Source: Myrmaecium sp. VS I D KN 1
Lineage: Eukaryota > Ascomycota > Dothideomycetes > Valsariales > Valsariaceae
DNA length: 50,708 bases
Assembly: GCA_019775845.1 (NCBI GenBank)
Contig: JADQAV010000074.1
Coordinates: forward strand, 1 to 50,708
Reading direction: 5' to 3'
In this document: one piece after another, positions 1 to 50,708 of the stretch
Layout: each line of letters begins with the position of its first letter
Position numbering within the stretch: the first letter of the stretch is position 1
The notes under the pieces: model-generated
Databases searched by the model: none
Told to the model about the DNA's origin: nothing
What the model saw: only the letters and a program-made list of their open reading frames with translations
Translations under genes and position numbers: made by a program

Positions 1-29
1 AAAAAAAAAAAAAAAAAAAAAAAAAAAAA
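1..29. repeat. poly-A homopolymer at the window edge
   Basis: Twenty-nine consecutive A residues open the window, inside what should be the second intron of RPN7 (poly-T on the gene strand). A homopolymer at the very edge suggests an assembly break. It could also be a real pyrimidine tract. Confidence 0.8.
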
Positions 30-47
30 CATGGCGAAAACCCTTAC

Positions 48-1405
48 CGGTCCAGGAAGTCAACGGAGACGCCAAAGTCGTTGGCCATGCTCTGCAGACC
101 GACGACCCGGTAGCTCTGGAGCAGTTGCTGGTATCCGCGCAGCCGCATCTCGCGCACGAACCAGCTCCGGTGCTCGTACAGGTACCGGTCCTGGCTGAGG
201 AACGCGACCTCCACCTCCGCCAGCGCCTTGAAGAAGCCGCGGTAGTCGCCGTTGTAGAGGCTGTGGACGAGGCCGCGGAGCGGCGAGAAGTCCACGGCCG
301 CCTCCGCCTCCTGGTCCACGTCGGTGGATTGACCGAGGGTGGTGAGGTTGACCAGGGTAGGCTTGGGCGTCGCGCTCGTCTCGGTGACATCGCCCATCTC
401 CTCGTCGCCGGCGGCGGGACCCGATGACGCCTGTCCACTCAACGCGGACAGCTTCTGTTCTTGATCGCCCATGATAGCCTTGATCTCAGGTGCATCCACA
501 ACCTTGGACTTGAAGTCCACACGCTTCAGGGCCACAGAGCCAGCAAGCGTGGCGTAGATGACCAGGTCGGAATATGTGCAAAGCTCGTCGCTGGTGAACG
601 TCGACAGACTGTCGAGGAGGAGGGGAGCAGCCGAGGAGTAGGAGCGGACGGTGAGGTAGTGAATGCCGGAGTAGGCCTTGAGACGGTTGCGACGATCCCA
701 GTCACCACCGCTCTCCACCAGCGTGCTCGCGCGTTCGACCGTCTTCTTGACTAGCACCTTGTCACCGAAAAAGAGACCGACGCGGATGATGGCTAATACA
801 ATATCAATCTTGGTGCCGAGTATGCTCGTCTTCTCAAACACGCTCTCGTAAGCCGCGATCGCTTTATCCTGCAATTCTCCGCGTTAGCCACGACCCATCA
901 AACACCAACTCCAAGGCCCCTCCATGACCCGTCACCAGTCCATGCATACCTTATCACCCACTCGCGTCCAGAACTCAGCCCTCTTGCCGCGTGCCGCTTG
1001 TATCTCCGTCTCGCCCGCAGCCTCGATAGCACCGTCCTCTTCCTTCTGAATCTCCTCCAACTCCTTCTCATTCTCCTTCCTCAGGCTCTCATACAGCTCC
1101 TCGTCCCACGGCAGGCCGACGTCGAAGCTGGGCGTCTTGGTCGCGAGGATGGAGGCCGCGCTGGACGACGGCCGCCGGTGGCCCGCGGGCTGCGCGGCCG
1201 AGCCCTCGCCCTCCGCGTTCAGCACGCCCTCGACCGGGTGCGCGAGGTAGCGGTAGAAGGGCGCCATCTTGTGCTGGCGGATGGCATGCTGGACGGCCTT
1301 GAGGGAGGTCTCCTTGGTCGCCTTGCTCGCGGATGGGTTGCTGATCTGGAAGACGTGCTGCGCGAGCTTCAGCTTCGGCCACTTGGCGAACTGGATGTCA
1401 CCCAT
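48..1405 (-). CDS. RPN7: 26S proteasome regulatory subunit Rpn7 (PSMD6), 3' end missing
   Basis: Lid subunit of the 19S regulatory particle; it helps assemble the lid that recognises and deubiquitinates proteasome substrates in nucleus and cytosol. Exons are complement(950..1405) and complement(48..868). The 81-bp intron starts GTATGC and ends TTGCAG and keeps frame exactly, joining VGDK to DKAIAAY. The N-terminal helical repeats include HKMAPFYRYLAHP. The Rpn7 core follows, with GGDWDRRNRLKAYSG, FTSDELCTY and the start of the PCI domain (VREMRLRGYQQLLQSYR, ending SVDFLD). A GTAAG donor at 43-47 shows that another intron begins there, so roughly the last 60-70 residues (end of PCI) lie outside the window. 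Compared with the human protein there are low-complexity insertions near residues 65-85 and 245-290. It is transcribed divergently from ABD1. Identity is secure from many conserved blocks. Confidence 0.96.
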
Positions 1406-1999
1406 GGCGGCGTCGATGGCGGATCGCGGGAGAGCCGTGCGTGTGCGGATGGAAGGGAAGGGAGGCTGTCGCTGGGGATGTAGAGATGGGGCGGGCGTGC
1501 TGCGGTTGGTGGTGGTGAAGGCTGGTGGTGGATGACGGCGATCGTTTACACAAGCTGTCGGGGCCAGAAGATGGAAGGTGAGCTACCCATCTCGGCTAAA
1601 CCTGCCACGTACCGCCTTCGTCCCTTGAGGCTGACAATAATGTCATTGTCGAACCACACCGCTCCATGGCAGCTTGAATACCTGGCATGATTAAGATATT
1701 TCTTTGAATGATACGATTATCTGCTCGGAATTGACAGACACACGAATAGTCTTTGTCCGGACGAGCAGATCAATGCCATGATCCTAGGCTTGGCGAAAGG
1801 CAACGATTTCCGGCAGCCGTTTTGACCTACCCCGAGTACGCTATCTGCTTCGACGCCTACCTCTCACTTCCACCTCGAACCCAGGCCACTGAACAGATTC
1901 AAACTTTTCCTGGAGCTCAAGCTTTTCCATCTTATACTACCATCACACTGCGCCTTAGAAAAAGCCCGGAAAACACCAATTGCACCTCCACCCCCCGTC
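1406..1999. promoter_or_regulatory. divergent promoter region RPN7 / ABD1
   Basis: A 594-bp spacer between two outward-facing genes must hold both promoters. I see no canonical proteasome-associated element (GGTGGCAAA) on either strand and no convincing TATA box. The last 200 bp before the ABD1 start are pyrimidine-rich, as is usual for mould 5' leaders. Confidence 0.5.
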
Positions 2000-3526
2000 A
2001 TGCCGGCCCCCGAGGACGCAGCAGCCGCCCGCGGCCAAAAACGCGAACGCTCCCGCTCGCCCTCCCGCTCACCTCCCCGCGCGCGCAAGCGGCCCGGCGC
2101 CGGGTCCCGGATCAGCATCGCGGACCGCGACGCGGCGCTGAAGCGGCAGCAGGAGCGGGAGCGGGAGGCCTCGAAGCAAGCCCAGGCGACGATCCACGCG
2201 CGCGGCGTGCACGACGTGGTGCGGCAGCACTACAACTCGGTGCCGGAGCGGGGCCGGGAGTGGCGGAAGACGGACAGCAAGATCAAGGGCCTGCGCAGCT
2301 ACAACAATTGGGTGAAGAGCTGTTTGATTCAGAAGTTTGCCCGTAAGGGGGAGGAGGAGGAGGAGCAGCAGCACCGTCGGGGCGGCATGCTGGTGCTGGA
2401 TATGGGGTGTGGGAAGGGTGGTGATCTGCAGAAGTGGCAGAGTGCGCCGGATCGGGTGGAGCTGTATATTGGCGCCGACCCGGCGGATGTGTCAATCAAT
2501 CAGGCACGAGAGCGCTATCAGCAGATGGTGCGGAGGCCGGGAAGAGGCAGATTCCAAAAGCCGGTCTTTCATGCGGAGTTTCACGTCAAGGATTGCTTCG
2601 GGGAGTGGCTGGGCGATATACCGATCATTCGGGACGTGGGAATCGACCCGAGCGTGGGACCGGCCAACAACTTGCCGCAGCGATTCGGCGGAGGCGGCTT
2701 CGATATCGTCTCGATGATGTTCTGCATGCATTACGCGTTTGAGAGCGAAGAGAAGGCGCGAGGGATGCTGCGGAACGTTGCAGGTGCGCTCAAGAGAGGA
2801 GGGCGTTTCATCGGTGTCATCCCGAACTCGGACGTGCTCAGCGCAAAGGTCGAAGCGCATCACAAGAAGAACCGCGAGGCGGGAGGAAAGGGAGGAGAGG
2901 AGCCCAAGCCGGTAGAGACCAATGGCGGCGAAAGTCCACCGTTCACGTTCGACAGTGACGACGACTGGGACCCGGAGAAGAGCTTGGACACCGAGAAACC
3001 CAAAGCTGAGGAGCCCAAGCCCGAGGAGTCGAAATCGGATCAGCCGCAAGAGCCCGCCGACGGCGACAAAAAGGCCGAAGACGACAGCAAACCGAAAGAC
3101 GAGAGCCTCGAATGGGGCAACAGCATCTACCGCGTCAAGTTCCCCGGCAAGACGCCGCACGACGGCATCTTCCGGCCGCCGTACGGGTGGAAGTACTTCT
3201 ACTTCCTCGAGGAGGCGGTCGAGGAGGTGCCCGAGTATGTCGTGCCGTGGGAAGCTTTCCGTGCGCTTGCGGAGGACTACAACCTGGAACTCGACTACCG
3301 CAAGCCGTTCAACGAGGTGTGGGACGAGGAGAAGGATGATCGCGAACTTGGGCCGTTGGCTGAGAGGATGAGGGTTCGTGGGGAGGGAAGGGGTCCGCTG
3401 CTGATTTCAGATGAGGAGATGGAAGCTGCGAGTATGTCTCTCTTCGCGTTGGGCCCACTTGGAGCCTACATCACTAACTGACTGTTACCAGGTTTCTACC
3501 ATGCCTTCTGCTTCCACAAGGTCTAA
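2000..3526 (+). CDS. ABD1: mRNA cap guanine-N7 methyltransferase
   Basis: Transfers methyl from SAM to N7 of the cap guanosine of nascent nuclear mRNA. Exons 2000..3431 and 3492..3526 give 488 residues. The 60-bp intron (GTATGT...ACCAG) swaps a false end for the family's typical tail, FYHAFCFHKV. The first 60 residues are Arg/Ser-rich and basic. The catalytic domain starts near 70 (HYN, then RSYNNWVKSCLI). The SAM-binding motif I, LDMGCGKGGDLQKW, lies near residue 133, with ADPADVSINQA after it and FDIVSMMFCMHYAFES further on. A highly acidic, Pro/Lys-rich insertion of about 75 residues (near 293-370) splits the domain just before the conserved YRVKFPG segment; it probably loops out. The start fits a pyrimidine-rich leader. 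Function is secure; the role of the insert is unknown. Confidence 0.96.
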
Positions 3527-4269
3527 GGGCATGTTTCACGACCACGAACACGACGATTGCTAGCCTTGCAATGAAAGCCAGATTTCTGGGTCATTTTCAT
3601 ACACATCTCGAACGTGACGAACTCGAAAAAAGTGAAGGGAGCGTGCGGAGAGATTGGGGGTTCAATGAAACGCTGCGGATTTTATGCATTGTGAAACGCG
3701 GATCCATGCCTTTAAGGAAATAGTAAAACTCACCGTGAAGATACTACGTTAATGAGTCAGAGAATACCTACTAGAATCTATCTCAAAGTTCCGTCTGGCA
3801 CACTGGGTTCCGTGTATTTCCCGTACCTTTTTTTCGTCCTCCACTCCTGCGACGGGACTCGGAGGCAGATAAGTGCTTATATAAGCGAACCATAAGCCCG
3901 CAGCCCGCCAATCGTCGTGACCTCCGAAAGCGGAAGGGCGGCCTGGGGCAGCAGCCTTATCGGGCGTTCTCGTCATCTGGCCGTCCATCTGGCCGAGGTC
4001 CCAGCTCGGATTCCCCCTGGCCCATCCGGCCTCGCACTGCCGAACCAGCGCATTCACAAGCCTCCACTTACCCCGGATTCAAGACGCCCACCCTTGACCC
4101 GTGGGCCTGCTTCCGTTCTTCCACTGCGAACCTCCTCCTTGCTGACTCCTTCTGAACAACTCACCCCGTCGCTCCTTTCTTCACGCCTTGCGCCTTCATC
4201 TATCCCGCTCATCCCACCAACACATCGAATCCATCCGTGCCTCTCGAATCTACCAGCATACCGCCCACC
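3527..4269 (+). promoter_or_regulatory. ABD1 3' flank and PEX11 promoter
   Basis: No gene seen. It holds an AP-1/Gcn4-like TGAGTCA at 3753-3759 and a TATA-like TTATATAAG at 3877-3885, followed by a CT-rich leader up to the PEX11 ATG. Whether these sites are used is inference. Confidence 0.45.
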
Positions 4270-5346
4270 ATGGTCGCCGGCGAAGCCCTCATCTACCACC
4301 CGAGCGTGTCGCACTACCTCCGCTTCGTCGCGACGACCGGTACGAGACGCCCAGATACACATCCTCCCGTCCTCCCTCACGCAGCAACACCTTACAACAC
4401 CCCCTCTCCCTCCGCTTCACCCTCTCCCCCCTCCCCCTCCCTCCTCCGATCACCCTACCCTTGCTAACCCACCCCCCTCCCAGTCGGCCGCGACAAGCTC
4501 CTCCGACTGCTACAGTACTACGCCCGCTTTTACGCCTGGTACCTCTACCGGACCAACGCGCCGGCGGCCGCGATCGCGCCCTACGAGGCGATCAAGCGGC
4601 AGTTCGGCCTGGCGCGCAAGCTGCTCCGGCTGGGCAAGAGCGTCGAGCACCTCCGGGCGGCGGCGCAGGCGGCCGACGCCAAGAGCGGCTCCGGCCCCGG
4701 CGGTCGCCTCGATCGCGTCTTGCAGGCCTGCGCCGTGGGTCGTCAGCTCGGGTACGCGGCGTACTTTGCCGCGGATAATGTCACGGTGGTATGTGTTCTT
4801 CTTGCGTAGATGCCTGGGGAAGGGAGAAGTCTCCGGAAGAGTCGGAGGGATTTATGAGGAGAGGATATGAGCTGATATGTGCCGGCCAGATCGACGCCGC
4901 CGGCATCCGGCCCTTCGCCGGCGCGAAGCGGTTTCAGCGCGAGGCCCAGCGGGCATGGTTCTCCGGGCTGACGTTCAGCATCGTGGCCGGGATCTACACG
5001 CTGTACCGGCTGCGGCAGCGGGCCGCGGTGGTGGATCGTAAGGAAGGCGAGGGTGCGGTGGAGGCGAAGAAGCTGGAGAGGTACGTCTCACATATTCTAC
5101 TACGTCCTTGCCATTCAAGGGAAGATTGTGTTTTGGCTCGAGAGCAGACTAGCTAACGTGGTTCGTGTGTTCGCAAATAACAGGGAGGGCAACGCGGCCA
5201 AGCTCCAGCTCATCCAGGACCTATGCGACATCACGGTTCCGACGGCCGGGCTGGGCTTGCTGCCTCTGGACGACGGGCTCGTGGGCTTGGCGGGCACGCT
5301 CAGCTCGATGCTGGGCATCTATTCGCAGTGGAAGAAGACGACGTGA
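4270..5346 (+). CDS. PEX11: peroxin 11, peroxisome proliferation factor
   Basis: Peroxisomal membrane protein that elongates the membrane before fission and sets peroxisome number. Four exons (4270..4339, 4484..4788, 4890..5080, 5184..5346) join in frame to 242 residues, close to the 236 of yeast Pex11. Introns of 144, 101 and 103 bp have good GT/AG ends, with a TTGCTAACCC branch site in the first and GCTAACG in the third. Matching blocks are YHPSVSHYLRF at the N-terminus, GRDKLLRLLQYYARF, the amphipathic RKLLRLGKSVEHL, RQLGYAAYFAADN, WFSGLTFSIVAGIYTLYRL as the first hydrophobic segment, and LIQDLCDITVPT-AGLGLLPLDDGLVGLAGT as the final membrane segment. A TATA-like box lies about 385 bp upstream. 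No oddities. Confidence 0.95.
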
Positions 5347-7520
5347 GCATGCTCGCAGGAGCTTGGTCTGTGCGGGACGCCGGAGTTTGGATGTGTCTCT
5401 CCGCGAGACTAGAGAAGATGATGTTGTTGTTTTCTTTCTTGAGGTGGTTGTTCATATTTTAGTTTTCTCTCTTCTTTTCTTTTTTTCATTCGTACGTGGG
5501 CGATGCGGTCTATGGATCCATGTTGCTGTTCTTTTGCTGAGTGGGAATGGAGTCGACCCGAGATTCTTTTTCTGCGAGATGACGGCAGAAGGATTGTATG
5601 GTATGGTGTGTATGGATGGTCACTCGTAGGAAGAGGAGGATTGATTGGACGCTGTCTCCATGTTTGTACTTTCGTAGCCATTTTATTCACCACATGCATA
5701 TATACTGTACTAGCTCCTCGTTTCTTTTCTTTTCATTTCTCTTTTGTTTCTCGGGTGATCTATTATCTCTCCGTCGAGGAAGGGACTTCTCCTTGCCGTT
5801 CTTTTGTATTTCCTTTCTTTTCTTTTCAGTTGGCCTTCGAGGGACGTTTCATTCCTCTGTCCTTCCTCTCTCCCTGTCCGCGATCCCTTCCGGGTACTGC
5901 TCGATTACCGTATGCAGGTGGGATGCTCTACGGATGTATGTCCTGTGCTGTGCTTATATGTCGACCTTCGTGATGTGATACGTTCAAGAGATGAATGCGG
6001 TGTGCGGACGTGTTCAGCGTGCTGTGTGGGCTCAAGAACGGGAGTTTTGAGAGGGGGGTTTGATGAGCAGTTCAAATGCCGGAGAGAGCAAGAGAGGGAA
6101 GGGAGGGTGATGTTGAGAGTGCGGAGGGTAAGGTATATATATTTTGATAGGGAGCGTAGGAGTACGTTGACCTAGATGGCAACGCCAACAGCTCCCGTCC
6201 ATCCATCATAAATCCCTGCATCCTTAGCAAGTAACGAACGAACGAAAGATAAAAAGAAAATTGAAAGGAAAAAAAATGTCCAGGTTCGACGATCTTCCAC
6301 CAACCTACGCGTCTCTCGTCCCTACTACTCCGTACATTACCCCCTCCCCCGGTACCCAGCAGCAGCCAATCAACTCGAGCATATGCAGAACGTGAAAGAT
6401 GAGTTACATAAAAGTAGGTGGCCTTTCTTCGGCGGCCGGTATACCAGGCACCAGGAGGAAGGGAAGAAAGAGAAGACGAAGAAAAATTTTGCGTGGTCGA
6501 AGGATTTGGGTGGGGAGGAGGGAGGGTCGTGGGATCGATCGAGGGAGCGCTTGGATACTGTGGTATATGATCGTGAGCATGTGATAACTCACTGGACCGC
6601 TGAGGAAGATGGACGTCGCCGCGTCTTCAGCGTACTATATGCTTTTCCAGTGTTATACACAAAGAACACTCGTATAGATACCTGCTGACAAAGTACTTAT
6701 ATCCATCTCGTTCATCCAATTGTCGCTCCCAGCCTCGTGGCCTTAACGCTACTACGGTCCACCCCGCGGGAGGAAGGGTGTGGCTGCCGAACAGTTACGC
6801 CGGCGGCGCAGTTGTTGAGTGGGCGGGGAGGTGAGGGGTCGGGGGATTCGGTTGGTCGGCAGCCAGCCAGTGATAGCCAGCCGTATCAGCTGCATCTTCA
6901 CCTCCACCACCACCGCCACGGCCCGCCAGCCCATCACGGCCAACCGTTCGAGCAGGTGGACGGGCGGATAAGGAGGAAAGGGAAGGGATGTGGGCAGGTG
7001 GGATGATTCTTTACCTGACCTTACTTTACCTTACTTGAGATAGTATCTACGGTACTTTCACTACTCCCACCTATTACTACGACTACTACCTATCACTTAT
7101 CTCCATCTGAACTCAACTTGGAGTTACGCCGAGCGGTGGCAGATCGGATCGTACAATACAAGGGTACATCCTACTTAAACCTCCCTCGGGACCCTCCCTG
7201 CCTTACCCTGGATCTCGGTTCCCCCCCCATCCCTCCATCCCACGACCTCCCTTCCCTCTCCCTCTCCCTGCTCTTCCAACTTTTTTTCTCCCCTTCCTCA
7301 CTTCCACACACGTTGATCCGTTCTCGACCCTCAGTTGTCCAGGACGGGTACCGTGCCGGCACATTCACTACTAATCTTCGACGAGTCATATATAAGTAGA
7401 CCATCTACTCACTCTCAGCCGTATCGAACACATCATTCCGCCTAGACAGTCTTGCTCTCTTCCCTCGTGCGACTGTGAATCGTGCTACCGTCTCTATCTC
7501 CTCTGCCCTACGCAGCAACC
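5347..7520. other. 2.2-kb spacer, PEX11 3' flank and GIT1-like promoter
   Basis: No gene supported. The stretch holds T-rich tracts near 5440-5480 and 5740-5850, a purine-rich stretch near 6240-6275, and short open frames without family features. Near 7013-7035 the short words TTACC and TTACTT recur. From 7190 a CT-rich leader runs to the MFS start, with a TATA-like box at 7389-7396. Confidence 0.6.
7389..7396 (+). promoter_or_regulatory. TATA-like box of the MFS transporter gene
   Basis: TATATAAG lies 125 bp before the ATG at 7521, with CT-rich DNA on both sides. Position and sequence fit a regulated core promoter; use is not shown. Confidence 0.45.
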
Positions 7521-9362
7521 ATGTCCGAAGAAGACATCCGCACGCAAAAAGTCCCCGGCGAGGGGGATGCCCAGATGCACCAGCTCCCCTCGGGGGAGGC
7601 CATCTCGCAACGACGAGGCAGCCTCGTCGCGACCGATAAAAGCACCTGGGAGCGTCTCTGGCCCGTCATCGCCTGCGGCGCCGGCCTCTTCTCCGATGGC
7701 TACCTCAATGGCGTGCGTGTGAACTCCCGTCCTCCGTCTTCCCCGATGCGACAGCTGGACTGACAGCCCGATGCGACGACATAGGTAATCGGCTCGGTCA
7801 ACACCATGCTCTCCACCATCTACCCGGACACCTACGCCAATTCGCCCGCGCAGAACAATGTCTCCTCTATCACCTTTGCAGGTAGGACAAACTCAGTCTT
7901 CTCAGAGCAACACGCCGGTCGAGAAACTGACATGTGAACTCCAAGGTACCGTGGTGGGCATGCTTGTCTTCGGCTTCACCAGCGACCGCTTCTCCCGTAA
8001 ATGGTCCCTGTTCATCTCGACCATCATCATCCTGCTCTTCGCCGCATTAGGCGCGGGCTCCTACGGCGCGGGCGGCAGCGAGGGCGGCCTCTTCGCCGCC
8101 CTCGCCGCCTATCGTTTCTTCCTCGGGATCGGTATCGGTGGCGAGTACCCCGCGGGCAGCGTGGGCTGCGCCGAAAGCACCGGCGAGCTGAAGTCGGGCA
8201 CGCGGAACCGCTGGTTTGTGCTGTTCACCAACGTCCAGATCGACTTCGGCTTCGTCGTGGCCGCTATCGTGCCCATGATTGTCGTACGTGCGCGCCTCGC
8301 TCCAGGAGAGCAATTCGATTCTACGACACGCCTGACCCACTGACCAACGACTCCCTAGGTTCTCATCACCACGGAAAAGCACCTCCGCCTCGCCTGGCGC
8401 ATCTGCCTCGGCCTGGGCGTCATTCCGCCGCTCTCGCTCCTCTACATCCGTCTCAAGCTCCGTGAGCCCGAAGCCTACCGGCGCGAGAACATGTCCCGCG
8501 CGCCCACGCCCTGGCTCCTGATCCTGAAGTTCTACTGGTGGCGCCTCTCCATCGTCTCGCTGATCTGGTTCCTGTACGACTTCTCGGCCTACAGCTTCGG
8601 CATCTACTCCTCCTCCATCCTGGCCAACCTGCTCGGGGACGACTACCCGCTCTGGAAGTCCTTCGGCTGGAACACGCTGATCACCTTCTTCTACGTGCCC
8701 GGCTGCCTCGCCGGCGCTTTCCTCGCCGACATCCCCTGGCTCGGCCCCAAGCGCACCCTCGTCATCGGCACCGTCACCCAGGGCATCGTCGGCTTCATCA
8801 TGGCCGGCTGCTACGCCAAGCTGAGCGAGCCCAAGAACGTGGCCGGCTTCGTCGTCGTGTACGGCGTCTTCCTCGCCCTCGGCGAGCTCGGTCCGGGCGA
8901 CAACATCGGCCTGATGGCCAGCAAGACGAGCGCGACCGCCATTCGGTAAGTCCACTTTCCCCCCACAGCACCCTCCACCATCCCTTCCTCACCGACTAAC
9001 CTTTTCTATCCAGGGGCAAATACTACGGCATCGCTGCCGCCCTCGGCAAGGTCGGCGCCTTTGTCGGCTCCTACGTCTTCCCCATCATCCAGGACCACGC
9101 CCCGAACCCGACCCGGCGCGGCCAGGACCCGTTCTTCGTCGGGTCCGCCCTCGCCATCTTCTCCGGCCTCGTCGCCGCCGCCCTCCTCCCCTCCGTCGGC
9201 CAGGACACCATCGAGTTTGAGGATGCGCGGTTCCGCGACCACCTTGCCCGGCATGGGTATGATGTTAGTTTGTTAGGGAGTCCTGCTGCTGTCTCTGATG
9301 GGGAGGCGGGTGGAGTGGTTGTGGCGGAGGAGACGGGGGAGAAGGGGAGGGTTGTGGTGTGA
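7521..9362 (+). CDS. MFS glycerophosphodiester (glycerophosphoinositol) permease, Git1-like
   Basis: Twelve-TM major facilitator, most like the phosphate:H+ symporter branch that includes yeast Git1, which imports glycerophosphoinositol and related phosphodiesters across the plasma membrane. Exons 7521..7712, 7785..7881, 7946..8283, 8359..8945 and 9014..9362 give 520 residues; the four introns are 64-75 bp and all keep frame. Landmarks are DGYLNGVIGSVNTML in TM1, GFTSDRFSRKW as the loop 2-3 motif, RFFLGIGIGGEYPAGS in TM4, LREPEAYRREN in the central loop, FGIYSSSILANLLGDDYP in TM7-8, and ALGELGPGDN in TM10. The start at 7521 is preferred over an in-frame ATG 39 bp upstream because of its context (CAACCATGT). 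The last 40 residues are soluble and variable. The exact substrate (phosphodiester or phosphate) is inferred. Confidence 0.9.
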
Positions 9363-9627
9363 GTGGCTGGGAAGAGTAGATTCTTTCGTTCTTCGTCTTT
9401 TCCCTTTTCGTTTCCTAATGATAGATGTTGTATGTTCAGGATGGGAGAACGGATCGCGAATAGAGGGATAAAGAAGGGGACGTGGGGCATCTTTTGGTTT
9501 CAGAAAAAACGAAAACATTGATCGATATTGAAAGTTAGAAAACAATGAGCAACACCCCAATGAGGAAAGAAGAACCCAGGAAACGAAAAGAATCTCCGCC
9601 TTTCTCCCCTCACCCCACCTTCCCAAT

Positions 9628-10710
9628 CTAGACATCGATACCCTCAACAGTAACGCCCTTCTGCCAGGTATACTGCAACTCCTCCGCCACCGCCGTCGCG
9701 CTCTCCACGCTCACCATCGCCGCGACGAGATACAACGCGGCATCCATCCCCGCCGTGCCACCACCGCTGGTAATCACCCGCAGCCCGCCCAACCGCAGCG
9801 CCGCCCGCCGCGCATTGCTCTCCCGCCGCCGACTCTCCTTCCACGCATTACTCCCCTTGCGCGCAACCACACTCGGTCGGCGCCCCGCCGCCCCACCGCC
9901 TTCCGCGGCGGCAGCCTCTGCCCCCGGCCGCCGCCGCAGCACGAACGGGTTCTCGTCCACGTCGGCGCCGAGGTCGAAGCGGGCGTTGTTGACGACGTAG
10001 CGGGCGTCGTCGAGGACGTCGGTGCGCTCGGCGGCGTCCATGGCGGAGGCGACCTTGCACGCGTTCGCGAGCCGGATGAGCCGCGAGGGGTGCGTGGTGG
10101 CGGCGAGGCCGCGCAGGAGGCCGGCGTGCGCGAGCAAGAGGCTCCCTGTGCTGATGGAGAGGAGGGTGCGTTCTTTGGTCGGGTCGGATTGTTGGAGGGT
10201 GGCCCAGGCTTGGAGGAGCGGGATGGGTTCTGGTGGGGTTGGGGTGGAGGTGGGGGACAGGGAGGCGTGGGTCCCGCCGGGGATGATCAGGATGTCGTAG
10301 TCGGCGAGGGAGGCGTGGGCGTCGGTGTAGTCCATGTCGGCGGTGATGGTGAGGCCTTGGGCGGAGGTGACGGTTTGGGAGGGGGCGCAGGTTTCGAGGT
10401 TGAAGGCGGGTGTTACTGTGGGGTTAGTTAGCTTTGTGGTTTGTATTTGTGCGCTTCTCCTGTCTCTCGTGCGTGAGGCTTTCGGCTACAGGTCATACAT
10501 GATATTCTGTCTTTCCCGCGATGTGGAGGGGGTGACATGACAGTGAAGGGATGGTATTAGTATCTTACTTTCGTCCTTGGGATCGTGACGCGCTTGATGC
10601 AGGACCTCCAGCGGACCGGTGAAGTCGAGCGTGTCGAAGCCCGGGGCCAGAGCCACCAGGACCTGGTAGACGTACTCCTTCTCCGTCGAGGACTCAGCAA
10701 TGGCACTCAT
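9628..10710 (-). CDS. DJ-1/PfpI family protein, nucleophile Cys replaced by Ser
   Basis: Class I glutamine-amidotransferase-like fold of the DJ-1/PfpI superfamily, usually chaperones, glyoxalases or hydratases with a nucleophilic Cys. Exons complement(10569..10710) and complement(9628..10415), joined over a 153-bp intron with a CTAACTAAC branch region, give 309 residues. It opens with VYQVLVALAPGFDTLDFTGP, the family's first strand and acidic residue, then DYDILIIPGG. The nucleophile elbow normally reads V/I-C-T-G; here it is SISTGSLLLAHAGLLRG, with Ser136 where Cys belongs (codon complement(10150..10152)). The TSGGGTAGMDAALYLVA segment follows. Between the ARYVVNN strand and that segment lies an Arg/Ala-rich insertion of about 60 residues. 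It may be a binding or regulatory homologue rather than a Cys enzyme. The gene converges with the MFS gene (265 bp apart). Confidence 0.88.
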
Positions 10711-11289
10711 CTTGAAAGGCGGGTGATTGGGTGGTGGGTTTGTAAAGTTGGAAGGGGTGAAGTTAAGGAGAGGAGAGGAGAGGAAGAGAAGAGGGGAGGG
10801 AAGAGGCAGGAGGAGGGGCAGGGAGGCGATTGCAGTGTACTATTTATTGTCCTGATGATCTCCACTGGAGCTTACCCCGCAATCCCCGCATCCCCCCGCA
10901 TGGGGAAAGTTCGCCTGGTCTCCCCCGCAGACCACCACTCACTAGACCAGTTAGGGGATGATGTCAGGCACCGCTGGACCTAAATATTTGGGGAGGTTTC
11001 GTCTCGCAGCCTCACATAAGAACATCAATTATCGCAAAGGCTCATGGGGATTATCTACCGAAGTACATATTTTCGTCTATGTACTGAGTGGTCGCCATAC
11101 CAAGCGGACACGGCGGTTGGGATAATGTACATATACATACATCCAGTACATGTTGTCCATCCTACTCTATCTCTATATTGCCAGCTCTACCAAGGATGGA
11201 GAGAACAGGCCCATCTCCCATCTCAAGAGAAACGCCAGATCAGGTCTCCCATCCATACGCCACCGGCCGAAAGCACCTGGTACTGTGCA
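10711..11289. promoter_or_regulatory. promoter region of the DJ-1-like gene
   Basis: Spacer of 579 bp upstream of the minus-strand DJ-1-like gene and downstream of the ATPase gene. It is purine-rich on + near 10760-10830 (GGAGAGGAGA repeats, so CT-rich on the gene strand). No other gene seen. Confidence 0.45.
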
Positions 11290-13317
11290 TCACCTCTCCC
11301 TCACCGCCATCACGCTCCTCCCGCCATCCCCACTCAGCCGGCCCCTCACCTTTACCCTCACACACCCAGTACCCAACCGCTCCGGCCTCCCCAACCCATC
11401 CACATCCCTCAGCAATCCCGGAGCAAACACCAACGCCTCCCCAACCCTCAACTTCACCACGCGCCTCATCAGCCCCTCCCCAAGCCCCTCCCTCTCCCCG
11501 GCCGCCACCGCCGCCGCCCCCGCCAGATGCCGCTCCAGCACGCCCGCCCACTGCGGCGACGAGAACCGATGGACCCAGGTGGAGGAGCTCAGGTCGAGCA
11601 GGCGCGGGTCCAGCGTGGGCTCCTGGGTGCTGATGGCGACGCGGGCGTTGAGGTGGCGCTGCAGGGAGACGGTGCGCAGCAGGGCGGCCGTGAAGCTGGC
11701 CCCCGCGCTCGTGGGCGAGGCGAGGTACTTGTGCGCCTCGTCGCAGGCGATGACGACGCCTCCGTCACCGCTGGCGTGAGAGGTGGGGCTGGAGCTGGAG
11801 CCGGGGCTGTGCGCTTGCAGGAAGAGGTCCAGACACATCTCGAAGAGCCCGCACGCCGTGCCCGGGTCGACGAAGGGGTCGGTGAGGTCGAGGATGGTGA
11901 GGTGCGAGGGGGGCGTGGCGAAGGTGGCGTCGGTGAGGTCGGGGGTGGTGGGGGGCGAGGGGGGCGTGGCGGAGGTGGGGTCGGTGAGGTCGGGGATGGT
12001 GAGGTCCGAGGGGGGCGTGGCGAGGGTGGGGTCGGCGGGGAGGTCGGTGCTGGGCTGCGTCTTGCTCAACTTGTTCTCCTTCTTCTTCTTCTTTGGCTTC
12101 TTCTTCCCCACCGCCGCCGCGTCCAGCGCAGCGGGGACCTCGCGCGGATCCAGGAAGCCTTCCAGAATGGCGAGGCGCTGGGCCAGCGGACCCAGCTGAG
12201 CGGGGCTGAACCGCTCCCCGTCCAGACGACGGCGAAACTCGCGGTAGGAGAAAGCGTACGCCAACCCCTGGTCCTCCTTCTCCCGCACCATCCGCCGGAG
12301 GATGCTGCCGATCAGCTCGACGTACAGCGGCGGCGCCCCGTCCGACTCGTCGCACGCCATCAGCTGCTTCAGCCGCTTCGCGTTCAGGTGGTGCGACTGG
12401 AACTGCAGCCGTTCGACGGTGAGGGTGCCGGCTCCAGCTACTCCGGGGATGGCCTCGTACGCCTTCTTCAGCGCCGTGTAGTTCCACGGCGACACCAGCA
12501 CCTTCACTGGGATCCCGGCCGAGGCTAGATAGGCCGCTTCGCAGATCCCGCCGCCGCCGCCACCGCCACCGCCGCCGGACTCGCCTCCCCCGCCTCCCCC
12601 GCCCACATCGTAGTGAAAGACCAGCCCGCTCAGCGGCGCGGGCAGCTTTCCCAGCGCCGGCGTCGGCTTGAGACAGTTCTCCAGCAGGCAGCAGAGCGTG
12701 TGGCTCTTGCCGCTGCCCTGGGACCCGCAAATGAACGTCGACCAGGGCGCGTTCGTGTTCAGAAACAGCAGCCGGTCCATGGCCGGCACGTCGGCGTGGA
12801 CGTCCTCGGACGTCAGCATCCCTTGCACGGCATACTGCCGGAAGACGTCCGTCTGGCGGAAGATCGAACCGGCTCGCCGGTGATCGGAGAGCTTGCGCAT
12901 CGCGTACCCGATCATGAGCGGGCTGTTGATCAGGTCCTCCCGCTCGCCGTTGGCGTCGGAGGAGCCGTGCTTGAAGTGCTGCAGGTACCGCTGTGCGGCT
13001 TGCTCGTAGGTCTCCTCTTGATTCAGCTCGACGGACGACTCGGAGTCATCGGACGGCGTCGAGGCGGCGGAAGAGGAGTCGGACATGGTGGCTGGTGATG
13101 GTTCGGTTGTGGCTGTGGCGCCGAAGGTGAAGGGCGATGATGATGTCGTTGGCGTTGGCTGGATGTCGGGCGATGAGGTGGCGCTTGCGCTGCTGGAGTC
13201 CCACGACGACGAGGATGAAGCCGATGATGAGAACGATGATGATAATGACGACAACAGCGGCGCAGCGGCGCGGAAGGTGAAGGTGAAGGCCTTCGCGCCG
13301 GATGGGAGGACCGACAT
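11290..13317 (-). CDS. uncharacterised fungal P-loop ATPase
   Basis: A single exon encodes 675 residues; an in-frame ATG at 13086 (MSDSSS) may be the real start, removing a Ser-rich stretch of 77 residues. Walker A is GSQGSGKS near residues 196-203, just after NTNAPWSTFIC, and Walker B is VVIACDEAHKYL near 517-528. This spacing and the DEAHK motif recall HerA/FtsK-type or AAA-like ATPases, but I cannot assign a named family. Conserved-looking segments are INSPLMIGYAMRKLSDHR, VLVSPWNYTALKKAYE and LAYAFSYREFRRRLDGERF. Low-complexity insertions interrupt the domain: a Gly tract near 238-256, a Lys-rich stretch near 405-418, and three 17-residue tandem repeats near 428-479. GC content is very high. 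Function unknown; probably ATP hydrolysis coupled to nucleic acid or protein remodelling. Confidence 0.8.
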   Translation of the reverse strand: MSVLPSGAKAFTFTFRAAAPLLSSLSSSFSSSASSSSSWDSSSASATSSPDIQPTPTTSSSPFTFGATATTEPSPATMSDSSSAASTPSDDSESSVELNQEETYEQAAQRYLQHFKHGSSDANGEREDLINSPLMIGYAMRKLSDHRRAGSIFRQTDVFRQYAVQGMLTSEDVHADVPAMDRLLFLNTNAPWSTFICGSQGSGKSHTLCCLLENCLKPTPALGKLPAPLSGLVFHYDVGGGGGGGESGGGGGGGGGGICEAAYLASAGIPVKVLVSPWNYTALKKAYEAIPGVAGAGTLTVERLQFQSHHLNAKRLKQLMACDESDGAPPLYVELIGSILRRMVREKEDQGLAYAFSYREFRRRLDGERFSPAQLGPLAQRLAILEGFLDPREVPAALDAAAVGKKKPKKKKKENKLSKTQPSTDLPADPTLATPPSDLTIPDLTDPTSATPPSPPTTPDLTDATFATPPSHLTILDLTDPFVDPGTACGLFEMCLDLFLQAHSPGSSSSPTSHASGDGGVVIACDEAHKYLASPTSAGASFTAALLRTVSLQRHLNARVAISTQEPTLDPRLLDLSSSTWVHRFSSPQWAGVLERHLAGAAAVAAGEREGLGEGLMRRVVKLRVGEALVFAPGLLRDVDGLGRPERLGTGCVRVKVRGRLSGDGGRSVMAVRER
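11881..12033 (-). repeat. three tandem 51-bp repeats inside the ATPase gene
   Basis: Units 11881-11931, 11932-11982 and 11983-12033 match closely and keep frame. Each encodes 17 residues of the form ATPPSxLTxPDLTDxxx. They lie between Walker A and Walker B, in a Lys/Ser/Thr-rich insertion. Confidence 0.9.
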
Positions 13318-15565
13318 GGCTTTTTAAAGTGTAGCTGCAGCAGCAGCAGCAGGCGGAAAACTGAGAAGAATATTATTTACGTGGTTTGGCAGCGACGGCA
13401 CGGGTCGGTTAGCAAACTTCATTCAGGGACGGGTAAGGTTGAGTTGAGATGAGGTGAGGTTGTTTGTGGTTCACAGTTGGTGACTAGGTGAGTGAGGGTT
13501 CGGAACAAACGTCGGGGCGGTAGACGACAGGTGAAGATGTGGGGACGGGATCTACCTGGAAGGGTTTGCTGTTGTCCCTGTGGGGCTTGCTTCCCGTTCA
13601 TTCTCCACTCTCTGTCTTCTAGGGCTGGCTGTGGGTGAGGCTGTAACGGTTTTTTTCCCCCTTCGCTTCGAGACTATTGAGTTGGCCGTTATGTGGCATA
13701 GAGGTGACTAGGGATGGACAAAGGGTGGTTGAGATGGATATGTTCGTTTGAAGATGGACTAAAAACTTTCTCTTCTTTTCAGACCCTTATATGGTTTCTG
13801 ACCACGTTTATTACTAGCCACGTGGTTAATAAAAAAAAGACCTATACTACTGATAACACTATTTCTTATATTATTATTATTATAAAGGTACTTGGTTATA
13901 TACTAATTATTATTTTAATATAGTTAAGATAGTATTATATTATTCTCTATACAGGCTTAAATTAACGGCGGCGTACTCTTTCAGATAACTTACTATAAAA
14001 CCCTCGTTTTTTATACTACGGTAAAATCCAGAAATACTACGATTACTTATGAGCAAGAATATAATAGAAAAATTCAGCGTTACAGAATCGTATCGAATGA
14101 TTTGCGACGACTTGACGGAATAAAAAGAGAAGAGAAGCGGAAGTAAAAATCCATCGGAAACGGAAGCGCCATAAAGAGGATCACATTTACGCTTCCTTTC
14201 CGGCGAGAGCGTTATATGACCGTCTGGGCGTGTATGTTTGCCAGGAGGGACTAAATATAGAATGGAGTCTTGTGCGTGTAAGACGTCGCCTTGTCCTGCC
14301 GTTTTTATAATCTCTCTCATCATCCTCTCTCTCTGGAGGCTAAGGACGGCAATACAAATAAGGTGACCAATACGTATGTTTGACTAGGCGACGGTGAGTG
14401 AGATAAAATCCCGTATGCACCCTGCTTATGAAGAAGAACAAGCACAGCACTAATCGATGTGTCGTGTTACACCCGAGACAGCTCTTACGAACCGGTGCGT
14501 ATGTAGGGGATAGGCTGCTTGACCAGCCCTTGGAGCGTTTGTTGTAAACCCCTCTCGCGCTCTTTCTGTCACACGCTCCCTTTCTTTCTCACTCTCTCCA
14601 TCTCTCTGTCTTCCCCTCTCCTTCCTGTTCTTTCTGTTTATCTTCCTGTTCGGTTATCTGCCTGATCGTGGTCTCAAGAGCGCGCTGATAGAAGGAGAGA
14701 GGCGACGTTGTAAGGATGGAGGGTCTAGTTGTTTTAACATGCTCTCTTTTTACTCATGTTAGGCAAGCAAACGAAATGGTCTTTGCTCACACCAATCAAA
14801 AAGATTCTGACCAGGAGACTGTTGATTTTTCTCTTTTTAGGGCAGCATCATGCTTAAGATTATGGTTCCTTGTGCCATATTAGTTAGCCATCTCATCCCG
14901 ATGACACCTGTTCCTGTTTTTCTTTCCCGTTTCCCGGTATCAGGACGTGGTGGGACTTGAAACATGGCGTCCGTGGCAGGAGGAAACTGAAACGACGTCT
15001 GACTCGTGCGGCTCGCCGCGGAGTGGGCGGATACTTGTCAAGTTGTCTGCCCCTGGGGTTTCTGACGACCGTACGTACATCACCTTTTCTTGTATTCCAT
15101 GGAGTAAATAACATATAGAGAAGAGGTCGCCTCTTTCTCTATCGTATCACTACTCAGTAAACTGAGTCGCGAACACGGAGAGGATTGAATGTTTATCGGA
15201 GCGAAGGGGAAGGTCATCCTGTTTCAAGCCTTGCGAGGCGAGTCGCGCTGGCCACCCGATTGGAGGAAAGCGACCGCTTGGCGACCGTGGTCGCTATAAA
15301 CACCAAACGTTGCCCCTGCTTCGAGATGATGAGCGGAGATTCATTACACGCGAAAGGATTGAGGTCCTTCTCTTCTCGTGTTATATCTCATACCATGGCG
15401 CACTGGGGCTCGAGTCCTGTGGGTCGACGCCCGTGTTCTATGTACTGTACGTATATATACAGTATATCCTTTCCGCCTTCTTCAAACGTGACTTTTCGCC
15501 TCCCGTTTCTTCTCGAGTCCGTTCTTTGAACATAGTCATTCATTCTTTTCTTCTTTCACGACAGC
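13318..15565. other. 2.2-kb spacer with an AT-rich tract and pyrimidine-rich leader
   Basis: No convincing gene. The stretch 13776-14100 is strikingly AT-rich against its neighbours (listed separately). Around 14540-14660 lies a long CT-rich tract. An open frame on the minus strand (13940-14323) runs through the AT-rich part and has no recognisable domain. The last 400 bp serve as promoter for the secreted-protein gene, with a TATA-like element near 15450-15460. Confidence 0.55.
13776..14100. repeat. AT-rich tract, possible RIP-mutated repeat relic
   Basis: About 300 bp dominated by A and T with many TpA steps and few CpA or TpG, including runs of TTA/ATT units near 13878-13925. It is isolated in GC-rich DNA. 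In ascomycetes this pattern fits an old repeat worn by repeat-induced point mutation. No family can be named and no terminal repeats are visible. Confidence 0.45.
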
Positions 15566-17584
15566 ATGCTGTCACTTCCGTTCGTTCTTCTGGCGGTGAC
15601 CGCTGTGCGGGCCGCATTGACCTCGTCTTCTCTGGAGAAGTACACCGATGTTCTCGATCTCGATTACTCCTTCGGGCCCGTCAAGGAGGCCTACTGGACC
15701 GGATATCCTCACCATCGACGAACCCCGTTTGCCGTACGTGTGTTACGCCATCATCTCCAGGCCAATTACTGATACATACTGGCTCAGGTCTCGTCTGATG
15801 GCAGCACCGCCTACCTAGCCTACCTGGACAGCTCCGAAACCGACGTCCACGTTCAGCAGGTTGATCCAACGACCTTCACTGCAGTTGGTACTGCTGTGAC
15901 AATCAGCGGTGCTAAAGAAGCAGGCGGTCTCGTCGCTCACTCGGACGGCTTTGCCCTCCTAACCAACGAGGCTCTCCCCAGCGGCACCACGGATGCTCCT
16001 GCCGACAGCACGCCAGTGCCTGTCCTCTACCGCTACACGGACGGCGAGCAAACCTTCAAGACATTCCTCGGCGGGCCCGGGGTGCATGCCTCCGACGGCC
16101 TTTCCGCCAGCCCGGACTTGAACGGCGATCTCGTGTACAGCGAAAAGGCTGGCCTGTATGGCGCCTACTTTGTCGTCACAGACTACACAGGCGACGCCTC
16201 CGGCCATTACGGTGACAGCATCCAGTACGTCAACACAATAGGCGAGCTCCAAACCATTACCGGTGCGACAAGCTCCTGGGGCTGCAGTCACAACACCGGC
16301 ATCGCCTTCGAAGCGGCGGACGAAGCGCCCTTCGCCTCCATCTGCGCTGAGGACCAAGGCGCCATCTGGCTGAACACCAACGGCCAAGGCATGACGACTG
16401 TCGGCGTCAAGATCTCGAACGAGAACACGACCAACGGCGCCTCCAACGAGCCGATGGGCGGAATGAGCGGGTCCTACTCCGGCCTGGCCCGCTTCATCGA
16501 CAGCGACCGCTACATCTTCACCTGGGTGTCGCGCGGCGCCATCGACCTCACGCTGAACGAGTGGATGGGCGAGGGCTACACGCACTCCCTCAACCGGACC
16601 AACAACCGCAACGTCGCCGTCGCCGTCTTCAGCAACAAGACCACGCTCGACGGCGAAGAGGCCACCTCGGAAGTCGGCGCCGCCTCGGGCGACGACCAGG
16701 TCAACTGGCTCACCCAGGGCACCAACGACTGCAGCAACGCCCACGTCGCCGTCTTCGACGATGCGAGCGCCCTCGTCACCTGGGAGGAGATCGCCGACCC
16801 GATCTGCGACTACATCGCCATGGGCTGCCGGGGCGCCTTTGCCGGCACCAAGTTCCAGCAGGTCGACTCGGCCGGCAACGCCGTCGGCGACCCGCTCACG
16901 GCCTCGGACGTCTACGTCGCCGGCGACATGGTCACCATGTCCGATGGCCGCATCTGCTGGCCGTACGTCAACATGACCTGGACGCTCGACGAGGCCGTGG
17001 CCTACGGCGGGTCCACCGCGACGACGACGAAGATGAGCTTTGCGTGCATGAGCGTGAGCTCGAACGGCACGACCACTGCTTCCACCACCACCACCGCCAC
17101 CACGGCAGAAGCATCAGCATCAGCGGTGCAAGCTACCCTCGCGTCTACGACCGCAGCAGCAGCAGCCACCTCGCCCATCGCCGAAGAAGCAGAAGCCGCT
17201 ACGTCCTCCACCCCCGCCGCAGCCGTCACACCTTCTTCCTCCTCCTCCTCCTCCGCCGCCGCTGCCGTCGTCGCCCAACCACTCACCTCTGCCGCCGCCC
17301 AGCCCGTGACCACCACCCTATCCACCGCCGCAAGCCGTCCCACCTCCACCCAAGCAGCGGAAGCCATCATCCCCTCCTCCTTTGCCACCGAGCAACCGGA
17401 CGTTCCCACCGCGACCTCCGCGGCCATCGTCCCCGTCACGTCCGCAGACGTCCTGCCGTCCTTCTCTCTCGAGACGGCAACGGCGAGCGCGAGTGCGACG
17501 CCTGGGGAGGGAGACGCGTTCGGATGGCGCCCGTGTAGGGGCCATCGGGGGCGAAGGTGGGGGTGGTGTTGGGGACGGGTTTGA
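15566..17584 (+). CDS. secreted protein with Ser/Thr-rich mucin-like tail
   Basis: Exons 15566..15733 and 15788..17584 (54-bp intron, GTACGT...CTCAG) give 654 residues. A clear signal peptide, MLSLPFVLLAVTAVRAA, targets secretion. Residues of about 20-475 form a globular ectodomain rich in short strands (SSDGSTAYLAYLD, HSDGFALLTNEAL, DSDRYIFTWVSRG) with paired Cys (WGCSHN, ASICAEDQ, NDCSNAH, DPICDYIAMGCRG); a beta-propeller-like fold is my inference. Sequons such as NKT and NMT are present. From about 480 to 630 it is almost only Ser, Thr, Ala, Pro and Val, typical of an O-glycosylated wall stalk. The end is odd: instead of a hydrophobic GPI signal it closes Arg/Trp-rich (GRRWGWCWGRV), while the next frame reads GARVGAIGGEGGGGVGDGF. 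No named family recognised. Confidence 0.82.
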
Positions 17585-19246
17585 GATGGGTTCACGTTGA
17601 GTTTGAGCAGCAGAATGGGGGTTAGGGGGAGGGGAGGTTGGTGGGAGGTGGGATTCTTTTCTGTTTTTCTGCTGGTGAGGATGTGTGTTGATCCATCCTT
17701 TTTTTTTTCTTTGCTTGTTCGACGTGGGGAAAGGTGATGAGATACGTTGCGAGACGGTCGATCGGAGGATGGGTATGTAGGGCGAATGAAAACATCAACA
17801 TTCTATCTGCACCTGCTGCTGTCTCTCGAAAGACGTGAAATGAGGTATTAAACGATACCTTGTGCTTTGTCGTGAACACATCCTGTCCGTATATGGCATA
17901 TACAGTATAAAATATAGATTAGAGCAGTGGAACGACGGAGTAACTCCAGTAAGCAAAGCAAAGGAGAGCAAAGCCCAACCCTTTCTCATTTCTCAAGCTA
18001 CCCGCTATCAAGAATCAATGGAAACTGATTCCTGTCTGCGTGGACACCTCGGCTTTTCATCCACGGGGAGAAGAAGCATAGGTCGTCCTCGAGAATGGGT
18101 GATAGTTCTCGCCGATGATGGGTGTGTATGCACGAGAGAGTAAGTGTGTAAGGTACAAAGGGTTATGATTGTCATAATCGCTTTCGAGGACCGAGGGTTA
18201 TTCCTCAGCCTCATTCTATACCTATCGCCTTAACCCATGGACGTCAAGCCTCTCCACAAACTAATCATCAGCCTATTGCGTCTATCTACTCTATCACTAA
18301 CGTTTTCCCAATGTGACGAATGGATATCCACAGCAGACGCGGCATGCTATCCGTATCCTTACCCTCACTACCACCCGACTACTGCGTTCGTGACGAAGCA
18401 GGTGCCCCACGCGATCTGCGTCGTCGAAGAACACTCGATCCTTTTCAGGGAAAGAAAACAAATATACTGCAGAAGTTCAAACTGCGTTGCCTGCTGTAGG
18501 GGAGTGGTAGTCACAATGAAAGCTTTATACCTACCTATCTTATCGTGCTCTCCAGCGTAAGAGAGGTCTCCCGTCCCTTGAGGGGCAGGGTAAGTACAGA
18601 CCGTAGAGCCCGGTACCGCAGCACTGTCAGAAACCCGAGGCAAGTGTTCGCGCCTTCTTTTCACTTGCGTGTCTGCATACATAGGGGCGTACGGTGAAGA
18701 TGCAGTACATACCGTACCTTCTGCATCCTACTCATGTTACTTGCCCCTGTGAAGTATTGTATCCACGCGTCGGCAATCGCGTGCCCGCCTCTCGAGGTAT
18801 TATCATCCATTTGCGGGCTCAGGAACTCAGGTATCTACCTTACGCATCAACATCTATATCCCTGCTTACGGTACCAAATACTGTCTGCATACATACATAT
18901 GAAGGGGCGAGTGGAGCGTTTAGGAGATTCGAGGAGGTGTGAATGAACGCGCGGGGTTCCCGACGGTCACTATACCGATTCGATCTCCCATTTTACATGT
19001 ATCTTTCCTTCTTTATTTCAATTTCCTTTACTCGTTGGGGTTAGACATGAATGCAACAAGAAATAATAAGGAAGACGATGTGGCACAGTGCGGAGGATAT
19101 TCACGTTTCTTTTTCGTTTTCTTTCTCTCAGGGAAGGTAGGGTACATCGTCACAAAAGAATCCACCCTCTCTCTCATCTAATAATACTCACAGGTCTTTT
19201 TTCCCTCCAACGCCCCACAGAAAAGAGACAAGAAGGAACCTCTCCC
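17585..19246. other. 1.7-kb spacer between two 3' ends
   Basis: Lies between the secreted-protein gene (+) and DUG2 (-), which converge. I see a T-rich tract near 17698-17712 and scattered short open frames without domains. No gene supported. Confidence 0.6.
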
Positions 19247-22200
19247 CTACCGACCCTCACCCCCATCCCTCTCCACCCTCCCCCCACCCCCACCAAACAC
19301 CCACCCAAACACCCCCTTCGCCTTATACAAGTTCACCAGGCGCAGACGCTCGTTGTCCAAATGCGCCGCGTCGCTCGCCTGGCCGACGGGGAGCTGCGCC
19401 GCCGGCGCCCCGAACGCCTTCTCCAGGAAGCGGATGCTGGGGATGCTGCCGCCCTCGCGGATGTACAGCGGCTTGCGCGAGGCGGCCCAGCTCGCGTCCG
19501 ATCCCGAGCTCGCAGCGGCGGCGGCGGCAGGGGGCGCGAGCGTGGGAGTGGCCTCGGGAGGAGTGAGCGTGTCTGTGCTGTCGTCACTCCCGGTCTCCGA
19601 GACGGGCGTGACGGCGCCGCCGTTCGCCAGCGTGGAGCTCGTCGGAGGGTTTTCGGCAGCGCTGGGCGAAGGTGACGGTATCGATCCCGCCTCCGCCTCC
19701 GTATGCGTGCCTCCGGGTACGGCGGAGCTCCGCCGCCTGACGCCGGCGTGCTGGTGGTGGTCGACCCCGCGCACCGGGCCCCACACGTGCATGATGCCCT
19801 CCTCGAGCGTGCGGAAGATCTCGTTGTTCAGGTCGCCGAGCCAGGGCTCCGCGATATGGTCGATCGTGACCGCGAGGCGGTTTTTGCTCTCCAGCGCGGC
19901 GAACTCGCGCTGCAAGAACGCGGTCAGCTGCGCGGCGACCTGGCCCGCGGTTTGGTTGGGCACGAGGCGGAGGGAGAGGGCGGCGCGGGCGAGGCGCGGG
20001 ATGATGGTGCTGTTCTCCGGACCGGATGTGGTGAATCGGTGGATGGTAAGGCTGGCTTCGCGCCAGCGGCGCATGAGGGAGTTGGCGAGGGCGTCGGCAG
20101 GACCGAGCGCTGGGTTGCGCGCAAGTAGGGTGGCGGTGATGTCGTCGTAGAGGGAGGCTTCCTCGGCAGAGAGGGGCAGGATTGGATCGTAGAACCCAGG
20201 GAGCGAGACATGGCCGTGCTTGCCTGTCAACTTGGCCAGCAGCATGACAAGGTCCTTCAGTGATTCGTCCAGTAGCGCCGACCCGTCCACACCCGAATGC
20301 AGGTCCGGATGCGGCGAGCTGATCTCGACGGTGGCGTGGATGACACCGCGCAGTCCGTACGTGAGGCACGGGACGTGATCGTCAAGCCAGTAGCTGTTGG
20401 CCAGCAGTATCCAGTCGACGTCGCCGATGAGGGCCTTGTTCTCGCGCACGGCACGCTCGAAGCCGCGCGAGCCGCACTCCTCTTCTCCCTCGATAAGGAA
20501 GACGATGTCCGACTCGAGGGCCTGCGTGGCGATCAGGTCTGTTACTGCGTAGATGGCGGCCATGATCGGTCCTTTGTTGTCGGAAACGCCGCGACCGTAC
20601 AGGTAGCCATCGATACCTTCGAGTGAGAAGGGGTCGACGATCCAGTTGCCCTGGTCGTTCTCCGCCGCAATTACGTCGTAGTGGCCGTAGAACAAAATCC
20701 TCCGGCGCGGACCCGAGGTGGCTCGATTGGCGCGGAAATGCGCATAGACGATCGGATTGTACGGCTCCTCCGTGTTCAGCATCTCCGTCGTTGCCGCACC
20801 GAAGTTCTTGAACACGGAGCGCAGGTATGACGCGCCCCGCCGACAGTCACCACGGTAGCGCGGATCTGACGAGACGGTCCGGTAGGAGACAAACTTCTTC
20901 AGTGACTCGAAGAGATGTTCTGTAAGCAGATTAGTACACCCTGCCTAACGGTAACATCCGTCATACATACCATTGCTTGTCGCCTTGTTGGCCGCCGCAT
21001 TCGTAGAGCAATCTCGCACATCCCACACCGCGACCGTATCGTCGTTTCCACCCGTGACGAACACCGGAGTACCCTTATGCACAGTGAATGCACTCGCCAA
21101 CACCAAGCCCTCATGCGCCCGAAACCCGGTCACCCTCTCATACATTCTCCCGAACTTCTCCACACAACCATTCTCACCGCCAGCAAAGAGAAATCCCCCA
21201 CCCACACTCAGCGTCAGCACATCTCCGCCATCCGTATTCAGCCTCCTCACCAACTGCTTCGTCTCCAAATCCCACACGTTCACCTCCCCTTCCAAGCGGC
21301 CAGCGTACAAGAACGTCCCATCCAGCGCCAAACTCAACACGCTCTCCCCCTCCTGCTTCTCGTCCTCCAAGCAACACACTTCGTACATCCTCCCCCCATT
21401 CCTCCCATCCAGACCCCAAATCTTGATCGCCCCATCCCCGCCTCCAGAAATCAACACCTCGTCGCTTCCGCTCTCCTGCGGATCCAGCAGCTCCTCCTGC
21501 AAGATGCCCCTCGCAAGCAGCATGCAGTACACATACCCAAAGTGCGCGAACGGATGCGTGTAGCTCTTGTCAATCTCCAGCAGCCGGCCGCCCTTGGCGT
21601 CGCGGGGCTTTTTCGGTTCCTGGGGGCGGGGCGTGCGGTGTCCGCCGGGGCCGGAGGAGTCAAAGAACCGGTCGGCGCGGTAGGAGGGGTGCGTGTGCAG
21701 GGCCGGCAGCGGCCGCACGTCCTTCTCCTTCAGGTCGTACCATTGGATCGAGGTGTTCTGGGCGCCCAGGTAAAGCGTCTGCAGCGAGGAGGAGTAGGCG
21801 GCGCAGAAGATGTCGCCGACGTCGTGCGTGGAGTAGAGGCTGTAGAGGTGGGTGAGGGTGCTGGTAGACCAGACCTACGGCCATGGACGGACGCGCATTA
21901 GCATTTGGCAGGGATGGGAGGTGTGACGCAGAATGTTGCACGGAGGATACTCACGTTCAGGATCCGATCGCCGGCGGTGCTGAAGAGCAGGTCTTGCTCT
22001 GCACTGAGCGTGAGCCCCAGCACGCTCCCTTTGTGACCCTCGATCGTGGCCTTCTTCTCATATGTGTCGAGGCTGTACACGAGGATTTCGCCGCCTTGTG
22101 TGCCTGCGAAGATGTACTCGCGCGAGACGGCCAGGGCTAGGATGGAGGCATTGTGACGCATACGGTGGAAGAGCGCTGGCGTTGCAGCCGGGACCTTGCT

Positions 22201-22260
22201 GCCGGTGGCATCGGCATAGCCACCTTCTGCTACCTGCGGTGCGGAAGACGGGGCGGACAT
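19247..22260 (-). CDS. DUG2: Dug2, WD40 plus M20 peptidase subunit of the glutathione degradosome
   Basis: In yeast Dug2 pairs with the amidotransferase Dug3 to remove gamma-Glu from glutathione in the cytosol. Exons complement(21955..22260), complement(20971..21874) and complement(19247..20919), with introns of 80 and 51 bp, give 960 residues; yeast has 878. WD40 repeats fill about 30-390 (ALAVSREYIFAGTQGGEILVY, ISGGGDGAIKIWGLDG, FVTGGNDDTVAVWDV). The M20 domain follows: ILFYGHYDVIAAE, YLYGRGVSDNKGP, LIEGEEECGSRGF, LTYGLRGVIHATV, SSPHPDLHSG and, at the end, YIREGGSIPSIRFLEKAFGA and QLPVGQASDAAHLDNERL. About 100 low-complexity residues (near 787-885) are inserted right before YIREGG. Another intron (complement(22389..22432), TACTAAACAAC branch) probably lies in the 5' leader. 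The start is chosen because MSAPSS is the first Met before the first WD repeat. Confidence 0.95.
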
Positions 22261-24175
22261 TGCTCTTGTGGTGCTGGCGGTGCGGTTGGTTGTGTTTACG
22301 GTCAATTGCGACAAGCTGGGAATGTGCGTGGTGGTTATCACGGAACGTGCGGCATGCTGGGCTCGAGTCGGAGCGGGTATCGTTGTTTCTGCAAGGATAG
22401 AAGAGTTGTTTAGTACATTTTGCGAGACATACGCAGGCAGCGGTAAAGGAGCAGCAGTGTGAATCGTCAATGGCGTAGGAATATGTGTCGGTGATAGTAA
22501 GAGGAGACCGTGGACCGTGACTCCCGTCTGGCCCTTCGTAAAATCGGGGTGGACCCTGAGACGCCGAGCGATAGCGGCGATGGCGTCAGAAGCCGGGGCA
22601 AGCTGGGTGGACCTGCCTGTCGCTCGGTCCGTCTGCTTGGCAGCTCGGGCAGCGCAACTCAATTCCAACCACCGGGCAGGAAAGGAAAGGAAACCGCCGT
22701 GCTCACCTCGCTCACATCTCCACGGCTGCCGCCGGGGCGGTCGACGGCCGCCGCAGTCCATGTTGTCCCGGTAGCTCGGCCGTCCGAGCCCGCTGCAGGC
22801 GGAAAACCGATGGAGGTGACTGCGGTCGGATGGGCGGAGGAGCGGTCGGCTCAGCGGGCTGATAAGCAGCCCCGGTCTCGCAGGTTCTCCGGCGCCGTCG
22901 TCGACGTTCCTATCATGCTGTCCGCTGCCGGTTATATGGGAATCGCACGTGTGGGAGCGCAGGAAGGGAGGAAGGCAGGTCTCGCGGCGCTCGGGTGCTG
23001 CGGTCAAAGTGAGGAGGTTTGGATCGGGCGGCGTCGCTTGAGGCATGTCGAATATTTATATACGCGTACACCGCCGGTTGCTGCCCTACGCCAATGATCG
23101 CGAGATTGCGATGATCGATATAATTGATGATGACGAGCGAATCCCTCCTGATGGCGATTCTCTAGGTTGTGATTACACGGAAGCATCGAACTCGCCCGTC
23201 TCTGAACCGATTTGAAATTTGTATTCCTCCCGGAGTGCGGTGTCGTGTGTGACTGTAACAGACCAGCTGTGTTCGATCTGCATTTTCCCTCGCCATTTTG
23301 TTCCCGGCTGGTCATGCAGGTACCACGATGTTTCCTGCCGGCCCAACATCTGCAGCGGTGAGGTCGACAGAGGATTTTATTGGATGCCTTATCGCACAGT
23401 ATCCTGCAGGCGGTTTTGGGATTGGCTATACACGTGGCCCTACAGCTGCAGACAGCCACCAATCGTCGGCAAATATCCCGAGACTTCCGCAGCATATAGA
23501 TAATGAGAAAACTCTGCTAAATCTATGCGATAGTTCTGCTGGCTTACGAATGTTGAGAGAGGCATTCCGTTTCGTGAGCAGACAAGGCTGAGTATGACGC
23601 TTCCGCTCCCAAAGCCCTCCCCAGGCCGTACTAGTCGCTGCCTATGACCCACCGGTTTGCCGATTACCGAATGCCTGTTCCGGCTGTTCATCGCGCACCT
23701 TGAAGAGAGCCGCGTACTAAAGACATCTAACGCTTTAATGACGTTGTAGTGCAGGAGATGGAAGCCTCGCAGAACTTACATGTTACTTCTCACAACATAT
23801 GGCGGGTAATCTATATTTCCTTTTTTTCCCCTTACAACACTCCATGCACTGCCTGTCAAGCCTCATCAAGGTTCTATTTGTGAAGTATCCGACGCGATAC
23901 AGACGGAAGCCCCTCCCTAATGCTGAGTACAACTGGCAGTTCATGAGTTTCTGCTAGTATACACGGCTGACATAAATTACCTATTCCATGACCTTAGGTT
24001 GACTGGTTCAGCAATCACGGGTGGCCGCTCGAAACGCAATCGGACTACGTATCTGCTCACTCAACGGCTCTAGCTGAGCAGTCCACAAGCGGTTGCAGCC
24101 GATTACGGATCTTATTTCGCGGTCTAGGTCTGCTAGCTATCTGGTTGACACGTCTTCTGCCAACTCAAACGCGGG
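22261..24175. other. DUG2 upstream region and boundary of the accessory block
   Basis: Holds the long DUG2 leader, with a likely 44-bp leader intron at complement(22389..22432) and a TATA-like TATATAAA on the minus strand at about 23050-23058. Long open frames cross 22510-23097 (+) and up to 23046 (-), but they are compositional and carry no domain. From about 23100 GC falls and only short open frames remain; nothing recognisable in 23100-24175. Confidence 0.55.
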
Positions 24176-24557
24176 ATGAATGATACTTGTATTACCGCTC
24201 TTTCCCAGCCGCTTACCAAGCTCATAAAAGACCGTCTCTACCGCGCCTCTCCCCCCTCCTTTCACCTCCTGTCACCTCCTCTCTCTTCGTCTCCACCCCT
24301 CTCTCGACAGAGTAAGTCTAAAGTCCAACCTCTTCTCTATAATCTGTTCTTAATATCGGATTAATTATTCTATAAGATTTACTAATTTACTTAAGTCTTA
24401 CATCCTCTAAACCTAAGCGACCACCCTCTATTTTAATAGAATATCGGCGGTCTTAAAGCGTAAGTAATAGAAACTAAAATAAAAACTCAAATACTTAATA
24501 ATCCTTCTATTAACCTAAGAAATAATAGGAATTCGAACGCTTATTACCCCTCCAGAG
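24176..24557 (+). promoter_or_regulatory. leader of accessory gene 1 with AT-rich candidate intron
   Basis: A CT-rich leader (24240-24310) ends in CGACAGA, followed by a perfect GTAAGT donor at 24312. CTCCAG at 24550-24555 is a fair acceptor. The 244 bp between are extremely AT-rich with many TpA steps and several CTAA branch-like words. Splicing would join an ATG at 24176 in frame to the next gene, adding 46 residues, or it may simply be a leader intron. The AT-rich segment could also be a RIP-worn insertion that became an intron. Confidence 0.5.
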
Positions 24558-25271
24558 ATGGGTCCTTTGATCCCCCGCGGGGAACGCAGTGAAAAATGCC
24601 AAAAAATCGTTCGGACTGCATTCACCAATATCTGTAATCAATGGGGCGACAACTGGTTCACCGAGCTAGAACACGGACTGAAGCTCGACTGCAACACCAC
24701 GAACGCCGGCAACGTCCTCAACCTGCCGCGAGATCTGCTCAGAGCCCTCGTCACTCTCTCCAAAGACAAGACTCTCGAGGACGCGAGGGCGCTCCTGGCG
24801 GCGCAAGCGCGGACCCGCTACCCCAACTCCCCCCAGACGACGCCGGTGCTGACGCGCACGGATGTGACGAACGTCCTGGACGGCTTCAACTCCCCCTCGG
24901 CTCATACCGCGCCCACGGACATCGATCTCACCGATGATAATGACTCGGACGCGCCGATTCCGCGGCGAGGTCGCCAGCCACATCGGGGTGTTGGATTCAA
25001 CGTTGCCCGAGAGATGCGTGGCCAATCCGGTCCGGATGAGGAACCGGAACGAGATTTGGATCTGGAAGAATTACAGGACCGGAAGGAGCTCCGGAAATTG
25101 GAGATAGAGGAGCTAGAGGATGAAGAGAAGCGCCGGGAAATCCGGCTAGAAGAATTGGACTGCCGCGCGAAGCGGCGGAGAATCAAAAAGGCGGAGATCA
25201 AGGATAGGGCGATCGAGCGACGGTTGTCACGCACCCGTGGCAATCGGAGTAATGTCAGGCCTGAGCTCTAG
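24558..25271 (+). CDS. accessory family member 1: WGxxW domain and coiled coil
   Basis: A single exon of 237 residues (possibly 46 more through an upstream exon, see 24176). I do not recognise a named domain. The N-terminal module covers about 15-110: CNQWGDNWFTEL with WGDNW at 29-33, a helical stretch NLPRDLLRALVTLSKDKTLE, EDARALLAAQARTRYP, and the closing TRTDVTNVLDGF. A linker of about 55 residues is acidic then basic, with PRRGRQPHRG resembling a short GR-type DNA-contacting motif. The last 75 residues are a charged coiled coil (LEELQDRKELRKLEIEELED and on to ERRLSRTRG). Two of the four other family members lie downstream on the same strand. A nuclear role is inferred from the basic motifs; catalysis is unlikely because no conserved polar site is visible. 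Confidence 0.75.
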   Translation: MGPLIPRGERSEKCQKIVRTAFTNICNQWGDNWFTELEHGLKLDCNTTNAGNVLNLPRDLLRALVTLSKDKTLEDARALLAAQARTRYPNSPQTTPVLTRTDVTNVLDGFNSPSAHTAPTDIDLTDDNDSDAPIPRRGRQPHRGVGFNVAREMRGQSGPDEEPERDLDLEELQDRKELRKLEIEELEDEEKRREIRLEELDCRAKRRRIKKAEIKDRAIERRLSRTRGNRSNVRPEL

Positions 25272-26033
25272 GGTGTGCTCTATTCGTGTGGGTGTGAGGG
25301 CTCAGTGCTCTGGGGTTTTGTTCTCGTGTTGCCTTCTTTTCTGTTTCTCTTTCTGTTTTCCTGATAACCCTTCTCCTTTAGTGACGGTGATGGTTCTTTT
25401 CTTGTATGATACCCCTTCTTTATGGCCCTGATACGCAGGGCTTCTCATGCTAGCGTTATCAATCATGTCGGCTTTTAGTTTCTCTTTTGTGGTCTTAGGG
25501 ATGGAAATCGTATTGCCCGTTCTCAAGGAGTCCTTCGATCCTGCCTTTGTACGGATCTAAGCGTATGATTTCGTGCTTCGTCTCACGATGAGTTTCAAAA
25601 TGGCCATGCAGGGTTTCTCGATTAATTCCTACTATGAACTGGCCGTTTTGGTTTGTTTTTTCTTTTCTTCTTCTTTAAATGATTTTCATTGTCTTCAATG
25701 ACATACTACCTAACGAATCGGCATTTGCATTTTCCTTTAATCAGACTGCTTTGCTGTTAGATGTGTGGTCTTAACATGCTAACATGGCCGAGCCAAAGTC
25801 ATAACGTGACACGGACAGGTCAACCTAAGTTGTCAGTAAAGCAAAACTAGATAGCTACAACTCACACCGTTGGCACGGTTGTTTTTCGTCAACCCGTCTG
25901 TTCCTTGGCTACTACTGCAATCCACTCAACGTCAGTACCTACCATCCTTCCGCGCGACATCGCCGTCGATCATACATAGCTGCCAACGACCTTTCTGCAC
26001 GCCGTCGCTCGCTTACGGCCAGCATTTCGAAAC
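25272..26033. other. spacer between accessory genes 1 and 2
   Basis: T-rich 3' flank followed by a promoter region. No gene, repeat or RNA recognised in these 760 bp. Confidence 0.6.
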
Positions 26034-26960
26034 ATGTCGTGCAAAACGTTTGCAGACAATACTCCAGGAACTCAGATCAAAAAGACCGACGCGCTGAGGG
26101 TACTGAATCAGAGATGGGGAGAGGATTGGCACCTGAAGCTCGCGGGCAAGGGCCTGTTGTTGGAACGCTCGAAGCAAAGTGTGTCCGGTGACATCTTGGA
26201 TGCGAGTGAGGTTCAGCTGACGAGACTCAAATGGTTTTCCGTCGAGTTGAGCGGCGGATTTGATCGTGCTGCTGAATACCTGATCGACGCGGTGCGGTCG
26301 AATTCTCCAGAGAGTTTCACAGCGCGTGAGCTAAGAACGGCCGATATCGTTCTCGCCCTGGAGAGGGTAAGGCAAGACATTATCTCAGGCGTTTTACCAT
26401 TTCCGTCGACTAGGAAAATAACAAGGTCAAAAACCCAAATCGGTAAGTTAAACCTCACAGGCCAGTTCAGAATACCTCATCGAACCAGCGGCTCATTCCT
26501 TGTAGGGTCTCATGGTTCTATGCGAACAAGCCCTGGTGCTACAGGTTTGAACGAGAACGAGGTCAGCATTCATCCATCGTGTGGCTCCTTGGCCCAGATT
26601 GCCCAAGACGGTGCGGAGCCACAGCTTTTGAACGCTGAGCAAGCTCCCAAGCAGAGACGGGGGCGTGCTCGTCTCGAAAAGTCGCATGCCAGTGTGGAAG
26701 GCTCTGCAGAGGACGTCGTGACTACTGAGTCACTTTCAGCAACAGAGGAATCTCTAAATAAAGTCCGTCAAAAGCGACAACAACTCAAACACGAGCTACA
26801 AGAACACAAGCAAAGGCGCAAGCAGATGTGGAAGCATATGAAACTCAGGGAAGTTGCGATGAAAACTGAGGATCTGAAGTATAAGCACCTGGAGTTGAAA
26901 CTCAAGAAAGAAATTCTGGGGGCGAAAGCCACGTTGGATACGGAGTCAAGGTCAGAGTAA
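26034..26960 (+). CDS. accessory family member 2: WGxxW domain and coiled coil
   Basis: Unspliced length is 308 residues; a strong intron (26443..26505, GTAAGT...TTGTAG, 63 bp, no stop) would reduce it to 287 without changing frame. The N-terminal module has VLNQRWGEDWHLKLAGKGLL (WGEDW at 28-32), QLTRLKWFSVELSGGFDRA, AAEYLIDAVRSNSPESF and the closing LRTADIVLALERV. The linker carries KQRRGRARLEK. The C-terminal 70 residues form a Lys/Glu/Gln coiled coil (EESLNKVRQKRQQLKHELQE onward). The stop TAA overlaps a GTAAGG donor at 26957. If it is used with the acceptor at 27108, the protein would gain about 56 residues ending at 27280, so the 3' end is uncertain. GC is lower than in the housekeeping genes. 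Confidence 0.72.
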   Translation: MSCKTFADNTPGTQIKKTDALRVLNQRWGEDWHLKLAGKGLLLERSKQSVSGDILDASEVQLTRLKWFSVELSGGFDRAAEYLIDAVRSNSPESFTARELRTADIVLALERVRQDIISGVLPFPSTRKITRSKTQIGKLNLTGQFRIPHRTSGSFLVGSHGSMRTSPGATGLNENEVSIHPSCGSLAQIAQDGAEPQLLNAEQAPKQRRGRARLEKSHASVEGSAEDVVTTESLSATEESLNKVRQKRQQLKHELQEHKQRRKQMWKHMKLREVAMKTEDLKYKHLELKLKKEILGAKATLDTESRSE

Positions 26961-28469
26961 GGCAGAAGGCAAGCTGCAACGGTTCATCACGGCGAAAGGC
27001 TGGAAGCTACGGAAGCGAAGACTGAACGTGGGACTTCGAAAGATAATCCTTGTAGGGCAAATATTTACGAAGGATTACTAGGATCATACGTGGATGGAGA
27101 AAAGACAGTCAAAATCTTTTCGAACCCATCAAGGATACTCATATCAGATCTAAGGCAGACGTATTTTGGATTACCACCGGGATGGGGCTGAGCCCGCGAC
27201 AAGTCGTGGTCAAAGCAACGAGTAACAAAACTCACCGTGTTCAACAGATACTGCTTCTAGCTAATAGATTCAAAGAGTGATTCAATCTGTCTAGAAGTGG
27301 GATCTCACATGCCTGAATGATGAGGGAAGTCTAGGCGACAGTGTGGACATTGTGATTGGGTCTTTGCCCGCTTCAGCTCATTTCATGGAAGAAGTGGATT
27401 TCTTCAACAACCAGACACACTCTCAAAGTACAATGATCAGGCGCATGGTGATGTTATATCAAAGTATGGCCGTGATGAAAAGCACCACGAACACTTGAAG
27501 ACAGATGTTCGGGGTTATGCTTACACACCTACGGGCGTCTCGTTCATTGTCTCCTATGACAGGAGACAAGTCCACATTGCTTTATTGTCTAGCGTTGATT
27601 CAATCAAGAACTGCGATATGGTGCTTGAAAGCACTAAGAGGAGGGAAACACGAAACATGTCCTAAAAGAACCGTGAACTGTTGTTGAGATGGAGATTCTT
27701 GGATGGAGCAACCCCTGGCTAGTTCATGGTCGTCCCACGTTAAGGCGGGGAAATTCGCTAATCACCGTCGTTGATTGATGTTAGCAATGACTCTCTAGGA
27801 CTGCAATCATGCTTGTCTACAGGCGTAAATACATAGCTGAGGGTTTAGTCGATGGGTAGATGGAGTAAACTTATACAGAATGGCTGTGTGGTGACCTTAT
27901 GGTTTTAGACGCAGTAACACCTACCATAAGGTCGGCGCGCTGGATGAACAGCTTAAGCGCCGTTTGGCACTGATGGCTCACATGATCCTCTCGCCAGCCT
28001 GTCCATTGTTGATGAGCTTTGAATCAGGCCCGTGAAACAGCGCTGTACACGTTGGTTACTGATTCTCTGTATACGGTATACTGCTTTAACAACTCAACGG
28101 TGAGCTTGGCTGCGTGCTCTCTTTCAGCAAACAAATACGCCTTGCAGAGCCCTCTGAGAGCATTGTAGACGCGTTTGCAACGCCCATATTACATCGTTTG
28201 ATGATTTACTAGACCAGGCTGATAACAAAACTGCAGAACGCCGTAAGTTGCCGTATACGGTGACATCCCAATGGTTGGTACTGCCGAGCTAATTTTCTCG
28301 CTAGAGCCAAGCAACTTCACCGCGACATCACCATCCCCTTCCTACAACGTAACGCCATCAACAAAACGCTTTACAGCGCGTGAGGATCAATAAAGTGAGT
28401 CGCATCATCTTATTAATTGATTTCTTGCACCTTACAAGCCCTCTCCCGGCAACGTCTGGCGCTGCGCAT
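26961..28469. other. 1.5-kb low-GC spacer with open-frame fragments
   Basis: Downstream of accessory gene 2 two open stretches look more protein-like than chance: 27109-27280 (with ADVFWITTGMGLSPRQVVVK) and 27295-27498 (with CLNDEGSLGDSVDIVIGSLP). Neither has a family match I know, and the frames do not connect cleanly. They may be further exons of gene 2 or remains of a decayed gene. A 10-bp inverted repeat lies at 27894-27932. The rest to the gene 3 start holds nothing recognisable. Confidence 0.4.
27894..27932. repeat. inverted repeat with 10-bp perfect arms
   Basis: ACCTTATGGT at 27894-27903 pairs with ACCATAAGGT at 27923-27932 across a 19-bp loop. It could form a hairpin or be an operator-like palindrome; chance is also possible. 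Confidence 0.5.
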
Positions 28470-29726
28470 ATGCCTCCCAGCAACTCCGCCGCCACCCCAG
28501 AGCTACGCGCCTCCGCGGCGCAGGAGCCCAATAACGAGGGTAATCTGTTCGCCGACTTGGAAGAAAGAGAGAGGAAAATCTGTCGAGGACACATCGCCGT
28601 GATCGATGATGTCTGGGGTAAAGACTGGGCCAAGGACTTTCCTCGCTCCATCCGGCTACCGGGGGTGCCTATCGTGAACTGGGGAAGGACCTGTCTCTAT
28701 CAGCTGTCTCGCCTGTGCAAAGTCGTCGAACTTGACGATGCCATCAGATTGCTGCGCGACAAAGTCTTTGAACGCCTGGAGGACCCACACCGAGATCCAC
28801 GGCGCTTTTTAATCGGCATAGATGTGGACAGCGTGCTGAAAGACCTCAGGCCTAGCTTCAAGGAAAGGCAACGGGCGCGTTATAGGAAGGACATGGACGC
28901 GTTGAACCGCTTTATCGACGGTGACTCCAGCCCTGCGCAAGACGCGAACGAAGAGGAAGAAGACCTGCCCGCCAGGCGCACCAGAGCCAAACGTCAATCG
29001 AATGTCACCGCATCCGCCACGCAGGAAGAGGAGCCAGAAGACACCACCCTAACCGCCGACTCGCCAGCGCCTGACTCCACTTCCAAACGCCCAGCCTACT
29101 CCCTCCGTACCATAGATCGAAAGGACTACCGCACCCCCAAGATCCGTGAATGGAAGCGACAGACCGACGGCGAACCGTCACCGAAAAAATCGTCAACAAA
29201 GTCCACCCCGACCAGCGGCGGACCAAAACGTAAGCAGCCTGCCGCACACCTCTGGTCTGCGCCCGCACGTCCTGCGCCACTTCCGTCTAACCTTTCATCA
29301 GCCTCAGGCACGACAAACGAAGCTACAGCAAGTCCGCCCGAAGCACCCACGCAAAAGCGAAAGAGACGACGTGCAAGCAGCCCCAAGGGTAGGTTACCGA
29401 CCCGGGTCCCCCATCCCGTCCTTTCCGACGCACCAGTGGGAGCACTCACTCAACCCGCCGTAGCGGCCGCCGACGAACCCACTTCCCCAGCCAAAGCTGG
29501 CGCTACCGCGCCCAAACGCCGCGCGCCGCGCAAGTCGCGGGGATCAGACGTCGGCGTCGGGGCGAAGGCTGCGAAGGGGAAGGAGAAGAAGAATGAGAAG
29601 AAGGAAGAGGAAGAGCATGACGGGGCGGTGGTCGAAGATCAGATCCGTGAGGTGGAGCTGGAGCTGCGCGAGGTGCAGTTGCTGCGACGGCTGCACGAGC
29701 TGAAGAGGATGAAGAATGGCGAATGA
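28470..29726 (+). CDS. accessory family member 3: WGxxW domain and coiled coil
   Basis: The start at 28470 (MPPSNS) is preferred; an in-frame ATG at 28380 adds 30 hydrophobic residues that look like translated leader. Unspliced it has 418 residues. Two good in-frame introns, 29230..29301 (72 bp, TCTAACC branch) and 29389..29463 (75 bp, GTAGGT...CCGTAG), would leave 369; neither contains a stop. The N-terminal module shows IDDVWGKDWAKDFPRSIRLP (WGKDW at 49-53), LYQLSRLCKVVELDDAIRLL and the closing FLIGIDVDSVLKDL. The linker of about 230 residues is Pro/Thr/Lys-rich and basic (KRKRRRASSPKGR, KRRAPRKSRGSD), likely nuclear-localising. The C-terminal coil is short and ends in LREVQLLRRLHELKRMKNGE. 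Coding GC is high, unlike gene 2. Confidence 0.75.
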   Translation: MPPSNSAATPELRASAAQEPNNEGNLFADLEERERKICRGHIAVIDDVWGKDWAKDFPRSIRLPGVPIVNWGRTCLYQLSRLCKVVELDDAIRLLRDKVFERLEDPHRDPRRFLIGIDVDSVLKDLRPSFKERQRARYRKDMDALNRFIDGDSSPAQDANEEEEDLPARRTRAKRQSNVTASATQEEEPEDTTLTADSPAPDSTSKRPAYSLRTIDRKDYRTPKIREWKRQTDGEPSPKKSSTKSTPTSGGPKRKQPAAHLWSAPARPAPLPSNLSSASGTTNEATASPPEAPTQKRKRRRASSPKGRLPTRVPHPVLSDAPVGALTQPAVAAADEPTSPAKAGATAPKRRAPRKSRGSDVGVGAKAAKGKEKKNEKKEEEEHDGAVVEDQIREVELELREVQLLRRLHELKRMKNGE

Positions 29727-30941
29727 GAGTCCGGTGGTGCTACATACCCTGAGAAGGATGAGACAGTGAATCGGAATATGTGTAGATTCTGTTCCGCTGC
29801 CATGCCTAAGGGTCAGCGGGGGTGTGCTTTCCTTTTCCACTACTTGGGGGTTGATGTTTCCTCGTGTCTTAAAGGTCACAAGTCCTTTTCCTCAGGCCCT
29901 TTCTACCGGTAATATTATTTCTTTCCGTCTCATATTCTCTGCTATCCGCAGCAATGCATCGGTCCGATATTTTCACGGGGACAAGATCAGGCTTGTCACG
30001 CTTTTAAAGATCAATTCTATAGGAAGAAAACTCCTAATGGCCCAGGCAAGGCTGCCATACACACCCGTTTTATCTTAACGGTAACATGGGACTGTACACA
30101 AGTGCCCCTTGACATGAGGCGGCGCGGTTATCCCTTCCTCCATGATCCTTTGTTCGGCTCGTGTTACCCGACCGCCCCTACTACTTTGCAGACACAATGG
30201 TATTCGTTAAGCGCGTGGAGTCTTACATTTCTGAACTAGAAAAGACATGAGATTTCCGACAATGTCCTCACAAAGCGGTAGACAAGCGTATGATTGACGG
30301 GCAAGGCCGCTTTCATGCACAACCCATTGCGCTTGGTAGATCGCTGGCAGACAGCACCTCGGGAGAGAAGAGTTGGACGGAGAGATGTGAGTATCACAAC
30401 TGTATTAAGACCTGAAAAAGAAAACCATATCGGCGTTGGGGGATCGGGGTGGCGGTTAGACATCGATGTAATGGCGAGCGATGAATAAGCGAACGAGGAC
30501 CGGGGAAAGTTGGAGATTCAGAGCTGACCTTCACGTACATCGTCGTTGAGGATGGATCGGCATCTGGAACGCCACCATATTTAAAGTCATTATCACGAAG
30601 CACGGCAATAATAGCACATTCAAGCATCAAGTAATCGTATTTCATTCGAACTAATATAAGGTATGGCGCGAAAGCCCACCATGGTTTCTCTGCTAACCCT
30701 CCTCATACAGGGAGACGGCTATGTTAGCCCGATGTGCAGACGTGGCGCAGCGCGCAGTGGTATGTTTCATTCCCAAAGCTCCCAAAGAGAAACCCATCAC
30801 TCCAGAGAAGAGGAAAAAGAAAAGATGAGAATGAACAGAAGAAAAAGAAAAGAGGAGCACTATAGCTTGCGCGACCCAACGGCGACGCAACCTGTCATCC
30901 ACCAACATCACCTCGCTCGGGCGTGTTGGGAGTTCGCCGTC
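29727..30941. other. spacer between convergent accessory genes 3 and 4
   Basis: 1.2 kb. Apart from a possible small spliced minus-strand gene (30207-30645, listed separately) I see no gene. Around 30790-30860 a purine-rich A/G tract precedes the 3' end of gene 4. Confidence 0.5.
30207..30645 (-). CDS. possible small spliced gene, unsupported by family
   Basis: Exon complement(30539..30645) starts MKYDYLMLECAIIAVLRDND and ends at a GTACGT donor. Within the intron are a GTCTAACC branch-like site and a TTTTCTTTTTCAG acceptor; using the next acceptor, 12 bp on (ATACAG), gives a second exon complement(30207..30399) that stays open to a stop for 99 residues in all, with seven Cys. The first acceptor gives only about 37 residues. 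Splice signals are good but no homologue is recognised and there is no signal peptide. It may be chance. Confidence 0.2.
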
Positions 30942-32522
30942 TTACTGGGCATTGGACCCGGAGTGCTGGCGCTTGAGCTTCAATGCTCGAATCTGGTCGT
31001 CAATATCTTGAATCTCCTGGCGCCGCCGCTGACGAAGAGCCCGGAGCTCCTTCTCTTCTTGCGCTATTTGCTCCCGGATACTCTTAGTCGCCTCGCTGGG
31101 TGCATCCTTGGTGGGGAGGTTGTCGCTCGTATCGACCTCCATTGCCGCTGGGGGAGCCGGCTTAGGCAGGATGGGTACGTGAGACCGGGGCCTGTGCGCA
31201 TCTTCCCACTGCTGGAGCCTCGCGCGGGCGATCTCGTCAGTCTTGGGTGGGATTTGTCCGGGCAGGAGGTAGCCGGCTGGGTTAAGGCCGCCGGGCCCGT
31301 AAGGGGAGTCCTTTGATAACTGAAAGGGTGACTGCGCCGCAGGTGACATCAGGTATGGGGATGGCGCGACGGAAGAGGTCGCCGTGGTAGCGGAGAACAC
31401 GGTTCCGACGGATGATTCGCGTTGCTTCTCGGCATCCACCATATTGGCAAGCTGTATGTCGAGCTTGCTGGGTTTAGGACGTCCGGGAGCCTTGGACTTG
31501 GTGACTCGAGAACCACGAGCGACAGTGGCCGCGCTATTCTTCTTCTTCAGACTGGCAGCACTGGACTTGCCTTTGACGTTTGAGGCGCTTGACTTCGCAC
31601 TCAACGTGCTCGTCTTCTTGGCGGGTTTCTTGAGTTTGCTGACACTGAGTGAATTGCCAGGCTTCTGTCTCTCGTCGAATCCGCTCAGCTCACGAAGATA
31701 GCGGTTCCACTGGTTTTTGACGGCGGGGGCAGACTTTGCGATGCCGGCCGTCGCCATTCTCTTGGAGACGCGCTCGAAACGCTTCTCGATGCCGCCGGTG
31801 GCACCATGATTTGGTTCTAGGTAATAAGTCTTCAACATAGCTTCAATGCAAGCGAAATTCTCCGGACTGCTCCAATCGTTCACGACAGAGATCTTGAGAC
31901 CTTTCATGGCTTGTTCTATTTCAGGTTCCGTCATGTTGACAGGACGCGGGATGAAAGGAGACGGTGAGGTCTGTTCACGCGTCTCCAGCTCAATCTGCTC
32001 CGAGGATTGCGGCTTGGGAGCCTCGAAGGATCTCTGTGGACGTTCCTTGGGGGGAGTCGCATACTTATGGTCGAGCTCATCGTAAGCAATGGCTGCACTA
32101 CGATTGTTGGGACCTCTAAGGGCGTAAGCGAACGGCTCCGGTGAGTGTGCAGCACGTCGATGCTTACTGAGTTGTTCGCTTTCGCCGAAGTAGTCCTCAA
32201 ATACTGTTTCAAGATCCTTTTCGGTAACGTATTGGGCGCCATCAGACGAGGCGCGTTGACGTTCTTGAATTGCAAGGCTGACAAGCTCCGCTGCATCACG
32301 GACGCGGTTAGGGGCAAGTTCGGCCAGATGCCCTAGGAGTCTTAACATGGTGAGCGGAAGCTCGATTAGATCTTCCTTCTTTTCAACGTTGACCGGTAGC
32401 ATGGCCTTAGCGATGAAATCGGCAAACCACTTACTGCCCCAGTTGCTCGAGATCTTTTCCACTAGGTCTAGCTTTTGACGATGAGTCGTCTTCATCCTTC
32501 CGGCAAACGACAGGGAAGACAT
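30942..32522 (-). CDS. accessory family member 4: WGxxW domain, Myb/SANT-like domain and coiled coil
   Basis: A single exon of 526 residues from the Met at 32522; an in-frame upstream Met (32645) would add a His/Tyr-rich stretch encoded by a 9-bp repeat, probably leader. WGSKW is at residues 28-32 (LVEKISSNWGSKWFADFIAK), then ELPLTMLRLLGHLAELAPN, RDAAELVSLAIQERQ and the closing YVTEKDLETVFEDYFGE, so it has the same module as its neighbours. Residues of about 215-293 add a Myb/SANT-like fold: NDWSSPENFACIEAMLKTYY, KRFERVSKRMATAGIAKSA and VKNQWNRYLRELSGFDERQK, the last close to a signature of fungal Myb-type DNA-binding domains. A Lys/Ser-rich stretch with TKSKAPGRPKPSK (AT-hook-like) follows. 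The C-terminal 45 residues are a coiled coil (AQEEKELRALRQRRRQEIQD). DNA binding is a fair inference for this member. Confidence 0.8.
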   Translation of the reverse strand: MSSLSFAGRMKTTHRQKLDLVEKISSNWGSKWFADFIAKAMLPVNVEKKEDLIELPLTMLRLLGHLAELAPNRVRDAAELVSLAIQERQRASSDGAQYVTEKDLETVFEDYFGESEQLSKHRRAAHSPEPFAYALRGPNNRSAAIAYDELDHKYATPPKERPQRSFEAPKPQSSEQIELETREQTSPSPFIPRPVNMTEPEIEQAMKGLKISVVNDWSSPENFACIEAMLKTYYLEPNHGATGGIEKRFERVSKRMATAGIAKSAPAVKNQWNRYLRELSGFDERQKPGNSLSVSKLKKPAKKTSTLSAKSSASNVKGKSSAASLKKKNSAATVARGSRVTKSKAPGRPKPSKLDIQLANMVDAEKQRESSVGTVFSATTATSSVAPSPYLMSPAAQSPFQLSKDSPYGPGGLNPAGYLLPGQIPPKTDEIARARLQQWEDAHRPRSHVPILPKPAPPAAMEVDTSDNLPTKDAPSEATKSIREQIAQEEKELRALRQRRRQEIQDIDDQIRALKLKRQHSGSNAQ

Positions 32523-33375
32523 TGTTAAGATTCTGCATAGAAGCGATGCTTGCACTTGAAAGTGGTGGTAGTGGTGGTAGTGGTGGTAGGATGGTTGAGA
32601 TCTTGGAAAGCTGAAGTTCTTGGAGTGGTGGTGTGGAAGAGACAAGTTGGTGAGAAATGGTTGCAGGGTGTGATCGAAGTAAGAACGAGTCCGCGTATTT
32701 CAAGGCCAGCCTTCTTCGGGTGGAATATCCTGAGCACCGATTCGCTCAGATTTTCTCACCGACTTTAAACAAAGCAAACGGGGAACTTCAAAAGTTAGTA
32801 AAAAGCATGTGATGTCGTCCTGTTACCGCTTAGGGTGCCTAACTAGGGTTGCACTCCGCAAGGCCAATATCGCAGGGTGAACGGATGGAGGATCCCTTGA
32901 GAGGTTAAACAGTGACGTTAAGGAAACCGAGTAATAAGTAACTTTAGAGACTATCCCATGCAGAGAAACTTGAAAGAATGAAGAAGCCTTTGACTGAAAT
33001 GGATTCAGGATGTAGAAGTAAAATGCTCGACCACCCAGTCGTTCGTAAATTAGGAAGATTTCGAAGCTCCAATTTCGCCACTTCCGCTTCGTCACCGCCT
33101 CTCATCAAGCCAAACATTCTCACCAATCATTTGTTTACTTATCTCTTCTCCGACCGTCCCTGGTATCCTTTTGCGGACCAGATCGGACGCAGCAAGCGCA
33201 ACTCTGCCATGAGCAAACCCAGGAATCTTCCGATGTAATAGTGAAATGAAGCTGCTCCCTCTCCGTCAAGCAGAGCCCATAAGTTTCTTATCTCTCCATA
33301 CTAAGCAGATCGCTGACATTCTTGCATCCCACTTATTGATTTATTCGCATCCAGACCGCATCTGCAGCTCCGTCG
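32523..33375. other. promoter of accessory gene 4 and 3' flank of gene 5
   Basis: Contains a 9-bp unit (GTGGTGGTA) repeated three times at 32562-32588 just before the gene 4 start. No gene recognised; short open frames at 32823-33238 have no domain. Confidence 0.55.
32562..32588. repeat. three copies of a 9-bp unit in the gene 4 leader
   Basis: GTGGTGGTA is repeated three times in tandem, 40-66 bp upstream of the preferred ATG of the minus-strand gene. Confidence 0.8.
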
Positions 33376-34592
33376 CTACTTCGCATTACCCAGCTGTTTC
33401 AGACGGCTTTTGATTCTCCGTTCCTCCATCGCATCCTTTAGGTCTTCCATTCGCAGACGCCGAAGCTCCTTCTGGTTTTCCAGCTCGAAAAGTCTGTCCT
33501 CAAGCGTACATTCTCGTCCTGCACAGAAGAAGCACTCTCCGCTTGGTACTCTGGCGGTGGATCGCTATCCGGCGTTGCAGATCGTTGCTGCACAGGAGCG
33601 AGAGGCCACGATTTTGCATTGCCTGGGTCATGCGAGCCTTCTTTAGGCTGTTGACCGATAGATGTATTAGCGGCAGATCGCGATTCCGTAGTATGAGCAG
33701 AAACCGGCTGTACAGCATTCGGAATTGGCCTTACTGGCTGAGCACCAAGGTCCGAGGGCCCACGAAGGAACGTATCAGGAGCAGGGGAAGGTGGAAGAGG
33801 ACAAAATTGAGAAGAGTGCGGATGGGAATCGGGGGCAACGGCAACAGCGTTCGAACCATGGGGATTGTTCGACTCGGCGGATTGCTCCTTATTACTGTTG
33901 CGCACCGTGGATGTTTCATGCGAGCTTCGATTGCGGACGAGTGCATCTCGACTCGGGCCGTCCTTAGCCCCGTACCGTTTTTTCTTCTGGTTGTGCATCG
34001 TATTTGTTCCTCTCGTGCGTGGGATAGCAGAGGCCACTGAGGGCAAACGATCAGAAAGTCGAGGCCCCTTCGGCGGCACTTTTTGACTTCCGTTCGACAT
34101 CGATGCTTCGAGTTCGGGCGGGCTATGGCCCTGCTTCTGTGCGGCCTCCGTGGTGCTGACTGAAGCGGAAGACATATTCCCGGGTTTAGAGGCAGCGAGC
34201 TTTCCAGTGGGCGCACGACACCCCCAGTCACCCGCTTTGACTCGATGTATCGCGCGACGGAGATCATGAATAGTCAAGAACTTGTCAGCTTTGGGTTTGC
34301 TCTCCTTCCGTCGCTTGACCTCCTGCTGAAGGGGAAGGATAACTTCTTCAAGTTTTCCTTCCGTTTTCATTGCTAACGATCGGAGCAGTTTCCACAGTGT
34401 ATGGCCGAGAAGCAAAGTGCACTTCGTCTTGTCGAGCGTGTACACCACCTTCACTTGAGAACAGAGCTTCAGCTCCCACTCTTTTCCCCATTTAGCGAGG
34501 ATGTCTTGTTGTTGCTGCTGCCTATGCCGGTGTTCCTGCGTAGTCTCGGGTTCTTTGTTAGATACCATGCTCTCTTGGGACCCACTGCTCAT
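33376..34592 (-). CDS. accessory family member 5: WGxxW domain; coiled-coil end in another frame
   Basis: One frame runs from 34592 for 384 residues to a stop at 33438. The N-terminal module is present: QDILAKWGKEWELKLCSQVK (WGKEW at 35-39), LLLGHTLWKLLRSLAMKTEG, EVILPLQQEVKRRKESK and the closing FLTIHDLRRAIHRV. A long Ser/Pro/Asn-rich linker follows. The expected C-terminal coil exists but in a different frame: from about 33490 to a stop at 33376 it reads LEDRLFELENQKELRRLRME and on through ERRIKSRLKQLG. I looked for an intron to join the two and found only weak donors (a GTCAAC before the good acceptor TTCTGTGCAG near 33497). So this copy is either spliced unusually, carries a recent frameshift, or contains a sequence error. 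A TATA box lies about 100 bp upstream. Confidence 0.65.
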
Positions 34593-35455
34593 TCAGGACC
34601 GAATGCAGGTGAATGGAGTTGATAGAGTAGTAATTCCAGTGGGGGAAAGGCAGGTGGAAAGAGGATGAGAGAGCATAAGAGAGAGGTAGAGTTTATATAA
34701 TCAGTGCGTCTGAAGCTTCTGACAGGGACAAGGGGTGTACTTCAGAAAGCAAACAGCGTTACTTCAAGAGTGACCGGGATCTTTCACAAACTAGCATGAT
34801 AGAAGTCAAGGTGGATATGTAAGAAGAGCCGATGGACAAAAATGAAATATTTTGAATGTGACTTGACGGTTCCTAACTGACTGAAAGAGCAAAAGAATCA
34901 GGCGAAAACAGATAGACGACATCGCAACTGTGAGCATTGGTCGAGAAGAAGAAAGATGAGACTTGGTCAACATGATAGCAATGACGCGAATTGGTCGCTG
35001 TTATACCGACCTCATGCATTGCAGTACGAAGTAAGTGATGAAGTCCAAGTCCAATAACCGCGGAAATATCGGGAAAAGACGGCTGAACACGTGTCATCGG
35101 GCTAGCTTGGCCCAAAGATCCTCAGGCAGAAACATAGGTTTTACGGAAGGCATGAAGTACGATAACCTGAGGCACGAACTTGGCACGGACACATCCCAAC
35201 TTTTTACGCGGGACATGAACATGACCGATTAACCACCGCCAGCATCAGCACCCCGACGATTCGCCATCCACCACCCACCGTCACCCAACCACCACGGCCT
35301 CCCCTTCAATCCTAAGATTCGCGAGCAAACCGTCGCTCTCTTAGTCCTCCCGCTACCGTCCGAGCTACGTGCAGGCAGCCTTCGCCGCGCTCGCCGTCAC
35401 CTCTTCCGCCTCTCCGTAGCCTTCGTCTCTCCCTCTCACAACCTCCACCGTCACC
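34593..35455. promoter_or_regulatory. divergent promoter region, accessory gene 5 / TIM17
   Basis: TTATATAA at 34693-34700 is a well-placed, palindromic TATA box for the minus-strand gene 5. Near TIM17 the DNA turns CT/CCACC-rich (35230-35450), a typical housekeeping leader. No gene seen between; this is the right edge of the accessory block. Confidence 0.5.
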
Positions 35456-36183
35456 ATGGTCGACCACTCAAGAGATCCCTGCCCCTGGGTCGCCCTCAGC
35501 GACTTTGGCGGTGCCTTCTGCATGGGCGTACGTCCTCCTTGCCATCCTCCGCATTCTCTCAAAAACATGACACCTCCGCTAACCCAACCCTCCTCCAGGC
35601 CATCGGTGGTGCCGGTAATCTCTCCCTCCCGCACCCGCAAAGCCCCGTCCGGACACTAACAACGCAACCGCAGTCTGGCATGGCGTGAAAGGATTCCGCA
35701 ACTCCCCCTACGGCGAGCGTCGCATCGGTGCCATCACCGCCATCAAGTCCCGCGCACCCGTCCTCGGCGGTAACTTCGGCGTCTGGGGCGGTCTCTTCTC
35801 CACCTTCGACTGCGCCGTCAAGGGCATCCGCAAGAAGGAGGACCCGTGGAACGCCATCATTGCCGGTTTCTTCACCGGTACGTTCGCAGCCTACATGAGA
35901 AACGACCCCGACTCCCCAATACCCCGTCCCACTGAGTCCGAAGGAAAGAAGTATCTTGCACTGACATAACATGTCCCCCCATATAGGTGGTTCCCTCGCC
36001 GTCCGTGGCGGTTACAAGGCCGTCCGCAACGGCGCCATCGGCTGCGCCGTCCTCCTCGCCGTCATCGAGGGCGTCGGCATCGGCTTCCAGCGCATGATGG
36101 CCGAGAACACCCGACTGGACATGCCGCCTCCGCCGCCGCCGCAGGTCGACGCCGGCGCCGGCGCCAAGGCCGCCGTTGCGTAA
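35456..36183 (+). CDS. TIM17: mitochondrial inner membrane translocase subunit Tim17
   Basis: Core subunit of the TIM23 complex, which moves presequence proteins across or into the inner membrane. Exons 35456..35527, 35599..35614, 35674..35877 and 35987..36183 give 162 residues, near yeast's 158. Exon 2 is a 16-nt microexon that supplies AIGG within [20 protein letters not shown]; without it the first membrane segment breaks. Introns are 71, 59 (CACTAAC branch) and 109 bp. The N-terminal [18 protein letters not shown] has the family's DPCPxR/V-like opening and acidic residue, and [38 protein letters not shown] and [20 protein letters not shown] make the remaining Tim17 membrane segments. The tail is Pro/Ala-rich. 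Secure. Confidence 0.97.
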
Positions 36184-37298
36184 GAGAACATTCGAGCGTG
36201 CAATGGGGGCTGTCGTGATCTATGCCGCGAAGTTGCTGGGAAATGATATCATGGGGATTGGATTCGCAGCGGAGCGCTGGTCTCCCGGGTCGCGGATCAC
36301 GGTGCATTGAGACGCCGCTTTTTTTTCCCTTCTCTCCGCTACTTCCTCTGCGATGTTGTCCGGGGCTTTCCCTTGGTGGGGTTCTTTGATTTTCTTTTTC
36401 TCTTTTCTCTTTCTTTTTCTTTCAGCGCGGTTTTACGCTGGACTTCATGCGGTTTTGCAGAAAAGAAATCTCTCCTCCTTGTTTTTTCTATTTCCTTGTT
36501 TCTTGAGTCGATTCTGGATTTGGCTTGTGGGAGGGGGAACAGGTTGACGCAGCCCTCCTTTCATTGGCAGTGAGGTCAGGGTGACTCCGTGGGAAGAGCG
36601 GCGGGGCCGGCAGCCGTGTGAATGAAAAAGGAGGAACCTTCCGAGCCGTATGTGCTCGGGCAGTCCGCCGTTTGTACATTATCTCATAAGAAGGAAAAAG
36701 ACAGACGGGCGTGCGGGCCGACCGCAGCGGAGGACGAGATGTGAGGGACCCGAGGCGGGGATTGTATGATCTGTATGTATAGTACGAACGGTAGCAGGAG
36801 CATTAGCATCAGGTGAAAAGAGAGCCATGATATGTTTCACCATACGTCGTTATGTACGTCGTTCTTCATCTTTTCCGCTCGGTCAAATCGGAAGAGAGAG
36901 CTGGAGAGAAGAATAAACCCTTATGGTATGATACTATGGGAAGGAGACAATGCAGGAATGATCTCATCATATGTACGGTTGGTGTACTGTATGTATGGAT
37001 GCATAGTATACGTTGATATGCTCATGATATCCCCTCCCTCGTCATCATCGGTGTAGTAGTCACCGTGGAAAGCAAAAATGATAAAGCACACAGAAAACAC
37101 AAAGCTCGCCTGCTAATATGATCACTTGAGAAAAAGACAGAAAAGAGAACGTGTCAGAAACAAGGAAAGACTGCCGCTCGGAGGACAGAAGAAGAAAAAG
37201 AGAGAGAGAGAAGAAAGGGGCAATGCACCGAGCGAAGCAATTTACCTCCGCATCCTCCGTCCCTTGCCTCCGCCCTCCCTCCCTCAGCCTCCATCCCG
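36184..37298. other. spacer between convergent TIM17 and BTB genes
   Basis: T/C-rich 3' flank near 36310-36430 and an A/G-rich stretch near 37130-37225. No gene, RNA or repeat recognised. Confidence 0.6.
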
Positions 37299-40200
37299 TT
37301 ACAAATTCCCCACCACAACCATAAACCTCAATCTCCCATCACCCCGTCTCTTAACAATCCGACCCTTGCTGCCCCTCCTCCCCTCAGCCCCTAATCCCAC
37401 GCCTTCAAGCCCCAACCCACCATTCGCCGTCAACACCCCTTCCTCCTCCTCGCCCGCAGCATCCCCACCGCCCCCACCACCAGCACCACCCGTGCCAGTC
37501 GTCGAGACAGCGAACCCCTCATCCAGCATGAGCGTGCCGCTCTTCCAGCCCCAGCTCTGACTGAAGTTGAACCGGTCGGGCGCGGACTCATACACGCTCA
37601 GCAGACGACCGCCCTTGCTGGGGCTGTAGATCTTAAAGTACGTGCGGATGGTGGGGCGGGCGTCGATGTAGCTTGGCAGGGCGGGGACGAGGGTCGCGGC
37701 GGCGCCCTTGGCCGGCCACGGACGCGGCGGCGGGAGCATCGACGGCGGCAGCATCGACGACAGCCGCGCGTCCGACTCCCCGTCCTCCTCGTCCTCATCC
37801 TCCCCGCTCTCCTCGTCCGACCCCGTCGGCTCCGAGTCGTCCGACCAGCCGGGCGGCGCGGGCTCCGGCACGAGGTGCGGCGGGAAGTGGAGCAGCGTCG
37901 GGCTCGTCCCCGTGAGCTCCTTGTCCTTCTCCCTCCGTCGACTGCGCCGCTCTGCCGTTTCGAACACGCCGCCCCGTCGGCCCGCGCCGCCACGTCGCGA
38001 CGGGACGTTCATCGGCGCCGTCGTTCCCTGTGAGGAAACCAACGTCGCGTCCGGATCCCGGTTGTCGCCGCCGCTGCTCGTCGTCTCTTCCTCGCCAGCC
38101 ACCGCATCCGTCGCCGCGCCCACCCGGCCCCGCCGACGATCCCGTCGCTCGCTTCGGAGAATCATCTCGCGTTCCAGAAGCCCGATACGCTCATCCACCG
38201 TCCCTCCCTGCCCTTGCCCTTGCCCACCGAGGCCCCTCCCCGCCAACGCCTCCTCGGCATCCCGCTCCTTCGCACGGTGCAAGTACACGCCCAGCTGTGG
38301 GTTTCGCGCGCTTCGGACTTTCTGGATGTAGATATTCCACAAGCTGCCCGCGTAGAACACGGTACGACTGTACACGCGCTTCTTCTCCTTGAGGAGCCGT
38401 GGGTTGGGGAACTCGGCGCTGAAGCGGAATGGTGGGAAGTGCGTGTACGCCACGGGCCGTGGGGGCGTGGTCGTCGCAGTGGGCGCCGGGGCCTGTGCAG
38501 GACGTGAGGTGGCGCTCATGTTGGTGAGCGAAGAGGCGAAGTCGGTAGCCCATTGGACGTCTTCGGGCTGAAGAGATGCGGAGATATGGGATTGAGCTGT
38601 CGATGCGTTACGTTGGAAGGAGCTGGAGGTAGTCACGACGGGCTCGGCATTGCCGCCCATGACGATGTTGCAGTCGGTGCTGGGAATCCAGAACTTGCGA
38701 GGTTTGGCGTTGCCGTCCCAGCTGCCGGAGTCTATCTCATCGTCCTCTTCATCCTCAGGTGTAAGCGCGCTAGCACGCTGCTTGCCTTTCGAATTCTCGC
38801 CTTGACGTGGGCTTTCTTCTTCGACAGGGTGGCTGAGGCCAAGCTCCAAACTGAGCTCGTCGGCGTTGAGCACTTTCTGACGCAGTTCCATTTGCTGCCA
38901 CAAGGCATTGCTGATCACCTTTTCTGGCAAGACCGGAAAACCAAATACATCGACCGCTCGCCGAGTGTGTTGAAGACGTTCGAAATCCATGTGAACGTAG
39001 TAGATCCCTTCGTCCAGAAGCACAAGGAGCGGCTCGATGTCCGGATGAGTGTAAAGTGCCACCCATTGTTCGTACCCATCGGGTGTTTGTCGACCAGCGA
39101 TGATGGCATTTCTCCGGTAGACAGCATCGAACCGGAGGGCCATGATCCTCAGTGAGTCTGGTACTTTAACCGACTTTTTCTGCAAGGGGTCAAGTAATCC
39201 GATTTGCATTGCCACGTGGCGCAAACGCCTGTCCAGGAGACGTTTGGCCAAGATAAACCGGTCCCACTCGGACTCGACATAGAACCCATCTCCTCCTATA
39301 ATCTCCCGCACGATCTCCCCGGGTATTCCGTCCCAGTATCGAAGTGGCATCTCCCACCCATCCCGACAGAGCATGGATTTGGCAGATGAAAGGATCTTCT
39401 CTCCCGATTTACCGTAGTAACTGGCGGTCACAAGCTTGATGAGTGGCGACAGTGTTTCCGGGCTCATTTGGCGTAGGATAGCATCGATACTGGAGGCGAC
39501 GAGGTCATGCATCTCCAGCCAGCACCCTGTCGCGAAGAGACCTACAGCCTCAACGTCCTCTTCCTCCGTGATGTCGACGCCATACAATCGTCTCAAGGCG
39601 AGCTCAAACGAAGCCTTTGTGATACAGGGATCAATGTCTTCCGGGTGCAAGATGACTTCTTTTGCGGTGCTCTCTGCCCACGGAGCCGATAACGCTGTCG
39701 TAAAAAAGGGTGCTCGATCGAGGATCAGTCTGTGCAGAGGATATTTTTGCCCAAACGCTATGATGGTGATATCGGAATGTCGACCTTCAAGAAGGCCTTT
39801 CTTGTACAAGTGACCGGTCAGGGAAGGAGGCTCCATCGGCGCTAGCGATATGTTAGCACAGAACTCTTTCGATATTCCCACTCAAACCGGAGCTCACATC
39901 TGGTGTAGATCGGACCAGCACCTTGGTTGTAAGCCGACGCTCTGGAGACAGGCGGTGACTGCGACCGAACTTTGAATAGCTGGCTCAAAGGCCTCTCGAA
40001 AGAACTCCGATTGCTACCTTCGGGAGGCGTGGATGGATCATCGGCATCTTTCTCAGCTCTTGGAAGCTTGCCAAGGGCCGGGACCATGGCCTCTGGAGGA
40101 GCAGTCGGCTGCAGAGAGACAGCTGAGCCCTCAAAAACAGAGCGTTGACTGGGGGACAAAGAGGTAGACGGAGAGTGTAGTGCAGGACTCTGGCCGGAAG

Positions 40201-40390
40201 GGAAAGCGAGGTTAGGAGAGGATGAGGACAGGAGGGCGGAGCGTGATGTGGAGCTTTGGCCGATGACTTGAGCTGCAGAAGATGTTTCGGGAGTGGCCCA
40301 TGAACGCTGCTGGCATGAGGGCGAGGTGGGATAGTCTTGTACGCCGTCGGAAGGATCGCTGGCTCTCAGATTCCGCGAGCGACGGTGCAT
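37299..40390 (-). CDS. BTB/POZ domain protein, fungal germ-cell-less-like family
   Basis: Exons complement(39898..40390) and complement(37299..39841), joined over a 55-bp intron (GTGAGC, GTGCTAACAT branch, CGCTAG), give 1011 residues. A Met at 40510 would add 40 residues; MHRRSRNLR is chosen because the extension is compositional. The first 165 residues are Ser/Pro-rich and disordered. The BTB fold begins GHLYKKGLLEGRHSDITIIA and continues FGQKYPLHRLILDRAPFFTT, with BACK-like helices after it (GCWLEMHDLVASSIDAILRQ, ESEWDRFILAKRLLDRRLRH). The conserved C-terminal half includes YTHFPPFRFSAEF, RTVFYAGSLWNIYIQKVR, QLGVYLHRAKERDAEE, RTYFKIYSPSKGGRLLSVYE and FNFSQSWGWKSGTLM, broken by acidic and Gly-rich loops. 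BTB proteins commonly recruit Cul3 ligases or pair with partners; the role here is unknown. Confidence 0.85.
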
Positions 40391-41349
40391 GGCGGAGATC
40401 GGGACGTCAAGTGGGCATAGCGTAGCAAACTCCGAGGTAGGTGCGCAGACTGAGGTGGACAGCGGAGACCGCAGAGAGAGAGACAGCAGAGGCAGCAGTG
40501 ACAGCAGCACGACAGGTCATCAAGCGTAGGCCAAGTCGGAGAGGAAGTGTAAGTACATAGGAGGAGGGAGAGTTGAGAGAGAGAAAGTGAAACGGAAGCG
40601 GTGTGGTGGCAGAGGAGGGATGCAGGTAAGGTAGGTGTAGGTAGCGAGTAGGTACTTCCTTCTACCTTATAACCTCCTGTCTGCGTGGTGTTGATCGTGG
40701 GGGCAGGTGTAAGGCGGACAAGCTCTCCAAGTTATGCCTGCTGGCCTTGCAGGTGATAGGGGAGTGTGAGCGCGTGCGCGTGTGTCCGGTGGCGCCCATG
40801 ACGACGGTGGACCGGCAGGCGGCCAGATGATGAGGTGGGACGTGGGACGTGGGCCATGGCGGGGGCGGATGACTGAGGCCCCAAGGCACAAGATTTTACC
40901 GATCAGCACGTGAAATTGACTCCCCGCCGGAGATTAACGATTTCTTGCCTGGTTGCCTGATGACCTAATTGCCTGATCGTTGGTTGTACATCCGTGCCTG
41001 AGAGTACATACACAAATGTACTTTCCACATCACCCAACTTCCTCAATTGCGATCCCACCGACATGAGTGCAGCCATCAGAATGTCCCGCCCACCAGGTCG
41101 TGACTGGCAAGTGAAGCTCTACAAACCTCCACTCGACCCATGACCCGTTCGAGAAATCAGCTGGACCCTTGCCCACCCGCCGTGCCAAGCGTCGGATCGC
41201 TCCGGTCGAACCACCAGCAGGGCTCGTGTTTGTCATCCCGAAAAGTTGCGATCGGATCACCACCACCACCAGGAGCACCATATCACATCTCCGCAAACCT
41301 CTCGCTGCTGGTGTTGCGCCCTCCACCACTCTCTCTCCCGGCCATTGCC
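40391..41349. promoter_or_regulatory. divergent promoter region, BTB gene / COX15
   Basis: About 960 bp between outward-facing genes. GA-rich on + at 40540-40620 (CT-rich leader on the BTB strand). No TATA box stands out. No further gene. Confidence 0.5.
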
Positions 41350-42931
41350 ATGGCTTCCCTCTCACAGCCCCTCTCTCTCCTCCGGAGGGTAGCCCCCCGC
41401 CTCTCGCAGGAGCTTCTCGCCTGTCGTGCCGCCGCTCCACGAACCTACACCTCCGCAGCGGCCGGAACACGTTCGCAATACAAATCCGTCGTCGACTCTC
41501 CGTTTCTCAGGGCCTTCCGATCCGGCGGTCCCGCGAAGACTCCGGCCAAGCATACTCCCGCCTCTCCTCTTGCAGCCTTGGGCCGCAGATTAGCTAGTCA
41601 TGCCGCTACTGCTGCTCCGGTGGCCGCTCCGGCCGCAGCGCCTGCTAAGGCGAGCTCTTTCCCGGACGTGAGCTCCAAGTCCGTCGCATACTGGCTTCTC
41701 GGCAGCGCTGCAAGCGTTTTTGGTATTGTCGTCTTCGGCGGCTTGACCCGTCTCACTGAATCTGGGTTCGTCCCTCCTCACAGTCCCTCCGACCTCCGCT
41801 CTCGCGACTGACCTCCTCCCTAGCCTCAGCATCACCGAATGGCGCCCCGTCACCGGCTCTCTCCCTCCGATGTCCCTTGAGCATTGGGAATCCGAATTCG
41901 CAAAGTACCGCGCCTCTCCCGAATTTCAACAGCTCAACTCCTCCATGACTCTCCCTGAATTCAAGAAGATCTACTGGATGGAATGGACGCACCGCCTCTG
42001 GGGTCGCTTCATCGGTCTCACCTTCCTCTTCCCCACCATTTACTTCATCGCTCGGCGCCGGGTCTCCAAGCCCATGGCTTACAAGCTGGTCGGCATCTGT
42101 GGCATGATTGCGTTCCAGGGCATCATCGGATGGTGGATGGTTGCTTCTGGCCTGAAAGATGACCTCTTCGCACCCGGCTCCCACCCCCGCGTCTCCCAAT
42201 ACCGTCTCACCGCACATCTCGGCGCCGCCTTCGTCGTCTACGTCAGCATGCTTCTCTGCGGGCTCTCCATTCTGCGCTCCCGCCGCCTGGTCAGCAACCC
42301 GTCCACCGCCACCACCCTCATCAGCACGCTCCAATCCCCCGCTCTCCGCCCCTACCGCATCGCCGTCTACTCCCTCGCCGGCCTCATCTTCACCACCGCC
42401 ATGTCCGGCGCCCTGGTCGCCGGCCTCGACGCCGGCCTCATCTACAACGAATTCCCCTGGATGGGCCTCGGCCTGACCCCGCCGAAGAAGGAGCTCTTCG
42501 ACCCCTGGTACTCCCACCGACCCGACCACTCCGACCTCTGGTGGCGCAACATGCTCGAGAACCCCTCCCTCGTCCAGCTCGACCACCGCATCCTCGCCAC
42601 CACCACCTTCTGCGCCGTCCTCGCCCTGTACGCTGCCACCCGCTTCCACCCCCGCCTCCGCGCCGCCTTGCCCGCCGACGCCCGCAAGGGCACCATGGGC
42701 CTCGTCCACCTCGTCTCCCTCCAGGCCGCCCTCGGCATCGCCACCCTGCTCTACATGGTCCCCGTCCCGCTCGCGGCCGCGCATCAGGCCGGCGCCCTGG
42801 CCTTGCTCACCGGCGTCACGGTGCTGGGTAGCCGCATCTGGACCGGTCGTCGGCTGGTGCGGCTGGTGCGGCTCGCTGAACAAGGCGCCCCCGTGAGGGT
42901 CGCGGGACGGCCGGTCAAGGCGAAGGCCTGA
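41350..42931 (+). CDS. COX15: haem A synthase Cox15
   Basis: Inner-membrane enzyme that oxidises the C8 methyl of haem O to the formyl of haem A for cytochrome oxidase. Exons 41350..41765 and 41824..42931 (58-bp intron, GTTCGT...CCCTAG) give 507 residues. The first 95 residues are Arg/Ala/Ser-rich without acids, a mitochondrial presequence. Membrane helices start with SVAYWLLGSAASVFGIVVFG and GLTRLTESGLSITEWRPVTG, the family signature after TM1. Haem-ligand His residues sit in MEWTHRLWGRFIG, YRLTAHLGAAFVVY, VQLDHRILATTTF and AAAHQAGALALL. AFQGIIGWWMVASGL and LDAGLIYNEFPWMG are other invariant blocks. Length and order match fungal Cox15. The last 25 residues are basic and face one aqueous side. 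Secure. Confidence 0.97.
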
Positions 42932-43344
42932 ACGGTGTTGCGTGGATTGTGCATGGGAATGGCGTTTTGGGAATACTACGCTCTTGGTTTGTTAGCATTT
43001 TTCTTTCCTTTTGTTGAGCTGTATTATAGTCGTTTTGGGTAGATGGAAGTAGAGAAAAGCATGAGAAGGGGATGGCTTAGAGGAAGGAGGTTCGTATTGA
43101 TTGTACGTATGCCTGTAAGATCAATTTATGATGGTAGTGGTGGTTGTACTTTACTCTATGTATATCAGAAAGAGAGCTTGTTGAGGGGGAGCGAATGTTT
43201 GGAGAGCGATACCATCGCCGTCTATTTTTCATCATTTTTCCTATTTTTCCTATTCTTTTTATATCCCTTTTCCCGCTCCGCTCCGCTCCCCTTCCCTCAA
43301 AACCAACCTCCTCATCAGCGTCCAAAGCGCGCTGTGCGTTCGCA

Positions 43345-44165
43345 GCGTCAACGGTGAGGCTGTAAAGTTTCATAGCGATGACTAACTGTTTGACGGTGAG
43401 GACGTAAATTACCGCTTTTGGATAACCTGTGCCAAGCCCCTCTCCCATTCACCCGCTCGATTTCAATTAAATTCATTACCTCTTCTTCAGCCTCAAAAAA
43501 CGCCATTCTTTCACCGTCAGAAACTGAAGCTGTAAACTTCTCTCGCGATGACTAGCCGTTTAGCGGTGGAGAATGTAGATTACCGCTTCTGGTAGGGCTA
43601 CTAGGAGTGAAAATGCCAGGTCATGATCATCTTTCTGTTTAACGATGGTGAGGGAAATTACCGCTTTTGGACGTGGCAGGATGCTAGGTTATTAGGTTGT
43701 TAGGTTGCTAGAATGCTAGAATGCTAGGTTGCTAGGTTGCTAGAATGCGAGGCCATAATCTAGATATGCCAGGTCATGATTATCTTTTTCATGCGCCAGG
43801 ATGCCAGATCATGAGTCCATGACCGTCTTTCAGTTTAATACCTAGTCGCGAGGGAATTTACCGCTTTGGCCGAGGCTGGAATGCTATTCAGGAGGCTTGA
43901 ATTGCCAGGTCGTCACCATCTTCCTGCCAGTTCAACGCTGTGGAGAGGAGATCACCACTTTCAGCAGGGCTCCTAGTAGTAGAAATGCCAGGGTGTGATC
44001 ATCTTTCTGTTCAACGGTGAGTACGTGAAATTACTGCATTTAGAAGCGCCAGGATGCGAGGTTGCTAGAATGCTAGGTTGCTAGGTTGCTAGGTCATGAT
44101 ATGCCAGGTTATGACCATCTTTCTGTTTAACGGTGCGGCTGGGAGATTACCGCTTTTGGACGATC
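43345..44165. repeat. degenerate interspersed repeat array with ATTACCGCTTTTGG core
   Basis: Seven copies of a block, roughly TTTAACGGTGAG-N-ATTACCGCTTTTGG, with cores at 43408, 43579, 43657, 43857, 43951, 44030 and 44146; copies 1, 3 and 7 share the full 14-nt core and the rest differ by a few bases. Spacing is irregular (78-200 bp). Five are preceded by a second block, ATGCCAGGTCATGATCATCT and variants. Between them lie short runs of GCTAGGTT and GCTAGAAT units (43682-43752 and 44058-44092). All copies point the same way. It is not telomeric and not coding. Confidence 0.85.
43682..43752. repeat. GCTAGGTT/GCTAGAAT octamer run
   Basis: Eight-base units alternating between GCTAGGTT and GCTAGAAT, about eight in a row with slippage. 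A shorter run recurs at 44058-44092 within the same array. Confidence 0.85.
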
Positions 44166-44592
44166 TCATATGGTGATTGGCTGACTGACGCGAGTTGCAT
44201 CGGGAGCACTATTCTCCCTACGTTCGATGCTCGATCAACTGAAGATTTCAGAAGCTCTTCTTTCTTCTGTCCCTTTACTTTCCCAGAGTGTGTTCATGTC
44301 GAAGAAGGAGAATGCGGAGGAACGTTTCTATATATATTTATCGTAAAGTCTTCGGAAACACTATGGCGTAGGCAATCATGAGAAAGAGATCTACTGATAT
44401 ATCTGAAACGAGAATGCGGCTTTCAACGCCGATGGATCTGGTAGTAGGTAGCGTGAAAAAAGAAAACATGAGAACTGTATAGACGTCGAGGAAGCCAAAG
44501 CAAACGCCCCATCGCGAACGCCGAAAACCCAGACAAAAGAAACATCCGTCAGTTGCATGCGCGAAGATGCGTGAGAGAGAAAAAGGAAACCG

Positions 44593-46037
44593 TCAACGCG
44601 TGAACAACGTCCGCAAAGCACTGGGCTCCTTCACCTTCTTCCTCTTCCACTCCGCCGGCGTGGCACCGGACTTCTCACTCCCCACCTCACTCCCACCCCA
44701 CGTCTTGCTCCTCGTGGCGCTCCCACCACCACCACTCTTATGATGCCTCCGCCACCCCTCCTTCTCCTTCTCCTTCTCCTTCTCGCCCTCACTCCCCGCC
44801 TCCTCCCTCCCCTTCCCCACCCTCACCCTCCTCTTCACCTTCTTCTTCCCCCCACTCCGCCGGCTACGAATCTCCTCCTCATCCAACACACCCAGCTTGC
44901 TGAAAAACCGCCTTCCTCCCGGCGTGATCAACTCGCTATCCACCTTCGAGCCCTCGCCCTTCTCCGACGCCGTCGCATCCACCCCCGCGATCCCCCTCCG
45001 CCACCGCTCGATCCGACTCAAATCCTTCTCCACCAGCTCATCCAACACCGCATCCTCATCCACCGCCGGGGGCGCAGGAAGCGCCTGCTGCTGCGCCGCC
45101 GGCGCCGGCACCGCAACCGGCTGCGCGGGCGCCGGCGAGCCCGTCATCATATGCTTAATAATCTTATACCCGCCCAGGGCCACGATGGTGACGCCGACGC
45201 CGACGCCGGCGGCGATCATGAACTGCGGGCTCGCCAGCAGGGCGACGACGGCGGGGAAGGACGTCTTCAGCGTCGTCAGCACGGCCGGGCTGAACTTGGC
45301 CAGCAGGTTGCTGATCTCGGCCAGGGTCAGGGCGACGGCGGCGAGCGCCTCCGGGTTCTGCTCCAGCGACTGGATCGTCTGCGTCGCGCTGTGGTGGACG
45401 GCGTCGAGCTCATCGAGCATCTGCGTCACGAGCGACATCTTTTCTTTCAGCTCGTCTTCGGAGGTGGTGGATGCGGCGTCGTCGTTGTTGTTGTTGTTGT
45501 TGGTACTAACGATCTGTCGGTCGGATGGATGTGGAGGGGGTAGCTCCCCGTATGCGAGATCCATGTCGATGTGCGACTCCGGCTCTGTATGACGGCGGGT
45601 GGGTGCCGGAGCGCCGACAGCGCGGGCGTGCTCGCCGCCTGGAACAGCTGCCGTATGTCGTCGGGTTAGGGCGCCAGGTTGGCTGTTGGTCCCGGAGCGA
45701 TGGTGATGATCTCGGCGGGCGTCGTCTCTGCCGCCGTCCTCGATCTGCATGGCCTTCATCGCACGGCGCGCCTCCCGCTCCGCCGCCTTGGCTTGGTGGC
45801 GCGCCCGTCGCTCGGCATTGCGCTCCGCGTTGATTTCAGCCTTGCGCTCGCGGTACGCGGCTTTGGCTTCCTTGAAGATGTTGACGAAGTGTTTGCCCTG
45901 GAGGGCGGTCAGTATGGCGAGCGGTGGAACATCAAGGTAGGTATAGTAAGCGGCGGAAGGGGACTCACGGTGCTGACGACTTTGCCGGACTTGTCGACCA
46001 CCGCGATGGTTTGGCCCATGGGTGAGGCCACGGCCAT
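44593..46037 (-). CDS. one-TM fungal protein with conserved N-terminus, function unknown
   Basis: Exons complement(45969..46037) and complement(44593..45897) with a 71-bp intron (GTGAGT...CTCCAG) give 457 residues. It opens MAVASPMGQTIAVVDKSGKV and KHFVNIFKEAKAAYRERKAE, then an Arg/Ala/Glu helix to about residue 70; this opening is familiar from unnamed mould proteins. A disordered stretch with an Asn run follows, then a helical region (KEKMSLVTQMLDELDAVHHS, EALAAVALTLAEISNLLAKF) and one hydrophobic segment near 245-267 (MIAAGVGVGVTIVALGGYKI). After it come Pro/Ala-rich and very basic parts (GGKKKVKRRVRVGKGRE) and a Lys/Glu repeat. Organelle and role cannot be told from sequence. Confidence 0.78.
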
Positions 46038-48855
46038 GGCGGATGGTCTTTCGAGATTTCGAAGTGGTATTCAGAGAGGGCTATTTCAGCGTACAAGCTG
46101 AGCAAAGTGATTTTTTGGTGAGGAGGGATTTTGCTGGAGAGAGCGAGGAAGCTCCCTCTTTTGCTCGCGTTCGACCCGCCGAGTATAAGTGGCGGCAGGC
46201 GGTGAGGAGGCGCGGGGGGAGGGGATCGCACGGCCCGGCGTGATGGAAGAAAGAAGGACAAAGCGTTTCGTTGTGGAGAAGGGGGCAAAGGGGCGCACAG
46301 TCCCCCTTTTGTTGCCAGATAAAGAATGAGCTGAGGGGGAAGAACGGCGGTGTTTCAACAATCGTCCTGGTCTCCTTTTTAACGAAGGGGAAGGGGTGGA
46401 AGACAAAGAGCGAGATGAGCTATTGTTATTCTGACTGACCACTTCGCTGGGTGGATGGTCAGTCAGGCGAAGGAAGCAGGTTAGAATCACAACGAGCAAC
46501 GCAGGCCGTGAGCGATCGTTTTACAGGTCTGTAGCTCTATCCATGGCCATCCGTGACTGGAGAGGACGATAGGGGGGGTTGATATGTGGCAGCGCGAGAG
46601 GCCGCCGTCATGAACCGAGAACCGGACTGCTTCGATCCGTCCATAGGAGTTCTGATCAGTCGGGGTCGTGGTGGTGCGGGAAAGGGGCTGCGGCCATATC
46701 CCCATCCATCCATCCATCCAGCATCCATCCACTCGTTCACGACTCGCTGGAATCGTGAGACGACGGAATGGGGGATGGGGAGGCATGGGAGGTTGGGGCC
46801 CAGGCCGGGGTTGCATTTCCACACTATTGTACTGTGCTGCACCGGCGGCGGCAGGCAGGAAGTCAGTCGGTCGAAACGGGATTGGTTCGCTGTCGTGGTC
46901 GCTTGTCACTCGCGGACCGGTAATGGCTTGGGGGCCCCACGCATGGGCTTCACCATCCGCCGGATTCCCCTTCTCTCTCCTCCTCTGCCATGCGGTGGGA
47001 CGTGTCGTCGTCTTCTGCCACCCGTCCGGTCCTCCTGTACCGGTACCTACCATCGCGCTCCGTCACCGCACGTTAGACATGCTCTGCTCCCCCTCTCTGA
47101 TGTCAATGTACATGTGCTCCGTACGATCTCGCAGCGCGCATGATTCCCCATGTGCTGGTACCGCTCCGTACCGGAACAACAAAAGATGCAGCTTCATATA
47201 TCCCGATTTCCCCCTCGGTACCCGCGCCTTCTGCGCTTCTTCTCTGAGCCAGCTGGCTCCCGTCGTTCGTTCGTTCTCCCTTTTCCGCATAGAGTTGGTC
47301 CGCTGGGCCTTGCGATGTGCACCGCCACACTCCTCTTCCCCTTTGCACCGCCTCACTGCGCCACACTCCGTCTGCGTCAGCCGTGCCATTCACCTCCGCA
47401 CCTGCACTGCCGTGTAACGTGCCCCTTTTCGATGCCCACGAGGCGTGTGAGGGGTTATCGGGACTCACGGATCGTGGTGCTGCCTGTGGCACCGTTACCG
47501 GTTCCTGAGGTCGGCTTCACCCCTGGCTACTTTCTGAGGTGAGGAGAAGAGAGACGGCGGGGCCTAGGAAGGCTAGGTACGTTTGAAACGGATCGGTTCT
47601 GTTGTTCACCGCATACTGGAGTGATGGATGATCGTGACTCATGAGCGGATAGGAGAGGGATGTCAGTTGAGCTGGCCTGGGGAGCTGCTGCTGGCGGGCG
47701 CTGCTCGTCTTCTATTGATGACGGAGACCTTTCGCTCTAAAACAATGATACTGTTTACCTCATTGACCAGACATCACACAGCCCAAGAGATGCTGTGACC
47801 CAGCAGGTTAGGAAAGCTGTCAATCATCCTGACCAGCGCTTCCAAACCCTTAACGCAAACAGCACACCAACCATCAGCCGCAGAACCCAGAGCACAACAA
47901 TCCACACACAGCAGCGCAATCAAACCCCATTCCCAAGCCATGACAAAAACCCCACACAGATCCCTTCCGCGCCCTGCAGCAAGGGCAGACCTCACACAGC
48001 CAATCAACCCCAGCACCACGATCAATTCGGGTAATTCTCCAGCGCGACCGTGAATCGTGAAGCCAGTTGCGGGGCGCGGGGAGGGTGGTGGTTGGGAAGA
48101 AAGGACGGCTGGTGATTCGTACAGTAGGTGTCAGCCCTGGATGGCTTTGCGCTGCGCCGCAGCCGACTTTCCTCACTTGGTGGGAGGCGCAGTGGGATGG
48201 TTTTGCTCTGGACTGATATCATGTTTACTGTTTGACGACGCCCTTGATGTCAAGATTTCACAGATCTTGAACGTCGTATCCACCGGCAGCGTCTCTGATT
48301 TGCGTTTTCGGATGGATGTCCTCAAGGGAAAGGCTGGTTGAGAATCGAGCCATCCGAGCTCGGAGTACCTCTACATTCAAGAGCTTATACCTTCCGGGGC
48401 ATCGGCATTCTGGAAACTGTCATGTAAATGCCGTAGGAACGCGTCGTTGACGATCTTAGAACAACCTTTTAACAGGCCTTGATCTGTAGTCCACGATCTT
48501 CCTCTTCATGATTGTTCGATGACAGGATGTCCGGAAACCCGCGAAACCCCATAAAATGTTGTTAGGTAGGCGAATCGAGACCACCAACCTACGTTGACAT
48601 GTCTTTGCTGATGTTGAGCAGTGACAGCTATCCTCATTGAAAGCAAGGAGAAGTGAACGATACCGGGATAGCTCCTTCGTCAGGGAGCATCTGATTGTAC
48701 AGGAAAATCAATATCAAGAAAGCTTCCGTTCACCAATTCATCTCTCATAATCCACTAGACCTCCACCTACCACCTCCCTCAAACTATCAACCACTGTACA
48801 CTCTCACAGACGAGTAAACACGCCCCACTGAACAAAACGACGTCGCCTCATTTAT
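46038..48855. other. 2.8-kb spacer with no supported gene
   Basis: Promoter of the one-TM gene at the left and 3' flank of the Cys-rich gene at the right. It holds a CATC repeat at 46701-46731. Overlapping open frames on both strands near 46487-47542 are products of GC-rich composition. A small minus-strand frame at 47774-48025 has several Cys but no start context or domain. Confidence 0.6.
46701..46731. repeat. CATC tetranucleotide microsatellite
   Basis: Four to five perfect CATC units followed by an interrupted pair. Ordinary microsatellite. Confidence 0.85.
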
Positions 48856-49747
48856 CTACAACACACCCACCAAAACCCCCACCAGTCCAACCAGCGCTCC
48901 CAATCCCAAACGCTCGCCATCCCCAACAGCGGTAGCCGCGCCCGTGAACACCGGCGACCCGCTCACAGACGCCGTCGGCGTAGGCGTCACCACAACCATT
49001 GTCCCATTCCCCCCACCAACGCTCGTCGCTGCAGTCGCCGCCGCCGTTTCCGACATCGAAGCAGTCGTGAAGGCGACCAACTCCGACGACGACAGAGCAG
49101 CCGTGGATGCCATCGCAGCCGAAGAAAGAAGCACCGTCTCCGTGACCTCCGCCGAGCTAGGCTCCGAATTCAGCGCGGATGTGACCGCTGCTACCGTGGT
49201 TGATTCAGCACCGGTGGATTCAGCACCGGTATATCCAGCACCAGTCGATCCAGCGCCGGTCGCAGACAAGCTAACCCCCAGCTCCGCGGCGCAGCTAGCC
49301 GGATCAATGCCCTACGTATAATTATACATCAACGCCTTCCATCGCCCTACCTACCATTCCAACAGAACCGGAAGAAGAAGAAGAAGAAGAAGAAACCCCC
49401 AGCAAACTCACCTCCGGACAACAAAACGGCTCCACGAGACAAAAACTCTGCGCCGGACATCCCCAGCGGTGGTTGCAGCACGTCTCACCCAGGTCCGGGT
49501 TGACGCAGAGACGCGCCGCAGCGGCGGAGGCGGGCACGCATTCCACGTACCCGGCGCCGAAGGCGTCGGCGCAGGTTGCGCCTTCGCCGCTGTTGGTGGG
49601 GGGGATGAAGCGTTGGCGGCGTTGGAGGGGGCGGGTTGGAGGGAGGAGGATGTTTTTGGTGTTGGGGGAGGTGTGGGCGGAGGTCAGGGTCATGAGGAGG
49701 GAGATGAGGAGGAGGATGGTGGTGGTGGTGGTGAGTGAGGGAGACAT
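48856..49747 (-). CDS. GPI-anchored cysteine-rich surface protein
   Basis: Exons complement(49412..49747) and complement(48856..49311) give 263 residues; the 100-bp intron (GTGAGT...CGTAG) joins EPFCCPE to GIDPASC and completes the Cys module. A signal peptide (MSPSLTTTTTILLLISLLMT) is followed by a Cys module of ten Cys between about 58 and 119: ATCADAFGAGYVEC, ARLCVNPDLGETCC, RWGCPAQSFCL, EPFCCPE and PASC. This spacing is typical of small fungal wall proteins. Then come short tandem repeats of STGAG/ESTGA type, a Ser/Thr/Ala-rich stalk, and a hydrophobic C-terminus (LGALVGLVGVLVGVL) after a small-residue stretch, the usual GPI signal. Likely cell wall or plasma membrane surface; ligand unknown. 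Confidence 0.88.
49371..49394. repeat. GAA microsatellite inside the Cys-rich gene's intron
   Basis: Eight GAA units on +, read as TTC on the gene strand, lie 17-40 bp after the donor. It may act as a pyrimidine tract, or may vary in length between strains. Confidence 0.85.
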
Positions 49748-50708
49748 GGTGGATATGGGATGTTGTCCGTTAAACGAGCGGAAGGGGGTCAGATTTCAGA
49801 ATGAAAGACAAGAGTTTTTCCTTCTGTATGATGGATCGATAGACCTGCGCTGAGGAAGGAAGAGTAAAGATCCCGCTCTTTATACATCTTTCCCGTCTGT
49901 CGACAATATCCCGTATTGCCAAACGCCCGATGTGATGTTTGCCTCAGCTGCCGCTTGACCGTCTCGTCCCGTCTTGTTTTCTCAGCCCCCACACGCCCAG
50001 AACGCCCTGTACGACGTGGATCTCCTACATACGTGGACAGCAAGCGGGAGACAGAGAAGGGCATCGTGAGCATCCTCATCATCCCGTCCACCGACATTGG
50101 CAGCATTAATCACTCCTTATGACTTTTCCACAAGGAGGAAAACCAGACAAATAAAAAAGCCTCCATTCTATCGTATACAGCACGTCACACCAGACTCTCA
50201 ACTCTAAACTAAACTCGCCGGTACCTGAACCCAAATAAGCCGAGCTGAGCAAAAGTCCACAACAACAAGGCTGAGACCGCCCGCATCCTGGCCCCCTCTC
50301 ATCCTCTTAGGTTTGGCTTCGGCATCCATAGGCATAGGCATAAGCATAGGCTGTAGGCTTAATCTTAGCCTTGCTTGTCCCGCAGAACCTCAGCCGCTGT
50401 CCGAGAATCCTGACAGAGGACCGGGACTTCGCAGCGACTAAGCCCGCATTCCCCAGATCCAGGAAACTCTCACATTTTCCGGGGGGGCGGGAAGCGCGCG
50501 CGCGTGCGCTGTGTCTCGAGGCGGGCGGAGCCACAAACTCACGTCAAAAGGGCAGCTACGGAGTACATATGTACGGCTAGAAGATCTCGTATCCGCAAGC
50601 CTCCCTCCCCCTCTCCCCGAGTAATCTCGCTATCCGAGACCCAAGCCAGCGATCCGAAAACAACACGCCGAAAAACCCAGGTATATACTGTAGTTTTACA
50701 GGATGTAC
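49748..50708. other. right-edge region, no supported gene
   Basis: Promoter side of the Cys-rich gene. It holds an imperfect ATAGGC repeat at 50321-50360 and a G-run followed by a CG/GC alternation at 50480-50510. No domain-bearing frame. Confidence 0.6.
50321..50360. repeat. imperfect ATAGGC hexamer repeat
   Basis: About five hexamers of ATAGGC type with single-base variants. Ordinary minisatellite. Confidence 0.8.

What the first reader, a model, noticed from the sequence alone, without database searches (positions are those of the whole stretch)
24176..34592. Cluster of five divergent genes sharing an unrecognised WGxxW domain, linker and coiled coil
Five adjacent genes (24558+, 26034+, 28470+, 32522-, 34592-) share the same layout though they are barely alike overall. 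Seen directly: each has W-G-x-x-W near residue 28-50 (WGDNW, WGEDW, WGKDW, WGSKW, WGKEW), a Leu-rich helical stretch, an alanine-rich or leucine-rich helix, and a closing segment of (F/Y)-L/V-T-x-x-D-L/V-x-x-V-L type (LTRTDVTNVL, LRTADIVLAL, LIGIDVDSVL, VTEKDLETVF, LTIHDLRRAI). After it come a disordered basic linker and a charged C-terminal coil. I know no named family with this pattern. The block lies between conserved DUG2 and TIM17, and none of the other genes in the window has the motif. Inference: a rapidly diverging local family of nuclear, possibly DNA-linked, multimerising proteins; candidates include strain-specific recognition or a selfish locus.
Basis: partly seen in the sequence, partly recalled or inferred. 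Interest (0 to 1): 0.87.

Follow-up and report, generated by a model that had tools for sequence, protein, structure and literature searches.

The report
Five diverged fungal genes, shared domain
A stretch of fungal DNA holds five neighbouring genes that look unrelated at first sight but share an unnamed helical domain at the start of their proteins, so they are most likely old duplicates that drifted far apart; what they do is not known.

Summary
The core observation holds. Five neighbouring genes (24558+, 26034+, 28470+, 32522-, 34592-) carry homologous N-terminal modules of about 110 residues with invariant W-G-x-x-W, one Leu and one Asp. Profiles built from any four recover the fifth as the best other hit among 755 six-frame ORFs (E 1e-10 to 0.0016; best decoy 0.097). 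The second gene depends on the motif: with it masked, E is 5. Modules are 16-26% identical, without detectable DNA similarity. Pfam gave no match near its cut-offs for the modules. AlphaFold gives a compact helical module; its best, non-significant fold hits are AAA+ ATPases, and a sequence test of AAA-lid membership failed. Linker and coil are less shared than claimed: only genes 1 and 5 have alignable coils, and gene 5's coil is in another frame. New: gene 4 has a sub-threshold Myb/SANT-like domain. Best reading: an old tandem family of probably nuclear multimerising proteins, gene 4 being the DNA binder. Allorecognition or a selfish locus is neither supported nor excluded; no fungal genomes were available.

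The parts
24558..25271 (+). G1, 237 aa: module, short acidic linker, C-terminal charged helix
24588..24893 (+). G1 module (about aa 11-112), WGDNW at aa 29
25062..25253 (+). G1 C-terminal helix (aa 169-232), mean pLDDT 96-97 over aa 171-220
   Evidence: similar to G5 coil
26034..26960 (+). G2, 308 aa: the member whose homology rests mostly on the WGxxW motif
26058..26378 (+). G2 module (about aa 9-115), WGEDW at aa 28
26730..26933 (+). G2 C-terminal coil (about aa 233-300); heptad score reached by 17 of 2000 shuffles
28470..29726 (+). G3, 418 aa: module, long basic linker with a KRKRRR cluster, short charged C-terminal segment
28560..28853 (+). G3 module (about aa 31-128), WGKDW at aa 49
30942..32522 (-). 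G4, 526 aa: module, Myb/SANT-like region, linker, charged coil
32178..32507 (-). G4 module (about aa 6-115), WGSKW at aa 28
31671..31880 (-). G4 Myb/SANT-like (Myb_DNA-bind_4) region, aa 215-284, below Pfam's cut-off
30957..31088 (-). G4 C-terminal charged coil (aa 479-522); heptad score reached by 123 of 2000 shuffles
33438..34592 (-). G5 listed ORF, 384 aa: module and low-complexity linker; its last residues are probably not the real end
34239..34535 (-). G5 module (about aa 20-118), WGKEW at aa 35
33376..33504 (-). G5 coil in another reading frame; alignable with G1's coil (0 of 500 shuffles)
24101..24600 (.). AT-rich stretch with RIP-like dinucleotide indices, immediately upstream of and just into G1 (context, not part of the genes)

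Best explanation
An old, locally duplicated fungal gene family. Each protein begins with the same helical module of about 110 residues (long helix, W-G-x-x-W turn, helix, two-helix hairpin, closing helix around the invariant Asp), followed by a low-complexity linker and a charged C-terminal segment. SHOWN: common descent of the modules (weakest for G2) and their clustering in one block. INFERRED: the module is a protein-protein docking domain through which family members pair with each other or with a common partner; the C-terminal helices add multimerisation; the proteins are nuclear; and G4, with its Myb/SANT-like region, supplies DNA binding while the others act as partners or competitors without one. 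That is, a small transcription- or chromatin-type network of paralogues.
For: Leave-one-out profile recovery 5 of 5 and 0 of 2000 shuffles each. Both models show a compact module with corresponding helix order (8 or 9 of the 10 ten-residue blocks over aa 11-110 at pLDDT 70-91; pTM 0.66 for the G4 module). G1 C-terminal helix mean pLDDT 96-97 over aa 171-220. Myb_DNA-bind_4 in G4: E 0.006 whole protein, 3.2e-4 for the region, and not matched by any of 5 shuffles of that region. Basic clusters in the G3, G4 and G5 linkers. G1 and G5, at opposite ends of the block and on opposite strands, share coil as well as module.
Against: The two models were made from nearly the same five-row alignment, so their agreement is not independent. 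Fold hits are not significant (best E 0.22). The Myb match is under Pfam's cut-off and seen in 1 of 5 members; the G3 and G5 linkers show none. Coils are not alignable in 9 of 10 pairs, and the heptad pattern is not above shuffles for G1, G3 and G5. G1 and G2 have no basic cluster. Masked G2 is not recovered. No expression, interaction or localisation data.
Confidence: 0.4

Rival explanations
1. An ordinary lineage-specific family of Myb/SANT-type transcriptional regulators in which four of the five lost (or one gained) the DNA-binding domain; no self-pairing network and nothing conflictual.
For: Myb_DNA-bind_4 region in G4; disordered linkers and charged coils are common in such proteins (own knowledge).
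Against: The shared part is the module, not the Myb region; no Myb match in the G3 and G5 linkers.
Confidence: 0.3
2. A polymorphic recognition locus (allorecognition, mating-like, or spore-killer type): modules of different strains pair or fail to pair and trigger incompatibility, and the divergence is driven by balancing selection.
For: Five very unlike paralogues in one block; N-terminal helical module followed by linker and charged tail; G5 may carry a frame break, as expected under gene birth and death.
Against: No Pfam match at curated cut-off for any of the five, and none of the weak matches is a named incompatibility or killer family; no comparison between strains was possible; seven literature searches listed no such locus.
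Confidence: 0.12
3. Remnants or domesticated products of a transposable element whose accessory DNA-binding protein was duplicated.
For: A Myb/SANT-like domain plus coil resembles accessory proteins of Harbinger-type elements (recalled); a RIP-like AT-rich stretch lies directly upstream of G1; one 18-nt inverted pair, 83% complementary, has arms at 25215-25232 and 35321-35338.
Against: That pair is short and imperfect and one arm lies inside G1's coding end, so it is likely chance; no other inverted repeat of 18 nt or more was reported for 22500-35600; no transposase-like ORF noticed by eye in the ORF list; no DNA similarity between copies.
Confidence: 0.08
4. Chance: unrelated disordered proteins picked out because of one short motif.
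For: With the motif masked G2 is not recovered (E 5); the weakest module pairs are reached by 20 (G2-G3) and 62 (G3-G5) of 1000 shuffles.
Against: Leave-one-out results, 5 of 5; masked G1, G4 and G5 still at E 6e-4 or better, and G3 at 0.022.
Confidence: 0.04

Closest known systems
AAA+ C-terminal lid / small alpha-domain (proteasome Rpt subunits, Lon SSD; also DNA polymerase epsilon subunit B N-terminal domain)
   Same: For the G4 module the first 13 of 50 listed PDB rows are proteasome or proteasome-activating ATPase entries, one of them (3kw6) a lid-type domain alone. The G1 model lists Lon SSD (row 2) and Pol epsilon B (row 34), though its first row is a replisome subunit. A closing T-x-x-D-hydrophobic helix is alike.
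   Different: No hit is significant (E 0.22 at best); profile-profile probability 0.33%, and 6 of 100 column-shuffled controls score higher; no ATPase domain; long extra N-terminal helix and WGxxW.
Myb/SANT-like DNA-binding proteins (Pfam PF13837, Myb_DNA-bind_4)
   Same: G4 aa 215-284 aligns with profile positions 2-71 of 89.
   Different: 21.5 bits against a curated cut-off of 27; in one of five members only; the shared module does not match this family.
Fungal mating-type HD proteins and allorecognition loci (recalled, no call)
   Same: Layout only: an N-terminal helical pairing domain ahead of a DNA-binding or disordered part.
   Different: No homeodomain, HET or NACHT match listed for any of the five (E up to 10).

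Membership tests
Local paralogous WGxxW family | Module of each member recovered by a profile of the other four | tested here: met
   5 of 5, E 1e-10 to 0.0016, best decoy 0.097; G2 only through the motif
Local paralogous WGxxW family | Homologous C-terminal coil in all members | tested here: not met
   1 of 10 pairs above all 500 shuffles
AAA+ lid (Rpt type) | Sequence-profile similarity to known lids | tested here: not met
   hhalign probability 0.33%; 6 of 100 shuffled controls higher; no AAA entry among the 3 PDB sequences matched by the profile at E up to 10
AAA+ lid (Rpt type) | Same fold | tested here: inconclusive
   Foldseek probability up to 0.90 but E 0.22 or worse
Myb_DNA-bind_4 | Score above curated cut-off of 27 bits | tested here: not met
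   G4 region 21.5 bits, E 3.2e-4; whole protein 17.4 bits
Myb_DNA-bind_4 | Present in the other members | tested here: not met
   no such match in G1, G2, G3 or G5 or in the G3 and G5 linkers alone
Fungal allorecognition locus | Multi-allelic or presence/absence polymorphism between strains | not testable with these tools
   no genome held for the window and no fungal collection offered
Fungal allorecognition locus | Known incompatibility domain | tested here: not met
   Pfam scan of five proteins, E up to 10
Harbinger-type transposon accessory protein | Terminal inverted repeats | tested here: inconclusive
   one 18-nt, 83% complementary pair at 25215-25232 and 35321-35338, one arm inside G1
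Harbinger-type transposon accessory protein | Transposase gene nearby | tested here: inconclusive
   none noticed by eye in the ORF list of 22000-37000; only the five family ORFs and the Tim17 ORF there were scanned with Pfam

The most novel reading that the evidence does not exclude
The block is an unrecognised polymorphic recognition or drive locus whose specificity lies in a new helical pairing module, with paralogues that pair selectively with each other and with alleles from other strains.
Probability: 0.1. Interest if true: 0.8.

Novelty: new variant of a known kind. Interest (0 to 1): 0.42.

Why it matters
An unnamed domain shared by five adjacent genes at 16-26% identity shows how duplicates can become unrecognisable to ordinary annotation. 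If the module pairs selectively among paralogues, the block would be a small natural system for studying how interaction specificity diverges after duplication; if it is polymorphic between strains it could be a new recognition locus.

Tried and rejected
Relatives elsewhere: single-protein scans of IMG/VR viral contigs with all five proteins (G4, G1, G3, G5, G2) and of bacterial/archaeal genomes with G4 only confirmed none; this says nothing about fungi, which these collections are not meant to cover. PDB sequence search with the module profile: 3 hits, best E 1.2. PDB sequence search with the Myb-like region: 0 hits. Viral structure library: 0 matches at E 0.001 or better. AAA-lid membership by sequence: rejected. 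Transposon origin: one short imperfect inverted pair and three short purine-rich direct-repeat families only. Literature: seven searches answered, seen as listings with abstract starts only, gave nothing on this family; the one listed paper I opened (PMC3731230, two passages on DUG2, one of them in the reference list) concerns the homology of a Neurospora gene with DUG2 and germling communication, not this locus. The RIP-like stretch upstream of G1 has no convincing second copy in the window (best other match E 0.019 over 62 bases). The RIP indices flagged 19 of 505 windows, several of them G+C-rich and probably noise.

Full report
OBSERVATION. The five ORFs exist as stated: G1 24558-25271+, G2 26034-26960+, G3 28470-29726+, G4 32522-30942-, G5 34592-33438-. 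A MAFFT alignment of the modules has five invariant columns, W, G, W, L and D. BLASTP among the five gives G1-G4 1.8e-5 and G5-G4 1.5e-5, in a database of only five sequences. The ORFs are unspliced models; 9 intron-like matches in G2-G5 were not evaluated.

TEST OF COMMON DESCENT. Profiles of four modules were searched against 755 six-frame ORFs of the window. The fifth was the best hit outside the training set in 5 of 5 runs: G1 1e-10, G4 7.5e-10, G5 8.2e-9, G3 1.5e-4, G2 0.0016; the best decoy of all runs had E 0.097. For each member 0 of 2000 shuffles reached the real score. Module limits were chosen by eye from all five sequences, a mild bias. With the five motif residues masked, G1, G4 and G5 remain at 6e-4 or better, G3 falls to 0.022 and G2 to 5, level with the decoys. 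Of 10 module pairs, 3 had no shuffle of 1000 reaching the real score (G1-G3, G1-G4, G4-G5), 5 had 1 to 3, and the weakest were G2-G3 (20) and G3-G5 (62). Identity is 15.7-25.5%, and blastn at E 0.01 found no DNA similarity within 23001-35600. So the family is real, with G2 the least secure member. No sixth member was found among the window's ORFs (best other E 0.93).

OTHER PARTS. Of 10 coil pairs only G1-G5 is alignable beyond shuffles (score 75, 0 of 500). A heptad pattern is above shuffles for G2 (17 of 2000) and marginally G4 (123 of 2000), not for G1 (581), G5 (702) or G3 (1554), so some may be single charged helices rather than coiled coils. Linkers are rich in P, S, T, Q, N and G (40-51%), with net charge -4 (G1), +4 (G2), +17 (G3), +18 (G4) and +7 (G5). 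G5's coil is out of frame with its module; an intron without a canonical donor or a frame break are both possible. G4 has a Myb/SANT-like region at aa 215-284: E 0.006 in the whole protein, 3.2e-4 alone, 21.5 bits against a cut-off of 27; none of five shuffles matched that family, though one shuffle matched an unrelated family at E 0.12 and the real region another at 0.22, which shows the noise level. The modules themselves gave only two weak Pfam matches in one member each (TPR_16 0.045, P311 0.054).

STRUCTURE. AlphaFold2 with five-row alignments gives for G1 helices 12-29, 33-40, 50-55, 58-70, 73-87 and 100-111 in the module and 169-232 as the coil (mean pLDDT 73.5, pTM 0.40), and for the G4 module helices 6-28, 32-40, 57-69, 74-91 and 101-124 (mean pLDDT 76.0, pTM 0.66). 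The helix order corresponds along the alignment, but the two runs used nearly the same rows. Against the PDB there were 0 matches at E 0.001 or better for either model. For the G4 module the first 13 of 50 listed rows are proteasome or proteasome-activating ATPase entries (that the matching part is the lid is my inference; row 6, 3kw6, is such a domain alone); probability up to 0.90, E 0.22 or worse. A direct profile comparison with six proteasome lids failed (probability 0.33%; 6 of 100 column-shuffled controls better). The module thus resembles a small helical docking domain of lid type but is not shown to be one.

SURROUNDINGS. An M20-peptidase ORF (19247-20944-) and a WD40 ORF (20945-21874-) fit DUG2; a Tim17-family ORF lies at 35688-35969+. 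The block is lower in G+C (0.49-0.56 in 2-kb windows) than much of the window, with GC3 0.54-0.69 in the five genes against 0.70-0.87 in six other ORFs. A RIP-like AT-rich stretch lies at 24101-24600. The organism is a fungus, probably a filamentous ascomycete, by gene content and RIP-like traces; this is my inference, not a call.

EXPLANATION. I favour an old tandem family of probably nuclear proteins whose module docks protein partners, with G4 as the DNA-binding member (confidence 0.4 for the mechanism; I would put the family itself at about 0.9). A recognition or selfish locus remains possible (0.12), but nothing found here points to it specifically, and divergence alone cannot tell fast from old.

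Noticed in passing
window 33376-33504, minus strand: The C-terminal coil of the fifth gene is in a different frame from its module and still resembles the first gene's coil; splice or frame break unresolved.
   Followed up: partly
window 13601-14200 and 24101-24600: Two short AT-rich stretches with RIP-like dinucleotide indices; the one upstream of G1 has no convincing second copy in the window.
   Followed up: partly
window 11875-12035: 51-bp tandem repeat, 3.2 copies, inside a long minus-strand ORF (11290-13323) without Pfam match at E 0.001.
   Followed up: no
window 43678-43743 and 44051-44094: Two arrays of the same 8-base unit AGGTTGCT about 300 bases apart.
   Followed up: no
window 26216-26476, minus strand: An ORF antisense to G2's module is the best decoy with several family profiles (E 0.097 at best); probably chance.
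   Followed up: no
window 25215-25232 and 35321-35338: An 18-nt inverted pair, 83% complementary, 10 kb apart, one arm in the end of G1 and the other beyond G5; probably chance.
   Followed up: no
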